This document shows positions 1 to 64,000 of a stretch of 64,000 nt of DNA, one piece after another. Source of the DNA: Nocardioides ochotonae (GTDB taxonomy: Bacteria > Actinomycetota > Actinomycetes > Propionibacteriales > Nocardioidaceae); the NCBI RefSeq assembly GCF_011420305.2, contig NZ_CP061769.1:2281001-2345000 (forward strand). Direction: 5' to 3'. The position numbers were made by a program, and so were the translations under genes. The first letter of the stretch is position 1; each line of letters begins with the position of its first letter. Below the pieces are notes generated by a model. That model did no database searches. It saw nothing but the letters and a program-made list of their open reading frames with translations, and was not told where the DNA came from.

Positions 1-915
1 GGCGTGCCGGTCGGCGAGCGCGTCGTCGATGCGCCCGGCGGCACGCGCCAGCTCGGCGACGTAGACGCAGCCGATCGCAACGGCCTCGCCGTGCCGGATC
101 GCGTAGTCCGAGGCCCGCTCGATCGCGTGCGCCAAGGTGTGGCCGTAGTTGAGCGCCTCGCGGCCCGGGTGGCCGTCACGGCCGCCGGTCTCCTTGAGGT
201 CCTCGACGACCACGTCGATCTTGACCCGGATCGCGCGCTCGACGAGCTCGCGCAGCACCGGGGAGTCCGCGGTGAGGTCGGCGGGGTCGGTGCTCTCGAC
301 CAGGTCGAGGATCACCGGGTCGGCGATGAAGCCGCACTTGATGACCTCGCCCAGCCCGGCGACGAGCTCCTCGCGCGGCAGGCTGCGCAGGGTCGAGAGG
401 TCGCACAGCACGCCGGCGGGCTCGTGGAAGGCGCCGACGAGGTTCTTGCCGGCACCGGTGTTGACGCCGGTCTTGCCACCGACCGCCGCGTCGACCATGC
501 CGAGCAGGGTGGTCGGCACGTGCACGACCCGGACGCCGCGCAGCCAGCAGGCCGCGACGAAGCCGCCGAGGTCGGTGGTCGCGCCACCGCCGACGGTCAC
601 CACCACGTCGGAGCGGGTGAAGCCCTTCTCCCCCAGCGCCTCCCAGCAGTCGTTCGCGACCGCGGCGCTCTTGGCGTCCTCGCCGTCGGGGAGGCCGAGG
701 GCGAGCACGTCGTAGTGCTCCACCAGCGCGTCGGCGATCGGCTCGGCGAGGTGGCCGAGCTGGCCGGCGTACAGCAGCGCGACGCGCTGGACGCCCTCGC
801 CGAGGATGCCGGGCAGCCGAGAGGCGAGGTCGTGGCCGACCACGACGTCGTACGGCGAGGCGCCGCCGACGTGCAGGACGGTGGCGTCGGGGGCGGGATC
901 AGGGGTGGTGCTCAT
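1..915 (-). CDS. aroB: 3-dehydroquinate synthase (3' end cut by window edge)
   Basis: Converts DAHP to 3-dehydroquinate, the second step of the shikimate pathway, in the cytoplasm. The 305 residues present hold the NAD-binding GGGATTDLGGF motif and the DAAVGGKTGVN loop. They also include the zinc-site segments GLGEVIKCGF and NYGHTLAHAIE. Family members are about 360 residues, so some 55 C-terminal codons lie left of the window. The ATG (913-915) overlaps the aroK stop as ATGA, which fixes the start and implies translational coupling. It is the last visible gene of an aroE, prepilin peptidase, aroC, aroK, aroB run. Confidence 0.96.
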   Translation of the reverse strand, partial: MSTTPDPAPDATVLHVGGASPYDVVVGHDLASRLPGILGEGVQRVALLYAGQLGHLAEPIADALVEHYDVLALGLPDGEDAKSAAVANDCWEALGEKGFTRSDVVVTVGGGATTDLGGFVAACWLRGVRVVHVPTTLLGMVDAAVGGKTGVNTGAGKNLVGAFHEPAGVLCDLSTLRSLPREELVAGLGEVIKCGFIADPVILDLVESTDPADLTADSPVLRELVERAIRVKIDVVVEDLKETGGRDGHPGREALNYGHTLAHAIERASDYAIRHGEAVAIGCVYVAELARAAGRIDDALADRHA

Positions 916-1412
916 GCGAGGGCCTCTCGGATCTCGGCCGCGACGTCCTCGGGGGTGCGGCCGTCGGTGTCGACGGTGATGGTGGCGACCGATTCATAGA
1001 TCGGCGTGCGCTCGTCGAGCAGCGCCTTCACGCGGGAGCGGACGTTGCCGAGCAGCAGCGGCCGCCCGACCCCGAGCCCGACCCGCTTGACCGCGTCGGC
1101 GAGGCCGACGCGTAGGAAGACCACCCGGTGCCCGGCGAGCAGCTCCCGGGTCGCGGGGTCCAGCACCGCGCCGCCACCGAGCGCCAGCACGCCGTCGTGG
1201 GTGGCCAGCGCCGTCGCGACCGCCGCACGCTCCAGGGCCCGGAAGTGCTCCTCGCCGGAGTCGACGAAGATGTCGCTGACCGAGCGGCCCTCAGTGGCCT
1301 CGACGTCGGCGTCGGTGTCACGCGCGGCGACCCCCCACTGCTCGGCCAGCAGCGCGGCGACGGTGCTCTTGCCGGCCCCCATGGGCCCGACGAGCACGAC
1401 GCGCGGGCTCAT
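912..1412 (-). CDS. aroK: Shikimate kinase
   Basis: Phosphorylates shikimate at the 3-hydroxyl with ATP. At 166 residues it has the normal family length. The Walker A loop GPMGAGKST is at residues 9-17, shikimate-binding acidic residues lie in RDTDADVE (31-38), Arg58 sits in HFRALE, GGGA is at 79-82, and the lid motif GVGRPLL follows near 113. The start overlaps the aroC stop (ATGA) and the stop overlaps the aroB start, so the three enzymes are translated as a coupled block. Confidence 0.97.
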
Positions 1413-2587
1413 CGGTAGCGCAGGTTGTCGAGGTAGGACTGGGCGTTGCGGCGGGTCTCGCCCACCGAGTCGCCACCGAACTTCTCCAGCACGGCGTCGG
1501 CGAGGACGAGCGCGACCATCGCCTCGGCGACGATGCCCGCGGCCGGGACCGCGCAGACGTCGGAGCGCTGGTGGTGGGCGACGGTGGCCTCGCCGGTGGC
1601 GACGTCCACGGTGCGCAGCGCCCGGGGCACGGTCGCGATCGGCTTCATCGCGGCGCGCACGCGCATCACCTCGCCGGTCGTCATGCCACCCTCGATGCCG
1701 CCGGAGCGCCCGCTCACGCGGCGCAGGCCCTCGTCGGTGGGGACGATCTCGTCGTGGGCGAGCGAGCCGGGGGTCGCGGCGATCTCGAAGCCGTCACCGA
1801 CCTCCACGCCCTTGATCGCCTGGATGCCCATCAGCGCACCGGCGAGGCGCGAGTCGAGGCGGCGGTCCCAGTGCACGTGGGAGCCGAGGCCCGGCGGCAG
1901 GTCGTGCACGACGACCTCGACGACGCCGCCGAGGGTGTCGCCGTCCTTGTGGGCCTGGTCGATGCGCGCGACCATCGCGGCGCTCGCCTCGGGGTCCAGG
2001 CAGCGCACCGGGTCGGCGTCGAGGCGCTCGACGTCACCGGGCTCGGGGAGCACGCCGGCGGGGGCGCGCACGCCGCCGAGCTCGATCACGTGGGACACCA
2101 CGCGGACCCCGAGCGCCTGCTCGAGGAAGTTGGTGGCCACCCGGCCGAGCGCCACGCGGGCGGCGGTCTCGCGCGCCGAGGCGCGCTCCAGCACGGGCCG
2201 GGCGTCGTCGAAGTCGTACTTCTGCATGCCGGCGAGGTCGGCGTGGCCGGGCCGCGGCCGGGTCAGCGGCGCGTTGCGCGCCGAGCCCTCGAGCAGTGCC
2301 GGGTCGACGGGGTCGGCCGACATCACCGTCTCCCACTTGGGCCACTCGGTGTTGCCGACGTTGATCGCGACCGGGCCACCCTGGCTCCGGCCGTGACGCA
2401 CGCCGCCGATGAAGGTGACCTCGTCCTGTTCGAACTTCATCCGGGCACCCCGGCCGTAGCCGAGACGCCGCCGGGCCAGGGAGTCGCGCACGTCCTCGCT
2501 GGTGATCTCGACGTGGGCCGGAAGGCCTTCGAGGACAGCGACCAGGGAGGGGCCGTGGGACTCGCCCGCGGTGAGCCAACGCAGCAT
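1409..2587 (-). CDS. aroC: Chorismate synthase
   Basis: Makes chorismate from EPSP using reduced FMN, the last step of the common aromatic pathway. The 392 residues match family length. The N terminus carries the signature GESHGPSL (8-15), followed by a [11 protein letters not shown] segment. Later come GHADL and [17 protein letters not shown], and near the C terminus [11 protein letters not shown]. The ATG at 2587 follows a 40-base gap after the prepilin peptidase gene. Several shikimate enzymes are therefore clustered, while aroA is not in this window. Confidence 0.97.
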
Positions 2588-2627
2588 GCGCGCAGTCTTT
2601 CATGCCGGGTCCGAGGTCCCGGCACCG

Positions 2628-3356
2628 TCACCCGCTCGCGAGACCGGGCAGCAGCAGCGGCCCGATCAGCACCCCGGCCAGCGCGCCGCCGACCAGGAAG
2701 GGACCGTACGGCCGGGCCTTGCGCAGCATCCCGCGGTCGCGTCGTACGACGGCCAGCGCCAGCCCCGGCACGGCGAACAGCACGAACCCGGCGTAGAGGC
2801 CGACCAGCAGCTCCGCCCAGCCCAGCCAGCCCAGCGCGAGCCCGAGCAGCGCGGCCAGGCGCACGTCGCCGAAGCCCATGCCGGCGGAGTGCACCCACCA
2901 CAGCCCCCAGAACAGCGAGCGGGCCACGACCAGCCCGAGTAGCGGGCGGACCAGGTCGGACGGCTCGCCGAGCACCAGCGCGTCCGCGACGACCAGCACC
3001 AGCAGCGCGCCGGTCGCGGGGAGCACCACCAGCCGCGGGAGCAGCCGGGTGCGCCAGTCGACGACCGCCAGCGCCACGCACACCGGCACCAGCGGCACCA
3101 GGCCCACCAGCGGAGCCTGCCAGCCGACCCAGGCGCCGAGCAGCCCGCCGGCCACCGCCGACACCACCGCGGCGCGGGCACCGAGACCGGGCGTCGCCGC
3201 GATCGCGGCGTAGGTCTCCTTCGCCGGCTCACCCGGCTCACCCGGCTCCCCCGGCGGCGAGGCGTCGGGCTCCGGGATCCGGGCGATCAGGGCGGGCACC
3301 AGGAGGCCGCCGACGCCGGCCAGCAGCGCCCCGAGCAGCCCGGCCAACCCGACCAC
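2628..3356 (-). CDS. A24-family prepilin peptidase (short form)
   Basis: Membrane aspartyl protease of the type IV prepilin leader peptidase family, 242 residues and mostly hydrophobic. The two catalytic aspartates are visible: Asp100 in VVDWRTR and Asp164 in GFGDVR. The YGPFLVGGAL segment near the C terminus is also typical. The N-terminal cysteine-containing methylase domain of PilD is absent, as in other short actinobacterial members. The start is GTG at 3356, three bases after the aroE stop. No pilin genes are in the window, so the substrate (Flp/Tad or competence pilins) cannot be named. It lies inside the aro cluster. Confidence 0.9.
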   Translation of the reverse strand: MVGLAGLLGALLAGVGGLLVPALIARIPEPDASPPGEPGEPGEPAKETYAAIAATPGLGARAAVVSAVAGGLLGAWVGWQAPLVGLVPLVPVCVALAVVDWRTRLLPRLVVLPATGALLVLVVADALVLGEPSDLVRPLLGLVVARSLFWGLWWVHSAGMGFGDVRLAALLGLALGWLGWAELLVGLYAGFVLFAVPGLALAVVRRDRGMLRKARPYGPFLVGGALAGVLIGPLLLPGLASG

Positions 3357-3359
3357 GTG

Positions 3360-4184
3360 TCAGGCCCCGGCGCGGGCGGCCAGCGCCTGCTCCCCCGCGG
3401 CGCGCATCTGCGCCAGCGGGGCGGGCCGGCCGGTGAACATCTCGAACTGCAGGACCGCCTGGTGCACGAGCAGGTCCAGCCCGCCCACAAGAGCGCGTCC
3501 GGAGTCGCGGGCGAGCGCGGCGAGCGGGGTCGGCCACGGCTCGTAGAGCGCCTCGAACACCGCGTCCGGGCCCGTGCAGCGGGCCAGCAGGTCGGGCGTC
3601 TGGGCGTCGGCCGGCACGGTCGAGACCAGCACCTCGCCGCTCGCCACGTCGTCGGCCAGCGAGCCGACGACGACCTCGGGCTCCGCCGGGTGGCGACGGA
3701 TCGCGGCCGCGGTCTCGGCCGCGCGCTCCGGGGAGCGGGCCAGCAAGGTCACCCGGGTGGCCCCGAGCTCGCACAGCGCGAGACCGGTGGAGGCGGCGGT
3801 CGCCCCGGCCCCGAGGATCGTGGCGCTGTGCACCGGGCCGTCGTAGCGCTCGCGCACCGCCGCGACCGCGCCCGGCAGGTCGGTGTTGTCCACGAGCGTG
3901 CGCTCGCCGCGCACCCAGGTGTTGGCCGCGCCGGCCAGCCGCGCCCGGTCGGTGACCTCGTCGGCCAGGTCGAGGACCTCGCGCTTGAGCGGCATCGTCA
4001 GCGACAGCCCGCGCCAGGTCTCGTCGAGCCCGGCGAGGAACGCCGCCAGTCCCCCGGCCGGGACCCGGACCGCGTCGTAGGACCAGTCCAGCCCCAGCGC
4101 GGCGTACCCCGCGTTGTGCAGCGTCGGGGACAGCGAGTGCGCGACGGGGTCGCCGAGCACCGCGCAGCGCATCGCGGACGCCAT
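3360..4184 (-). CDS. aroE: Shikimate dehydrogenase
   Basis: NADPH-dependent reduction of 3-dehydroshikimate. Assuming the ATG at 4184, which overlaps the mltG stop as TGATG, the protein is 274 residues. It has the substrate-binding HSLSP (16-20), the catalytic lysine in TMPLK (63-67), DNTD (99-102) and a dinucleotide loop GAGATAAS. The ATG at 4172 (MRCAVLGDP) is an equally plausible start, as neither has a clear ribosome site. The open frame extends further upstream inside mltG, but that part has no AroE character. Confidence 0.95.
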   Translation of the reverse strand: MASAMRCAVLGDPVAHSLSPTLHNAGYAALGLDWSYDAVRVPAGGLAAFLAGLDETWRGLSLTMPLKREVLDLADEVTDRARLAGAANTWVRGERTLVDNTDLPGAVAAVRERYDGPVHSATILGAGATAASTGLALCELGATRVTLLARSPERAAETAAAIRRHPAEPEVVVGSLADDVASGEVLVSTVPADAQTPDLLARCTGPDAVFEALYEPWPTPLAALARDSGRALVGGLDLLVHQAVLQFEMFTGRPAPLAQMRAAGEQALAARAGA

Positions 4185-5398
4185 CAGCACGCGTCGGAGG
4201 TCTTGCAGTACTCCTGGAACTCCGCCTTGAAGGTCAGGAACTCGTCGTAGTCCTCGGTGAACTTGGTCTCGCCGGTGCGCAGGTCGACGGTGACGTAGAA
4301 GAACCACGGACCCTCGGCCGGCGCCGCCGCGGCGGCGATCGCGTCGTCACCGGGCGCCTCGATCGGCCCGGGCGGCAGGCCCGCGTAGCGCCGGGTGTTG
4401 TACGGCGAGTCGACGGCGAGGTCCTCCGGGGAGATCGCCACGCCCAGGTTGCGCCCGAGGGCGTAGTTGACGGTGGCGTCGATCTCGAGCTTGCCGTTGG
4501 TCGGGTAGCCCTCGGTCTCGAGGCGGTTGTAGATCACGCGGGCGATCTTGGGCATGTCCTCGCCGCGGCCCTCGGCCTCGACCAGGGAGGCGATCGTCAT
4601 CAGCTCGTGCGGGGTGTAGCCGAGCCGCTTGGCCGCGTCGAGGAGGCCGGCGCTCTCGGCGGCCTGCTCCCAGCGGCGCACCATGGCGCGGATCATGTCG
4701 ACCGGCTTGTCCTTGGGCCCGAAGGCGTAGGTCGCCGGGAAGAGGTAGCCCTCGGGGTTGCCCTTGGCATAGTCGGGCAGGCCGATCTTGCCGGGCTGGA
4801 CGAGGGCCTTCTCGAAGGCCCCGGCCGAGAAGTCGGTCTTGTCGGCGAGGATCTCGACAATGTCGACGACCCGCAGGCCCTCGGGGATGGTGACGGCCGC
4901 GGAGACGATGTTGGACGGGTCGACCAGCACGTCGACGGCGTCGGCGGCCCGCATCTCCTTCTTCAGCTCGAAGTAGCCGACCTGGATGCCGGTGGAGTCG
5001 GGGTTCGCGCTCGCGGCGTCGGTGAAGGCGTCCACGGAGGCGACCACGCCGGCGTCCTTCAGGTTGCGCCCCATCTGCGAGATCGTGTCGCCCTGGGCGA
5101 CCTCGAACATCACCTGACCGGTACCGGGGCCGGGGTAGTCCTCGGGCTCGCCGAACAGCGACTGGATCTTGGCCACGCCGGCGGAGACGCCCCAGTAGAG
5201 CCCTCCGACCACGACCGCCAACGCCACGAGGGCGGCCAGGCAGCCGGGCAGCCGGCTGCGCTCGCGGCGACGACGGCCGCCAGGGACGTACGCGTGCGCT
5301 CCCTGGTTGTGGGCCGGCTCGTGGGCGGCCACGTCGAGGGAGAGAAGTGTCTCCCTGTTCTCGGGCGCAGCGTCTCGCGAGTCATACGGGTCGGTCAT
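4184..5398 (-). CDS. mltG: Endolytic murein transglycosylase MltG
   Basis: Cleaves nascent glycan strands at the membrane and is thought to terminate peptidoglycan polymerisation. The 404 residues comprise a charged disordered N terminus (1-50), one membrane helix (about 52-73), a LysM-like part and the YceG catalytic domain. The putative catalytic glutamate is Glu274 in ASLVEAEGRG, matching the family ASIVEKE motif. The C terminus ends with two cysteines. The start overlaps the ruvX stop (ATGA) and the stop overlaps the aroE start. Confidence 0.95.
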   Translation of the reverse strand: MTDPYDSRDAAPENRETLLSLDVAAHEPAHNQGAHAYVPGGRRRRERSRLPGCLAALVALAVVVGGLYWGVSAGVAKIQSLFGEPEDYPGPGTGQVMFEVAQGDTISQMGRNLKDAGVVASVDAFTDAASANPDSTGIQVGYFELKKEMRAADAVDVLVDPSNIVSAAVTIPEGLRVVDIVEILADKTDFSAGAFEKALVQPGKIGLPDYAKGNPEGYLFPATYAFGPKDKPVDMIRAMVRRWEQAAESAGLLDAAKRLGYTPHELMTIASLVEAEGRGEDMPKIARVIYNRLETEGYPTNGKLEIDATVNYALGRNLGVAISPEDLAVDSPYNTRRYAGLPPGPIEAPGDDAIAAAAAPAEGPWFFYVTVDLRTGETKFTEDYDEFLTFKAEFQEYCKTSDAC

Positions 5399-5865
5399 GT
5401 CGTCTCCTCGACGATCTCGCCGGGCGCGTTCCCCGTCGCGCGCTCGGTGTCCAGTGCATGCTGCAGGATCAGGACAGCGGCGGCCTGGTCGACCACCGCA
5501 CGGCGCTTGCTCCCGCTTCGCCCTCGGTCGCGCAGCATAGCCTCCGCGGACACGGTGGTCAGTCGCTCGTCGACGAGTCGGACAGGTATCGGCGCGATCC
5601 GGGCCGCGAGCGACGCCGCGAACTCCCGGGTCTTCACCGCTGCCGGCCCCTCCCCGCCCGCGAGCGAGCGGGGCAGGCCGACCACGACCTCGACCACCTC
5701 GGAATCCTCGGCGATCTCCGCGAGGAGGCGCCGGATCCGGGCCAGGTCGCCCTTGCCGCGGCGTACCGTCTCGACGGGGGTCGCCAGGAACCCCGAGGGG
5801 TCGCTGCGGGCGACCCCGATGCGCGCGTCACCGGGGTCGATGCCGAGGCGTACGCCGTGCCGCAC
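5395..5865 (-). CDS. ruvX: RuvX/YqgF-family Holliday junction resolvase-like nuclease
   Basis: RNase H-fold nuclease implicated in rRNA 5' processing and recombination, 156 residues. The three acidic positions of the family are present: Asp10 in LGIDPG, Glu100 in VDERLTT and Asp126 in RRAVVDQAAA. The start is GTG at 5865, three bases after the alaS stop, and the gene overlaps mltG downstream. The order alaS-ruvX-mltG is conserved across actinobacteria, which supports the call. Confidence 0.94.
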   Translation of the reverse strand: MRHGVRLGIDPGDARIGVARSDPSGFLATPVETVRRGKGDLARIRRLLAEIAEDSEVVEVVVGLPRSLAGGEGPAAVKTREFAASLAARIAPIPVRLVDERLTTVSAEAMLRDRGRSGSKRRAVVDQAAAVLILQHALDTERATGNAPGEIVEETT

Positions 5866-5868
5866 GCC

Positions 5869-8547
5869 TCAGGCCCCGCTCACCGTCCGGGCGACGTCGG
5901 CGGCCACGACCCCCAGCGCCTCGTCGACGCGGCTGGTGTCGGTGCCGCCGCCCTGGGCGACGTCGTCCTTGCCGCCGCCCTTGCCGCCGAGCAGCGGGCC
6001 GACCGCACGCACGAGACCGTTGGCGCTGAGCCCGCGCTCGCGCGCGGCCTCGTTGGTGGCCGCGACCACGGAGACCTTGCCGTCGGCCACGCCGATCACC
6101 ACGACCACGGCCGGACGGCCGGCGCCGAGACGGCTGCGGATGTCCATGGCCAGGGTTCGGACGTCGCCGCCCCCGGCACCGTCGACGCGGTGCGCGACGA
6201 CCGCGACCCCGTCGACGTCCTGCGCGCCGGCGGCGAGCTCGCCCGCCGCGGCGAGGATCTGGGCCAGACGGGCCTTCTCGACCTCCTTCTCGGCGGCCTT
6301 GAGGCGGTCGACGAGCTCGGAGACCCGGCCGACGAGGTCGTCGGGCTGGGCCTTGAGCAGGCCGGTGAGCTGGCCGACGACGTCGCGCTCGCGGGCGAGG
6401 TAGGCGAATCCCTCCAGGCCGGTGAACGCCTCGATGCGGCGGTTGCCCGAGCCGACCGAGGACTCGCCGGTCACCACCAGGGTGCCGATCTGGGAGGAGT
6501 GCTCGACGTGGGTGCCGCCGCACAGCTCGCGCGACCAGGGCCCGCCGATCTCGACGACGCGGACCTTGGTGTCGTCGTAGGTCTCACCGAAGAGCGCGAT
6601 CGCGCCCCACTCCTTGGCCTCGGCCAGGGTCATGTACTGCCAGCCGACCGGGAGGTCCGCACGCAGCGCCTCGTTGGAGACGTGCTCGATGTCGTGCAGC
6701 TGTCCCGGGGTGAGGCCCTGGGTCCAGCCGAAGTCGAGGCGCAGGTAGCCGGGCCGGTTGTAGGAGCCGGCCTGCAGCGCGGTGGGCCCGAGGACCTGAC
6801 GCAGCGCGGCGTGCACGACGTGGGTGCCGGAGTGGGCCTGGCGGGCGCCGGTGCGCCACTCGGCGTCGACCTTCGCGTGCAGCGCACGCGCAGGGTCGAG
6901 CTCGCCCTCGAGCACCCGGACCTGGTGCACGACCAGACCGCGCACCGGACGCTGCACGTCGAGGACCTCGAGCTTGCCGCCGTCGAACTCGATGACGCCG
7001 GCGTCCGCGGCCTGGCCGCCGGACTCGGCGTAGAACGGGGTGCGGTCGAGCACCAGCTCGCCGACCTCGCCCTCGGCCAGCGCACTGGCGCGCTCGCCGC
7101 TGCGCAGCACCGCGAGGGCGCGCGACTCGGTCTCGAGGGTCTCGTAGGCGAGCCACTCGGTGGGGCCGTGCGCGTCGAGGATGCCGCGGTAGACGCCGGT
7201 GTCGGCGTGCTGGCCCTTCTTGGCGCGGGCGTCGGCCTTGGCGCGCTCGCGCTGCTCGGTCATCAGGGCCCGGAAGCCGGACTCGTCGACCTGGAGACCG
7301 GCCTCGGAGGCCATCTCCAGGGTCAGGTCGATCGGGAAGCCGTAGGTGTCGTGCAGGGCGAACGCCTTGGCGCCGGCCAGCGTGGTCGACCCGCTGCTGC
7401 GGACCTCCTCCGCGGCCTGGTCGAAGATCTGGGTGCCGGCGGCGAGCGTCTTGCGGAACGCGTCCTCCTCGGCGTACGCGACCCGGGAGATCCGCTCGAA
7501 GTCGCTCTCCAGCTCGGGGTAGGAGACCTTCATCTTGCTCATGCTCACCGGCAGCAGCTCGGGCAGTGCGCGGTCCTCGAAGCCGAGCAGGCGCATCGAG
7601 CGGACCGCGCGGCGCAGCAGGCGGCGCAGCACGTAGCCGCGACCCTCGTTGCCCGGGGTCACGCCGTCGCCGATCAGCATCAGCGCGCTGCGCACGTGGT
7701 CGGCGACCACGCGGAAGCGGACGTCGTCCTGCTCGTTGGCGCCGTACGAGCGCCCGGTGAGCTCGCTGGCGCGCTGGATGACGGGGAAGACCTCGTCGAT
7801 CTCGTACATGTTCTGCTTGCCCTGGAGCAGGTAGGCGACCCGCTCCAGGCCCATGCCGGTGTCGATGTTCTGCGCGGGCAGCGGGCCCTCGACGTCGAAG
7901 TCGTCCTTGGCGCGCACCGCGCTGAGCGACTCCTGCATGAAGACCAGGTTCCAGATCTCCAGGAACCGGTCCTCGTCGGCGTTCGGGCCGCCGTCGGGGC
8001 CGTACTCCGGGCCGCGGTCGATGTAGATCTCCGAGCACGGGCCGCCGGGTCCGGGCACGCCCATGTTCCAGTAGTTGTCCTTGAGGCCGCGCTCCTGGAT
8101 CCGCTCGTCGGGCAGGCCGGCGATCGAGCGCCACAGCTCCTTGGCCTCGGTGTCGCTGGGCAGCACCGTGACCCAGATCTTCTCGGGGTCGAAGCCGAGG
8201 CCGCCGTCGGCGACGGAGCCGGTGATCAGCTCCCAGGCGAAGCGGATGGCGCCTTCCTTGAAGTAGTCGCCGAAGGAGAAGTTGCCGCACATCTGGAAGA
8301 ACGTGCCGTGGCGGGTGGTCTTGCCGACCTCCTCGATGTCGAGGGTCCGCACGCACTTCTGCACGCTCACCGCGCGGTCGTACGGCGCGGTCTCCTGGCC
8401 GAGGAAGTACGGCTTGAACGGCACCATGCCGGCGTTGACGAACAGCAGGTTGGGGTCGTCGAGCAGCAGCGAGGCGGACGGAACCACGGTGTGCGCGTGC
8501 CGCTCGAAGTGGGCGACGAACCGCCGTCGGATCTCCGCGGTCTCCAT
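5869..8547 (-). CDS. alaS: Alanyl-tRNA synthetase
   Basis: Charges tRNA-Ala and edits mischarged Ser and Gly, 892 residues from the ATG at 8547. The N terminus (METAEIRRRFVAHFERH) begins the class II catalytic core. The editing domain has the zinc-ligand pairs HSGTHVVH and CGGTHVEH. The C-terminal glycine-rich region GGKGGGKDDVAQGGG is the AlaRS C-Ala domain. The ATG overlaps the stop of the upstream small gene (TGATG). The open frame continues far upstream, but that extension is antisense-like sequence and is not part of the protein. Confidence 0.97.
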   Translation of the reverse strand: METAEIRRRFVAHFERHAHTVVPSASLLLDDPNLLFVNAGMVPFKPYFLGQETAPYDRAVSVQKCVRTLDIEEVGKTTRHGTFFQMCGNFSFGDYFKEGAIRFAWELITGSVADGGLGFDPEKIWVTVLPSDTEAKELWRSIAGLPDERIQERGLKDNYWNMGVPGPGGPCSEIYIDRGPEYGPDGGPNADEDRFLEIWNLVFMQESLSAVRAKDDFDVEGPLPAQNIDTGMGLERVAYLLQGKQNMYEIDEVFPVIQRASELTGRSYGANEQDDVRFRVVADHVRSALMLIGDGVTPGNEGRGYVLRRLLRRAVRSMRLLGFEDRALPELLPVSMSKMKVSYPELESDFERISRVAYAEEDAFRKTLAAGTQIFDQAAEEVRSSGSTTLAGAKAFALHDTYGFPIDLTLEMASEAGLQVDESGFRALMTEQRERAKADARAKKGQHADTGVYRGILDAHGPTEWLAYETLETESRALAVLRSGERASALAEGEVGELVLDRTPFYAESGGQAADAGVIEFDGGKLEVLDVQRPVRGLVVHQVRVLEGELDPARALHAKVDAEWRTGARQAHSGTHVVHAALRQVLGPTALQAGSYNRPGYLRLDFGWTQGLTPGQLHDIEHVSNEALRADLPVGWQYMTLAEAKEWGAIALFGETYDDTKVRVVEIGGPWSRELCGGTHVEHSSQIGTLVVTGESSVGSGNRRIEAFTGLEGFAYLARERDVVGQLTGLLKAQPDDLVGRVSELVDRLKAAEKEVEKARLAQILAAAGELAAGAQDVDGVAVVAHRVDGAGGGDVRTLAMDIRSRLGAGRPAVVVVIGVADGKVSVVAATNEAARERGLSANGLVRAVGPLLGGKGGGKDDVAQGGGTDTSRVDEALGVVAADVARTVSGA

Positions 8548-8876
8548 CAGGGGGTGCCTCTCTCTAGCAGTGCTGTCTCGGGAAGGGGGTCGGGGTGGTG
8601 CGTGGCCGGCACGGCGCGGGGGCCGTCCGGGCGGGGCGGGGGTAGCGCGCGCGATCCGGCCGCGGGGCCGGGAACGCCCAGCCGCTCGCGGATGACGGGC
8701 TCCGCCTCGGCGGCGCCCTGCGCGACCTCCTGGCGCAGCAGGCGCGCGCCGGCGACCAGGCCGTTGACGCGATCGCGCATGCCGTCGGCGCTGAGCGCCT
8801 CGGCGGCACGACGCCCGCGCACGGCGGCGTACAGGCCCGCCCCGGCGCCGGCGAAGAACCAGAGGCCGCGGGTCAT
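8547..8876 (-). CDS. Small membrane-anchored protein of the alaS operon (DUF6167-like)
   Basis: 109 residues: an N-terminal hydrophobic segment (MTRGLWFFAGAGAGLYAAV), a charged middle that may be helical, and a proline-rich tail. By position between a DUF948 gene and alaS it matches the small actinobacterial family annotated as DUF6167. That family call rests on synteny and general appearance, not a motif. Function is unknown. The ATG overlaps the stop of the upstream gene (ATGA) and the stop overlaps the alaS start, so all three are coupled. Confidence 0.75.
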   Translation of the reverse strand: MTRGLWFFAGAGAGLYAAVRGRRAAEALSADGMRDRVNGLVAGARLLRQEVAQGAAEAEPVIRERLGVPGPAAGSRALPPPRPDGPRAVPATHHPDPLPETALLERGTP

Positions 8877-9406
8877 GAGGCCACCTCCGTGGTGTCGTCG
8901 AGCGCGGCGCGCTGGTGGGCCCGGTAGAAGGCGAGTGCCTCGCGGGCCTCCGTGCGGCGGTGCTTGCGGGAGCGCTTGACCTCGCGCTTGTACTCGAAGC
9001 GGATCCGGCTGCGGGTCTCGGGCGCGAGCGCCCGGCGCACACCGGCGGCCAGCGTGGCGCCACGCACGACGCTCTCACGCAGCACCAGGTCGGCGAAGAG
9101 CCGTGCCGGGAGGGCCGGTGCGGCCTCGGCAGGCTCGACGGCGCCCGCCGTCGGACCGGGCTCGGCACCGAGGCCGGTGATCACGAACTCGTGGTCGTCA
9201 CGGGTGACGTGCTGCGGTGCGGCGGCCCGGGCGAGGGCCTCCACCTCGGCGCGCAGGGCCTCGGTCTCCGCACGGGCGGCGGCGAGCTCGGCAGCGGTAC
9301 GACGGCGCCCGCGGACCAGCGTGAGCACCAGGCCGAGGAGCAGCACCGCGAGCACCACGGCCACGGCCACGACGGCCCCGGCGGGCACGTTCCACTGCTC
9401 AGTCAC
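8873..9406 (-). CDS. DUF948-like single-pass membrane protein
   Basis: 177 residues from the GTG at 9406. A hydrophobic helix at about residues 9-30 is followed by a basic stop-transfer (RGRRR), then an Ala/Glu-rich coiled-coil-like stretch and a basic C-terminal half. It occupies the DUF948 position between rarA and alaS in actinobacteria. No enzymatic motif is visible and the role is unknown. A longer frame reaches far upstream inside rarA; I rejected that extension because it is a shadow of rarA and the GTG precedes a clean membrane anchor. Confidence 0.72.
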   Translation of the reverse strand: MTEQWNVPAGAVVAVAVVLAVLLLGLVLTLVRGRRRTAAELAAARAETEALRAEVEALARAAAPQHVTRDDHEFVITGLGAEPGPTAGAVEPAEAAPALPARLFADLVLRESVVRGATLAAGVRRALAPETRSRIRFEYKREVKRSRKHRRTEAREALAFYRAHQRAALDDTTEVAS

Positions 9407-9441
9407 AGTCGACGACCCTATCGCGGCGGGCGAGACGTCCC

Positions 9442-10839
9442 TCAGCCACGGTGCTTGCCCCGGATCATCCGCCGCACCCGCTCCCACCGCTCCTTGATCG
9501 GACCCTCGGCGCCGAGGGAGGTCGGGCGGTAGTACGCCGCGTCCGCGACCACGTCGGGGGCGTACTGCTGCTCGGCGATGCCGTACGGCTCGTCGTGGCT
9601 GTACTTGTAGCCCTTGCCGTGCCCGAGGTCCTTGGCGCCGCCGTAGTGCGCGTCGCGCAGGTGCGCCGGCACGGGACCGACCTTGCCGGCCTTGACGTCG
9701 GCGATCGCCTCGAACACCGCGGTCGTGACCGCGTTGGACTTCGGCGCCACGGCCAGGGCGATGGTCGCGTGGGCGAGGGTCAGCTGCGCCTCCGGCATCC
9801 CGATCAGCTGCACGGTCTGCGCGGCCGCGACGGCCGTCTGGAGGGCCTGGGGGTCGGCGAGCCCGATGTCCTCGGAGGCCAGGATCAGCAGCCGGCGGGC
9901 GATGAAGCGGGGGTCCTCCCCCGCCACGATCATCCGCGCCAGGTAGTGCAGCGCCGCGTCGGCGTCCGAGCCGCGCACCGACTTGATGAACGCGCTCGTG
10001 ACGTCGTAGTGCTGGTCGCCCTGCCGGTCGTAGCGCACCGCGGCCTGGTCCACCGCCAGCTCCGCCGTCGCCAGGTCCACCACGATCGGCCCGTCGGACC
10101 CGGACCCGTTGGACCCGTTGGTCGAGCTCGTCGAGACCGCCGCACGCGTCGCGGCCTCCAGGTAGGTCAGCGAGCGGCGCGCGTCGCCGCCGGCGAGACG
10201 CACGAGGTGCTCGAGCGCGTCGTCCTCGAGGACGAAGCGCCCGGAGAGCCCGCGCTCGTCGACGAGCGCCTGGTGCATGACCGCGCGGATGTCGTCGTCG
10301 GTGAGCGACTCCAGTCGCAGCAGCAGGCTGCGGGAGAGCAGCGGGGAGATCACCGAGAAGAACGGGTTCTCCGTCGTGGCGGCCACCAGCGTGACCCAGC
10401 GGTTCTCCACCCCGGGCAGCAACGCGTCCTGCTGGGCCTTGCTGAAGCGGTGCACCTCGTCGACGAAGAGCACCGTCTCCCGACCGGTGGCCACCAGCTC
10501 GGCGCGGGCGGAGTCGATCGCCGCGCGAACCTCCTTGACCCCGGCGGACACCGCCGAGACCTCCACGAACCGGCGGTCGGTCTGCTGGCTCACGATGGCC
10601 GCGATGGTGGTCTTGCCGGTGCCGGGCGGGCCCCACAGCAGCAGCGACATCGACTGCTCGTTCTCGATCAGCTGGCGCAGCGGCGCCCCCGGGGCACGCA
10701 GCTGCTCCTGCCCGACCAACTCGTCGAGGGTACGCGGGCGCATCCGCACCGCGAGCGGTGCGGACGCATGGGTGTTCGCCGTCAGCGATCCCCCGCCGGA
10801 GGTCCCGCCGGGGCGGGGCACGTCGAAGAGGCCGTCCAC
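9442..10839 (-). CDS. rarA: Replication-associated recombination protein A (RarA/MgsA AAA+ ATPase)
   Basis: AAA+ ATPase related to clamp loaders and RuvB that acts at stalled forks, 465 residues. Walker [10 protein letters not shown] is at 70-78, Walker B VLFVDEVH at about 123-130, the sensor segment is VAATTENP, and the C-terminal tetramerisation part includes [14 protein letters not shown]. Start is GTG at 10839. An unusual low-complexity Asn/Gly/Ser stretch ([11 protein letters not shown]) interrupts the middle of the protein, encoded at roughly 10098-10130. It is probably a surface loop. Confidence 0.95.
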
Positions 10840-10860
10840 GTCACGAGCCTACGCATCGAG

Positions 10861-10887
10861 GCGGGGGCGTACCGCGTACGCCCCCGC
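10861..10887 (-). terminator. Hairpin terminator of the peptide ABC operon
   Basis: Perfect 12-bp arms (gcgggggcgtac at 10861-10872 and its complement at 10876-10887) around a 3-base loop, just past the last ABC gene (stop at 10899) and before rarA. There is no T tract, as is common in high-GC genomes. Confidence 0.75.
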
Positions 10888-10898
10888 GTCACGATGGA

Positions 10899-12158
10899 TC
10901 AGGCGCCCACCATGGTGCGGCGCTCGACGTCGAACCAGCTCTGGTTGAAGCCCGGGCCGGTGCCGAGGTCGGCCACGGGGGTGGCACCCGGCGCCGGGTT
11001 GCCCTGGTCGTCGACACCCAGCAGACCGGCGGTCGACGGGGTGGCCGGCGCCTGGCCGAGCGGTGCCGGGAAGTGGCAGGCGACCTTGTGGCGCGGGCCG
11101 ATCTGCAGCAGCGGCGGCTCGACCTTGGCGCAGATCTCCTGGGCGAGGTGGCAGCGGGTGCGGAACCGGCAGCCCGAGGGCGGGTTGATCGGCGAGGGGA
11201 CGTCGCCCTGGAGACGGATCCGCTCACGACGCCCGCCGATCGCCGCCTGCTTCACGTCCGGCACCGCGGAGAGCAGCGCCTGGGTGTAGGGGTGGTGCGG
11301 GCGGGAGTACAGCGTCTCGCGGTCGGCGATCTCGACGATCTTGCCGAGGTACATGACCGCGACCTCGGGGCAGAAGTGCCGCACGATCGCCAGGTCGTGG
11401 GCAATGAAGAGGAACGCGATGTTGAACTCGCGCTGCAGGTCCTGGAGCAGGTTGACCACCTGCGCCTGGATCGACACGTCGAGCGCCGAGACCGGCTCGT
11501 CCGCGACGAGCACCTTGGGGTTCAGGGTCAGCGCCCGCGCGATGCCGATGCGCTGGCGCTGGCCGCCGGAGAACTCGTTGGGGTAGCGGTTGTAGTGCTC
11601 GGGGTTGAGGCCGACGACCTCGAGCAGCTCCTTGACCCGGTCCTTGATCTGGTTCTTCGGCACCACGTTGTGCACCGCGAGCGGCGCACCGACGATCGAG
11701 CCCACCGTGTGACGGGGGTTCAGCGAGGTGTACGGGTCCTGGAAGATCATCTGCACGTTGCGGCGCAGCGGCTTCAGCGAGCGGTTGGACAGCTGGGCGA
11801 TGTCCCGGCCCTCGAAGTTGATCGCTCCGCCGGTCGGCTTGTAGAGCCGGGTGATCAGTCGCCCGGTGGTGGACTTGCCACAGCCGGACTCCCCCACCAG
11901 ACCGAGGGCGCCGCCCTCGGGGACCTGGAAGGAGATGCCGTCGACGGCCTGCACGTGGCCGACCGTGCGCCGCACCACGCCCGAGGACTTCACGGGGAAC
12001 CACATGCGCAGGTTGTCGACCTCGAGCACCGGACGCGCCGTGGGGTCGAGGGTCGTGGCGGTGTGGCCCTGGGCCGCCGCCTCGGCGAACGTCTCCGTCT
12101 GCGGGCTCTGGGCCTCACTGATCGGGTCGGGCACCGCGGGGGTCTTGTCGTCGGACAT
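10899..12158 (-). CDS. Peptide ABC transporter ATP-binding protein (OppF type)
   Basis: Second ATPase of an oligopeptide/dipeptide importer, 419 residues. Walker A GESGCGKST is at 89-97, the signature is FSGGQRQRIGIARAL, and Walker B is in VLVADEPVSALD. The C-terminal cysteine-containing extension (GCRFRTRCHLAQEIC) is typical of the OppD/F subfamily and may bind an Fe-S cluster. It has a 45-residue acidic N-terminal extension and a 60-residue C-terminal tail beyond the usual domain. Its ATG overlaps the stop of the other ATPase gene (TGATG). It is last in the operon. Confidence 0.92.
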   Translation of the reverse strand: MSDDKTPAVPDPISEAQSPQTETFAEAAAQGHTATTLDPTARPVLEVDNLRMWFPVKSSGVVRRTVGHVQAVDGISFQVPEGGALGLVGESGCGKSTTGRLITRLYKPTGGAINFEGRDIAQLSNRSLKPLRRNVQMIFQDPYTSLNPRHTVGSIVGAPLAVHNVVPKNQIKDRVKELLEVVGLNPEHYNRYPNEFSGGQRQRIGIARALTLNPKVLVADEPVSALDVSIQAQVVNLLQDLQREFNIAFLFIAHDLAIVRHFCPEVAVMYLGKIVEIADRETLYSRPHHPYTQALLSAVPDVKQAAIGGRRERIRLQGDVPSPINPPSGCRFRTRCHLAQEICAKVEPPLLQIGPRHKVACHFPAPLGQAPATPSTAGLLGVDDQGNPAPGATPVADLGTGPGFNQSWFDVERRTMVGA

Positions 12159-13267
12159 CAGTTCTCCTCGACCATTTCAGGCGCGATCTCCGGCAGGACC
12201 TCCTGCTGGTAGATCGCTTCGGGGTCGGCCAGGTGGCAGCGCTTGAGGTGGCCTACACCGACGGTCGCGGGCAGCAGGGCGGGCATCTCGGTGCGGCACA
12301 GGTCGCCGGGCACCTTGTCCCGGTGCGTGCACCGCGGGTGGAAGGCGCAGCCCGACGGCGGGTTCACCAGGCTCGGCGGGTTGCCCGGGATCGGGATCAG
12401 CCGCGCGTCGGTGTCGGCCGTGACGTCGGGGACGCTGGAGAGCAGGCCCCAGGTGTAGGGCATCTCCGGGTGGGTGAGCAGCTGCTTGGTCGTGCCGTGC
12501 TCGACCGCGCGTCCGGCGTACATCACCAGCACCTCGTCGGCCATCTCGGCGATCACGCCGAGGTCGTGGGTGATGATGATGACCGCGGAGTTGAACTCGG
12601 CCTGCAGCTCCTGGAGCAGGTCCAGGATCTGGGCCTGCACCGTCACGTCGAGTGCGGTGGTCGGCTCGTCGGCGATCAGCAGCGCCGGGTCGTTGATCAG
12701 ACCCATCGCGATCATCGCGCGCTGGCGCATGCCGCCGGAGAACTGGTGCGGGTAGTCGTCGACGCGGCTGTCGGGCTGCGGGATGCCGACCCGGTCGAGC
12801 ATCTCGATCGCCTTGCGCCGGGCGTCGCGCTTGGAGGCCGACGGGTGGTGGGCGCGGTACGCCTCTGCCAGCTGGGCGCCGACCTTGTAGAACGGGTGCA
12901 GCGCGGCGAGGGCGTCCTGGAAGATCATCGAGACCTGGTTGCCGCGCAACGCGCGCATGGTCTCCTCGGACGCGCCGACGATCTCCTGCCCGCCGATCTT
13001 GATCGACCCGGTGATCGCGGAGCGCTTCGCGTCGTGCAGGCCCAGCACGGCGAGGCTGGACACGGACTTGCCGGATCCGGACTCGCCCACGATGCCGAGG
13101 GTCTGGCCGCGCGAGACGCTGTAGCTGAGTCCGCTGACCGCGGTGATCTGCCCTTCCTCGGTCGGGAACTTGACCGTCAGGTCGTCGACGACCAGGAACG
13201 GATCGGACGTGCTCACGCGTGACTCCGTCTCGGGGGTGGACTGGTGGGGGGTCGGAATGTGGCTCAC
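12158..13267 (-). CDS. Peptide ABC transporter ATP-binding protein (OppD type)
   Basis: First ATPase of the importer, 369 residues from the GTG at 13267, which overlaps the permease stop as GTGA. Walker A GESGSGKS is at 61-68, the signature is [15 protein letters not shown], and Walker B is in [12 protein letters not shown]. The C-terminal [19 protein letters not shown] is the Opp-type cysteine cluster. The GTG at 13216 (VSTSDPFLV) is a possible shorter start. It would pair with the OppF-type ATPase on the cytoplasmic face of the permease dimer. Confidence 0.92.
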
Positions 13268-14271
13268 GACAGCCTCACCCGCGGGTCGAGTGCGCTGTAG
13301 ACGAGGTCGACCAGGAGGTTGCACACGACCATCACCACCGCACCGAACAGGGCGGTCGCCTGGACGACCGGGAGGTCCTTGTCACCGACCGCGAGCAGCG
13401 CCCACAGGCCGATGCCCTGGATGTCGAAGATCCGCTCGGTGAAGATCGTGCCGACGAGGAGCGTGCCGAGGTCGATGCCGAAGATCGTCACGATGGGCAC
13501 CAGCGCCGCACGCAGGCCGTGGCGGTAGACCACCGCCCGCGGACGCAGCCCCTTGGCCTGCGCGGTGCGGATGTAGTCCTCGCTCAGCGCCTCGATCATC
13601 GAGCCACGGGCGAAACGGGTGTACTGGGTCGAGCCGAAGATGCCGAGGGCCAGCCACGGCAGCGCCAGTCCGGCGGCCCACTTGGCGGGGTTCTCGCTCA
13701 ACGGCACGTAGCCGGTCTCGCTCAGCCCGGGAACCTGCCAGATGAGCGTGACGTAGAGCCACAGCATCAGCGCGAACAGGTAGTACGGCACCGAGCTGAT
13801 CACGAGGAAGGTCGAGACGAGGACCTTGTCGCTCAATGAGCCTCGCCGTCGCGCGGCTGCGATGCCGATGGGGACGCCGAGGATGACGTAGAGGGCGGCG
13901 CCACCGAGGGCGACCGAGACGGTCGCGGGGAGCCGCTCCTTCATCTCGCCCCAGACCGGCCGGTCCGTGGCGTAGGAGAAGCCGAAGCAGGGGGCGGGGC
14001 ACTCCTGGGTGCGCCCGGCGATCGTGATGTCACGACCGGCCACGATGCCCTTCATGAACTTGAGGTACTCGGTGTGGATGGGGTTGTTGTAGCCCATCGA
14101 CTCCGTGTAGATCTCCAGCCGCTCAGGCGTGCAGCGCTGGCTGGTCTCAAGGTTGCACAGGGGTCGTGCCGGTTCCTGGGGTCCGTACCAGAACAGGGCG
14201 AAGATCGACATCGAGACGAGGATGACGACGAAGAACCCTGCGATCAGACGCTTCACCACATAGGCGAACAT
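13264..14271 (-). CDS. Peptide ABC transporter permease (OppB type)
   Basis: Membrane subunit of the importer, 335 residues. The N terminus MFAYVVKRLIAGFFVVILVS is the usual OppB/DppB first helix, and the EAA-type loop (EDYIRTAQAKGLRPRAVV) contacts the ATPases. A cysteine-containing extracytoplasmic stretch (CNLETSQRC and CPAPCFG) follows helix 1. I chose the ATG at 14271 because an AGGAG lies about 11 bases upstream and the protein then begins directly with the helix. The frame is open to 14325 but that part is unlike the family. Confidence 0.92.
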   Translation of the reverse strand: MFAYVVKRLIAGFFVVILVSMSIFALFWYGPQEPARPLCNLETSQRCTPERLEIYTESMGYNNPIHTEYLKFMKGIVAGRDITIAGRTQECPAPCFGFSYATDRPVWGEMKERLPATVSVALGGAALYVILGVPIGIAAARRRGSLSDKVLVSTFLVISSVPYYLFALMLWLYVTLIWQVPGLSETGYVPLSENPAKWAAGLALPWLALGIFGSTQYTRFARGSMIEALSEDYIRTAQAKGLRPRAVVYRHGLRAALVPIVTIFGIDLGTLLVGTIFTERIFDIQGIGLWALLAVGDKDLPVVQATALFGAVVMVVCNLLVDLVYSALDPRVRLS

Positions 14272-14370
14272 CGCAGCACCATCTCCTGATTCTGGTGGTT
14301 CGTCGCACGGGGAGGTCCGGGTCACGGGCCCCGCTCGGCAGCACGACGGTTATGAGGCGGGCACGGGAGT

Positions 14371-14412
14371 CGGGTGGGGGCCCTGGGCCTGCGGCCCAGA
14401 GTCCCCCACCCG
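14371..14412 (-). terminator. Long hairpin between binding-protein and permease genes
   Basis: Arms cgggtggggg (14371-14380) and its complement (14403-14412), extended inward by ccctgggcc/ggcccagag with one mismatch, around a 3-base loop: roughly 20 pairs. It lies in the 216-base gap downstream of the binding-protein gene and upstream of the OppB-type permease. It probably attenuates or stabilises the transcript, keeping binding protein in excess of permease. Confidence 0.7.
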
Positions 14413-14487
14413 ACGGGGTCTTGCAATGGTGCTCAGGACGTCACGCGAGGTGACGCTCTGTCGTCAGCACCCTCATGAGGCGGAGCC

Positions 14488-16260
14488 TCACTCGGAGATG
14501 ACGTACAGGTCCTTGTAGTTCGGGGCACCGATGGCACCGTCACCGTAGAAGTTCCCGATCCGGGTTCCGTGGGTGTACAGGTCGTTGCGGTACGCCGTGG
14601 GGATGATCGGGAAGTCCGTGGTCTGGATGAGCTCGTCGAGAGCGCCCCAGGCCTCGGCCTGCTCCTCAGCCGGCAGCAGGGAGATCTTGTCCATCTCCTT
14701 GTCCATCTCCGGGTTGGAGTAGCCACCGGTGTTGTAGACCGCACCGGTGCGCAGGAGCGACGGGAGCATGGTCAGACCCGAGGGCCAGTCCGAGCACCAG
14801 TTGACGCCACGCAGGGTGAGCTTCTTGTTGGTGGCGTTGTCCGGGTCGAGCCAGATGTCGTACGGGTCGACCTGCACCGGGATCGCCTGGACCTCGAAGC
14901 CGGCCTCCTCGAAGCCGCGAACCAGCTGGGCGTTGGTCTTGACCGCCAGCGGGTCGGGTTCGTAGTAGATCATCACGATCTTGAACGGGTTCGACTCGTC
15001 GTAGCCCTCTTCAGCGAGGATCTCCTTGGCCTTCTCCGGGTTGAACGTGGTGGGCTCGCCCAGCGCGTTGTAGTCGGGCTTGCCCGCCATGCCGGGGGGC
15101 ATGATCGAGTTCGCGGGCACGCGGGTCACGCCGGGGACCTGACCACCGGCGAGCCAGGTGGCTTCGTAGTCGATGGCCAGCGCCATCGCCTGGCGCACGC
15201 CCTTCGTGGTCTTGTCGTAGACCGGGTACTGGAAGCTCGTGCACTGCGAGGACTGCTGGACCAGGCGGTCACCGAGCTCCTTGGCGGCGCGCCGGTAGTT
15301 GACCGAGTCGAGGTCCGTCGAGATCACGGTCTCCGAGGCGGCGTTGCCGCTCAGGAGGATCTGGTCGGTCTGAGCCGGGTCGGCGTTGAACTTGAAGGTG
15401 TAGCTGTCCGGGTACTGGTGGCGGCCCGGGTCGGTCTTGGGGTCCCACTGCTCGTTCTTCACCAGGACCAGCTCGTCGGTCGGGGTGAAGGACTCGATCT
15501 TGTAGGGACCGGTCGCGAGCGGGTCGCGGCCGTACTTCGGCGGCGCGGCGGCCTCGCCCAGCGGGGCCGGGCCGATCGCCATGAAGGCGCCCCACCAGTC
15601 CATGTCCGGGAACGGCTCGGACATCTTGATGGTCACGTCGCGGCCGTTGACCTCGACGCCCTTGTACTCCTGGCCGGAGGTGTAGGGACCCTTGTAGGTC
15701 TCACCGTCAAGGAAGTAGTGCTTGGAGTACTCGGTGCCCGGGCCGCTCGGGAACGCCTCGGCGTCGAGCGTGCGGGAGATGCCGAAGGCAAGCTCCTCCG
15801 GCGTGATGTCCTTGCCGTTCTCCCACTTCACGCCGTCACGCAGCGTGAAGGTCCACTCGGTGAAGTCCTCGTTCGGCGTACCGAGGTCGGTGGCGAGGTC
15901 GGGGATGAGCTCCATCCCGCCGGTCTCAGGGTTGCGGGCGTACTGGGTCAGCGAGCGGTTCGTCAGCGCCTGCTGGATCGAGTTGCCGGTCACCGACCAG
16001 CCCTCGGCGGGCTCGAGGGTGCTCGGGCCGGGGTCGCCGGGGAGGTAGACGGTGATGTCGCCACCCGGGGTCGCGTCCTTGATCTCGTACGCCGGGCCGT
16101 CGGCACGATCGGGGTTCTTGACGATCTCGTCAGCGGCCGCGTACTCGCGGTCGTCCCCAGTTGTGCCCTCGTTGTTGCTTCCTCCGTCGCCGCCACCACA
16201 GGCGGCGAGAGTCAGCATCGAGGCCCCGACGAGCAGCGCAAGGGGCTTGCTTCGCCTCAT
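14488..16260 (-). CDS. Peptide ABC transporter substrate-binding lipoprotein (SBP family 5)
   Basis: Captures peptides outside the membrane, 590 residues. A lipoprotein signal is clear: MRRSKPLALLVGASML then TLAAC with the lipidated Cys21, followed by a Gly/Asp/Asn/Glu linker. The body is a family 5 binding protein (for example WTFTLRDGVKWENGKDITPE near residue 140). It lies between the OppC-type permease upstream and the OppB-type permease downstream, with a large gap and hairpin after it. Ligand specificity cannot be read from the sequence. Confidence 0.93.
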   Translation of the reverse strand: MRRSKPLALLVGASMLTLAACGGGDGGSNNEGTTGDDREYAAADEIVKNPDRADGPAYEIKDATPGGDITVYLPGDPGPSTLEPAEGWSVTGNSIQQALTNRSLTQYARNPETGGMELIPDLATDLGTPNEDFTEWTFTLRDGVKWENGKDITPEELAFGISRTLDAEAFPSGPGTEYSKHYFLDGETYKGPYTSGQEYKGVEVNGRDVTIKMSEPFPDMDWWGAFMAIGPAPLGEAAAPPKYGRDPLATGPYKIESFTPTDELVLVKNEQWDPKTDPGRHQYPDSYTFKFNADPAQTDQILLSGNAASETVISTDLDSVNYRRAAKELGDRLVQQSSQCTSFQYPVYDKTTKGVRQAMALAIDYEATWLAGGQVPGVTRVPANSIMPPGMAGKPDYNALGEPTTFNPEKAKEILAEEGYDESNPFKIVMIYYEPDPLAVKTNAQLVRGFEEAGFEVQAIPVQVDPYDIWLDPDNATNKKLTLRGVNWCSDWPSGLTMLPSLLRTGAVYNTGGYSNPEMDKEMDKISLLPAEEQAEAWGALDELIQTTDFPIIPTAYRNDLYTHGTRIGNFYGDGAIGAPNYKDLYVISE

Positions 16261-16328
16261 TGATTCAGCCTTTCTTCCTTGATCGCGTCACCGAGGGATC
16301 ACGGTCGACGACGTAGCGGGGAGCCCGG

Positions 16329-17357
16329 TCAGCGCCGGGTCTTGGGGTCGAGCGCGTCGCGGATCGCATCGCCGAGGAGGTTCAGGGCGACCACGAGCAG
16401 CACGATGCCCAGCAGGGGCTCGTAGAGGTAGAGCGGGTAGGTCTGGAAGTAGTCGGTGGCGGAGGCGATGATCTGGCCCCACGACTTGCCGTCCGTGACG
16501 CCGATGCCGAGGAACGACAGGCCGGCCTCGGCGGCGACGAACGTCGGGAGCATCAGCGAGACCGACACCACGATCGGCGCGACGATGTTCGGGAGCAGCT
16601 CGCGCACCAGGATCCGGCGCGTCGGCATGCCGAGCACCCGGGCGGCCTGGATGAAGTCCCGCTCGCGCAGCGACAGCACCTCGCCGCGGATCAGTCGCGC
16701 GATCGACATCCAGCCGAACATCGCCAGCACGCCGATCAGCGTCCAGCGCTGGATCATCGGGTAGTTCTCCTGGGCACCGAAGCGCTCGTTGATGATCGGC
16801 GCGATCGTCAGCGCCGCCAGCAGGAACGGGACGGTGAGGAAGAAGTCGATGAAGAACGAGATGACCCGGTCGACGAAGCCACCGGCGTAGCCGGCCAGGA
16901 GGCCCAGCGTCACGCCGACCACGGCGGAGACCACGGTGGCCAGGGCCGCGATCATCATCGAGGTCTGCGCACCCTTGAGCCAGTACGCCAGGTTGTCGAC
17001 GGCGGTGCCCGGCGCGATGCCGAAGGGGTGCTCGGGGTCGAAGCCGTTGTTCGGCGGGCCGATGAGCGGCAGGTTGCCGCCGAACGGGTCGATCAGGCCG
17101 ATGGGGCGGACCGTGTCGGTCGTGACGCCGAAGAGCTTCATCAGCGCGTCGGCGAAGACCGCGATCAGCGCGAAGATGATCACCACGATCAGGCACAGGA
17201 CAGCGACCTTGTCGTGCAGCAGCCGGGAGAGCGCGATCTGCATCGGCGACTTGCCGACGACCGAGCCCTTGCCCTTACCGCCGCCCGCCGGGCCGCCGTC
17301 CACCGGCTCGTCGCTGAGGTGGCCCAGCGTCTCGGTGGAAACCGGAGGCAGCGACAT
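16329..17357 (-). CDS. Peptide ABC transporter permease (OppC type)
   Basis: 342 residues. A Gly/Lys-rich N-terminal tail precedes the first helix (about residues 50-72). The EAA-type loop RDFIQAARVLGMPTRRILV and C-terminal LGDAIRDALDPKTRR are classic OppC features. I chose the ATG at 17357 because GGGGAG lies a few bases upstream. The frame is open to 17393, but that start would fall next to the aspS terminator. It is first in the importer operon: OppC, binding protein, OppB, OppD, OppF. Confidence 0.92.
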   Translation of the reverse strand: MSLPPVSTETLGHLSDEPVDGGPAGGGKGKGSVVGKSPMQIALSRLLHDKVAVLCLIVVIIFALIAVFADALMKLFGVTTDTVRPIGLIDPFGGNLPLIGPPNNGFDPEHPFGIAPGTAVDNLAYWLKGAQTSMMIAALATVVSAVVGVTLGLLAGYAGGFVDRVISFFIDFFLTVPFLLAALTIAPIINERFGAQENYPMIQRWTLIGVLAMFGWMSIARLIRGEVLSLRERDFIQAARVLGMPTRRILVRELLPNIVAPIVVSVSLMLPTFVAAEAGLSFLGIGVTDGKSWGQIIASATDYFQTYPLYLYEPLLGIVLLVVALNLLGDAIRDALDPKTRR

Positions 17358-17377
17358 TCTCTCCCCATCTGGGTGCT

Positions 17378-17424
17378 GGAAAAAACGGGACACGGGCGAC
17401 GCGTCAGTCGACGCGCCGCCCGTG
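17378..17424 (-). terminator. Intrinsic terminator of aspS
   Basis: Arms cacgggcgacgcgt (17391-17404) and acgcgccgcccgtg (17411-17424) pair with one mismatch around a 6-base loop. On the minus strand they are followed by TCCCG and a run of six T (17380-17385). It ends the hisS-aspS transcript only about 20 bases before the first importer gene. Confidence 0.85.
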
Positions 17425-17504
17425 ACTCTATGTGACTTGCTCTCCCCCGACGATCACCCGCGAGTAACGATCTGGTCTCGACCATCGGGCGAGTCTGCGG
17501 TGGA

Positions 17505-19298
17505 TCAGCCTTCGGCCGGGACTTCCTTCGCCAGCGGGGCGTCCACCCCGGCCTCCTTGCGCTGCTGGGGCGTGATCGGAGCCGGGGCCGCGGTCAACGG
17601 GTCGAAGCCCGCGCCCGACTTGGGGAACGCGATGACGTCGCGGATCGAGTCCGCCCCGGACAGGATCGCGACGATCCGGTCCATGCCGACCGCGATGCCG
17701 CCGTGCGGCGGCGCGCCGAACTTGAAGGCGTCGAGGAGGAAGCCGAACTTCTCCTGGGCCTCCTCGGGGCCGATGCCCATCACCTCGAAGACGCGCTTCT
17801 GCACGTCCTCGCGGTGGATACGGATCGAGCCGCCGCCCAGCTCCGAGCCGTTGCAGACGATGTCGTAGGCGTAGGCGAGCGCGGAGCCCGGGTCGGACTC
17901 GAAGGTGTCGAGGAACTCGGGCTTCGGGCTGGTGAACGCGTGGTGCACGGCCGTCCACGCGCCGGCGCCGACCGCCACGTCGCCGCTGGCGACCGCGTCG
18001 TCGGCCGGCTCGAACAGCGGCGCGTCGACGACCCAGGTGAAGGCGAACCGGCTCTCGTCGATCAGCCCGCAGCGCTGGCCGATCTCCAGGCGCGCAGCGC
18101 CGAGCAGCGCCCGGCTGGCCTTGGGGGCGCCGGCGGCGAAGAAGATGCAGTCGCCGGGCTGGGCGCCGGTGTGCGCGGCGAGGCCGGCCTTCTCCTCCTC
18201 GGAGAGGTTCTTGGCGACCGGGCCGCCGAGCTCGCCCTCGGCGGAGATCGTGACGTAGGCGAGCCCCTTGGCGCCGCGCTGCTTGGCCCACTCCTGCCAG
18301 GCGTCGAACTGACGACGCGGCTGGCTGGCGCCGCCGGGCATGACCACCGCCCCGACGTACGGCGCCTGGAAGACACGGAACGTCGTGTCGGCGAAGTACG
18401 CCGTGCAGTCGACGAGCTCCTGGCCCATCCGCAGGTCCGGCTTGTCGGAGCCGAAGCGGGCCATCGCGTCGGCGTAGGTGATCCGCGGGATCGGGCGCGG
18501 GATCTCGTGGCCCTCCAGGGCCCAGATCGCCGCGAGGACCTCCTCCATCAGCGCGATGACGTCGTCCTGGTCCACGAAGCTCATCTCGATGTCGAGCTGG
18601 GTGAACTCCGGCTGGCGGTCGGCGCGGAAGTCCTCGTCGCGGTAGCAGCGCGCGATCTGGTAGTAGCGCTCCATGCCGCCGACCATCAGCAGCTGCTTGA
18701 ACAGCTGCGGGCTCTGCGGCAGGGCGTACCAGCTGCCCGGGTGCAGGCGGGCCGGCACCAGGAAGTCGCGGGCGCCCTCGGGGGTGGAGCGGGTCAGCGT
18801 GGGGGTCTCGATCTCGACGAAGTCGTGGCGGTCGAGCACGTCGCGGGCGGCCTTGTTGATCTTGCTGCGCAGGCGCAGGATCCGGTTGGGCTCGCTGCGG
18901 CGCAGGTCGAGGTAGCGGTACTTGAGGCGGGTCTCCTCCCCCACCTCGCCGCCCTTCGAGCTCGCGGCGTCGTCGATCGGGAACGGCAGCGGCGCCGCGG
19001 TGCTCAGCACCTCGACGTCGGTGGCGACGACCTCGATCTCTCCGGTCGCGAGGTTGGGGTTCTCGTTGCCGGCCAGGCGGGCGGTGACCTCGCCGGTGAT
19101 CTTCAGGCAGTACTCGTTGCGCAGGCTGTGCGCGACGGCCTCGTCACGGACGACGACCTGGACGACGCCGCTGGCCTCACGCAGGTCGAGGAACGCCACG
19201 CCCCCGTGATCGCGACGGCGTGCCACCCACCCGGCGAGGGTGACGGTCTGGCCGACGTGCTCGGCGCGCAGGGCGCCGGCGTCATGGGTGCGGATCAC
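17505..19298 (-). CDS. aspS: Aspartyl-tRNA synthetase (bacterial type)
   Basis: 597 residues, class II. It has an N-terminal OB-fold anticodon-binding domain ([20 protein letters not shown]), motif 2 [16 protein letters not shown], a GAD-type insertion in the middle, and motif 3 ending GMDRIVAIL. The start is GTG at 19298 overlapping the hisS stop (GTGA). Whether it also charges tRNA-Asn cannot be settled from this window. A T-tract terminator follows. Confidence 0.97.
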
Positions 19299-20575
19299 GA
19301 GAGGGACTCCTTGGTCTGGTGCTGCTGGGTGAGGTGGGTGACGAGCTCGGTGAGCGATACGGCGACCTGCTCCCCGGTCGCCATGGTCTTGACCTGCGCG
19401 ACCCCGGCCTCGAGGTCGCGCTCGCCGAGGACCACCACGGCGGGGGCGCCGGAGCGGTCAGCGGACTTCATCGCGCCCTTGAGGCCGCGCTCGCCGAACA
19501 CCTGGTCGGTGCGCAGGCCGGCGCGGCGCAGCTGGGCGACGAGCGCCGGGGCGGCGGTGCGTCCCGCGGCGCCGAGCGGGACGACGTACACGTCCAGCGC
19601 GGTGGGCGGGCCGACCTGCAGGCCCTCGGCCTGACAGGCGAGGTAGGTGCGGTCCAGGCCCAGGCCGAAGCCGATGCCGGACAGCTCCTGGCCGCCGAGG
19701 TCGGCCATCAGGCCGTCGTAGCGGCCGCCACCGCCGATGCCCGACTGGGCGCCGAGGCCGTCGTGGACGAACTCGAAGGTGGTGCGCGTGTAGTAGTCCA
19801 GCCCGCGCACCATGCGGGGGTTCACGACGTAGCGGGTGCCGTGCTCGTCGAGCAGGCGGCGTACGGCGGCGAAGTGCTCGGCGCACGCCTCGCACAGGTG
19901 GTCGAGCATCAGCGGGGCGTCGGCGAGCTGGGCGATCACCTCCGGGCGCTTGTCGTCGAGGACGCGCAGCGGGTTGATCCGCGCACGCTCGCGGGTCGCC
20001 TCGTCGAGGTCGAGGCCCTCGAGGAAGGCCACGAGCGTCTCGCGGTACGGCGGACGGCACTCGCGGCAGCCCAGCGACGTGAGCTCGAGGCGGTAGCCGG
20101 TCAGGCCGAGCGCACGGTAGCCCTCGTCGGCCAGCGTGACGACCTCGGCGTCGAGCGCGGGGTCGTCGGAGCCGATCGCCTCCACGCCGAACTGCTGGAG
20201 CTGGCGGTAGCGGCCGTGCTGGGGACGCTCGGCGCGGAAGAACGGGCCGGTGTACCAGAGCTTCACGGGCAGCTGGCCGCGGTCGAGGCGGTGCTCGATC
20301 ACGCTGCGCATCACGCCGGCGGTGCCCTCGGGGCGCAGCGTCAGGGAGCGGTCACCGCGGTCGGTGAAGGTGTACATCTCCTTGGAGACCACGTCGGTGG
20401 ACTCCCCCACGCCGCGGACGTAGAGCGCGGTGTCCTCGAAGATGGGCAGCTCGATGTAGCCGTAGCCGGCCAGGACGGCGGGGCGCGTCAGCGCCTCGCG
20501 CACGGCGAGCCAGGCGCCGGACTCGGGCGGGAGGTACTCCGGGACGCCCTTGGGCGCGGAGAGGGTGTCGGACAT
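19295..20575 (-). CDS. hisS: Histidyl-tRNA synthetase
   Basis: 426 residues from the ATG at 20575 ([17 protein letters not shown]). Motif 2 is [16 protein letters not shown], the histidine signature regions are [11 protein letters not shown] and GGGGRYDGL, and the C-terminal domain is the HisRS anticodon-binding fold. The open frame continues to 20680 but overlaps the upstream hydrolase and lacks family similarity. It follows the hydrolase by four bases and is coupled to aspS. Confidence 0.96.
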
Positions 20576-20579
20576 CTGT

Positions 20580-21293
20580 TCACAGACCTCGAGTGACTCG
20601 TCCCGCGTCGCCACTCTCGAGGAGGTCGCGCAGGTAGGGGTTGGTCGCACGCTCGCGACCGATGGACGTCTGCTCGCCATGGCCCGGCAGCACGACGATG
20701 TCGTCGGGCAGGGTCAGCACCTTGTCGGCGAGGCTGCGCAGGATGGTGGGGTGGTCGCCGCCGGGCAGGTCGGTGCGTCCGATGGAGCCCGCGAAGAGCA
20801 GGTCCCCGGAGAACATCACCTCGGAGATCTCCGGCTGCGCGTCGTACGGCGTGCGGAAGGTGACCGACCCCTGGGTGTGCCCGGGGGTGTGGTCGACCAC
20901 GAACCGCAGGCCGGCCAGCTCGAGCTCCTGACCGTCGCCGAGCTCGCGCACGTCGTCGGGCTCGGCCCACTCGTGCCTCGCGCCCAGCAGCATCTGGGTG
21001 GTCTCCCGCGACATGCCGGCCATCGGATCGGTCAGCAGGTGGCGGTCCGAGGGATGGATCCACGCGGTGGCGTCGTAGGTGCCGGCGACCGGGGCCACGC
21101 ACCACATGTGGTCGACGTGGCCGTGGGTGACCAGCACGGCGACGGGCTTGAGTCGGTGCTCGCGCACGACCTCCGCCACGCCGTCGGCGGCGTCCTTGCC
21201 CGGGTCGATGACCACGCACTCGGTGCCGGGACCGGTCGCGGCGACATAGCAGTTCGTGCCCCACGGACCCGCGGGGAAGCCGGCGATCAACAC
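20580..21293 (-). CDS. MBL-fold metallohydrolase, glyoxalase II-like
   Basis: 237 residues. The binuclear-metal motif THGHVDH is at 56-62, with the further ligands His139 in HTPGHTQGS, Asp164 in FSGDLLF and a late His in LPGHGEQT. This pattern matches hydroxyacylglutathione-hydrolase-like enzymes. Actinobacteria lack glutathione, so the substrate is probably another thiol ester. Start GTG at 21293, with a TTG right after. It leads the hisS-aspS operon and is divergent from the DUF349 gene. Confidence 0.9.
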
Positions 21294-21423
21294 CCCGCCA
21301 CACTATCGAGACGGGCGCATCCGCGCCTCATCGGCTGTTCGGCCACCACCGAGAGGCCCCGCTCGGCCGCTGTGACGACTAGCATGGCGGCTGCGTGTCC
21401 GCCACCAGCGAAGAGGAACACCA

Positions 21424-22653
21424 GTGACGAGCCAAGAGTGGGGCCGGGTCGACGACGACGGCACCGTCTACGTCAGGACCGCCGACGGCGAGCGGTCGGT
21501 CGGTCAGTACCCCGAGGGCACCCCGGAGGAGGCCCTGGCGTTCTTCACCGAGCGTTACGCCGCGCTCGCCTTCGAGGTCGAGCTCCTCGAGAAGCGCGTG
21601 CAGTCCGGCGTGCTCTCGCCCGAGGAGGCGGTCGAGTCGGTCAAGACCGTCCGCGCCCAGGTGACCGACGCCAACGCCGTCGGTGACCTCGCCGCCCTCG
21701 GTGCACGCCTCGACGCCCTCGGGCCGGTCATCGCCGCGCAGCGCGAGGTGCGCCGCAAGGAGAAGGCCGCCAAGGCGGCCGAGACCCGCGAGGCCAAGGA
21801 GAAGGTCGTCGCCGAGGCCGAGCGCCTCGCCGAGAGCAACGACTGGCGCAACGGCGCCAACCGGCTCCGCGACCTGCTCGAGGAGTGGAAGGCGCTGCCG
21901 CGCATCGACCGCAGCTCCGACGACGCCCTGTGGCGCCGGTTCTCCACCGCGCGCACGGCGTACACCCGCCGGCGCAAGGCGCACTTCGCCGAGCAGAACG
22001 AGAAGCGCGAGAGCGCCCGGGCGATCAAGGAGCGACTGGTCACGGAGGCCGAGGCGGTGCAGGACTCCACCGACTGGGGTCTCACCGCGGGCCGCTACCG
22101 CGACCTGATGCGCGACTGGAAGGCCGCCGGCCCCGCGCCCAAGGACGTCGACGACGCGCTGTGGAAGCGGTTCCGCGCCGCGCAGGACCACTTCTTCGGC
22201 GCCCGGGACGCCGCGAACGCCGCGCTCGACGAGGAGTTCGCCGCCAACGCAGTCGTCAAGGAGGAGCTGCTGGTCGAGGCCGAGCAGCTGCTGCCGATCG
22301 AGGACCTGGACGCCGCCAAGCGCGCCTTCCGCGACCTCGCCGACCGCTGGGACGCCGCCGGCAAGGTGCCGCGCGACCGGATGAAGGACCTCGAGGGGCG
22401 CTTCCGCAAGGTCGAGCAGGCCCTGCGCGCCGTCGAGGACGAGCAATGGCGTCGTTCCGACCCCGAGAAGTCCGCGCGTGCCGAGGACCTCGTGTCCAAG
22501 CTCGAGGCCGCCATCGCCCAGGTCGAGGCCGACCTGGAGAAGGCCCGCAGCGCCGGGCAGGAGAAGAAGGTCCGCGAGCTCGAGGAGAACCTCGCCTCGC
22601 GCCAGTCCTTCCTCGAGATGGCCCGCCGCGCCAGCGCCGACTACTCCGGCTGA
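21424..22653 (+). CDS. DUF349-repeat protein
   Basis: 409 residues, very charged and mostly helical. Three DUF349-type repeats can be seen, each with a W/RDL..W/WK.AG core: around residues 137-195, 215-270 and 295-345 (for example RLRDLLEEWKALP, RYRDLMRDWKAAGP, AFRDLADRWDAAGKVP). The C terminus is a coiled coil (EAAIAQVEADLEKARSAG). Function is unknown. The start is GTG at 21424 with GAGGA ten bases upstream. It is divergent from the hydrolase and convergent with relA. Confidence 0.9.
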   Translation: MTSQEWGRVDDDGTVYVRTADGERSVGQYPEGTPEEALAFFTERYAALAFEVELLEKRVQSGVLSPEEAVESVKTVRAQVTDANAVGDLAALGARLDALGPVIAAQREVRRKEKAAKAAETREAKEKVVAEAERLAESNDWRNGANRLRDLLEEWKALPRIDRSSDDALWRRFSTARTAYTRRRKAHFAEQNEKRESARAIKERLVTEAEAVQDSTDWGLTAGRYRDLMRDWKAAGPAPKDVDDALWKRFRAAQDHFFGARDAANAALDEEFAANAVVKEELLVEAEQLLPIEDLDAAKRAFRDLADRWDAAGKVPRDRMKDLEGRFRKVEQALRAVEDEQWRRSDPEKSARAEDLVSKLEAAIAQVEADLEKARSAGQEKKVRELEENLASRQSFLEMARRASADYSG

Positions 22654-22662
22654 CCGGCTCGA

Positions 22663-22700
22663 CGAAAGAACCCCCGCCCCTGAGGGCGGGGGTTCTTTCG
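22663..22700. terminator. Bidirectional terminator between DUF349 gene and relA
   Basis: Perfect 17-bp arms (cgaaagaacccccgccc at 22663-22679 and complement at 22684-22700) with a 4-base loop. The A-rich and T-rich outer ends let it act on both strands, as expected between convergent genes. Confidence 0.92.
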
Positions 22701-22702
22701 TT

Positions 22703-22736
22703 GAATCGAGAGTTCTGAGGGTCGAATCGAGAGTTC
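22703..22736. repeat. Short direct repeat after the terminator
   Basis: gaatcgagagttc occurs at 22703-22715 and again at 22724-22736, a 21-base period, in the 120 bases between the terminator and the relA stop. No gene is visible in this gap. Confidence 0.6.
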
Positions 22737-22819
22737 CGACCACTCGAGTCGAGACGTACGCCGCCACAGGGGCCGACTCGGCGCACCACTCACGCCGACT
22801 CGCGGAGAAGGCGGGTGCG

Positions 22820-25129
22820 CTACTGGGTGACGCGGTAGGCGTCGAAGACGCCGGGTACGCCGCGGACGGCCTTGATCACGTTGTCGAGGTGCTTGGCCTC
22901 GGCCATCTCGAAGCTGAAGCGGCTCTTCGCGACCCGGTCGTGGGTGGTGGAGAGGCTGGCGCTGAGGATGTTCACGTGGGCGTCGGAGAGCGCCATCGTG
23001 ATGTCGGACAGCAGCCGGGCCCGGTCCAGCGCCTCGACCTGGATGTTGACGAGGAACGTCGAGTCCGAGGTGGGGGCCCACTCGACCTCGAGCAGCTTCT
23101 CGGGCTGGGCGAGCAGCGCGGAGGCGTTGGTGCAGTCGGTGCGGTGCACCGACACGCCCCCGCCCTTGGTGACGAAGCCGAGGATGTCGTCGGGCGGCAC
23201 GGGGGTGCAGCACTTGGCGAGCTTGACCCACACCTCGGAGGCGCCCTTGACGATGACGCCCGCGTGGCTTCCGCCAGTCACCTGGCTGCGGCTGCGCCGC
23301 CCGGTGATGGTGACGGCCTCGGCGAGGTCCTCCTGGGCGCCGTCGTTGCCGCCGTGCTCCTCGATGACCCGCTTGACGACCGCCTGTGCCGACAGGTTGC
23401 CCTCGCCGACCGCGGCGTACAGCGCGGAGACGTCGGCGATGTTGAAGTGCGCGGCGGCGAGGGTGAGCGACTCGTGCGACATCAGCCGCTTGAGGGGCAG
23501 GCCCTCCTTGCGCATGAGCTTGGCGATCTGCTCCTTGCCGCGCTCGATCGCCTCCTCGCGGCGCTCCTTGGTGAACCACTGGCGGATCTTGGAGCGCGCC
23601 CGCGGCGACTTCACGAAGGTCAGCCAGTCGCGCGAGGGAGCGGCATTGGCGGACTTGGAGGTGAAGACCTCGACCACGTCGCCGTTGTCGAGCGTCGACT
23701 CCAGCGGCACCAGGCGCCCGTTGACGCGCGCGCCGATCGTGTGGTGCCCGACCTCGGTGTGGACCGCGTAGGCGAAGTCGACCGGCGTCGCCCCGGCGGG
23801 CAGCGCCATCACGTCGCCGCGCGGGGTGAAGACGTAGACCTCGGCGCGGTTCATCTCGAAGCGCAGCGACTCCAGGAACTCCCCCGGATCCTCGACCTCG
23901 CTCTGCCAGTCGAGGAGGGTACGCACCCAGGTCATGTCGTCCATGTCGCCGGCACGGTCGGTGTCGACCCCGGCGCGGTTGTTCTCCTTGTACTTCCAGT
24001 GCGCCGCGACGCCGTACTCCGCGCGACGGTGCATCGCGTAGGTGCGGATCTGCAGCTCCACGGGCTTGCCCTGCGGGCCGATCACCGTGGTGTGCAGCGA
24101 CTGGTACATGTTGAACTTCGGCATCGCGACGTAGTCCTTGAACCGGCCCAGCACCGGGTTCCAGCGCGAGTGCAGCACACCGAGGACGCTGTAGCAGTCA
24201 CGGTCGTCCTCGACGAGGATCCGGATGCCGACCAGGTCGTAGATGTCGGAGAAGTCGCGGCCCCCGACGATCATCTTCTGGTAGATCGAGTAGTAGTGCT
24301 TCGGGCGCCCGGTGACGGTCGCCTTGATCTTGGCCTCGCGCAGGTCGTGCTCGACCTGCTGGATGACCTCGGCGAGGAACTGGTCGCGCGAGGGCGCGCG
24401 CTCCGCGACCAGACGCACGATCTCGTCGTAGATCTTGGGGTGCAGGGTCGCGAACGCGAGGTCCTCCAGCTCCCACTTGATCGTGTTCATGCCGAGGCGG
24501 TGGGCCAGCGGCGCGTAGATGTCGAGGGTCTCGCGCGCCTTGCGCTCCTGGGTCTCCTGCTTGACGTAGCGCAGCGTCCGCATGTTGTGCAGACGGTCGG
24601 CGAGCTTGATGACCAGGACCCGGATGTCGCGCGACATCGCGACGATCATCTTGCGGATCGTCTCGGCCTCGGCGGTCTCGCCGTACTGGACCTTGTCGAG
24701 CTTGGTCACCCCGTCGACCAGGCGGGCGACCTCGTCGCCGAAGTCCGCGCGCAGCTGGTCCAGGGTGTACGGCGTGTCCTCGACGGTGTCGTGGAGCAGC
24801 GAGGCGACCAGGGTCGGCTCGGTCATGCCGATGCCGGCGAGGATCGTGGTGACCGCGAGCGGGTGGGTGATGTAGGGATCGCCGCTCTTGCGCATCTGCG
24901 CGCCGTGCTGCTCCTCGGCGGTCTTGTACGCCCGCTCGATCAGCGCCAGGTCGGCCTTCGGGTGGTTGGCACGTACGGCGCGGAACAGCGGCTCCAGGAC
25001 CGGGTTCGCCGTCTGGTTGCGCGTGCCCATCCGTGCCAGGCGCGCGCGCATGCTGCGGGCCGTCGGAGCGCCCTCGGAGCGCTCCGGGGGACGCTCGCGG
25101 CGCGGCGGGGTGGTGCGGTCCTCGGTCAC
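22820..25129 (-). CDS. relA: Bifunctional (p)ppGpp synthetase/hydrolase (long RSH)
   Basis: Sets the alarmone level in the stringent response, 769 residues. The HD hydrolase domain is intact (HDTVED at 113-118, HRLG further on). The synthetase domain has [13 protein letters not shown] and [23 protein letters not shown] domain and a C-terminal ACT domain follow. Having both active sites is the norm for actinobacterial Rel proteins. Start GTG at 25129. It follows apt by 18 bases, so it probably belongs to the yajC-secD-secF-apt unit. Confidence 0.96.
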
Positions 25130-25147
25130 GTGGTCAGTCTAGGTCCG

Positions 25148-25711
25148 TCACACCACGGCGAGGCTGTCGACCGGCAGGTCGCCGAGCTGCTCGCGGCCGG
25201 AGAGGAACCCGAGCTCCATCAGCACCGCGACGCCGACGACCGTCCCGCCGCAGCGGCTGACCAGCTCGGCGGTCGCGCGTGCGGTGCCGCCGGTGGCGAG
25301 CACGTCGTCGACCAGGAGCACCCGGTCGCCGGGCTCGATGGCGTCCTGGTGCATCTCCAGCGTGGCGGTGCCGTACTCGAGATCGTAGGTCACCGCGTGG
25401 GTCGGGCCCGGGAGCTTGCCGGCCTTGCGCACCGGCGTGAAGCCGGCGCCCAGGGCGAGCGCCACCGGGGCGCCGACCAGGAAGCCGCGGGCCTCCATGC
25501 CGATCACCTTGTCGACGATGACCTCACCGTGCTCGTCGCGACCGCTCTCCGCGAGGGCGGTGACGACCGCGTGGAACCCGTCGTGGTCGGCGAGCAGCGG
25601 CATGATGTCCTTGAAGACGATGCCCGGCTCGGGGAAGTCGGGGATGTCACGCACCAGGCGCGACATCGCCTCCCGAGCCGCCGCGATCCGCTCGTCGGCG
25701 CGAGCGCTCAC
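25148..25711 (-). CDS. apt: Adenine phosphoribosyltransferase
   Basis: Salvages adenine to AMP with PRPP, 187 residues from the GTG at 25711, which overlaps the secF stop as GTGA. The family N-terminal segment DIPDFPEPGIVFKDI and the PRPP loop VLLVDDVLATGGTA are both present. A shorter ATG start (MSRLVRDIPDF) exists 14 codons in. It is placed between secF and relA, the usual actinobacterial order. Confidence 0.95.
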   Translation of the reverse strand: MSARADERIAAAREAMSRLVRDIPDFPEPGIVFKDIMPLLADHDGFHAVVTALAESGRDEHGEVIVDKVIGMEARGFLVGAPVALALGAGFTPVRKAGKLPGPTHAVTYDLEYGTATLEMHQDAIEPGDRVLLVDDVLATGGTARATAELVSRCGGTVVGVAVLMELGFLSGREQLGDLPVDSLAVV

Positions 25712-26946
25712 TTGCGCCCCCGCTTCGAGCGCGGCTGCCGGGCGGGCTGTGCGCGGCCCGAGGCACCGGTCGAGCGGGTCTCGCTCTTCGGCTTCGGCAC
25801 CACGCGGCCGCGGCCGGTGGCACCCAGGGGACGCGGGGCCGGAGCCTCCGAGCGAGGAGCGCCCGGGGCGTCGTCGTCGTCCGGGTCGCCGAGCTCGATG
25901 CCGGGCTCGTCGTGGACGGGCATGTCCTCGACGAACGCCGGGACCGAGGCGTACGGGTCGACGTTGCGCTTGGCGGCCGCACGGGCACGACGGTCGGCCA
26001 TCTGCACGTCGGACTCGCGCGACTTCAGCTGCACCAGCAGGCGCGGCGCCAGCACGACGGAGGAGTAGACGCCGACGGCGGTGCCGACGAACTGGGCGAG
26101 GGCGAGGTCCTGCAGCGAGCTCGCGCCGAGCTGGATGGCGCTCACCCACAAGATCGCGCCGATCGGGATCAGCGCCACGATGCTGGTGTTGATCGAGCGG
26201 ACCAGGGTCTGGTTGACCGCGAGGTTGGTGGCGTCGGCGTAGGTCTGGCCGGTACGCCGCAGGCCGTGGGTGTTCTCGCGGACCTTGTCGAAGACGACGA
26301 CGGTGTCGTAGAGCGAGAAGCCGAGGATCGCGAGCAGACCCGTGACCGCGGCCGGCGTCACCTGGAAGCCCGACAGGGAGTAGACGCCGACGGTCAGGAT
26401 GATGTCGTGGAACAGCGCGACCAGCGCGGCGATGGACATCTTCCACTCGCGGAAGTAGGCCCAGATGAAGAGCATGACCAGGACCAGGAACACCGCGACG
26501 CCCAGGAGCGCGCGCTCGGCGACCTCCTGACCCCAGCTCGCGCCGATCTCCTCGATCGAGATCGCCGAGGACAGGTCCACGGTCTCACCGATCACGTCGG
26601 CGATCTGCTCGGTCGCCTCGGGGTCGAGCTCGCCGACCTTGATGGTGAGCGAGTCGGAGCCGGCGGTCACGACGGAGGGCGACTCCGCGCCCTCGATCGC
26701 GGCCTCGCCGATCGCCTCGCGCACGGCATCGGCGTCCTCCTGGGAGGCGCTCGAGGTGAGCACCGCCTTGTACTGCGTGCCGCCGGTGAACTCGACGCCG
26801 AAGTTGAGCCCCTTGACCATCACCGCGATGATCGCGAGGGCGACCAGCACGATCGAGACGCCGTACCAGATCGGGCGATGCCCGACGAAGTCGAGCGATC
26901 GACGACCTGTGTAGAGGTCGTTGCCGAGCCGCGAGAACTTGCCCAT
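25708..26946 (-). CDS. secF: Protein translocase subunit SecF
   Basis: Uses the proton motive force with SecD to pull proteins across the membrane, 412 residues. After the first helix comes the periplasmic domain beginning near GVEFTGGTQYK. Five further helices follow, with the conserved LLAILGFSLYDTVVVFDKVREN segment. The C-terminal cytoplasmic tail of about 100 residues is longer than usual, Pro/Arg-rich and very basic at the end. Its ATG overlaps the secD stop (TGATG). Confidence 0.95.
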   Translation of the reverse strand: MGKFSRLGNDLYTGRRSLDFVGHRPIWYGVSIVLVALAIIAVMVKGLNFGVEFTGGTQYKAVLTSSASQEDADAVREAIGEAAIEGAESPSVVTAGSDSLTIKVGELDPEATEQIADVIGETVDLSSAISIEEIGASWGQEVAERALLGVAVFLVLVMLFIWAYFREWKMSIAALVALFHDIILTVGVYSLSGFQVTPAAVTGLLAILGFSLYDTVVVFDKVRENTHGLRRTGQTYADATNLAVNQTLVRSINTSIVALIPIGAILWVSAIQLGASSLQDLALAQFVGTAVGVYSSVVLAPRLLVQLKSRESDVQMADRRARAAAKRNVDPYASVPAFVEDMPVHDEPGIELGDPDDDDAPGAPRSEAPAPRPLGATGRGRVVPKPKSETRSTGASGRAQPARQPRSKRGRK

Positions 26947-28724
26947 CAGGCCTTGCCTCCTACCGGGACGCGGTGGTCGATCCCGAGGGTCTCGGGGCTG
27001 AGCCCGGACCAGCGGCCGCCGCCGTTGAAGAACTTGTACCGCGAGAGCAGGACCACCATCGGGCGGGTGAACCAGAACAGCACGGCAAGGTCGATGAGCG
27101 TGGACAGGCCGAGTGCGAAGCCGAAGCCCTTCACCGCGCCCGTCGCGAAGATGTAGAGCACCAGGGCCGAGAGCAGCGAGACCGTGTTGGCCGCGAGTCG
27201 GGTGACCCGCGCCCGACGCCAGCCGCTCTCGACCGCGACCCGCATCGACTTGCCCTCGCGCATCTCGTCACGGATGCGCTCGAACAGCAGGATGAAGGAG
27301 TCGGCGGTGACACCGACGGCGATGATCAGTCCGGCGATGCCCGGGAGCGTGAGCGTGAACCCGGCGGTCTTCGCCAGGAGCAGCACCAGTGCGTAGGTGA
27401 TCGCCGCGGCGACCACCAGCGAGGCCAGGACGACGATGCCCAGACCGCGGTAGTAGAACAAGCAGTAGAGCATCACGAGGAGCAGGCCGATGGCGCCCGC
27501 CCAGATGCCGGCGGTGAGCTGGTTGCCGGCGAGCGAGGGGCCGATGGTCTCGACGGTCGCGTCGTCCTGGAAGGAGATCGGCAGCGCGCCGAACTTCAGG
27601 CTGGTGGCCAGGTCGTTGGCCTCGGCCTCGGAGAAGTCACCGGTGATCTGGGCCTGGCCGTTGGTGATCGGGCTGGTGAAGCCGGGGAAGGAGATGACCT
27701 GACCGTCGAGGACGATCGCGAACTGCCGGTCGCTCTGGACCAGCGCACGGGAGATCTGCTCGAAGGCGTCCTCGCCCTTGCCACCGATGTCGAGCTGCAC
27801 GGCCCAGCCGACGCTGTCCGGCGGGATGCCGGCCGAGGCGGACTTCAGCTCGGTGCCCTCGACGACGGTGGCGCTGAGGAGGAACTTGGCCCAGGAGCCC
27901 TCGCCCTCGTTCTCGCCCTCGATCCACCCGCAGGTGACGAGCGGCTTGTCCGGGACGTCGTCGACCGGGACCAGTGCGTCCGGGTTGTTGCCGGGCGGGC
28001 AGGTGAAGGCGTTGTAGGCCTGGATGTCGGCGGCCGGCGGGTTGTTCTGCCAGTCGAGCAGCTGCTGGACCCGCTCGGTCTCGTCCTTCGGCTCCGGCGT
28101 CTTGCTCGCGGGCGCGCTGGCACCGCCGCCGGGGGCCTCGCTGGCCTCCTCGCTGGGGGCAGCGGGCTCCGGGGCCGGGGTCGCGGAGTCATCGGTCGCG
28201 AAGCCGGTGGCGGGGCGGTTCTTCGGCCCCTGGTTCTGCTGGTTCGGCTTGCCCTGCTGCTGGTTGCCCTGCTGCTGGTTGCCCTGCTGCTGGTTGCCGG
28301 CGCCGCCGGTCGGGTCCTGCGGAGTCTGCTGGATCACCGGGTCCGGGGTGCCGCAGCGGCCGTCGAGCTCGCTGCAGCCGACCAGGCGGAAGCGCAGCTG
28401 CGCCTGGCGCTGGACGACCTCGACGAGGTCGCGGCGGGTGTCGCCGGGGATCTCCACCTGGACGTACTGACCGCTCTGCGTGGTCACGTCGGCCTCGGCG
28501 ACGCCGGAGCCGTTGACGCGGCGGTCGATGATGCTGCGGGCCTCGTCGAGGCTGCCCTCGTCGGGGTCGCCCTCGGCGGTCAGGGTGATGCGCGTGCCGC
28601 CCTGGAGGTCCAGGCCGAGCGCGGGCTTCCAGTCGCCACCGATGGCGACCAGCCCGAACATGATCGCGACCACCGCGAAGAACGTGATCAGCACCCGTCC
28701 GGGGCGGTTCATGGGCCTGGCCAT
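26946..28724 (-). CDS. secD: Protein translocase subunit SecD with a low-complexity periplasmic insert
   Basis: 592 residues. Helix 1 (about 10-28) leads into GLDLQGGTRITL, the family signature. The first periplasmic domain then contains a long insertion at about residues 130-225. It holds three copies of a GNQQQ unit (144-158), then Pro/Ala/Ser/Glu-rich sequence. The second periplasmic domain and five helices with LIIAVGVTADSFILLFERI complete the protein. Gly/Gln and Pro/Ser linkers here are common in actinobacterial SecD but vary in length. It starts one base after yajC. Confidence 0.95.
   Translation of the reverse strand: MARPMNRPGRVLITFFAVVAIMFGLVAIGGDWKPALGLDLQGGTRITLTAEGDPDEGSLDEARSIIDRRVNGSGVAEADVTTQSGQYVQVEIPGDTRRDLVEVVQRQAQLRFRLVGCSELDGRCGTPDPVIQQTPQDPTGGAGNQQQGNQQQGNQQQGKPNQQNQGPKNRPATGFATDDSATPAPEPAAPSEEASEAPGGGASAPASKTPEPKDETERVQQLLDWQNNPPAADIQAYNAFTCPPGNNPDALVPVDDVPDKPLVTCGWIEGENEGEGSWAKFLLSATVVEGTELKSASAGIPPDSVGWAVQLDIGGKGEDAFEQISRALVQSDRQFAIVLDGQVISFPGFTSPITNGQAQITGDFSEAEANDLATSLKFGALPISFQDDATVETIGPSLAGNQLTAGIWAGAIGLLLVMLYCLFYYRGLGIVVLASLVVAAAITYALVLLLAKTAGFTLTLPGIAGLIIAVGVTADSFILLFERIRDEMREGKSMRVAVESGWRRARVTRLAANTVSLLSALVLYIFATGAVKGFGFALGLSTLIDLAVLFWFTRPMVVLLSRYKFFNGGGRWSGLSPETLGIDHRVPVGGKA
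28251..28295. repeat. 15-bp tandem repeat inside secD
   Basis: Three perfect head-to-tail copies of gccctgctgctggtt, in frame, encoding the QQQGN linker repeats of SecD. In-frame copy-number change by replication slippage is plausible. Confidence 0.9.
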
Positions 28725-28725
28725 G

Positions 28726-29040
28726 TCAGACCGCCTCCGGCCCGTCCCCGGCGCCGCCGTCGATCGAGTCGTTCTCGTCCTCGATCGGCGCGCGCTCGAT
28801 GATCGAGCCGATCGCGCCCCGGATCACCCGAATCGCGACCCCGTCGGCGACGAGCACCGCGACGTGGTCGTCGGTGATCTCCTGGACGGTGCCGAGGATG
28901 CCGGACGTCAGCATCACCTCGTCGCCCACGGTGAGAGATCCCTGCATGCGCGAGAGCTCCTTCTGGCGCCGGCTGGCGGGCCGGATGATCAGGAGCCAGA
29001 ACAGCAGCGCTACCGCAAAGATGGGCAGGAGCTCAAGCAA
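28726..29040 (-). CDS. yajC: Preprotein translocase subunit YajC
   Basis: 104 residues: an N-terminal membrane helix (LPIFAVALLFWLLIIRPASRR) followed by the YajC domain with MQGSLTVGDEVMLTSGILGTV, then an acidic tail. It associates with SecDF. The start is a TTG at 29040 with a GAGAGG site seven bases upstream; no better in-frame start exists. It heads the secD-secF-apt-relA unit. Confidence 0.9.
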   Translation of the reverse strand: MLELLPIFAVALLFWLLIIRPASRRQKELSRMQGSLTVGDEVMLTSGILGTVQEITDDHVAVLVADGVAIRVIRGAIGSIIERAPIEDENDSIDGGAGDGPEAV

Positions 29041-29216
29041 GGCGAAACCTCTCGAACGAGTATGGGAGGGGGCCCGCGGTCGCGGAGGGCGCGCGGGGCC
29101 GACGGCAAAGTGTAACGGTGGCGCCGCAGCACGGGGCCATCCCTGCCCAAGCCGGACGCGGTCTTTTTCGCCCGCGCCGACGCACGGACACCCCGCCGCT
29201 CACCGCCGGGCCCCGC

Positions 29217-30287
29217 TCACTCCTCCGGAAGCGGTACGTCGCCCAGGTGCCGGGGCGCGGCCAGACCCAGGTGGCTCCAGGCCCCGGCGGTGGCGACCCG
29301 CCCTCGGGGCGTGCGCGCCAGGAAGCCCATGCGGACCAGGAACGGCTCGGCGACCTCCTCGACGGTCTCGCGCTCCTCCCCCACCGCCACGGCCAGCGTC
29401 GAGACGCCGACCGGGCCGCCGCCGAAGCGACGGCACAGCACGTCGAGGACCGCCCGGTCGAGCCGGTCGAGTCCGAGCGCGTCCACCTCGTAGAGGTCGA
29501 GCGCGGCCCGAGCGACCTCGAGGGTCACCAGCCCGTCGGCACGGACCTCGGCGTAGTCGCGCACCCGGCGCAGCAGCCGGTTGGCGATGCGGGGCGTGCC
29601 GCGAGAGCGCGAGGCGATCTCGGCCGCCCCCTCCGCCTCGAGTCGTACGTCGAGGAGCCCGGCGGAGCGGTGCACGATCCGGTCCAGCTCGTGGGGCTCG
29701 TAGAACTCCAGGTGGGCGGTGAAGCCGAACCGGTCGCGAAGCGGGCCGGGCAGCAGGCCGGCCCGGGTGGTGGCCCCGACCAGGGTGAAGGGCGGGATCT
29801 CCAGCGGGATGGCGGTCGCGCCGGGGCCCTTGCCGATGACGACGTCGACGCGGAAGTCCTCCATCGCCATGTAGAGCATCTCCTCGGCGGGCCGGGACAT
29901 GCGGTGGATCTCGTCGACGAACAGCACGTCGCCCTCGTTCATCCCCGAGAGGATCGCGGCGAGGTCGCCGGCGTGGGTGATCGCCGGGCCGCTGGTCAGG
30001 CGCAGCGGCGCCGACATCTCCGCGGCCACGATCATGGCCAGCGTGGTCTTGCCGAGCCCGGGAGGCCCGGAGAGGAGCACGTGGTCGGGGGCGCGTCCGC
30101 GCTGACGCGCGGCCTCGAGCACCAGACCGAGCTGGTCGCGCACCCGCGTCTGGCCGACCACCTCGTCGAGGGTGCGCGGGCGCAGCGCGGCCTCGATCGC
30201 CCGCTCGTCGCCGTCGGCCTCGGCGGTGGTCAGCGAGCGCAGGTGGCTGCTCTCGGCCTCCTCGAGCTCGTCCTCGTGGAACGGCAC
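29217..30287 (-). CDS. ruvB: Holliday junction branch migration ATPase RuvB
   Basis: Hexameric AAA+ motor of the RuvAB complex, 356 residues. Walker [10 protein letters not shown] is at 74-82, Walker B is in [10 protein letters not shown], the sensor is GATTRAG, and the C-terminal winged helix is present ([14 protein letters not shown]). Start GTG at 30287, four bases after ruvA. The N-terminal extension is acidic. Third gene of the LexA-controlled ruvCAB operon. Confidence 0.97.
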
Positions 30288-30291
30288 GACG

Positions 30292-30900
30292 TCAGGCCTT
30301 GCTCAGGGCGCGCAGGGCGGAGCGCAGCAGCGTCGCCACGTCGGGAGTGGCGCCGGCCTCGGGGGCGACCGCCTCCACCGCCTGGTCGGCGTCCTTGGTC
30401 GACCAGCCGAGCCCGACCAGGCCCTGGAGCACCTGATCGCGCCACGGGTCTGCGGCCGGCGCCGCGCCCGGCGTACGGCCGCCGACGGGGGCGCCGATGC
30501 GGTCCTTGAGCTCCAGGATGATCCGCTGGGCGCCCTTCTGCCCGATGCCGGGCACCCGGGTGAGCGTCTTGACGTCGTCGGAGCCGATCGCGCGGCGCAG
30601 GTCGTCGGGGGTCAGCACGGCGAGGATCGCCTGGGCGAGCTTGGGGCCGACGCCGGAGGCCGTCTGCACCAGTTCGAAGACCGCCTTCTCGTCGTCGTCG
30701 AGGAAGCCGAACAGGGTCAGGGAGTCCTCGCGCACGACCATGCTGGCCGAGAGGGTGGCGCGCTCGCGCGAGCCGACCCGCGGCGAGAGGGTGGCGAGGG
30801 TGCCCGGGGTGCAGATCAGCTCGACGCCGATGCCGCCGACCTCCAGCACCGCACTGGTGGGGGTCACCGCGGCGACCTCACCGCTGACGAACGCGATCAT
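30292..30900 (-). CDS. ruvA: Holliday junction DNA-binding subunit RuvA
   Basis: Tetrameric junction-binding partner of RuvB, 202 residues. It starts with the OB fold ([20 protein letters not shown]) and the loop [17 protein letters not shown]. Two helix-hairpin-helix segments follow ([13 protein letters not shown] and [13 protein letters not shown]). A flexible linker and a C-terminal RuvB-binding domain complete it. The ATG overlaps the ruvC stop (ATGA). Confidence 0.97.
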
Positions 30901-31451
30901 GCTCTGCTCCTCGCAGGTCGGGCCGGGCGCTGGGTCTGACGCTGGGCCGTGGCGAGCGCGGCGTCGATGCGCGCCTGCGCACCGCCGCGCCAGATGTGGG
31001 TGATGGCCAGCGCCAGCGCGTCGGCGGCGTCGGCGGGCTTGGGCAGCGCGTCGAGGCGCAGGATCCGGGTGACCATCGCGCCGACCTGGGCCTTGTCGGC
31101 GCGGCCGTTGCCCGAGACCGCGGCCTTGACCTCGCTGGGAGTGTGCAGCGCGACCGGGAGGCCGCGTCGTGCGGCGCAGACCATCGCGATGCCACTCGCC
31201 TGGGCGGTGCCCATGACGGTGCTGACGTCGGAACGGGCGAAGACCCGCTCGATCGCCACCGCGTCGGGCCGGTGCTCGTCGAGCCAGGCGTCGATGCCCT
31301 TCTCGATGGTCACGAGCCGCTCGGGCACCGCGAGGTGGGCGGAGGTGCGCACGACGTTGACGTCGATCAGCGTGAGCGGTCGACCGACCTCACCCTCGAC
31401 CACGCCGACACCGCAGCGGGTCAGACCGGGATCGATCCCGAGCACGCGCAT
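30897..31451 (-). CDS. ruvC: Holliday junction resolvase RuvC
   Basis: Resolves four-way junctions by symmetric nicking, 184 residues. The four catalytic acids are in place: Asp7 in [11 protein letters not shown], Glu68 in AIERVF, and Asp141 and Asp144 in [10 protein letters not shown]. The start ATG at 31451 has a strong GAGGAGAGG site. It heads ruvCAB and has a LexA box just upstream. Confidence 0.97.
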
Positions 31452-31468
31452 GGACGACCAACCTCTCC

Positions 31469-31495
31469 TCGAACGTCTGTTCGGGGAACACGCTA
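31469..31495 (-). promoter_or_regulatory. LexA (SOS) box and -10 of ruvCAB
   Basis: On the + strand 31469-31484 reads tcgaacgtctgttcgg, one mismatch from the actinobacterial LexA consensus TCGAAC-N4-GTTCGA. A TAGCGT at 31490-31495 on the minus strand fits a -10. The box would overlap the transcription start, 17 bases before the ruvC ATG, so LexA binding would block the promoter. Confidence 0.8.
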
Positions 31496-31506
31496 TCGGG
31501 CCGTCC

Positions 31507-31532
31507 CGGGCGTGCCGACACCGACACGCCCG
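31507..31532 (-). terminator. Hairpin after yebC
   Basis: Arms cgggcgtg and cacgcccg (8 bp) with a 10-base loop, between the yebC stop and the ruvC promoter. It may separate yebC transcription from the SOS-controlled ruvCAB. Confidence 0.5.
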
Positions 31533-31556
31533 CGACGCCGACTCACGCGTGCGGGG

Positions 31557-32321
31557 TCACTCCTCGAGCTGGGCCATCACGTCGTCCGGCACGTCGACGT
31601 TGGTGAAGACGTCCTGCACGTCGTCGAGGTCCTCGAGCGCGTCGACGAGGCGGAAGACCTTGCCGGCGGCCTCGGCGTCCACCGGGATCTCCAGGCTGGC
31701 GACGAACTGGACGTCGGCGGAGTCGTACTCGATGCCGGCGGCCTGCAGCGCCGTACGGACCGCGACCACGTCGGTGGCCTCGGACTGCACCTGGAAGGAC
31801 TCCCCGAGGTCGATGACGTCCTCGGCGCCGGCGTCGAGGGTCGCCTCGAGGATGTCGTCCTCGCTGACCTCGCTGTCCTCGTGGTGCTTGGGCACCATCA
31901 CGACGCCCTTGCGGGTGAACAGCCGCGAGACCGAGCCGGGGTCGGCGAGCGTGCCGCCGTTGCGGGTGACGGCGGTGCGCACCTCCATCGCGGCGCGGTT
32001 CTTGTTGTCGGTGAGGCACTCCACGAGGAAGGCCACGCCCTGCGGGCCGTAGACCTCGTACATGATCGTGGAGTAGTCGGCCCCGCCGGCCTCGGCGCCC
32101 GAGCCGCGCTTGACCGCGCGGTCGATGTTGTCGTTGGGGACCGACGACTTCTTCGCCTTCTGGATGGCGTCGAACAGCGTCGGGTTGCCGGTGGGGTCAC
32201 CGCCGCCCATGCGGGCCGCGACCTCGATGTTCTTGATCAGCTTGGCGAACATCTTGCCGCGCTTGGCGTCGATGGCCGCCTTCTTGTGCTTGGTGGTGGC
32301 CCACTTGGAGTGCCCAGACAT
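31557..32321 (-). CDS. YebC/PmpR-family protein
   Basis: 254 residues with the hallmark N terminus [20 protein letters not shown] and the segment [15 protein letters not shown]. Known members act as DNA-binding regulators or help ribosomes translate proline-rich stretches; which applies here cannot be told. It sits directly upstream of ruvCAB as in many bacteria, though the hairpin and LexA box between suggest separate control. Confidence 0.93.
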
Positions 32322-32433
32322 GCGTCCCTCTTCTGCTCGCCGAGAATCGGCTGTCGATCCTACTCGCGTCTGTGACCGGCGTCGTACGACGTGCCCGGGA
32401 CGGGGCTGGCATCACCCCGGACCGGCGCCGGCG

Positions 32434-33015
32434 TCAGCCGTCCACCAGCTCCGCGAACAGGCCGTGCAGCCGGGTGTCCGCACCGACCTCTGGATGGAAC
32501 GACGTCGCGAGCAGGCGGCCCTGGCGCACCGCCACCGGGTGCCCGGCGGCCTCGGCCAGCACCTCGACCCCGGCGCCGACCTCCTCCACCCACGGGGCCC
32601 GGATGAAGACCGCGTGCACCGGGTCCGCGAGTCCGTGCACCGCCAGCGGCCCCTCGAAGGAGTCGACCTGGCGCCCGAACGCGTTGCGCCGCACCGTGAC
32701 GTCCAGACCGCCGACGAGCTCCTGCCCGGCGGCGCCGTCGAGCACCCGGTCGGCGAGGAGCACCATCCCCGCACAGGTGCCGAAGGCCGGCATGCCCGCC
32801 GCCACCCGCGCGCGCAGGGGCTCCAGCAGGCCGAGGCTCCCGGCGAGCCGGCACATCGTGGTCGACTCCCCGCCCGGCAGCACCAACGCGTCGCAGTCGT
32901 CGAGCTCCTCGCGTCGCCGCACGCGTACGCCGCGGCGCCCCAGCCGCTCAAGGGCGGCGAGGTGCTCGCGCACGTCGCCCTGGAGGGCGAGCACACCGAT
33001 CGTCGGTCCGGTCAC
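32434..33015 (-). CDS. pdxT: Pyridoxal 5'-phosphate synthase glutaminase subunit
   Basis: Supplies ammonia to PdxS for vitamin B6 synthesis, 193 residues. The class I glutaminase triad is Cys81 (FGTCAGM), His174 and Glu176 (SFHPEV), with GGEST at 49-53. Start GTG at 33015, ten bases after the metallophosphoesterase stop. Unusually it is split from pdxS by that gene. Confidence 0.96.
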
Positions 33016-33025
33016 GGGCCTCAGG

Positions 33026-34174
33026 CTAGTGAGCGCGGCGCAGGGTCACGACGGTGATCTCAGGCGCGGCGCCGGTGCGCACCGGCGGCCCCGAGGTGCC
33101 GAAGCCCCGCGAGGTCACGACCGTGACCCCGTCCACCTCGTCGACGCCGGCCAGGGTCGGCTGCTGCAGCGCCACCAGCCAGCCGAAGGGCCACAGCTGA
33201 CCTCCGTGGGTGTGCCCGGACAGCTGGAGGTCCACCCCTGCGTCGGCGACCAGCTGGCGCGGCTCGTGCGCGACCAGCACCGTGAAGCCGCCCGGGTCGG
33301 CCCCGGCCAGCGCGGCGTCCGGGTCCGGCGCGAGGTCGCCGGTGCCCGTCTCGTCGTGGATGCCCGCGATGCTGATCTCGTCGCCGCCCCGGGTGAGCAC
33401 GACCCGCTCGTTGCGCAGCACGGTGATGCCCAGCTCCTCCCAGCGCTCGAGGTAGGCCGCGGCGTCGCCGGTCTCCATCTCGTGGTTGCCCGAGACAGCG
33501 ACCACCCCGAGCGGGGCGTCGAGGTTGGCCAGCGGCGCCAGGTCCGGTCCGGTGTACCGCTCGCGACCGTCGACGAGGTCGCCGGCGAGCACGACCAGGT
33601 CGGGGTCCTCGGCGTTCACCATCTCGACCGCCTGCTCCACCCAGGCCCGTCCGCGCACCGCCCCGACATGCAGGTCGGTGAGCAGCACGACCCGGGTGCC
33701 GTCCCAGCCCGGCGGCAGCGCCGGGTCCACCACCTCGTAGGAGGTGACGTGGGGGCGCTGGGCGATGACGGCGCCCGCGGCGACCACCGCGACCGTGCCC
33801 AGCACCACCGCGGGTGTCCCCCACCGGAGCAGTTGCGTCCCGGCTTCGGGGCCGCGCGCGAGGCTCATCACCAGCACGAGGACGGCGAGCACCGCGCAGC
33901 CGAGGGTGAGGTACCAGGCGAGCGCGAACCAGGCCAGGCCCAGCCACACCAGCGGACGCCACGGCGCCGGGTCGACGGTGCGGTAGGCGAGGTTGGCGGC
34001 AACGCACAGCAGCGCTCCCCCGCCGAGCACCACCAACGATGCCCGGCGTGCCCACACCGGCCAGCCGGTGACCACCGCGAGCCGGCGGTGCAGCCAGCGC
34101 AACCAGCCCGCCGCCAGGGCCGCCAGGACCAGCAGGCCCAGGACCCGGGCGACGTCGACCGCCAGGTCGGACAC
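33026..34174 (-). CDS. Membrane-anchored metallophosphoesterase
   Basis: 382 residues. The N-terminal ~135 residues hold about four hydrophobic helices. The C-terminal part is a calcineurin-like phosphoesterase with DLHVGA, GDLVDG, GNHE and GHTHGGQ, so both metal sites look complete. Such proteins in other bacteria act on lipid or nucleotide phosphates; the substrate is not evident here. Start GTG at 34174. It lies between pdxS and pdxT with short gaps, so it is probably cotranscribed with them. Confidence 0.88.
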
Positions 34175-34200
34175 GGCCTGCCGGTCCGCTCAGCTGCCGA

Positions 34201-35112
<912 letters not shown>

Positions 35113-35153
35113 GCAGCGATCGTAGGACCCCGGCGCACCCTGCGTCGTCGGTC

Positions 35154-35774
35154 TCAGCCGGCGGCGGCCTCGGCCAGGGCCTGCTTGCGGACCACCCAGA
35201 TCCGCTGACCGACGGTGATCGTGCTGGCCACGGCGAGGAACCACAGGGCGGCGTACATCAGCCACGGCAGGTCGAAGATCGCCGAGAGACCGGTCATCAC
35301 CAGGATCGCGACCAGGCGGTCGGCGCGCTCGGCGATGCCGACCTTGACGTCGTAGCCGAGGGTCTCACCGCGCGAGCGGGCGTAGGAGGTCACCGCGCCC
35401 ATGAGCAGGCACACCAGGGACAGCACGAGGTAGAGCCGGCTGGGCTCCTCCCAGGCGAAGTACAGCGCGAGGCCGATGAAGATCGCACCGTCGGCGATCC
35501 GGTCCAGGGTGGAGTCCCAGAAGGCACCGAACTTGCTGACCCGGCCGGTCGAGCGGGCCATGGTGCCGTCGATGAGGTCGCTGAACACGAAGGCGGTGAT
35601 CACCAGGACGCCGGTGAGCAGCTTGCCCTGCGGGAAGAACACCAGCGCACCGGCGCTGACGCCGAGGGTGCCGACCAGCGTGACCGCGTCCGGGCTCACC
35701 CCCATCCGGACGAGGAGGGCGGCGATCGGCGCGGCGACGATCTTGGTCCAGAAAGCGCGGAAGTGATCCATCAT
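35154..35774 (-). CDS. pgsA: CDP-alcohol phosphatidyltransferase, probable phosphatidylinositol phosphate synthase
   Basis: 206 residues, about six membrane helices. The CDP-alcohol motif is complete: Asp66, Asp69-Gly70, Ala73-Arg74, Gly83, Asp87 and Asp91 (in [10 protein letters not shown] and [12 protein letters not shown]). In actinobacteria the enzyme next to the HIT gene and thrS makes phosphatidylinositol phosphate from CDP-diacylglycerol and inositol phosphate. The specific substrate is inferred from this context and from the inositol-phosphatase-like neighbour. Confidence 0.88.
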
Positions 35775-35786
35775 GGCGCGAGCAGG

Positions 35787-36587
35787 CTACCCCTCGGTGA
35801 GCGCGGCGCAGACCTCGGCGACCGCGGTGGGCACGCCGGCGACGTACCAACGCTTGCCGGCGGCCTCGACGTGCCGGGTCTCCCCGCCCAGGGAGCGGAT
35901 GATCGCGGCGCCCGGGAGCTCGTCCCACGGCGGCACCGAGTGCTGGCACACGACGTGCAGCATCCCGCTCGCGACGGCCATCGCGTCCATCGAGCCCGAG
36001 CCGAGCATCCGCAGCGTGGCGGCCCTGCGGGCGGCGCGAGCGAAGGCGTCCTCGACGGGGGTGCCCAGGAACGGCGGGTGCAGGTAGGTCGCCAGGCACG
36101 ACTGCGCCAGCGGGCGGTCGACCAGCGGCGCCAGCGGCACGCCGTCGGCCGTCGCCGGGAGGCCCGGCCCGCCGACGTACGTCGTCCCGCTCGCAGGGTG
36201 GTGCACGGCGCCGAGGAGCAGCTCGTCGCCGTCGCGCAGCGCGAGGGCGGAGCACCACCAGTCCAGGCCGGCGACGAAGTTGTAGGTGCCATCGACCGGG
36301 TCGATCACCCAGGTGCGCCCGCTGGTGCCGTCGTGGGCGGAGCCCTCCTCGCCGAGGACACCGTCGGCGGGTCGCTCGGCGGCGAGGGTGTCGACGATCG
36401 CCCGCTCGGCCGCATGGTCGGCGGCGGTGACCACGTCGGAGATCGACGTCTTCTGCTCGGCATGCAGTCCCCCGGCCCGCATCTGCCGGGCCAGCTGGCC
36501 CCCTGCGGTCACCAGTCGTACGGCGAGCTCAGCGTCGCGGCACAGGTCGCCGACGAGGTCGCCGGCCGGGTCGCCGGCCCCGCTCAC
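35787..36587 (-). CDS. Inositol monophosphatase-family phosphatase
   Basis: 266 residues from the GTG at 36587, which overlaps the HIT gene stop as GTGA. Metal-binding motifs are visible: the LGEEGS loop (Glu80, Glu81), DPVDGT at 96-101, and GSGSMDAMAVASG later. It could release inositol from inositol phosphate beside the phosphatidylinositol-phosphate synthase, or act on another sugar or histidinol phosphate. The frame stays open upstream inside the HIT gene and was not used. Confidence 0.88.
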   Translation of the reverse strand: MSGAGDPAGDLVGDLCRDAELAVRLVTAGGQLARQMRAGGLHAEQKTSISDVVTAADHAAERAIVDTLAAERPADGVLGEEGSAHDGTSGRTWVIDPVDGTYNFVAGLDWWCSALALRDGDELLLGAVHHPASGTTYVGGPGLPATADGVPLAPLVDRPLAQSCLATYLHPPFLGTPVEDAFARAARRAATLRMLGSGSMDAMAVASGMLHVVCQHSVPPWDELPGAAIIRSLGGETRHVEAAGKRWYVAGVPTAVAEVCAALTEG

Positions 36588-37135
36588 GCCTCGTCCCAGG
36601 CCTCGGCGAGCAGGTCGCGGGTGTCGGCGAGCAGCTGCGGCACGGTCTTGGTGCGCCCGATGACCGGCATGAAGTTCTGGTCGCCGGCCCAGCGCGGGAC
36701 GACGTGCTGGTGCAGGTGCGCGGCGATGCCGGCGCCGGCGATGTGGCCCTGGTTCATGCCGATGTTGAAACCCTCGGCGCCCGAGCGGGAGCGGAGCACC
36801 GTCATCGCGCGCTTGGTCAGCTCGCCGATCTCCACCATCTCCGCAGGGGTGGTCTGGGTGTAGTCGGCGATGTGGCGGTAGGGGCAGACCATCAGGTGAC
36901 CCGGCGCGTAGGGGTAGAGGTTGAGCACCACGAACGAGTGCTCGCCGCGGTGCACGATCAGCCCGTCGGCGTCCTCCCCACGGGGGATCCGGCAGAACGG
37001 GCACTCGCCGGCCGAGGCGTCGCTCGGCTTGTTCTCGCCGCGGATGTAGGCCATCCGGTGCGGCGTCCAGAGCCGCTCCAGGTCATCGGGTCGGCCGATC
37101 CCGTCCTGGGTCAGGGTCTCCTCGGACTGGCTCAT
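36584..37135 (-). CDS. HIT-family nucleotide phosphorylase/hydrolase
   Basis: 183 residues with the histidine triad HLHQH at 140-144 and NIGMNQGHIAGAGI before it. Cys45 and Cys48 (CPFC) may bind zinc. Proteins of this type downstream of thrS in actinobacteria resemble Rv2613c, an Ap4A phosphorylase; the reaction here is inferred. It precedes the phosphatase and pgsA genes and overlaps the former. Confidence 0.9.
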   Translation of the reverse strand: MSQSEETLTQDGIGRPDDLERLWTPHRMAYIRGENKPSDASAGECPFCRIPRGEDADGLIVHRGEHSFVVLNLYPYAPGHLMVCPYRHIADYTQTTPAEMVEIGELTKRAMTVLRSRSGAEGFNIGMNQGHIAGAGIAAHLHQHVVPRWAGDQNFMPVIGRTKTVPQLLADTRDLLAEAWDEA

Positions 37136-37193
37136 GACACCCGATCCTAGGGCGGTGCGCCGACACCGGCGCGGCCGGTACGGCCTGCTCGGA

Positions 37194-38150
37194 TCAGGGC
37201 TTGCCGAACCACGGCAGCGCGTTGACGCCGGGGCAGGTGACGTTCTGGTCGCGGTTGAGCGCGACCCACTGGCTGAGCACCGACGGGCCGCCCTGGATGG
37301 AGTGCGCCTTGCCGCAGCGGTTCAGCGCCTCGGCCCGCGACGTCTCCCCCGCAGCCCGCCACTCGGGCACCCCGAGGCTGAAGTCACCGACGATGAGCTC
37401 CCACAGGTGGGCCGTCGAGTAGACCCCGATCTTGTAGCCCGCCTCGCGGTAGGCGCGCGCGGCGCCCTGCACGACCGCGGCGTTCGCGCGGCGATCCGGG
37501 CTCCACTCCCAGATGGTCACCGGCTCGACGTCGAGCCACACGGCGGGGACCTTGAGCTTGGCCCGCTTCATCGTGGTGAGGTTGGCCCGGCTCTGCTCGT
37601 AGCCGACGTTGCGCAGCGCGCCGATCCGGGTGCCCCCGGCGTACGGCCCGGCGTCGCGGTGCTTGGCCAGCTGCGCCCGCGAGGGATAGCTGACCACCGC
37701 GTAGGCCCCGAGGAGCATCCCGCGCTGGCGCACCCAGCGGACCTGCCAGGGCAGGCAGGGGTTGCGGGTGAAGCCGGGGCCGTTGGTCAGCCCGAGGATC
37801 ACGTAGCGGGCCTGCGGCAGCGGCATCGGCTGGCCCTGGGTGGGACGCGCGGGGATGCCCAGGCCCTTGCGGCACTGCGGCCAGCCGGCGTCGGCCCCCA
37901 GCAGCGGGCGACGTGCCTTGGACTCCTTGACCGCCTCCTTCTCCGCGCGCCCCGCGAGGGACTCGAGCTCGTCCGGATCGGGCCGGTTCGCATCACCCGG
38001 GGCGCCCCGGCCGCGGTCGGAGCCGGAGTCCTGGGACGGTGCCTTGGAGGCCGCCGCGTCGCGCTCCGCCGGCTCGTCGCCGTCCCTCCCACAGCTGAGG
38101 AGGAGCACCGTCGCCATGACGAGCACGAGCATCGAGCGGAGCACCGACAT
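37194..38150 (-). CDS. Lipoprotein with a GH25/DUF1906-like TIM-barrel domain
   Basis: 318 residues. A lipobox-like LLLSC (Cys20) follows a short hydrophobic signal, then a charged linker of about 60 residues. The domain begins GADAGWPQC. It includes YVILGLTNGPGFTRNP, AVWLDVEP with paired acids, IGVYST, and a C-terminal SQWVALN, all reminiscent of lysozyme-like GH25/DUF1906 folds. It may bind or cut cell-wall glycan, but that is inference. It lies between thrS and the HIT gene. Confidence 0.75.
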   Translation of the reverse strand: MSVLRSMLVLVMATVLLLSCGRDGDEPAERDAAASKAPSQDSGSDRGRGAPGDANRPDPDELESLAGRAEKEAVKESKARRPLLGADAGWPQCRKGLGIPARPTQGQPMPLPQARYVILGLTNGPGFTRNPCLPWQVRWVRQRGMLLGAYAVVSYPSRAQLAKHRDAGPYAGGTRIGALRNVGYEQSRANLTTMKRAKLKVPAVWLDVEPVTIWEWSPDRRANAAVVQGAARAYREAGYKIGVYSTAHLWELIVGDFSLGVPEWRAAGETSRAEALNRCGKAHSIQGGPSVLSQWVALNRDQNVTCPGVNALPWFGKP

Positions 38151-38341
38151 GGCCTCCAGCGTAGGTCGCGCACCGAAGGTTCTGCGGGGGTCGGGAGGCC
38201 TCCTCGCTCCGGCTGAGCGGGGCGCTGCCGGGCCGCCGATTGGTCACGAACGGCACCCCAACGGCCCAGATGATTGTCGTTGGGGACCAAACGTCGACGC
38301 GATGTGGCGGTTGGGGCCGGTGTGGTCGCACCGAGAAGAAC

Positions 38342-38393
38342 GCCTCGGGTGGCGCCTTTCCGCGCAACTGCGCCGAAAAGCACCACCCGAGGC
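38342..38393 (-). terminator. Hairpin downstream of thrS
   Basis: Outer arms gcctcgggtgg (38342-38352) and complement (38383-38393) enclose a partly paired inner section. It is followed toward thrS by a purine repeat (gaggca units, 38391-38416). The remaining part of the 270-base gap (38151-38340) shows no gene or RNA I can recognise. Confidence 0.6.
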
Positions 38394-38420
38394 AGAGGCA
38401 GAGCCAGAGGCAGAGGCCGA

Positions 38421-40406
38421 TCAGACCTGCTCGCGCGCCTCCACGGCAGCCGTGATCCGGGCGATCGCCTCGGCGACCGGGACCCCGTTGTCCTGGCGGC
38501 CGTCGCGGTAGCGGAAGGACACCGCGCCCGCCTCGACGTCGTCGTCGCCGGCGATCAGCATGAACGGCACCTTCTGCAGCTGGGCGTTGCGGATCTTCTT
38601 CTGCATCCGGTCGTCGCTCAGGTCGACCTCGGCGCGCAGCCCGGCGGCCTTGAGCTGGGCCACGATGTCCTTGAGGTAGTCGTCGTGGCGCTCGGCGATC
38701 GGGATCGCCACGGCCTGGACCGGCGCGAGCCAGGGCGGGAAGGCACCGGCGTAGTGCTCGACCAGTACGCCGATGAACCGCTCGATCGAGCCGAACTTCG
38801 CCGAGTGGATCATCACCGGCTCCTGGCGCGAGCCGTCGGCGGCCTGGTAGGCGAGCTCGAAGCGGTGCGGCTGGTTGAAGTCGTACTGCACCGTGCCCAT
38901 CTGCCAGGTGCGCCCGATCGCGTCCTTGGCCTGGACCGAGATCTTGGGGCCGTAGAAGGCCGCGCCGCCCGGATCCGGGACCAGCTCGAGACCGGTCTCG
39001 GTGGCGACGTCCTCGAGCACCTTGGTCGCGACCGCCCACTGCTCCTCGGTGCCGATGAACTTGTCGCTCTCGGGGTCGCGGGTGGACAGCTCGAGGTAGA
39101 AGTCGTCGAGGCCGAAGTCGCGCAGCACGCTCAGCATGAAGCTGAGCAGGTGCTTGACCTCCTCGGGCGCCTGCTCGGGGGTGCAGTAGGAGTGCGAGTC
39201 GTCCTGGGCGAAGCCGCGCACCCGGGTCAGGCCGTGGATCACGCCGGACTTCTCGTAGCGGTAGACCGAGCCGAACTCGAAGAGCCGCAGCGGCAGCTCG
39301 CGGTAGGAGCGCCCGCGGCTCTTGTAGATCAGGTTGTGCATCGGGCAGTTCATCGCCTTGAGCTGGTAGTTCGACCCCTCGAACTCCATCGGCGGGAACA
39401 TCGTGTCGGCGTAGTGCGGCAGGTGCCCCGAGGTGTGGAACAGCCCGTCCTTGGAGATGTGCGGGGTGCCGACGTACTCGAAGCCCTCCTCGATGTGGCG
39501 GGCCCGGACGTAGTCCTCCATGACCCGCTTGAGCACACCGCCCTTGGGGTGGAAGACCGGGAGGCCCGAGCCCAGCTCGTCGGGGAAGCTGAACAGGTCG
39601 AGGTCGCGACCGAGCTTGCGGTGGTCGCGGCGCTCGGCCTCCTCGATGCGGTGCAGATGCTCCTCGAGGGCCTCCTTGGACTCCCACGCGGTGCCGTAGA
39701 TGCGCTGCAGCATCTTGTTCTTCTCGTCGCCTCGCCAGTACGCCGCGGCGGTGCGCATCAGCTTGAAGGCCGGGATCCGCTTGGTGGTCGGCAGGTGCGG
39801 GCCGCGGCACAGGTCGGACCAGGCGACCTCGCCCTTGCGGTTGATGTTGTCGTAGATCGTCAGCTCGCCCGCGCCGACCTCGGCAGAGGCGCCCTCGGCG
39901 GCGCTCTCCGCGTTGCCCGACCCCTTGAGACCGATCAGCTCGACCTTGTAGGGCTCTTCGGCGAGCTCCACGAGGGCGTCGGCGTCGGTGGTGACCCGGC
40001 GCTCGAAGCGCTGGTTCTCCTTGATGATCTTGCGCATCGCGGACTCGATCTTGACCAGGTCCTCGGGCACGAACGGGGTCTCGACGTCGAAGTCGTAGTA
40101 GAACCCGTCGGTCACCGGCGGACCGATGCCGAGCTTGGCGTCCGGGTAGAGCTGCTGCACCGCCTGCGCCAGCACGTGGGCGGTGGAGTGACGCAGGATG
40201 TCGCGCCCGTCCTTGGAGGACATCTCGACGCCCTCGACGACGTCGCCGTCGACCAGCTCGTAGGAGAGGTCCTTCAGCTCGCCGTTGACCCGGGCGGCGA
40301 TGACCTCCGGGGTCTCGGAGAACAGCTGCCAGGCCTTGGTGCCCGCCGTGACCGTCATGTCCTCACGCGCGTCGGCGCGGACGAGGACGATCTTCTTGTC
40401 GGACAC
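38421..40406 (-). CDS. thrS: Threonyl-tRNA synthetase
   Basis: 661 residues from the GTG at 40406, which has AGGAG seven bases upstream. It has an N-terminal TGS domain, an editing domain with the zinc-like [11 protein letters not shown], class II motif 2 (FRYEKSGV-like region [13 protein letters not shown]), zinc-site MNCPMHN, and a C-terminal anticodon-binding domain. The open frame to 40556 is not homologous. It leads the HIT-pgsA-pdx group. Confidence 0.97.
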
Positions 40407-40456
40407 GTGGGTGCTCCTTGGGGTCGGGACGGCGCGGTTCGACCGCGTGACGGTGG

Positions 40457-40520
40457 TGCGGGGTGGGGCGCCGAAGGGCGTCCCTCGCGATCGTATCGAG
40501 CAGTCGCCCCGCACCCCGCA
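40457..40520 (-). promoter_or_regulatory. Inverted repeat in the thrS leader/promoter
   Basis: Arms 40457-40470 (tgcggggtggggcg) and 40505-40520 (cgccccgcaccccgca) pair with one or two bulged bases. A TACGAT -10-like element lies between them on the minus strand, so the repeat flanks the likely thrS promoter. It could be an operator or a leader structure. No T-box features are seen. Confidence 0.4.
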
Positions 40521-40599
40521 TCGGTTTCGGCCCCGGCGCCCGGGCCGCGTCCCCACTTCCGATGATGCGGGCGAGACCGTCGCCGTTCAGGCTGCCGAC

Positions 40600-41727
40600 A
40601 TGCATGCCGTGCCGTGCCGCGTCGCCCTCCTGCTGCTCGCGATCGCAGTACCGGTGCTGGGCCTTCCTGCGCTCCTTCCCCCGAGCGCGCAGGCCGCGCA
40701 CGTGCGCCCCGAAGCCGTGGCGAGCTGGGGCGTCGACGGACCGGTGCTCGCGACAGCGGTCGCGGGCAACGTCGTGGTCGTCGGGGGAAGCTTCTCCGCA
40801 GCGGTGGGCCCCACCGGGGAACGGGTGCCCCGCGCCAACCTCGCGGCGTTCTCGCTGCGCACCGGCGCATTGCTGACCGGGTGGCGCGCCGACACCAACG
40901 GCGCCGTCCGCGCCCTCACCACCGACGGTCGGTCGCTGTGGGTCGGGGGCTCCTTCACCCGCATCGGCGGGGTCGCCCGGGCGCGCGCGGCCAAGGTGTG
41001 GGCGCACTGGGGCGTGGTGGACAAGGCGTTCCGCGCCAACGCCAACGCGGCCGTGCTGGCGCTCGAGCTCTCCGGCAAGGCGCTCTTCCTGGGCGGCGAC
41101 TTCACCTCGGTGGGCGGCGCGGCCCTCCCCCGGCTCGCACGGGTACGCGCCGCCACCGGCCGGCCGGTGCCGAAGTTCCGCCCGTCGGTGAACCGCGCCG
41201 TCCAGGGCATCGCGGTCAGCGGGAACCGCGTCTACCTGGCCGGGCAGTTCACCGCCCTGGGCGGACAGGCCCGCCGCGGCGTGGGTGTGGTCGCCAAGGC
41301 CACCGGCGTGCTGCGCGGGCCGGCGTACGCCGCGTCGGTCCACCCGTCCTTCGGCGTCGAGGTCTCCTCCGACGGCAGCCGCCTCCTCGTCGCCGCCGGC
41401 GAGTACGCCAACGCGCTGGTCGCCTGGGACGCGGCGTCCGGCGCGCAGCTGTTCCGCCACACCGCCATGGGCGACGTGCAGGCGCTCGACGTCCAGGGCG
41501 ACCACGTCTACTTCGGATTCCACGAGGGGTTTCGTGGGGACACCACCCTCAAGGTGCTCGCCGCCCGGGTCAGCACCGGCGCCCTGGACCCCGACTTCCG
41601 CCCGCCCGTCGACGGGTTCTGGGGGATCCACGCCATCACGGCCACCCCCGATGCGCTGGTGCTCGGCGGTGAGTTCTCCCGGGTGGGTGGCGTCACGGCA
41701 CGCGGCTGGGCGCGGTTCCGGCCCTGA
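40600..41727 (+). CDS. Secreted beta-propeller protein (delta-60-like repeats)
   Basis: 375 residues from the ATG at 40600. A signal peptide (VALLLLAIAVPVLGLPALLPPSAQA) is followed by a repetitive domain. Four clear copies of a GGxFTxxGG unit are visible (VGGSFTRIGG, LGGDFTSVGG, LAGQFTALGG, LGGEFSRVGG), spaced roughly every 45-50 residues. These match the beta-propeller type annotated as DUF5122/delta-60 repeats. It is probably exported to the surface, with unknown ligand. No strong ribosome site precedes the start. It is divergent from thrS. Confidence 0.8.
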   Translation: MHAVPCRVALLLLAIAVPVLGLPALLPPSAQAAHVRPEAVASWGVDGPVLATAVAGNVVVVGGSFSAAVGPTGERVPRANLAAFSLRTGALLTGWRADTNGAVRALTTDGRSLWVGGSFTRIGGVARARAAKVWAHWGVVDKAFRANANAAVLALELSGKALFLGGDFTSVGGAALPRLARVRAATGRPVPKFRPSVNRAVQGIAVSGNRVYLAGQFTALGGQARRGVGVVAKATGVLRGPAYAASVHPSFGVEVSSDGSRLLVAAGEYANALVAWDAASGAQLFRHTAMGDVQALDVQGDHVYFGFHEGFRGDTTLKVLAARVSTGALDPDFRPPVDGFWGIHAITATPDALVLGGEFSRVGGVTARGWARFRP

Positions 41728-41806
41728 GGGACCTCCTCCGCGGACGCGCAGAGCGAGACACTCCTGCACGGGCCACCACTACCGGCTGTCGACGAACCTC
41801 TTGCCC

Positions 41807-41829
41807 TCGAACGCATGTTCGACTAGGAT
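41807..41829 (+). promoter_or_regulatory. Perfect LexA (SOS) box and -10 of the HNH remnant
   Basis: TCGAACGCATGTTCGA at 41807-41822 is an exact palindromic LexA box of the actinobacterial type. It is followed at 41824-41829 by TAGGAT, a -10-like element, and a GAGG just before the ATG at 41835. SOS boxes are known ahead of 13E12/DUF222 HNH genes in mycobacteria, so this is probably the original promoter. Confidence 0.85.
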
Positions 41830-42162
41830 GAGGTATGGCCTCCCCCGAACTCCCCGACAGCGGCTCCCCCGCCGCCGTGCTGGCGTTCGTGCAGGACCAG
41901 CGGGCCGCAGCCCAGCGAGCCGAGGTCCTGGTCCTGGAGGGCGCCCTGCTGTGGGCCGCGATGCACCCGGTCTCGACCAACTCGACCGACGAGGGCTCGA
42001 CCAACGGTGGATCGAACGGCGGGTGGCTCTTCGCCGAGGTCGCGATGCCGCTCGGGGGCGAGGGGACGCCGCTCGTCGCGGAGTTCGCGCCGATGGAGCT
42101 GGGGGCCGCCCTCGGCATGTCGACCGACGCGGCCCGGGCACTGGTGGGTGCCGCACTCGAGC

Positions 42163-42678
42163 CCGGCCGCCGTGATCGCGCACCCCAACGTGGTGGCGGA
42201 GGTCCGGAAGTCGAAGGCGACCACGGCAGGCACCTACGTCCTCGACCCGACCACGGCGGGACCGTCCTCGATCCTCGGCGTGCCCGTCATCTCCACCCCG
42301 GCGGCGACCGCGGCCGTCGTGTGGGTGGTGGAACCGACAGGCGTCACGATCTTCCGCCGCGGGCCCCTCGTCGTGGACCTGGGCACGACCGGCGACAACT
42401 GGTCACACAACATCCAGTCGATCCGCGCCGAGGAGCGCGTCGGCACCGCGGTGACCCGGCCGTCGTCGCTGACGAAGCTGACCCTCTCCGGCGGCAGCCG
42501 GTCGACCGCCAAGCAAGAAACGTGGCCCGGCCCGGGGCTGTCCTCACACGTCTCCCCCTGGGCCGGGCCGCTCGGGCCTGAGGGGTTCCAGGGTCTTCCT
42601 TCGGCCCACCCGTCCCGGGACGCGGCGGCCTGCGTCCCGGGACGGCCCGCGTCGGAGCCACCCGTCCCGCGACCGTGA
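42163..42678 (+). pseudogene. Fragment resembling the C terminus of an HK97-type phage major capsid protein
   Basis: The frame from 42163 reads SPAAVIAHPNVVAEVRK, then GTYVLDPTTAGPSSILGVPV, IFRRGPLVVDLGTTGDNW and SHNIQSIRAEERVGTAV, ending TRPSSLTKLTL near 42490. That order (DP...GVPV, RRG, SHN, EERVG) is what actinophage capsid C termini show. The call is from pattern memory, not a search. Only about 109 residues remain. The frame then runs on as low-complexity sequence to 42678. There is no own start; its left edge is fused out of frame to the HNH fragment. Confidence 0.65.
42610..42645 (+). terminator. Hairpin after the capsid-like fragment
   Basis: Perfect 14-bp arms (ccgtcccgggacgc at 42610-42623 and complement at 42632-42645) around an 8-base loop. 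It is probably the terminator that came with the capsid gene, and would isolate the small ORF downstream from the SOS promoter. Confidence 0.7.
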
Positions 42679-42727
42679 TTACGCGGTCAGCCAGCGCGGA
42701 TACCGCCTCTCAGTTACGGTCGGCCCC

Positions 42728-42922
42728 ATGTCGGAGAGAGTGAAACGCGGGCTCGGCCTCGTGGTGATTGGGCTCCTCGGCGTCATACTCATCGCCGCAA
42801 CCCGCCAGATGGAGGCGGACGGCGAGACTCCGCCCACGCTGCTCGTCGTCGCTGGAGCGGCAGGCGGATGGGTTGGCATCTACGGCCTAGTCCTCATCGC
42901 CCTTGGGTTGCTGCGCGACTGA
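42728..42922 (+). CDS. Small two-helix membrane protein, unknown
   Basis: 64 residues with two hydrophobic helices (GLGLVVIGLLGVILIAA and about 39-61, VVAGAAGGWVGIYGLVLIAL) separated by an acidic loop. It lies inside the foreign segment between the capsid-like fragment and the HNH C terminus. A promoter or ribosome site is not obvious. It could be phage-derived or a chance survivor. I do not recognise it. Confidence 0.45.
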   Translation: MSERVKRGLGLVVIGLLGVILIAATRQMEADGETPPTLLVVAGAAGGWVGIYGLVLIALGLLRD

Positions 42923-43135
42923 GTTGCTGACCGCCAGGGCTGGGTAGTTAACCCCGGAATTAGGAACCTGGCGCCCTTGTGCCGGCCACATCATCGGGCC
43001 AAGACCCACACCGGCTGGCGCTACGACAAGACCGACGCCGCCACCTATCTCTGGCGATCGCCCCACGGGTTGCACCTGATCAAGGACCGCGGCACCACTG
43101 CGCTCCTCAGCGCACACCCGCCGGACGTCTAGGGA

Positions 43136-43633
43136 TCAGCGCGGGGTGAGCACCCGGCGTACGAACGTGTCGACATTGGCGCACAGCCGTTCGACGCGCT
43201 GCTCGGGGGTGAGCGTCTCGTGCGGCTGGGCGCGGTCGGGGCGCTTGATGCCGCGGGCGTAGAGCGAGCAGGCCAGGTCGGCGCAGAGGTAGGTGCCGAC
43301 GGTGTTGCCGGCGCGTCCGGCAGCGCCGGCGCGGGGCGCGACCATCAGCGCCATGTCGGTGCTGGAGTGGGTGGTGAGGCAGAACGCGCACATGTTCTTG
43401 CGCCCGCCGCGCCCGGCACCGTTGCTGATCCGCAGCACCAGCCCGACCGGGCCGCTGTCGCCCGGCACGACCAGGTAGGCGCTGTCGGGGGCGCCGGCGT
43501 CACGCCAGCCGAGGAAGTCCAGCTGCTCCCACCGCGACGGCGCGATCGCCTTGGGCAGCGGCAGCCGGGTGGCCTCGCCCTTGGTGCAGTTGACGAACGA
43601 ACCGCGGATCTCCTGGGCGGTGAGCGGTTGCAT
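43136..43633 (-). CDS. FBP-domain protein (EF-G-binding zinc finger, FusB-like C-terminal domain)
   Basis: 165 residues. A four-cysteine treble-clef-like site is formed by Cys82 and Cys85 (MCAFCLTTH) and Cys117 and Cys122 (YLCADLACSLYARG). This is the FBP domain, named after the fusidic-acid resistance protein FusB, which binds EF-G and frees stalled ribosomes. The FusB N-terminal helical domain is replaced here by about 70 unrelated residues. The role in actinobacteria is untested. Its stop lies three bases from the HNH remnant's stop, so the two loci converge. Confidence 0.85.
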   Translation of the reverse strand: MQPLTAQEIRGSFVNCTKGEATRLPLPKAIAPSRWEQLDFLGWRDAGAPDSAYLVVPGDSGPVGLVLRISNGAGRGGRKNMCAFCLTTHSSTDMALMVAPRAGAAGRAGNTVGTYLCADLACSLYARGIKRPDRAQPHETLTPEQRVERLCANVDTFVRRVLTPR

Positions 43634-43661
43634 GAGTCCAGCCTCGCACCCGCCACGGCGC

Positions 43662-45704
43662 TCAGTCCGGGCGGGCGGTGTCCTGGCGGGCCGTTTCCTG
43701 ACCCGCGAGCAGCGCGCGGAACCGCGGCGCCAGCGTGAGCGCGTAGGTGCGGGTGATGTGGTTGGTGTCGCGGTACACCAGCGTCCTGCCCTGCACCGGC
43801 GTGCAGACGCGCTGGCGGCACACGCCGTCGCGCAGGTCGAAGAACTCGACGCCGGAGAGGTCGGCCAGCGCCGCGTGCTCGATGCGCGCGCCGCGGCGCG
43901 CGGTGACCAGGCACTCCGAGACCCGGCCGGTCTCCACCAGGCAGGACGGCGGGTTCACCTTGGCGGACGGCAGGCTGGCGACCATCACCACCGCGATCCC
44001 GGCGTCGGTGAACCGCTCCACGGTGCGGCGCAGGCCCTCGACCAGCAGCGGCCGCGAGTCGTGGGCGTCGTGGAGGTCGCCGCTGTCGCGGTCGATCACC
44101 CGGAGCCCGTCGCTGGCCATCCCCAGCACGACGAGCTCGGGATCGGCGGCGATCACCTCCGTGATGATCGCGGCGCGGAAGTCGTCGCACTCCTCGAACT
44201 CGCGGCCGAGCGCCCCGTCGAACCTGGTGACGTCGGCGATCGGGCAGGCGCTCTTCGACCACGCCCACAGCCGCCATCCCTCCGCCTTCGCCGCGACGTC
44301 CAGACCGGGGAAGACCTGGACCGCGTGGCTGTCGCCGAGCAGCACGACGTCCCGCTGACCCGCCGGGTCGCCGAAGCCGCACGCGCCGAGATCCTCGAGC
44401 GCACGCTCCTCATAGCCCAGGTCGCAACCGCGCTGGCGCATCGAGAACACGTCCTCCGCCGCGACCGCGGGGTTCGGGGTGAGCGCCACCGTGCGCCCGT
44501 CGCGCAGCTCCACGACGCCGTCGGTCTGTGCCGAGGCCAGCACCGTCACCGGTACGGCGACCAGCGCGACGAGCGCCCCACCGAAGGCGATCGAGCGCCA
44601 CGGCCGGACGGCCAGCACCCGCGCCCGGCGCACCGGCTGCTCGACCAGCACGTAGGAGCCCCACGCGGCGAGCAGCGAGAGCGCGACGGCGAGCACCCGC
44701 CACGGCCAGGAGTCGCCGCCGACGGCGTACGGGAGGATCACGAGCACCGGCCAGTGCCACAGGTACCAGGAGTACGACAGGTCCCCGAGCCACTGCAGCG
44801 GACGCACCGACAGGGCGCGGCCCAGCAGGGTCGCCTGCCCACCGGCGCCGGTGCCAGCGGCGATCAGCGCGACCGCGGCCAGCGACGGGAGCAGCGCGAG
44901 GAAGCCGGGGTAGGCGTACCCGCCGGCGCCGCTCTCCTGCAGCGCGACCAGCGCCACGGCGTACCCGACCAGGCCGAGGAGCCCGAGGGCCGCACAGGTA
45001 CGCCGACCGAGGCGGAGCAACGGCACCGCGGCGGCCAGCAGCGCGCCGAGGCCCAGCTGCCAGGCCCGCGCCGGCGTGCCGAAGAACGCGTAGGGCTGGC
45101 TGACCCCGGTCTGGTGCAGGCACCAGGCGAAGGACGCCACGACCACGAGCGCGAAGAGCAGCAGGTACGCCGTGCGCAGGTGCCGGCGCAGCCCCGCGCG
45201 GGCCACCAGCACGCCGAGGCCCACCACCAGGAGCGGCCACACGACGTAGAACTGCTCCTCCACGCCGAGGGACCAGAAGTGCAGCACCGGACTGGAGGTG
45301 CGGTCCTGGGCGAGGTAGTCGGTCTCCTGCTGGGCGAAGCGCCAGTTGGCCGAGAAGAGCGCGGACCAGCCGATGTCGTGGGCGACCGTGCGGCGGTCGA
45401 GGACCGGCATCCACACCGCGGCGGCCAGGCCGGTCGCCACCAGCGCCAGGGTCGAGGCCGGCAACAGGCGGCGGGCGCGCCGCGCCCAGAACCCGCGCAG
45501 CGAGACCGTGCCGGTGCGGCCGTGCTCGGCCAGCAGCAGGCCGGTGATGAGGAAGCCCGAGAGCACGAAGAACAGGTCGACGCCCACGAAACCGCCGCTG
45601 ATGCCGGGCATCCCGGCGTGGTAGGCCACCACCGCGAGGACGGCGAGGGCGCGCAGGCCCTGGATGTCGCCGCGGTGGGTGGTCGGCGCGGAGGCCTGGC
45701 TCAC
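43662..45704 (-). CDS. OafA/YrhL-type membrane O-acyltransferase fused to an SGNH domain
   Basis: 680 residues from the GTG at 45704. The N-terminal ~370 residues form the acyltransferase-3 membrane domain: DIQGLRALAVLAVVAYHAG with the catalytic-type His, GFVGVDLFFVLSGFLITG, and FWARRARRLLPA. The C-terminal third is an extracytoplasmic SGNH-hydrolase domain starting at LLGDSHAVQVFPG and ending near DTNHIT. Such enzymes O-acetylate cell-surface polymers or antibiotics. The frame is open to 45803 with an ATG there, so the start is uncertain. It is a paralogue of the gene at 60423-62552. Confidence 0.88.
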   Translation of the reverse strand: MSQASAPTTHRGDIQGLRALAVLAVVAYHAGMPGISGGFVGVDLFFVLSGFLITGLLLAEHGRTGTVSLRGFWARRARRLLPASTLALVATGLAAAVWMPVLDRRTVAHDIGWSALFSANWRFAQQETDYLAQDRTSSPVLHFWSLGVEEQFYVVWPLLVVGLGVLVARAGLRRHLRTAYLLLFALVVVASFAWCLHQTGVSQPYAFFGTPARAWQLGLGALLAAAVPLLRLGRRTCAALGLLGLVGYAVALVALQESGAGGYAYPGFLALLPSLAAVALIAAGTGAGGQATLLGRALSVRPLQWLGDLSYSWYLWHWPVLVILPYAVGGDSWPWRVLAVALSLLAAWGSYVLVEQPVRRARVLAVRPWRSIAFGGALVALVAVPVTVLASAQTDGVVELRDGRTVALTPNPAVAAEDVFSMRQRGCDLGYEERALEDLGACGFGDPAGQRDVVLLGDSHAVQVFPGLDVAAKAEGWRLWAWSKSACPIADVTRFDGALGREFEECDDFRAAIITEVIAADPELVVLGMASDGLRVIDRDSGDLHDAHDSRPLLVEGLRRTVERFTDAGIAVVMVASLPSAKVNPPSCLVETGRVSECLVTARRGARIEHAALADLSGVEFFDLRDGVCRQRVCTPVQGRTLVYRDTNHITRTYALTLAPRFRALLAGQETARQDTARPD

Positions 45705-45821
45705 GTCGTTCGTCCGTTCGTCCCGTTGTCGATCGATGACCAGCGGCGTGGCCCCCGGACCGCACCAGAGTGCGGCTCCCCGGGTCCCCGCGGGCGTCGC
45801 CACGCCGGACAGTGACGTCCC

Positions 45822-46016
45822 TCAGCGACGCCAGCCGGTGCGCGCAATGAGCCAGCCGAGGACCGCGGGCGGGGTGCTGCGCACGACGAGCGCCGCCTGC
45901 GGGGGCACGATCGCGGTACACCGGTCCGCCTCGATCGCGTCGGCGCCGCGTCGAGCGATCGAGGTCGTCGAGCCGGGCACGCCCGTGACCACGACCCGCC
46001 GGTTCCTGGCGATCAT
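45822..46016 (-). CDS. Doubtful small ORF
   Basis: 64 codons from an ATG, basic, with no domain I recognise and no clear ribosome site. It is the only reasonable ORF in the 408-base gap 45705-46112. That gap also shows a short tcccc...gggga hairpin at 46068-46083 that may end the hemerythrin transcript. It may be non-coding. Confidence 0.25.
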   Translation of the reverse strand: MIARNRRVVVTGVPGSTTSIARRGADAIEADRCTAIVPPQAALVVRSTPPAVLGWLIARTGWRR

Positions 46017-46112
46017 GGATTCATCGTGGTGCTGGCCCCCACGGCCTGCACGCCGAACGCCCGGAGATCCCCTCCGGTGGGGACCGCCGGTATGGACCGC
46101 GGGGCGGGCGGG

Positions 46113-46613
46113 TCAGGCGATGACGGCGTCCACGGCCTTCTTCAGCGCGCTCGGCTGGGACGGGCGGCGCGGCGCCCTCTCCCGGGCCTGGGTCATCTCG
46201 GCACCGATCTCCTGCAGGACCTTGCGCCCCAGGGCCTCCCGCACCTGCGGGAACCACTCCTGCTCCTCCTCCTCGATGTGGTGGCGCACGTTCTCGATGA
46301 GGACGGTGGTCTTGGCGGTGAAGCGCTCGTCGGTGGGCTGCATCCCCGCCAGCTCCATCACGAGCACGTCGGCGACGTGGTGCTCCTCGTAGGACTCCAG
46401 CACGTCGTCCTCGAGCTCCGGGACGAGCTCGCGGACGCGGGGGTACATCACCTCGTTCTCGATGTAGGTGTGCACCGTCAGCAGCTCGATGATCCGGTCC
46501 ACCAGGCTGCCCTTGGTCTTGTACGCCGCCTCGCCGGCGGCCTCGAAGTCGCGGAAGGTCTTCAGGATCAGCTTGTGGTCGTCCTTGAGCATCACGATGG
46601 CGTCAGTGGACAC
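46113..46613 (-). CDS. Hemerythrin-domain (HHE) protein
   Basis: 166 residues forming a helical bundle with a di-iron ligand set: His13, His48 with Glu52 (HTYIENEVMYP), His78/79 (EEHHVADV) and His111/112 with nearby Glu (VRHHIEEEEQEWFP). Such proteins sense or scavenge oxygen, NO or peroxide. I chose the GTG at 46613 because AGGAG is nine bases upstream. The frame is open to 46667 without family similarity. It overlaps the upstream gene by 11 bases and is probably its operon partner. Confidence 0.9.
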   Translation of the reverse strand: MSTDAIVMLKDDHKLILKTFRDFEAAGEAAYKTKGSLVDRIIELLTVHTYIENEVMYPRVRELVPELEDDVLESYEEHHVADVLVMELAGMQPTDERFTAKTTVLIENVRHHIEEEEQEWFPQVREALGRKVLQEIGAEMTQARERAPRRPSQPSALKKAVDAVIA

Positions 46614-47292
46614 GGGGAGACTCCTCGGTGGTGGGTGACGGGTCGTCCGCGCGCGAGGCCCGCGCACGGCGATAGGCGGGCTCGCGCAGCCGTCGTACGA
46701 CGTCGTACTGGCGCAGGCCCGGGATCCGGTGACGCACCGGGTCGAAGGAGACCGGCCCGTCGTCGCTGGTGTCGGGGACCAGCCGCAGCTCCGCGAACGG
46801 GTGCCAGGGTCCCCTCGCGTGTGCCCAGCGCAGCTCGTAGCTCTCGGGAGCCGGACCGCCCTGGAGCCCCAGCAGCACCGGCCCGGTCGGGCTGTCGTAG
46901 GGCAGCAGCGTGGTCATCGGGCGGCTGCGGGGCCGACGCCCACCGGTCAGCAGGAAGCGGGTGAGCCGTCCCCAGCCGGTGCTGGCGAACAGCAGGTCGC
47001 CGGGACCGTCGGTGGTCGGCACCCGCAGCGCCAGGCCGTGGACGTCGGGGAGCCGGGAGGGCAGGCCGATGGCGCGCGAGAGGCGTACGACGACCTCGTC
47101 CTCCCCCGGCTCGTCGATCCACGCGACGCCGCTCGGCTCGGCGGACCCGGTGCGGTGGAGCCGTCCGGCGCGCAGGTCGCCCTCCGGGTGCAGCGGCTTG
47201 CGGGCGGAGCGCACCGCCGCCAGCGCGCTGGTGCCGGCCGCGAGCAGCACGCCGCCGGCGCGAGCGGCGCGGGTGAGCGGGTGCGGGTCCAT
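46603..47292 (-). CDS. Uncharacterised protein, faintly catalase-like
   Basis: 229 residues from the ATG at 47292, which has AGGAGG just upstream. The middle (LSRAIGLPSRLPDVHGLALRV, DLLFASTGWGRL, MTTLLPYDSPTGPVLLGL) recalls small actinobacterial proteins sometimes labelled phosphodiesterase or catalase-related. I see no heme or metal motif that would settle this. An N-terminal hydrophobic stretch (AGGVLLAAGTSALAAV) may anchor it. It is coupled to the hemerythrin gene. Confidence 0.7.
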   Translation of the reverse strand: MDPHPLTRAARAGGVLLAAGTSALAAVRSARKPLHPEGDLRAGRLHRTGSAEPSGVAWIDEPGEDEVVVRLSRAIGLPSRLPDVHGLALRVPTTDGPGDLLFASTGWGRLTRFLLTGGRRPRSRPMTTLLPYDSPTGPVLLGLQGGPAPESYELRWAHARGPWHPFAELRLVPDTSDDGPVSFDPVRHRIPGLRQYDVVRRLREPAYRRARASRADDPSPTTEESPRVH

Positions 47293-47380
47293 GGGCCTCC
47301 TGTCCGCGCGACTGGTACCCCGCGCCTCGCGCGGCGACACCACTCCGACGGGTGAGGCGCGTGCACGGCGCCGGCCGGGG

Positions 47381-48025
47381 CTACGGCTCGATCGAGCCCT
47401 CGCCCCGCAGCCCGTGGTCGACACCCCACAAGATCGCCTGCGGGCGACTCGTCGCGCCGATCTTGCGGTACGCCGTGCGGATGTAGGTCTTGATCGTGTT
47501 GATGCTGAGGAAGGACCGTGCGGCGATCTCCTCGTTGGTGAGGCCGTGGCAGATCATGCCGAGGATCTCGCCCTCGCGGGGGCTGAGGCCCTGCTCGCGC
47601 CCGGGCCAGTCGGCCATCGTGGCCTCGTCGGGCTTGGGGTCACCGTCGGCTTTCATCGTGAACGAGTCGCTGCCCTCGGCCTGGTGCACCTCGACCAGCC
47701 GCTCCGCCAGCTCCTCCCCCGACACACCCTTGCCGATCCAGCCGACCGCGCCGTGCTCGTGCGCGACCTCGGGCGGGTAGGTCTCCCAGCTGTAGACGAC
47801 GATCTTCGCCTTGGGGTTGGCCGTGACCACCGCACGCAGCTTCTCGTCCTTGTCGGGGAGGCGTCCGAAGGTGTCGAACAAGATCACGTCGGCCTCGGGC
47901 ACGAAGTCGGTACCGGTGGACACCTCCACCACCTCGACCAGGTCGGAGTGCGGGGCCAGCAGGGCCACCAGGCCGCGCAACACCAGCTGGTAGTCGTTCG
48001 ACAGCACCACCTTGACAGGCTTCAT
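47381..48025 (-). CDS. LuxR/NarL-type response regulator with an atypical receiver
   Basis: 214 residues. The receiver has the phospho-acceptor position Asp51 (VILFDTFG), Ser79 and Lys99. The first acid of the usual DD pair is Asn10 (VVLSNDYQLVLRG), which may alter phosphorylation. The C-terminal LuxR HTH is clear (LSPREGEILGMICHGLTNEEIAA and INTIKTYIRTAYRKIGATSRPQAI). No sensor kinase is nearby. Its ATG overlaps the stop of the DUF6544-like gene (ATGA), so it is the third gene of an operon starting at 49531. Confidence 0.88.
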   Translation of the reverse strand: MKPVKVVLSNDYQLVLRGLVALLAPHSDLVEVVEVSTGTDFVPEADVILFDTFGRLPDKDEKLRAVVTANPKAKIVVYSWETYPPEVAHEHGAVGWIGKGVSGEELAERLVEVHQAEGSDSFTMKADGDPKPDEATMADWPGREQGLSPREGEILGMICHGLTNEEIAARSFLSINTIKTYIRTAYRKIGATSRPQAILWGVDHGLRGEGSIEP

Positions 48026-48924
48026 GTGGATGCTCTTCTCTGCGGGCTCGTCGCCCGGCGCCTCTCGCTGGTTCGTCCGCCCCGCTCGCTGATGTCGCCT
48101 CCCACCGTTTCACACCCCTGGTGGTGAGGGGGCGCGGCCGGGCTCTCAGGGGACGCCGGGGACGGCACCCGCAGGGACCCGACGTCGAAGCGGAAGAACT
48201 CACCCGCGGCCCAGCGGTCGGTCCCGTGGTGCCAGCCGACCGTGCCGCGGGCCGGGATCGTGAGACCGCCGAACGTGCGGTGCTCGGTGATCTCGCCGCC
48301 GAAGGGGTGCCACCCCCAGCTGCCGGTGTCGTCGGGGTCGCCCCAGCGCTCGAGCACGAAGGAGCGGAGCAGGCCGTCGTCGTCGAGGGTGCAGCGGACG
48401 TCGACCGGGTTGTCCCCGAGACGGTGGTGGACGGTGACGTGGGTGTCGTCCTCGGCCGACCACCGCACGCCGTAGCGCGGCAGCAGTGCGGTCGGGACCC
48501 ACACCCCCTCCGCACCGCCACGCCCCGCAGCGCTGCGGGAGACGTCGGGGCCCTCGCCCTGCGCCACGGTGAGCAGTCCCGCGAGCCGCCAGCGCATCGC
48601 CCCCGCGCCGTCGACGTACTGATCGGAGCCGGCGATCAGGCCGCCCACCCGCGCCCCCCACACGAAGCCGACGTGTGGGTCGAGCACCTCCACGGCGCGG
48701 AACGGCAGCCACCGCGGGCCCAGCCGCAGGCTGCCGCGCATGGTCAGCGTGGCACCGCGCGCGAGCGGTGTCCCGGGCGCGATCGCGGCGCTCAGGTGGC
48801 GGCGTACCGGCTCGGGCAGACCGTCGAGCTCCTCGGCCCCGAACACCTCCGGGGGCGCGGGCGTGAGGAGCCGTGCCTGCCACGCGGCGAGATTGCCGCC
48901 CGTCTCAGTCCTGCGGGTCCGCAC
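48022..48924 (-). CDS. DUF6544/DUF6920-like protein
   Basis: 300 residues. Features typical of this family are LPEPVRRHLSAAIAPG at the N terminus, then RLGPRWLPFRAVEVLDP and GFVWGARVGG. Further on are PTALLPRYGVRW and WGDPDDTGSWGWHPFGGEI. No catalytic motif is known for the family. The C-terminal 40 residues are a basic, low-complexity tail. It overlaps the upstream gene by 20 bases and the response regulator by four. Confidence 0.7.
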   Translation of the reverse strand: MRTRRTETGGNLAAWQARLLTPAPPEVFGAEELDGLPEPVRRHLSAAIAPGTPLARGATLTMRGSLRLGPRWLPFRAVEVLDPHVGFVWGARVGGLIAGSDQYVDGAGAMRWRLAGLLTVAQGEGPDVSRSAAGRGGAEGVWVPTALLPRYGVRWSAEDDTHVTVHHRLGDNPVDVRCTLDDDGLLRSFVLERWGDPDDTGSWGWHPFGGEITEHRTFGGLTIPARGTVGWHHGTDRWAAGEFFRFDVGSLRVPSPASPESPAAPPHHQGCETVGGDISERGGRTSERRRATSPQRRAST

Positions 48925-49531
48925 GTCCCTGCTCCTCCCTGGCGGCCACCACCAGCCCGGCCGACCAGCCCGGCGCCCGTCCGCGGCACGGTGGCGCCAG
49001 CGCCTCGGGATGGTGCCCGCTGCGTGCCAGCAGCCAGGCGACCAGCGAGTTGGAGTTCCACATCTCCCCCGCGCCCAGCTCGTCGCGACCCCAGGTGGCG
49101 GCGGGGAAGTCCGACACCACGGCGAGCAGCCGCTCCGCCCGGAGCGGGTCCGTGCTCAGGCGCTGCGCACCGCCCACCGCCTCCTCGAGGTCGGGGATCG
49201 CGCCGCCGCGCCAGCAGCGCACCTCGTAGCGGAACAGCCGTGAGCGGCCGAGGCAGGCCAGCCCCACCGGTCCCTCGCACACCACGCCGTGCCCGGCGGC
49301 CGAGCCGCTCCACACCGGAGCCATCTCCAGCGCGTAGCGCGCCCCGGCGTACTGCACCTCGAGGGCGGAGTGGAACAACGGCGCCGGGGCGCGGTGCTCG
49401 CGCCGGGCCGCGATCGCCTCGTAGACCCGGCCGCTGGCCCGGACGACCCCGGTCCGCCCGCCGGCGCCGAGAGGCAGCCAGTACAGGTCGACGCCGGCCG
49501 CGGCGGCGTCCCGCTCGCTCTCCATGGCCAT
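48905..49531 (-). CDS. Uncharacterised protein, first gene of the response-regulator operon
   Basis: 208 residues from the ATG at 49531, preceded by GGGAGG; a second ATG is two codons in. No family recognised. The middle has YALEMAPVW and CLGRSRLFRYEVRCWRGG, and the C-terminal part NSNSLVAWLLARSG. That last segment faintly recalls papain-like (NlpC/P60-type) folds, where Asn/Ser precedes a helix, but the catalytic residues cannot be assigned. It is divergent from the DUF4389 gene across a region with DevR-like boxes. Confidence 0.7.
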   Translation of the reverse strand: MAMESERDAAAAGVDLYWLPLGAGGRTGVVRASGRVYEAIAARREHRAPAPLFHSALEVQYAGARYALEMAPVWSGSAAGHGVVCEGPVGLACLGRSRLFRYEVRCWRGGAIPDLEEAVGGAQRLSTDPLRAERLLAVVSDFPAATWGRDELGAGEMWNSNSLVAWLLARSGHHPEALAPPCRGRAPGWSAGLVVAAREEQGRADPQD

Positions 49532-49596
49532 CACCCTCCCACCGCCATTCGACCGCCAGTCCGCGCGCGCGGACAGGCGCGAACGTCCCGTTGCCG

Positions 49597-49633
49597 AGGG
49601 CAACGGTCCCGGCGTTCCTGGTCCGTTCGGCCC
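49597..49633. promoter_or_regulatory. Putative DevR/DosR-like boxes between divergent operons
   Basis: GGTCC-gttc-GGCCC at 49620-49633 has the 5-4-5 palindromic layout of DevR sites. A weaker partner agggc-aacg-gtccc is at 49597-49610, its centre 23 bases away (two helical turns). They lie 57 bases before the DUF4389 start and 64 bases or more before the 49531 start. By memory, the motif resembles the streptomycete/mycobacterial DevR consensus. Confidence 0.45.
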
Positions 49634-49690
49634 TACCCGGGTCACCGCGCGTGGACGGACCGTGGAGCGACGTCGGACGAGGAGTGCGCC

Positions 49691-50401
49691 ATGGCCGCCT
49701 ACCGCTACCCGGTCCAGGTGACCGGTGACCTCGACGAGCCGCTGAGCCGCTGGCTGTGGCTGGTGAAGTGGCTGCTGGCCATCCCGCACCTGGTCGTGCT
49801 GTTCTTCTTGTACCTGGCCTTCCTGGTGCTGAGCGTGGTCGCGTTCTTCGCGATCCTGATCACCGCGCACTACCCGCGCGGCATCTTCACCTTCAACGTC
49901 GGGGTGATGCGCTGGAGCTGGCGGGTCAGCTTCTACACCTACTCGGCGCTCGGCACCGACCGCTACCCGCCGTTCACGCTGCGCGACGTGCCCGACTACC
50001 CCGCGCACCTCGAGATCGACTACCCCGAGCGGCTCTCGCGCGGCCTGGTGCTGGTGAAGTGGTGGCTGCTGGCCATCCCCCACTACATCGTGGTCGGGCT
50101 GATCGTCTCCGGGACGTCGTACGCCACGAGCACCGCCACCGGTGAGGTGACCGCCTCGACGCCCGGGCTGTCGAGCGTCCTGGTCTTCTTCGCCGGCGTC
50201 ATCCTGCTGTTCACCGGCCGCTACCCGCAGCCGCTGTTCGACCTCGTCGTCGGCCTGAACCGATGGTCGCTGCGGGTCGCGGGGTACGCCGCGCTGATGA
50301 CCGACGTCTACCCGCCGTTCCGCCTGGACCAAGGGGGTCGTGAGGACGCGACGACTCCCGCAGCGCCTCCCCCGGGCCCGCCGCCCCCGCCGCACACCTG
50401 A
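49691..50401 (+). CDS. DUF4389-repeat membrane protein
   Basis: 236 residues with two DUF4389-like modules. Each has a W-LVKWLLAIPH type helix (about 22-45 and 121-140), a P-Y-R/P stretch, and a W-R tail (RYPPFTLRD, VYPPFRLDQ). The proline-rich C terminus is cytoplasmic or extracytoplasmic. Function unknown. Start ATG at 49691 with GAGGAG six bases upstream. It may share control with the opposite operon. Confidence 0.85.
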   Translation: MAAYRYPVQVTGDLDEPLSRWLWLVKWLLAIPHLVVLFFLYLAFLVLSVVAFFAILITAHYPRGIFTFNVGVMRWSWRVSFYTYSALGTDRYPPFTLRDVPDYPAHLEIDYPERLSRGLVLVKWWLLAIPHYIVVGLIVSGTSYATSTATGEVTASTPGLSSVLVFFAGVILLFTGRYPQPLFDLVVGLNRWSLRVAGYAALMTDVYPPFRLDQGGREDATTPAAPPPGPPPPPHT

Positions 50402-50498
50402 GCGCGGATCAGGGTGGGACCAGGGCTCCTCCCGATGGGAGGTGTCGGCGCGGTGCGGCAGGCTGGTCGCACCACCCCAGCGACCCAAGGAACCACCC

Positions 50499-50708
50499 AT
50501 GAGCGACATCCGTGCCAGCCTCGCCCGCCAGGGACTGCTCCGCCCGCGCCAGGACCGTGCGATCGCCGGCGTGTGCGCCGGTCTCGGGCGCCGCTTCGGC
50601 CTGAGCCCGTGGGTGGCCCGCCTGCTCTTCGTCCTGCTGCTCATGGTCATCCCGGGCAGCCAGTTCCTGATCTATCCCGTGCTGTGGATCCTGATGCCGA
50701 GCGAGTGA
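50499..50708 (+). CDS. PspC-domain protein
   Basis: 69 residues: a PspC domain with DRAIAGVCAGLGRRFGLSPW, then one membrane helix (ARLLFVLLLMVIPGSQFLIY) and LWILMPSE. Small PspC proteins are linked to envelope stress and often pair with two-component systems; no PspA is in the window. The start ATG at 50499 is preceded by AAGGAA. A short cctcccgatgggagg hairpin in the 97-base gap before it may end the DUF4389 transcript. Confidence 0.9.
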   Translation: MSDIRASLARQGLLRPRQDRAIAGVCAGLGRRFGLSPWVARLLFVLLLMVIPGSQFLIYPVLWILMPSE

Positions 50709-50730
50709 CCGGCGAGGCGATCCGGGCGGC

Positions 50731-51807
50731 TCAGCGCACGTGCCGCGACCTGACCCGCGGACCCCAGTCCGGATAGCTGTCCGGGGCCTCGGTCCTCGTC
50801 ACCAGCCGCTCGTCCGTCCCGTCCCGACGCATGATGGCGACGTCCGCGGCGTTCAGCTCGGGCCCGCCGGTCGACGGTCGTTTGCCGACCGTGATCCAGC
50901 GTCCGTCCGGCGAGAAGGACGTGGCGAGGTAGCGGGTGATCCCGTCGTCGGCGAAGGTGAGCTGGCGCAGGTGGCGGCCGTCGGGGCGCACGGTGTAGAC
51001 GTTCGCGTTGGTCTCGGTGTCGAAGACGTGGTCGGTGAACACGATCCGTCGCCCATCCGGTGACCAGTCGGGAGTGTCACCCGCACCCATGCGGTACGGC
51101 GTCACCCGGCGCTCCCGGCCGGTGCGCAGGTCGAGCACCCAGACCGCGACCCCGTCGACGGGCCGGGCCGCCCGGACGTTCTCGCGCCGGAAGACGACCT
51201 TGGTGCCGTCCGGCGACAGCTGCGGCTCGAGGTCCTCGCCGGTCGCGCCGCTCGCCGGGGGACGCAGCTGGGTGAGCTGGCGCAGGTGCGTCCCGTCGGC
51301 ACGCATCATGAACACGGCGAGGGTCTCGACCAGGTCATCCTCGACCGGCCCGAAGGCCCGGCTGAACACGATGTGCCTGCCGCTCGGGGACCAGGCGGGC
51401 GTGAAGTTGCAGACCCCGCTCAGCGGCAGGCAGTTGCCCTCCGGATGGGACCTGCTCGTGAGCTGGCGCAGGCCCGTGCCGTCTGCGTTGACGACGAAGA
51501 TGTCGTCCTGGGTGGGCCCGGAGCGCTGGAACACGATGCGCCTCCCGTCGGGCGACACGTCCGGGCTGCGGTCGTGGACGCCCTCAGCGGGATAGGTGAT
51601 CTGGCGTTCGCCCGACCCGTCCGGCCGGGCGCTGAACAACGCTCCGGTGGTCTGCTCGGCGTCGGTGAACCGCCGAAAAACGATCCGGCCGTTCTCCCCG
51701 TCGAAGGTCGCGGTGGCGGGCGTCGCCGGCACGATCAGGCAGGTCAGGACCAGCAGCCCGACCGTGGTGAGGCAGCGCGCGGCGCGGCCGGCTCCTGTGG
51801 GTCTCAT
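50731..51807 (-). CDS. Secreted TolB-like PD40 beta-propeller
   Basis: 358 residues. A signal peptide (about residues 1-33, ending ATPATA) precedes at least five SPDGRRIVF-type WD40-like repeats (VSPDGRRIVFQR, WSPSGRHIVFSR, LSPDGTKVVFRR, WSPDGRRIVFTD, FSPDGRWITVGK). These match the TolB C-terminal propeller. The protein is probably extracytoplasmic, with no Tol partners nearby. Start ATG at 51807 with GAGGAGGAA upstream. The 212-base gap to the next gene holds no visible ORF. Confidence 0.85.
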   Translation of the reverse strand: MRPTGAGRAARCLTTVGLLVLTCLIVPATPATATFDGENGRIVFRRFTDAEQTTGALFSARPDGSGERQITYPAEGVHDRSPDVSPDGRRIVFQRSGPTQDDIFVVNADGTGLRQLTSRSHPEGNCLPLSGVCNFTPAWSPSGRHIVFSRAFGPVEDDLVETLAVFMMRADGTHLRQLTQLRPPASGATGEDLEPQLSPDGTKVVFRRENVRAARPVDGVAVWVLDLRTGRERRVTPYRMGAGDTPDWSPDGRRIVFTDHVFDTETNANVYTVRPDGRHLRQLTFADDGITRYLATSFSPDGRWITVGKRPSTGGPELNAADVAIMRRDGTDERLVTRTEAPDSYPDWGPRVRSRHVR

Positions 51808-52019
51808 GGTTCCTCCTCGTGACGTGGGGATGGGGGGGGCGCCCTCCGCCTGTCCGTCACAGGCGACCGGGTCGCCGTCACGGGAGCTGCGCCCCGCCGC
51901 GACGACCCCGCGCCTCGACCTCCAGACAAGCCGATCTCGCAGGCGCGGGGAAGCAGGATGCCCAAGATGAACCACCGGGCGGCGCGAACGACGTCGACCC
52001 GACGGCGAGCACGGCCGGC

Positions 52020-53594
52020 TCACCCGAGGTCGCGGGCGAGCAGCAGCCGACGCCCCGCGGCGGCGAGCAGGCCGGCGAGCACCGCGGTGAGCAGCACCGG
52101 GGTGACCCGGAAGCGTTCCAGGGGCACCAGTGCGAGGTGCTCGAAGGGCGAGAGTCCCTGCACCGCGGCGGGGAGGTTCATCAGGTCGCCGAAGACCATC
52201 ACCACGAAGGCGACCCCGAGCCCCGCCCAGCCCAGCGGGGCGGCGCGCGCGGTGATCCCGTGCAGCGTCCAGGTGACCCCGGCCAGCACCAGCGCCGGCG
52301 CGGAATACGGCAGCGTCGCCGCGGTCAGCTCCGCCACCTTCCCCCAGCGGCCGGTGACCGCGGCGTACCCCACCCCGAGCCCGAGCCCCGCGGCCAGCAG
52401 GACCACCAGGGTCCCGGTGATCGTCACCGCGGCGTGGCCCCACCACCAGCGCGACCGGGAGAGGCCGGTGGCCAGCAGCGCATCGACGCGGGCACGCCCC
52501 TCCTCCGCGCGCGGGCGCAGCGCCGAGGAGATCGTGAAGGCCGTCGACAGCAGGGCCAGCGTCAGCACCGAGGTCGCCTGGAAGGCAGCGACGAGGTCGC
52601 CGGCCGCATCCGCCGCGAACAGCTCGCGAGTGGTCCCCGAGCTGCCGAGCAGGTCCTCGACGTCGTCGCCGATCGAGCCGTAGGCGAGTCCGGCGACGAA
52701 CAGACCGGCCGCCCAGGCCGCGACCGAGGTCCGCTGCAGACGCCAGGCCAACCCGAACGCACCGTCCAGGGACGGGCCGGCACGCGCCGGTCCGGGCCGA
52801 TCCGCGAGCACGCCGCTGCCGTGGTCTCGGCGCACCAGCACCCAGCAGGCCCCGGCCACCGTGATCGCAGTGCCGGCCAGCAGGAGCAGGGCAGGCCACC
52901 AGCGCAGCCCGGAGAACGCGTGCATCGCCTGGTACCACCCGATCGGGGAGAGCCAGGAGAGCGCCGGGGCGCCGACGTCCCCGACCGCGCGCAGGGCGTA
53001 CGCCGCGGCCAGACCGACACCGACCAGGGCGTACGCCGAGCGGGCGCTCGCGCCCAGCTGGGCGGCGAGGAGCGCCAGGCCGGCGAAGCACCAGCCCGTG
53101 AGGGCCAGGCCCACGCCCATCGCCACCGAGTCCGCTGCCTCCAGCGGGTAGGTCACCAGCGCCAGGGCGACCGCCGTACCGGCGATGACCTGGGCGACCG
53201 CGGCCTCGAGCATCGCGGCGGCGACCCCGGCGAATCGCCCGACCGGCGCCGCCCGCACCAGCTCGTCGCGCCCGCCCTCCTCGGCGCCGCGGGTGTGGCG
53301 CACGACGAGGAACATGCTCATCAGCCCGGCCAGCACGGCGCCGAACGCTGCCGACTGCCACGCGACCTGACCGCCGACGGTGTCCAGCGCGCGGGTCGGG
53401 CCGGTCATCGCGATGAAGGCCGGGTTGCCCTCCATGCTCGCCGCGGCCTGCTCGAAGTCGGCGCGGGTCTCGTAGAGCCGGTCGACGCTCACCGCCTGGC
53501 TCCAGTACAGCAGCGCGAGGCCGACGGACCACGCCAGCACCTGCCAGGCATCGCGCCGCAGCTGGGCACCCAGCAGCAGCGCGGTGCCCCTCAT
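52020..53594 (-). CDS. ABC-2-type exporter permease
   Basis: 524 residues, about 12 membrane helices in two similar halves. An N-terminal [18 protein letters not shown] is followed by alternating hydrophobic segments. It is the membrane half of an exporter of the kind that exports antibiotics or lipids in actinobacteria; substrate unknown. The ATG overlaps the ATPase stop (ATGA). It is the third gene of a USP-ATPase-permease operon. Confidence 0.85.
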
Positions 53595-54538
53595 CGCTCC
53601 CCGGCCCCGGCCACGGACGGCGGCGACCCAGACCGGGTGCCGTAGTGGCGCAGGAACAGCTCCTCCAGGCTCGGCGGCTGCGTGGTGAGCGAGACCAGCC
53701 CGTGCGCGAGCAGCTCGCGCAGCACCTCCGGCATCGCGGCCGTGTCGACGTCGAAGCGGAGCACGCTGCCCTCGACCACCAGGTCGTGGACACCGGCCGT
53801 GCCGGCGAGGTCCGGCGGCGGCCCGGCCAGCTCGGCGACCACCTCCGCGCGGGAGAGGTGGCGCAGCTCGGCAAGGGTCCCGGACTCCACGGTGCGCCCC
53901 TCGCTGATGATGCTGACCCGGTCGCACAGCTGCTCCACCTCGGCGAGCACGTGGCTGGAGAGCAGGACCGCCGTGCCGCGGTCGCGCACCTCGCGCACGC
54001 AGTCGCGGAACTCCGCCTCCTTGAGCGGGTCGAGGCCCGAGGTGGGCTCGTCGAGCAGCAGCAGGTCCACGTCGGCGGCGAGCGCAGCGACCAGGGCGAC
54101 CTTCTGCCGGTTGCCCTTGGAATAGGTGCGACAGCGCTTGGTCTCGTCGAGGGCGAAGCGCTCCACCAGCGCCCGCCGCCGCGCCTCGTCGAGTCCGCCG
54201 CGCAGCCGGCCGAGCAGGTCGATCACCTCACCGCCCGTCAGGCCCGGCCACAGCGCGACGTCGCCGGGCACGTAGGCGAGGCGCTCGTGCAGGGTCGCCG
54301 CGTCCCGCCACGGGTCGCCGCCGAGCAGCCGCACCTGCCCCGCGTCGGCGCGCAGCAGCCCGAGCAGCACCCGGATCGTCGTGGACTTGCCCGACCCGTT
54401 CGGGCCGAGGAAGCCGTGCACCTCCCCGGGGCGCACCTGCAGGTCGAGGCCGTCGAGCGCCCGGACCCGGCCGAAGGTCTTGACCAGGCCCTCGACCTGG
54501 ACGGCAGGCGCGGTCCCGACCGGCGCGGTCACCCTCAC
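53591..54538 (-). CDS. ABC exporter ATP-binding protein
   Basis: 315 residues from the GTG at 54538, which overlaps the stress-protein stop as GTGA; the GTG at 54532 is the alternative. Walker [10 protein letters not shown] is at 45-53. The signature here is [15 protein letters not shown], with SKGN where many have SGG. Walker B is [13 protein letters not shown] and the switch His is in [11 protein letters not shown]-terminal region follows. It pairs with the permease downstream. Confidence 0.93.
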
Positions 54539-55407
54539 TCCTCGGGGGTGGGCACCACCGCGACGTACCGCGGCGCGTGCACGAGGACGCCGTGCGGGAC
54601 GTCGAGGTCGAGCAGCCCGAAGATCGAGCGCCGCACGTGGCTGCCGAGCACCACCATCTCCGCGGTCTCGGCCGCTCGGGCGAGCTCCTCGTCGGCGAGC
54701 CCCCGGCGCAGCCGCAGGCGCACCTCGACGTCGGGGAACCGCGGGCCGAACCGGTCGCCGACCTCGCGCAGCTGCGCCCAGAGCTCGTCGTACCCGCCCT
54801 CGGACTCGGTGACCTCGCCCTCCAGGCCGGCCTCGAAGAACGTGCGGACGATGCTCAGCGGGGTACGCCGCAGCGCGGCCTGACCGAACGCCCACTCCAC
54901 GGCCGGGTCGGAGTGCGGGGTCGCGTCGGTGCCGACGAGGATCCCCTCCCCGGCCGACTCCGGCGGGTGCGGGCGTCGCACGACCACCGGACAGCGGGCG
55001 TGCTGCGACAGCGCCACCCCGACCGAGCCGAGCAGCAGGCTGCTGACCGGGCCGCGACCCCGGGACCCGACGACGATCAGGTGCGCGGACTCCGCGGCCT
55101 CGAGCAGCGCCACCCGCGCGTCGGTGAGGACCATCTCGGAGCGCACCTCCACGTCCGGTTCACGCTCGGCGACCCGGGCGGCGCTCCCCTGCACCAGGGC
55201 GCGCCCCTCGGCCCGCAGCGCGGCCACCAGCATCGCGGGGTCGACGTCGTCGCCGGTCAGCGTGGTCAGGCTCGCCGCGTGCACGATCACCAGCGGGCGC
55301 CTCTCCAGCGCCGCCTGCGCGGCGGCCCAGTCCAGCGCCTGGTCGGCGGAGTCCGAGCCGTCGACGCCGGCCACCACCGCCTCCGCGCACGTGTCGAGCA
55401 GCGACAT
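54535..55407 (-). CDS. Universal stress protein, two USP domains
   Basis: 290 residues with tandem Usp folds (about 8-145 and 155-288). The first has the ATP-binding pattern [17 protein letters not shown]; the second ends [20 protein letters not shown], which lacks a clean GxGS and may not bind ATP. Start ATG at 55407 with AAGGAG upstream. The GTGA overlap couples it to the exporter ATPase. It is divergent from the second stress-protein gene. Confidence 0.9.
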
Positions 55408-55478
55408 CTCGGGACTCCTTCGGGTGACGGGCCGGCCGCGGCCGGTCCGTTCAGGGTCCATCGCCGCGCGGGCCGGCG

Positions 55479-55536
55479 TTAGGGACGAAGGACCCGTTCC
55501 CTGCCGTCCGGGCCAGGACCCCGGGCCATAGGGCCC
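55479..55536. promoter_or_regulatory. Two DevR/DosR-like boxes between divergent stress genes
   Basis: ttagggacgaaggacccgtt at 55479-55498 fits the DosR consensus TTSGGGACTWWAGTCCCSAA at about 13-14 of 20 positions. A second palindrome GGGCC-atag-GGCCC is at 55523-55536, its centre 41 bases away. They lie in the 179-base promoter gap of the two universal stress protein genes, whose relatives belong to the DevR regulon in mycobacteria. Confidence 0.5.
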
Positions 55537-55586
55537 TGTACGGACGCGCCGCTCCGCGCCAGATTGGCCCACGGAGAGGAGCCGCC

Positions 55587-56516
55587 ATGAGCCAGTCCCC
55601 CACGGACCCGTCCCCGAAGATCCTCCTTCCGGTCGACGGCGTCGACGACCACGGACCCGGCGTCGCGTTCGCCACCCAGGAGGCGCGGCGCCGCGGGGCA
55701 GGCATCCACGTCGTGCACGTGGTCCCCCCGGCCTTCCCGGGTCTGCCGATCACCTCCGAGGTGGGGCTCGACGGTCAGGAGATGCAGCTGCTCGGCAACG
55801 CCGCGGTGGAGCACGCGACCGAGGCCGTACGCGAGACGCTCGACGGCGCCGACGTACCGGTGACCGGCGAGGTGCTGCACGGGCGAGTGGTCCCCACCCT
55901 GGTGGAGGCCAGCCGCGACGTGGACCTGGTCGTGCTGGTGCGTCGCCATCCCCGGCCGACGCCCGTGCTCAGCGCGATGTCGGTCGTGCACGGGGTGGCC
56001 GCCCGTGGGCACAGCGCGGTCGCCGTGGTGCCCCGGGAGTGGGGGGCGGACCGCCCGGCCGCCCCTGTCGTCGTCGGCGTGGAAGGGGCTGAGGAGTCCG
56101 AGGAGATCGTGCGCGCCGTGCTCGAGCGGACACGGGAGCCCGACGACGTGGTGGAGCTGGTGCACGCCTGGTGGTACTCCGACGCCTTCGACAACCTCAC
56201 CTTCGCAGGGGAGGCCGGCGAGCAGGAGACCCAGCGCCAACGCGAGCGTCTCGAGAGCGAGCTCGGACCGCTCCTGGCCGACTTCCCCCATGTCGACACC
56301 CCGCTCGTCATCGTCCATGCGCGGCCGGCGGAGGCGCTCATCGCGGCCTCCGAGGATGCGCGCGTGGTCGTCGTCGGGCGCCACCACCCGCGCCTTCCGC
56401 TCGGCTCGCACCTGGGTCCGGTCACCCGCGTCGTCCTGCGCGAGTCGGCCTGTCCGGTCATCATCGAGGCCGACGTCGACCTCCCCGCGCCGGGTCGCCA
56501 CGTGGCGAGCGAATGA
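55587..56516 (+). CDS. Universal stress protein, two USP domains
   Basis: 309 residues. An N-terminal Usp domain begins KILLPVDGVDDHGPGVA and a C-terminal one begins PVVVGVEGAEES. The latter ends VVVVGRHHPRLPLGSHLGPV, a GxxxxG-S pattern near the nucleotide site. The start ATG at 55587 has GAGGAG. It is divergent from the other stress gene and is followed after 25 bases by a flavodoxin gene, with which it is probably cotranscribed. Confidence 0.9.
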   Translation: MSQSPTDPSPKILLPVDGVDDHGPGVAFATQEARRRGAGIHVVHVVPPAFPGLPITSEVGLDGQEMQLLGNAAVEHATEAVRETLDGADVPVTGEVLHGRVVPTLVEASRDVDLVVLVRRHPRPTPVLSAMSVVHGVAARGHSAVAVVPREWGADRPAAPVVVGVEGAEESEEIVRAVLERTREPDDVVELVHAWWYSDAFDNLTFAGEAGEQETQRQRERLESELGPLLADFPHVDTPLVIVHARPAEALIAASEDARVVVVGRHHPRLPLGSHLGPVTRVVLRESACPVIIEADVDLPAPGRHVASE

Positions 56517-56541
56517 GCACCTCGGCACGGGGACGGTGACG

Positions 56542-57057
56542 ATGCCACGCGTGCTGGTGACCTACGCGAGCCCGCACGGATCCACCCGCACCATCGCCGA
56601 GCGGCTCGCGGCGCGCCTGCGCGAGCACGGACCGAGCGTCGAGTGCGTGTCGATCGAGCAGTTCCCGACCATCACGGCGTACGACGCGGTGGTGATGGGC
56701 AGCGCGGTGCACCAGCAGGCATGGACGCCCGAGGCGGCCGGCTTCGTGAACCTGCACGCCGCCGACCTCGCGGCGCGTCCGGTCTGGCTGTTCAGCGTCG
56801 GGATGGTCGACGCGCTTCCCCGACCGGCGCGGCGCCTGGCGGTCAAGGAGGGCCCGCTGTCGGTGGCGCCCTTCCTCGACACGCTGCACCCACGCGACAC
56901 CCGCCTGTTCTCCGGGGTGGTGCGCAAGGACCAATTCCCGCGGATGAGCCGGCTGGTCATGCGCCTGACCGGTGCGCGGTACGGCGACTTCCGCGACTGG
57001 CGCGCGATCGACGCGTGGGCCGACGAGATCGCCCGGCAGCTGCCGGCGTCGGGGTGA
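56542..57057 (+). CDS. Flavodoxin-domain protein
   Basis: 171 residues from the ATG at 56542; a GTG two codons upstream is also possible. The FMN loop is VLVTYASPHGSTRTIAERLA near the N terminus. The second flavin region is VMGSAVHQQAW, and a C-terminal segment FRDWRAIDAWADEIA follows. This resembles the flavodoxin-like menaquinone-dependent protoporphyrinogen oxidase group (HemG-like), but the physiological partner is unknown. It follows a stress-protein gene. Confidence 0.85.
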   Translation: MPRVLVTYASPHGSTRTIAERLAARLREHGPSVECVSIEQFPTITAYDAVVMGSAVHQQAWTPEAAGFVNLHAADLAARPVWLFSVGMVDALPRPARRLAVKEGPLSVAPFLDTLHPRDTRLFSGVVRKDQFPRMSRLVMRLTGARYGDFRDWRAIDAWADEIARQLPASG

Positions 57058-57069
57058 GCCGAGCGGGGC

Positions 57070-57240
57070 TCAGCGCCCCAGGAGCCTGCGGAGGAAACCG
57101 CCGCCAGCCGCGGGCGCGGCGTCGACGTGGCCGTCGCACCACTGCCCGGCCGGGACCTGGGCCTTCACCTGGGCGATGTGCTGGCCGCATCCGCGCCAGG
57201 TGGTCTTGCCGCACTGACGGCAGGTCTTCGGTGAGCACAT
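57070..57240 (-). CDS. Cysteine-rich microprotein (56 residues)
   Basis: Too short for many gene finders. From the ATG at 57240 it reads MCSPKTCRQCGKTTWRGCGQ, continues with PAGQWCDGH, and ends GGGFLRRLLGR. Five cysteines (2, 7, 10, 18, 35) and two histidines (21, 38) suggest a small zinc ribbon; CRQCGKTTW...GCGQH is a pattern seen in unannotated actinobacterial proteins. A GAGGGAG ribosome site lies upstream. Its own promoter region carries a C6G6 palindrome. Function unknown. Confidence 0.75.
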   Translation of the reverse strand: MCSPKTCRQCGKTTWRGCGQHIAQVKAQVPAGQWCDGHVDAAPAAGGGFLRRLLGR

Positions 57241-57274
57241 GGGTCTTCTCCCTCAGTTGACGAACCCCTCGACC

Positions 57275-57295
57275 CTAACCCCCCGGGGGGATTAG
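57275..57295. promoter_or_regulatory. C6G6 palindrome upstream of the microprotein
   Basis: ctaaccccccggggggattag, a near-perfect palindrome with one extra base, centred 45 bases before the ATG at 57240. It looks like an operator more than a terminator, since there is no loop or T tract. The C/G core resembles CsoR-family (copper or persulfide sensing) operators, but that link is only suggestive. Confidence 0.4.
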
Positions 57296-57363
57296 CGCGC
57301 ACTCCGCCGGTCCGTGTCCTCGACCACGCCGCGCATCGCCCGAGCGCCTCCCGGCGGGTCCGC

Positions 57364-58623
57364 TCAGGCGCGTCGCCGCGAGGGGCTGACCGGGACCACC
57401 TCGGCCAGGTACGGCTCATCGTGCGCGTCGTACCAGCTCGCGTAGCGACCGACGCCGGGCCACGACGTCACGCCGTGCAGGAGGACCGACAGCGCGACCG
57501 TCACGACCACCACCGTGAGCACCGACGCCGCACCGTCCAGCTCGCTCTCCTCGACCAGGAGCAGGACGAACACGATCGAGGCGAGGCCACGGGGGCCGAA
57601 CCACCCGAGGAAGAGGATGGTGACCGGACGCAGACCCGTGCCGATCAGGGCGAGCGCGACCGGCACCATCCGGATCACGGTGAGGCTGAGCACCGCGTAC
57701 ACCAGGGTGCGCCAGTCGAGAACCTCGAGCGCGGGCCCGAGGAGCACGGCACCGAAGAGCAGGAAGGTCAGCGCATCGAGCAGCTCCCCCGCCCCCTCGG
57801 CGAGGGACGTGCTCTCGGCGGCGCGCTGCGGCTCGACCGCGGCGTACGCGATGCCCGCGACGAACGCACCGATGAACCCGCTGCCGCCGAGGGCCGCGGC
57901 CACGGTGTAGGCCAGCAGCGGGACCGCGACCGCGTTGATCTGTCGCCAGCTGGGCGCCACCCAGCCCCGCCGGCCGCAGACGCGCAGCACCCCGCCGCCC
58001 GCGACGCCCGCGACGATCCCCGCGGCGGCGCCGAGGCCGATCTCCTCCGAGAGGATGCGGAACGGGTGCAGCCCTCCTGTCCCTCCCCCGTCCGACGCCT
58101 CCGCGATCGTCACGAAGATGATGAGCAGCGGGACGCAGATGCCGTCGTTGAGGCCGCTCTCCACGTTGAGCCCCTGGCGAAGGCTCGAGGGCAGCCGCTC
58201 GTCGGTGACCACGGGCTGGCCCAGTGCCGCGTCCGTGGGCGCCAGGATCGTGGCCAGCACCGCGGCGGTCCAGAGGTCGAGGTCAGGCAGCAGCACCATC
58301 GCCGTCGCGGTGCCGAGGGCGATCGTGACGGGCAGCTCCAGCCCCAGCAGCCTCGCGGGGAGGCGTACGGCGTGTCGCAGCGTGGCCGGGTTGATCCGCG
58401 CGGCATCGGTGAACAGCATCAGCGCCAGCGTCGCCTCGGCCAGGTGTCGCAGGAACCGACCCGACACCTCGACCTCGACGACGTCGAGCACCCGGTTGCC
58501 CACCACGAGGCCGACGGCGCTGAAGACCATGGCCTGGGTGATCCACGACGACTGGGCCCGACGCGAGACCCCGGCGTAGGCCACCAGGACGATCGCGAGC
58601 GTGGGGAGCGTCCACTCGCCCAT
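57364..58623 (-). CDS. Cation:proton antiporter (CPA1/NhaP-type)
   Basis: 419 residues, about 12 membrane helices. The family pattern of paired transport acids is likely in ILAPTDAALGQPVVTDERLP near residue 125 and in NVESGLNDGICVPLL near 152. A FLGWFGPRGLASIVF segment sits around 340. It exchanges Na+ or K+ for protons across the membrane. It has its own promoter region to the right (58624-58706) and is followed by the cysteine-rich gene. Confidence 0.9.
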   Translation of the reverse strand: MGEWTLPTLAIVLVAYAGVSRRAQSSWITQAMVFSAVGLVVGNRVLDVVEVEVSGRFLRHLAEATLALMLFTDAARINPATLRHAVRLPARLLGLELPVTIALGTATAMVLLPDLDLWTAAVLATILAPTDAALGQPVVTDERLPSSLRQGLNVESGLNDGICVPLLIIFVTIAEASDGGGTGGLHPFRILSEEIGLGAAAGIVAGVAGGGVLRVCGRRGWVAPSWRQINAVAVPLLAYTVAAALGGSGFIGAFVAGIAYAAVEPQRAAESTSLAEGAGELLDALTFLLFGAVLLGPALEVLDWRTLVYAVLSLTVIRMVPVALALIGTGLRPVTILFLGWFGPRGLASIVFVLLLVEESELDGAASVLTVVVVTVALSVLLHGVTSWPGVGRYASWYDAHDEPYLAEVVPVSPSRRRA

Positions 58624-58706
58624 GTGCGCCTCCTGCTCAGGCGGGTCCGGCCACCACCCTTGTCGAAGCCCCGGCCTGCGGGCATCACCCCGGACGAGTG
58701 ACCCGC

Positions 58707-59340
58707 TCAGCTGCCGAGCAGATCCAGGGCGCGGGCCCGGCGTACGGACTCGTTGCGGCGGCTCACGGCGAGCTTGCGCAGGATGTTGCGGACCTGGGAG
58801 CGCACGGTGTTGACCGAGACGAACATGGCGGCGGCGATCTCCTCGGTGCTCAGCAGCCCGGGGAGCAGACCGAGCACCTCCCGCTCCTTGCCGGTGAGGG
58901 GTTCGACGACGCAGCCCTCCGGCACCAGATCCGGACGGGCGGGCACCGGACGGGCGGGCACCGGACGGGCGCCGCCGGCCGTGGCCCGGTCACCGACCCC
59001 GCTGGGCGCCGCACCCACGCTCGGCGTACCAGCGCGAGACCCGTCGTTGCAGGCTCGTCAGTCCCGCGGGCGAGGCGTAGGCCAGCTCCGCACAGAGCAG
59101 CTCACGGAAGAAGGGGTGGTAGCGGTGCCAGCGGGTGCGCACGCCACCTCCTCGATCAGCCCGGGCTTCGAGGGTGTCCACGACACTTGCGTGCTTCCTG
59201 GCCCGTCACGGTGACCTGCCGGAGCTGGCGGACCAGGTCCGGCGGCAACGTCCCCGCGACGCGGATCTCATACGTCGCACCGACCATGACCCTGATGCCA
59301 CTGTGGGGATCGCCTGGGCGCCGTGATCGTCGGCGACGGA
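58707..59340 (-). pseudogene. Decayed LuxR/LAL-type regulator
   Basis: Pieces of a large regulator lie in different frames. At 58990-59181 is a segment RWHRYHPFFRELLCAELAYA with a WYAERG end, like the repeat-domain part of MalT/LAL regulators. At 58707-59018 is the C-terminal LuxR HTH (LTGKEREVLGLLPGLLSTEE, SVNTVRSQVRNILRKLAVSRR). Upstream, about 59220-59302 reads ATYEIRVAGTLPPDLVRQL, from an unrelated small protein. Frameshifts and deletions separate them. The HTH part (103 residues) could still be expressed alone from a GTG at 59018. Confidence 0.7.
58931..58970. repeat. 15-bp tandem repeat in the regulator remnant
   Basis: ccggacgggcgggca occurs at 58931-58945 and 58946-58960, followed by a partial copy to 58970. 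It encodes the PVPAR repeats in the linker before the HTH. Confidence 0.85.
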
Positions 59341-59349
59341 TGAACCCCG

Positions 59350-60297
59350 TCAGCCTTCCTCGACCTCGAGGGTGGCGCCCGCGTCGGGCTCGCCCCGGAT
59401 CCGGCGGCCCACCCGGCCGCGGTCGACGGCGACCGCGCGTCCCACGGCTGTCGCCAGGAGCATGCCGAAGGCCACGGCGTACAGCCACGCGAGGTAGGTG
59501 AAGGCCACCCCGATCGACCCGTACCGGTCCGCGCTCACCTCGAGCGCGCGCGGCAGCCAGAGGGCGGACGCCGGGCGGGCAGCCAGCATGAGCGCCGCGA
59601 AGATCGCGGCCCCGGGCAGCAGCCGCCGCAGCGGGACCGCTCCGGTCAGCAGGAGCCAGGGGACGTAGGTCATCAGGCTGAGGTCGCACGCGAACGCCAC
59701 CATCCGCTGCCAGACGGCCCCCGGTGGCACCGCCGCCGCGAACCCGCTCAGGGCGCGCACGACCACGAGCGACAGCGCCATCGCGACCACGACCGCCAGC
59801 CATCGCCACGCCGCGCGCCAGCTGCTCCTCGGCCGAGGCACCTCCCACGCCACGGCGAAGGCGCGGGTCAGCGCGCGGGACAGGCTCGTGGCGGAGGCCA
59901 GGAGGAACACCACACCCAGGACGCCGAAACCACCACCCCCGGGTGGCGCTACCGCCTGGTCGAGCAAGGACCGGGACTCCTGGGGCAGGTCCAGCGCGTC
60001 GGCGACGGTGTCAGCGCTGCCTGCCCACGTCGTGAGCAGGATCAGGATCGGGAACACCGAGGTGAAGATCTGGGCGGCGATGCTCATCGCCCGGTCGAAG
60101 ATCTCCAGCTGCAGGCAGGTGGCCACGCTGCGGAAGACGATGCGTCCCGGCCAACCCGCGAGCAGCCGCAGGATCGGGCGCTGCAACCAACCCGGCAGCC
60201 GGTCGATGGCGGCGTACGCCGCGGCCTCCGCCGAGCCCGGCGGGCGGCCGTCCTCCGGCGTCAAGCCAGCGTCGGCGCCGGCGCGGGTCGCTCCCAT
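59350..60297 (-). CDS. YihY/BrkB-family membrane protein
   Basis: 315 residues with about six helices and a cytoplasmic N-terminal region of 60 residues. The family segments are visible: MSIAAQIFTSVFPILILLTT, GVVFLLASATSLSRALTRAF, VPWLLLTGAVPLRRLLPGA and YGSIGVAFTYLAWLYAVAFG. Members have no agreed function. It follows the acyltransferase on the same strand after 125 bases, which include an imperfect hairpin at 60365-60408. Confidence 0.88.
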   Translation of the reverse strand: MGATRAGADAGLTPEDGRPPGSAEAAAYAAIDRLPGWLQRPILRLLAGWPGRIVFRSVATCLQLEIFDRAMSIAAQIFTSVFPILILLTTWAGSADTVADALDLPQESRSLLDQAVAPPGGGGFGVLGVVFLLASATSLSRALTRAFAVAWEVPRPRSSWRAAWRWLAVVVAMALSLVVVRALSGFAAAVPPGAVWQRMVAFACDLSLMTYVPWLLLTGAVPLRRLLPGAAIFAALMLAARPASALWLPRALEVSADRYGSIGVAFTYLAWLYAVAFGMLLATAVGRAVAVDRGRVGRRIRGEPDAGATLEVEEG

Positions 60298-60422
60298 GGA
60301 CGCCTCCTCGCGCTCGCCCTGCCCACGAGCCTGCCCGACGTACTCGCGCTCCGCACCACTCGGACGGGGTGAGCCCCGGGCGGCGCGAGCCCTGGGTCAC
60401 CCACCCCGAGATGGACGGTCGA

Positions 60423-62552
60423 TCAGCCGACGGCCGGGGCCGACCCCGTCGTCGGCCGGATGGCGGGCCGCAGGGCGAAGCCCAGGACATCGGCGAGCGA
60501 GGCGGCGTACTGGCGGGTGAGGTGGACGATGTCCCAGCGCACCACCGTGTCGCCGGCGAAGATCGGGCACTGGTCGTCGAGGCAGAACCACCGCAGTGTG
60601 TCGATGTAGGTCGCACCGGTCGTGCGGGCGGCGACCAGCTCGGCGGCGGACTGCGCCTTCCACGCGTCGCTGGGAGAGCCCTGGCAGTCACGGGGCACCG
60701 AGAACCGGCTGACGCACCCCTCGACGGCGTGCCCGGCGGGCGGCGGCGCGAGGATCACCACCCGGGTGCCGGGGGCCGCCATCTCGCGGATCCCGCGGAC
60801 CGCCGCCCGCTGCCAGGCGTCCTGGGCCGAGGCCAGCGGAGACTCCCCCAGCCACAGCACGCCCGCCTCGAAGGTCGAGAGCACCAGCAGGTCGGGGCGT
60901 TCGCGGCGTACCTGCTCGCGCATCGTCGCCCGGGCCTCGTTGCAGCGTGCGGCGCCCTCGGGGTCGTAGTCGATCTCGATCGTGGCGGAGACGTAGGGAC
61001 AGTTCGACAGCGCGTAGCCGCGCACCGACCACCGCTTGCCCAGCGCCTCCCGCAACGCGGGCATCCACGAGATGGCCACGGAGTCCCCGACGAGCATGGC
61101 CCGGCGCGGCCCGGTGCCGTGCACGCAGAGGTCGGGGTCGGTCAGGCTGGTCGGGTTGAGGCACTCCGCACCGGGCTCGAGCTCGGGGTTGATGCCCTGG
61201 TCGACCACGTCGTCGAGCGGCGGCGACAGCTCGGGGAACTCCTGGGCGATCAGGCCGCTCACCAGTGCGTCGGTCACCTCGTCCTCGGCGGCCTGCTGCG
61301 GCGAGACGCCCGGGGCGCCCGGGGCGCTCTGGGCAGGCCCGGGCGCGGACCTGGCAGCCACGGGCGACGGCGTGGACGGGGCCGTCCAGCGCGGTACGGC
61401 GACGGCCACGACGAGGAGGACGGCGCTCACCGCCAGCGCGCCGAGGGCCACGGGACGGCTCGTGGGCCAGTCGATCCGGTGACCCGCGCGCAGGAACTCG
61501 GAGTCGAGGACCGGGCGCTCGACGAGGTGGTAGGAGGCCGCGGCGAGGGCGAGCGTCAGCGCCAGCACCGCCACCTGGAAGACCAGGTTCCGCTCGGTGA
61601 CGAGGACGTCACCGAGGACCAGCACCGGCCAGTGCCACAGGTAGATCGAAAACGACAGGGCGCCCAGGTAGACCAGCGGCGCCGTGTGCAACAACCGGGT
61701 GACCCCGACCTGGCTGGCGCCGATCCCGGAGGCCAGCACGAGCACCGTGGCCAGGACCGGCAGCGCCCCCGACGGGGCGGGGAAGGTGCTCGCGCCGCTC
61801 AGCAGGAGGCAGCTGGCGGCGATGCCGGCCAGGCCGAGGGCGCCGAGGACGTTGCGCAGCTGCGCCGGCAGCGCGGTGAGCCGCGGGGAGAGCGCGGCGA
61901 GCAGTGCCCCTGCCGCGACCTCCCAGGCCCGGGTGAACGAGGAGTAGTAGGCGAGGGTCGGCTCCTGGGCCGACTGCACCCACGCCCACACGAACGAACC
62001 CACGACCACGGCGCCCGCAAGGCCGGCGACCGTGGCGCGCAGGTGCGCGCGCCCACCACTCCGTCGCAGGAGGGCGGCCACGGCCAGCAGGAGCAGCGGC
62101 CAGACGACGTAGAACTGCTCCTCCACCCCCAGCGACCAGTAGTGCTGGAGCGGCGAGGGCGGCAGCCCCGAGTCGAAGTAGTCGGCGTCGCTGGCCGCGA
62201 AGCGCCAGTTGGCGAGGAAGCCAGCCGCCCAGCCCGCGTCCGCTGCGGTGCGCTCGAAGCGGTCCTCGAGCAGGACGACGTACGACGCGGAGACGGTGAC
62301 GGCCAGCGCGAGCAGCCCCACCGGCAGGATCCGGCGCGCGCGGCGGCGGTAGAAGCCGGTGAGCGAGATCCGCCCGCCCCGCTCGGCCTCGCGCAGCAGC
62401 AGGCCGGTGATGAGGAAGCCGGAGATGACGAAGAAGACGTCGACCCCGACGAACCCGCCGGCTGGCTTGCCGAACACGTGCCCGGCGACCACCAGGCCGA
62501 CCGCGACGGCCCGCAGGCCCTGGATGTCGAGCCGCCTGGGCAGGTCCGTCAT
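60423..62552 (-). CDS. OafA/YrhL-type O-acyltransferase with SGNH domain (second copy)
   Basis: 709 residues. The N-terminal membrane domain begins RLDIQGLRAVAVGLVVAGH and includes GFVGVDVFFVISGFLITG and FYRRRARRILPV. A Pro/Ser/Ala-rich linker (about 400-440) leads to an SGNH-type domain starting AMLVGDSVAISWMP and ending IVHLTRQYAASL. Its architecture matches the gene at 43662-45704. It probably modifies a surface glycan. The C terminus ends in a low-complexity tail. Confidence 0.9.
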   Translation of the reverse strand: MTDLPRRLDIQGLRAVAVGLVVAGHVFGKPAGGFVGVDVFFVISGFLITGLLLREAERGGRISLTGFYRRRARRILPVGLLALAVTVSASYVVLLEDRFERTAADAGWAAGFLANWRFAASDADYFDSGLPPSPLQHYWSLGVEEQFYVVWPLLLLAVAALLRRSGGRAHLRATVAGLAGAVVVGSFVWAWVQSAQEPTLAYYSSFTRAWEVAAGALLAALSPRLTALPAQLRNVLGALGLAGIAASCLLLSGASTFPAPSGALPVLATVLVLASGIGASQVGVTRLLHTAPLVYLGALSFSIYLWHWPVLVLGDVLVTERNLVFQVAVLALTLALAAASYHLVERPVLDSEFLRAGHRIDWPTSRPVALGALAVSAVLLVVAVAVPRWTAPSTPSPVAARSAPGPAQSAPGAPGVSPQQAAEDEVTDALVSGLIAQEFPELSPPLDDVVDQGINPELEPGAECLNPTSLTDPDLCVHGTGPRRAMLVGDSVAISWMPALREALGKRWSVRGYALSNCPYVSATIEIDYDPEGAARCNEARATMREQVRRERPDLLVLSTFEAGVLWLGESPLASAQDAWQRAAVRGIREMAAPGTRVVILAPPPAGHAVEGCVSRFSVPRDCQGSPSDAWKAQSAAELVAARTTGATYIDTLRWFCLDDQCPIFAGDTVVRWDIVHLTRQYAASLADVLGFALRPAIRPTTGSAPAVG

Positions 62553-62643
62553 GAGTGTGAGAGTCCCGTTCCCGAGGTGGACACGACCCGGGTGATCCTA
62601 GGGACGTACACCACACCGGTCGCTGCCGGGTGGTGGCTGCGCC

Positions 62644-62682
62644 GACCCAGGCCGCCCCACTGTGTGCGGGGCGGCCTGGGTC
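62644..62682 (-). terminator. Hairpin after the collagen-like gene
   Basis: Perfect 15-bp arms (gacccaggccgcccc at 62644-62658, complement at 62668-62682) and a 9-base loop, just past the stop at 62698 and before the acyltransferase gene. This separates the two transcripts. Confidence 0.8.
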
Positions 62683-62697
62683 CTGGCAGTCAGGCGG

Positions 62698-63588
62698 TCA
62701 GGAGATCGAGAGCGGAGCAGCGAAGCTGCCCGCTCCGGCGAGCGGCGGAAGACCCACGGCGGCGGCCGTCGTCGGACGCAGTTTCCATCCGTAGCGCACC
62801 GCAGAACCCGAAGAGCCGCAGGTCGGGTTGTCGATCGACGACACCGGCAGCCCGACCTCGGGCGCGGAGATCGCCGAGGATGCGACATCCGGGACGGCGA
62901 GGGTGTTCGGGGTGCCGAGGTAGACCAGGGTCTTGGCGAAGATGGCGCCGCCGTCGCCGCCGCTGCCGGAGTTGAGCAACGGGGTGCCGGTGCAGTCTGC
63001 GCCGGTGTACCAGGCCTGAGCCGGGTAGAGCGTGCCGTCCCAGCCCACGTCGATCTGGTAGCCCTGCGAGGTCAGCAGCGTCGCGCCGTACTGCGTCAGC
63101 CCGACCACGTCGCCGAGCGTGCGCCCCTGCCCGTCCTTGACGGTCCGTCCGGCCGCGGCGGGGCCGGCAGGCCCCTGAGGTCCGGCAGGACCCGGCACCC
63201 CAGCGGGGCCCTGCGGCCCGACGGGGCCGGCCTCCCCGACGAGGGAGCTCAGCCAGGCCGACTCGTCCCCGCTGAACCCGTAGGAGACGGCGATCTCGTA
63301 TGCACTCGCTCCGTCAGCGCCGGCGGCGCCCTTGGCGCCTGCCTTGCCCGGTTTGCCCTGCGCACCGTTGGTCTTCCAGCTCAACAGGGTCTCGCCCTTG
63401 GGGCACCGGGTGGTGCCGTTGGGCACCAGGCGCAGCGTGCTCACCTTGGCGCCGGCGCACACCGTGATCTTCTGCCGGGCGGCGGCCCGCTCGTTCTGGG
63501 CGGCCGCAGCCGCGGTCCCCGCTGCAACGCCGAGGAGTACGACTGCGGCGGCCCCCACCCGAGCAGTCTTGGACTTGAGCACGCTCAT
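62698..63588 (-). CDS. Secreted collagen-like protein
   Basis: 296 residues. A signal peptide (about 1-30) and a CAGAKVSTLRLVP...RCPKGE domain with two cysteines are followed by Gly-X-Y runs at about 75-93 and 118-144. Between these lies AYEIAVSYGFSGDESAWLSS, a module often found between collagen repeats. The C-terminal 150 residues form a globular domain with three cysteines and no family I recognise. It is probably exported to the surface. A palindrome lies upstream of its start. Confidence 0.85.
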   Translation of the reverse strand: MSVLKSKTARVGAAAVVLLGVAAGTAAAAAQNERAAARQKITVCAGAKVSTLRLVPNGTTRCPKGETLLSWKTNGAQGKPGKAGAKGAAGADGASAYEIAVSYGFSGDESAWLSSLVGEAGPVGPQGPAGVPGPAGPQGPAGPAAAGRTVKDGQGRTLGDVVGLTQYGATLLTSQGYQIDVGWDGTLYPAQAWYTGADCTGTPLLNSGSGGDGGAIFAKTLVYLGTPNTLAVPDVASSAISAPEVGLPVSSIDNPTCGSSGSAVRYGWKLRPTTAAAVGLPPLAGAGSFAAPLSIS

Positions 63589-63623
63589 TCGTTCGTTCCC
63601 GATCCTTTAGTGATGGAGGCAGT

Positions 63624-63643
63624 CCGCCTCACGTGTGAGGCGG
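63624..63643. promoter_or_regulatory. Palindrome upstream of the collagen-like gene
   Basis: Perfect 9-bp arms ccgcctcac and gtgaggcgg with a 2-base spacer, 36-55 bases before the ATG at 63588. It may be an operator. A further tcaccc/gggtga palindrome lies at 63754-63769. The 289-base gap 63589-63877 holds nothing else I can identify. Confidence 0.45.
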
Positions 63644-63877
63644 GTGCCTGAGCCGTCGGGACGACGAGTGCTCTCAAGCCCGGGAACGCGCACACGACAG
63701 ACGGTCGCGGGGAGCGTATCGGCGTTCAGGTGGGCCCGGACCTGTTTGTCCCATCACCCGCATGGGTGAGACGCGGGCCACATCGGCGGCCGCTGAAATC
63801 AGACCTGGGGGCTGGCGGCAGAGACCGGACGGTGTCGCCTGCGCACGACCATCTCCATCGACAACGGACACAAAAAG

Positions 63878-64000
63878 TGAATCGCCCCGGGTCTGGTGGA
63901 AGGTGGCGTGTCCCGCGTTCCGTGGAGGGGGCTGACTGGATTCTGGTGTCTTTCGCCAGGAGGCAGAAGTGGGAAGACGGGGCTACCCGCCAGAGTTCCG
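63878..64000 (+). mobile_element. Left end of an IS3-family insertion element (cut by window edge)
   Basis: tgaatcgccccgggtctgg at 63878-63896 looks like the terminal inverted repeat of IS3-type elements. From a GTG at 63969 the frame reads GRRGYPPEFR, the usual start of an IS3 OrfA transposase (helix-turn-helix), with AGGAGG just upstream. Only ten codons are inside the window, so the right end and target duplication are unseen. Confidence 0.7.

Follow-up and report, generated by a model that had tools for sequence, protein, structure and literature searches.

How did the end of a phage capsid gene come to lie between the two ends of a single DUF222/HNH gene in Nocardioides ochotonae, and was that gene interrupted or partly replaced? 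We addressed these questions in a 64,000-nucleotide stretch of the chromosome (hereafter the window, to which coordinates refer unless a locus is named), taken from a genome that is assembled as one contig of 4.26 Mb and is 100% complete. On the forward strand, the locus consists of a LexA/SOS box (TCGAACGCATGTTCGA, 41807–41822), the 5′ piece of the gene from the start codon, 28 nt downstream of the box, to codon 109 (41835–42162), a foreign segment of 802 bp (42163–42964), and the 3′ piece, which by eye runs from the second half of the HNH motif to the stop codon (42965–43132). The two pieces were assigned by homology and the foreign segment by comparison with a sister species (genome G133). 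The left neighbour (40285–41727, forward strand, true start uncertain), which we take to be beta-propeller-like, and the right neighbour, a presumably FBP-like protein of 165 aa (43136–43633, reverse strand), are both syntenic in G133 and in a more distant genome, G140.

The source genome has 38 PF02720 matches that fall into at least two subfamilies, and intact members of the window copy's subfamily are ~434 aa long and carry a LexA box. Sequences homologous to the 5′ piece were found at 28 other loci of this genome, and the 3′ piece is likewise matched at 28 (L092–L094, which duplicate L029, L023, and L018, were excluded from locus counts). The family alignments stop exactly at 42162 in 24 of the 28 loci for the 5′ piece and begin exactly at 42965 in 25 of the 28 for the 3′ piece; the interval between the same two points is 821–851 bp in 22 own copies. 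Searched alone, the two pieces match no DUF222 or HNH model in a Pfam scan, the 5′ piece giving no Pfam match of any kind and the 3′ piece one PKD_6 match under its cut-off (15 vs. 25 bits). The window copy lacks the combination of a DUF222 domain and a complete HNH motif. Judging from the reading frame, its product should be a dead protein, because the frame is lost past codon 109 and the HNH motif, as read by eye, is cut between the first His and the Asn.

By eye, orphan DUF222 3′ ends (L092 2210–2354, L093 1939–2091, and L084 2030–2110) adjoin IS110-like remnants, and at L087 (2349–4014) a DUF222 5′ part with a LexA box leads through a deletion and loss of frame into a kelch-like gene. We considered, and rejected, a hot spot for breakpoints around nt 1144–1161 of the gene (1144 in the window; orphan 3′ pieces starting from 1153 and 1161). 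The IS110-like remnants lie beside the orphans and were not seen at the window junction, and we therefore claim no common cause.

What stood at this locus is indicated by the sister species. At the same position, G133 has an intact DUF222/HNH gene of 437 aa (PF02720, 38.2 bits against a cut-off of 24.4), and synteny extends on both sides, with main blocks of 87–94% identity, separated by gaps, across 34003–50000. The 5′ piece is identical to this orthologue at 268 of 307 aligned bases (87%) and the 3′ piece at 148 of 162 (91%). Over each whole piece the G133 gene is a closer match than every paralogue in the source genome, the best of which reach 78% for the 5′ piece (short stretches up to 85%) and 86% for the 3′ piece (short stretches up to 89%). 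By these alignments, the two end pieces are evidently parts of one DUF222/HNH gene with a single orthologue, as had been claimed in a preliminary description of the locus, and the gene was evidently present here before its middle was replaced. The same description had the gene “split” by the insert, and this has to be corrected: 836 bp of the G133 gene (L162 11064–11899) have no counterpart in the window, and 802 unrelated bp stand in their place. Since the interval is 836 bp in G133 and 821–851 bp in the 22 own copies, the middle of the gene was replaced rather than interrupted, and residues ~103–381 of the G133 protein are absent from the window copy. The similar lengths lost and gained (836 vs. 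802 bp) were considered as a sign of paired replacement, and this was dropped because 802 falls outside the 821–851 range of the own copies.

The mismatches to G133 number 7/7/25 at the first, second, and third codon positions in the 5′ piece and 1/3/10 in the 3′ piece, small counts from short pieces. This third-position bias is the apparent mark of protein-level selection over most of the divergence from G133, and because the differences are mostly at third positions, the loss of the gene centre looks recent. A search of G133, run without a positive control, found no capsid match. In G140, where the flanks are 83–85% identical, there is no gene, and a few tens of bases separate the neighbours. 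The right neighbour also occurs at 27 other loci in 25 genus genomes (59 searched), none with a DUF222 gene within 1.5 kb in a screen that counted SOS-type ORFs >380 aa; the left neighbour accompanies it only at the G140 locus. The placement of DUF222 loci is conserved in part: of 42 loci in genome G000, 15 have a flank in common with one of the 30 G140 loci compared (51 in total).

The foreign segment begins with a capsid fragment, as the preliminary description had recognized. The frame open from 42163 matches PF05065 with 39.4 bits (cut-off, 24.2) over profile positions 168–279 of 280, and PHROG 10, “major head protein,” with 44.9 bits. It thus corresponds to the C-terminal end, ~109 residues long, of a major capsid protein of the HK97 type (42163–42489, forward strand, by profile and alignment), and its identity to the final ~110 residues of intact capsids of 368 and 385 aa is ~46%; a full-length HK97-type capsid domain (PF05065) is not present. 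The capsid gene has the same orientation as the host gene and lies in a different frame from the 5′ piece. The capsids of genomes G020 and G103 stop at the point that corresponds to 42489; the window frame lacks a stop codon here and continues to 42678.

Two GC-rich hairpins follow on the forward strand, at 42524–42569 (14-nt arms, 93% complementary) and 42610–42645 (14-nt arms, 100% complementary). Their folding score is strong (z = −3.9), but no U-run terminator was found at either. The segment has no Rfam family match. GC-rich inverted repeats, for which no chance level was computed, also lie 3′ of the capsid genes in G020, G103, and G109. Farther along is an ORF of 64 aa (42728–42922, forward strand), membrane-like by eye and of no known family; apart from its own genome, 3 of the 215 from the genus give matches to it, which are weak (E 0.002–0.008) and probably due to chance. 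It was also considered as a satellite gene and rejected, the matches being weak and the one that adjoins a capsid gene (L142, E 0.047) lying in no convincing gene. The tail of the insert is less GC-rich (0.656; 31 of 1275 same-size pieces of the window are equally low), and the GC content of the whole insert is unremarkable (0.708; 364 of 1264 equally low).

Searches for the remains of an integration apparatus were negative. Profile scans of four translated stretches of 41835–43132 gave no integrase, tblastn with two serine integrase queries found none in the window, and, apart from the capsid fragment, the foreign segment yielded no phage gene. Att-like repeats are absent from the two junctions, which share at most a 6-bp word, a length matched by 95% of random pairs. 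The segment has neither the integrase and capsid pair nor the end repeats by which a PICI-like satellite or a phiRv1-like element would be recognized.

Such a chimera might have been produced by the assembly itself, had a phage read been joined to a gene of a repeat family. The family is multi-copy and a single genome carries the chimera, but the completeness of the one-contig assembly, the G133 order kept by the flanks and both gene pieces, and the failure to find a second copy of the insert anywhere in the source genome make an assembly or sequencing artefact very improbable. The abundance of related loci also raises the prospect that the chimera formed in another strain or another DUF222 copy and was moved here by homologous recombination at the shared ends, for which 28 other loci match the 5′ end and 28 the 3′ end. 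Against this, both ends are closest to the local G133 orthologue and not to a paralogue, identity in 60-bp steps (0.75–0.95 in the 5′ piece and 0.88–0.93 in the 3′ piece) shows no consistent step toward the junctions, and the capsid fragment occurs once in the genome. We consider an imported allele improbable.

The claim that the LexA box of the promoter is intact proved correct. The site conforms without mismatch to the SOS box of the LexA regulon, and the G133 orthologue has the same box (tcgaacgcacgttcga). At up to one mismatch the window contains two SOS sites against 0.06 expected, and 4 of 2000 random 101-bp pieces of the window come within one mismatch of the box. The second site (31469–31484, one mismatch) lies ~18 bp upstream of a gene that we take to be ruvC-like and is a natural positive control. 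Of the loci whose match to the 5′ piece spans 100 bases or more (28 among L012–L030 and L080–L091), 24 have a perfect TCGAACN4GTTCGA 27–28 nt upstream of the start codon and two more, L020 and L090, also have the box, bringing the total to 26 of 28 own relatives; L085 and L086 are without it. The SOS-type DUF222 set is an unusually large gene family with LexA boxes. To our knowledge, no function has been established for the DUF222/13E12 family, and a genome with perfect LexA boxes at 26 of 28 copies is a good test bed for it.

From the intact box, damage-driven transcription into the foreign segment is plausible. Upon damage the LexA promoter would fire, the product would be short and out of frame, and the transcript might end near the hairpins. 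Could the replaced locus then be a functional new gene, either an SOS-driven fusion or a source of the small membrane protein? The promoter box is intact and the 64-aa ORF is open, but the capsid is out of frame with the start codon, the hairpins lie between, and the 64-aa ORF has no convincing relative, all of which leaves this the least credible of the explanations considered. A broader proposal concerns the family as a whole: SOS-switched DUF222/HNH copies might be homing-like nucleases that cut DUF222 genes, making these loci break sites at which DNA damage sets off gene conversion between copies and capture of mobile DNA, and which satellites have come to use for landing. We regard this as quite improbable; were it true, the phage capsid here and the IS110-like scraps by the three orphan 3′ ends would both be captured mobile DNA.

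Where, then, did the capsid fragment come from? At the DNA level, the insert has no match among 50,697 phage records (query 42140–42990) or 72,556 plasmids. In 113 other genomes of the 215 from the genus it gives short matches only (at most 56.3 bits, spans <100 bp), which we judged to be chance in GC-rich DNA. The translated capsid fragment matched no phage record and no viral contig; alignment A1 also matched no viral contig, and among genome contigs it matched one locus, in Nocardioides silvaticus (G103). Within the genus, matches to the capsid fragment were found in 5 of 215 genomes including its own (E ≤ 1e-5), and matches to the capsid alignment in 11 of 391 genomes of the order, again including its own (E ≤ 1e-10, with at most five candidates scored per genome). 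The full G103 capsid has 330 matches among the phage records, all below 60% identity, with 30.8% the highest among the matches listed. These distant relatives (up to 31% identity among the matches listed) belong to ordinary tailed phages of Arthrobacter, Microbacterium, and others, and the donor therefore need not be a satellite.

The capsids most closely related to the fragment are encoded in small islands that have an integrase. The integrase gene, of the tyrosine type in G020 and the serine type in G109, lies within a few kb of the capsid relative. One island (L077 3984–10855), next to a gene that by eye is sigma-factor-like, contains a tyrosine-type integrase, a protein of 467 aa that fits no clear family, and a capsid. 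When 12 capsid loci (L077–L079 and L141–L149) were screened with 15 DUF222 query proteins (12 type-1 and 3 SOS-type, E ≤ 1e-6), only the N. silvaticus locus proved to have a DUF222 gene nearby.

There, one contig (L078 7553–10083) terminates with the capsid gene, an ORF of 155 aa, and a DUF222 3′ half, and a second contig (L185 1–5638) starts with 4.8 kb in which a serine integrase gene is in frame with a DUF222 5′ half. The DUF222 profile breaks at 216|220, the halves reading FCAL|LEHL, and the unsplit sequence is seen in an intact paralogue. There is no overlap between the contig ends, and a single element is therefore inferred from the matching DUF222 halves; on this evidence, N. silvaticus appears to have a DUF222 gene that is cleanly split by a satellite-like element carrying a serine integrase and a capsid gene. 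The G103 capsid, 46% identical to the window fragment, lies toward the DUF222 3′ half, in the same order and orientation as in the window. The host gene is of a different DUF222 subfamily from the window gene, and the integration point maps to residue 243–245 of 437, within the segment lost in the window. The G133 gene does not contain the 11-base attachment word of the G103 element, gccctcctgga, and integration in the window gene would thus have required a different integrase. By eye, ccctcc is a candidate shared core of the element; this 6-base word occurs twice in the G133 gene, on the opposite strand and at other positions. The symmetry score of the G103 attachment site, calculated on a joined sequence short of some core bases, was reached in 99 of 2000 shuffles, and we base no claim on it.

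The best reading of the locus, supported by the identity of the capsid and by the intact G133 orthologue, is that a phage or satellite has probably left a scar in a gene of the 13E12 type, as had been suggested. For its origin, we favour a sequence of events to which we give an even chance: the locus would be a pseudogene of a DUF222/HNH gene with an SOS box, into which an element integrated and from which two deletions removed all but a phage or satellite scrap in the centre. A satellite or prophage would have entered the gene in the N. silvaticus arrangement, with the integrase toward the 5′ half and the capsid toward the 3′ half. One deletion would have taken the integrase side of the element and nt 308 to ~730 of the gene; the other would have taken the far end of the element and nt ~735 to 1143 of the gene. 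The G103 element, with the same order and orientation and a break inside the lost segment, supports integration. Several observations oppose it, namely the lack of an integrase, att site, or junction repeats in the foreign segment, the absence of the G103 attachment word from the G133 gene, the proximity of a DUF222 gene at only 1 of the 12 capsid-relative loci, and a donor that is unsampled. Integration also needs three events (the insertion and two deletions, both reaching into the gene) against one for an illegitimate capture, in which a double-strand break in the gene, repaired by end joining or microhomology, would have lost 836 bp and gained an 802-bp fragment of infecting phage or satellite DNA in one step and with no integration.

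Such a capture, a serious if less probable alternative, would account in a single event for both sharp junctions and for the absence of att repeats and integrase. The six bases to the left of the left junction, tcgagc, encode Ser-Ser when read in the frame of the capsid, in agreement with the SSP of the G103 capsid, and the profile match begins 9 bases further left, which is compatible with a short shared word. Capture would nevertheless turn into coincidence both the shared orientation and the presence of the nearest capsid relatives in integrated islands, of which one lies within a DUF222 gene. Integration followed by deletions is favoured because such elements land in the DUF222 family in this genus and, according to the literature, in mycobacteria. 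The earlier idea that these genes serve as phage attachment sites finds an independent parallel within the genus in the N. silvaticus element, but not in the window junctions, given their 6-bp word.

For phage-related DNA within a gene of the 13E12 type there is a precedent in phiRv1 of Mycobacterium tuberculosis, a prophage-like element that lies in REP13E12 and integrates by a serine recombinase (PMC9317374). PhiRv1 and phiRv2 have been described as PICI-like, candidate PICIs being defined by integration machinery and a major capsid gene (PMC10654092). REP13E12/HNH/DUF222 sequences are among the repeats from a mobile-element screen (PMC10589994), and two further papers mention phiRv1 without bearing on the window gene (PMC3783163; PMC6379469). 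Among the matches listed in a search that left most subscription literature outside its coverage, there was no published report of the window locus or of the N. silvaticus element. Genes of the 13E12 family are part of the mycobacterial LexA regulon (PMC5005354, citing Davis 2002); what differs in the Nocardioides set is that 24 of the 28 copies in one genome have a perfect box at a nearly constant spacing, that two others also have one, and that the window copy is disrupted. The capsid relatives near integrases in G020 and G109, and in G103 with the integrase on another contig joined by inference, resemble the PICI-like elements of Mycobacterium, whereas the window keeps only ~109 capsid residues. 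Unlike phiRv1, the window segment has no integrase, att site, or element end that was found, and the centre of its host gene is deleted; direct comparison with an intact orthologue allows this scar to be placed and roughly dated. With a serine integrase and a capsid gene in a DUF222 gene, the N. silvaticus element resembles phiRv1 in REP13E12, and, having a readable integration point, it extends this relation to another genus.
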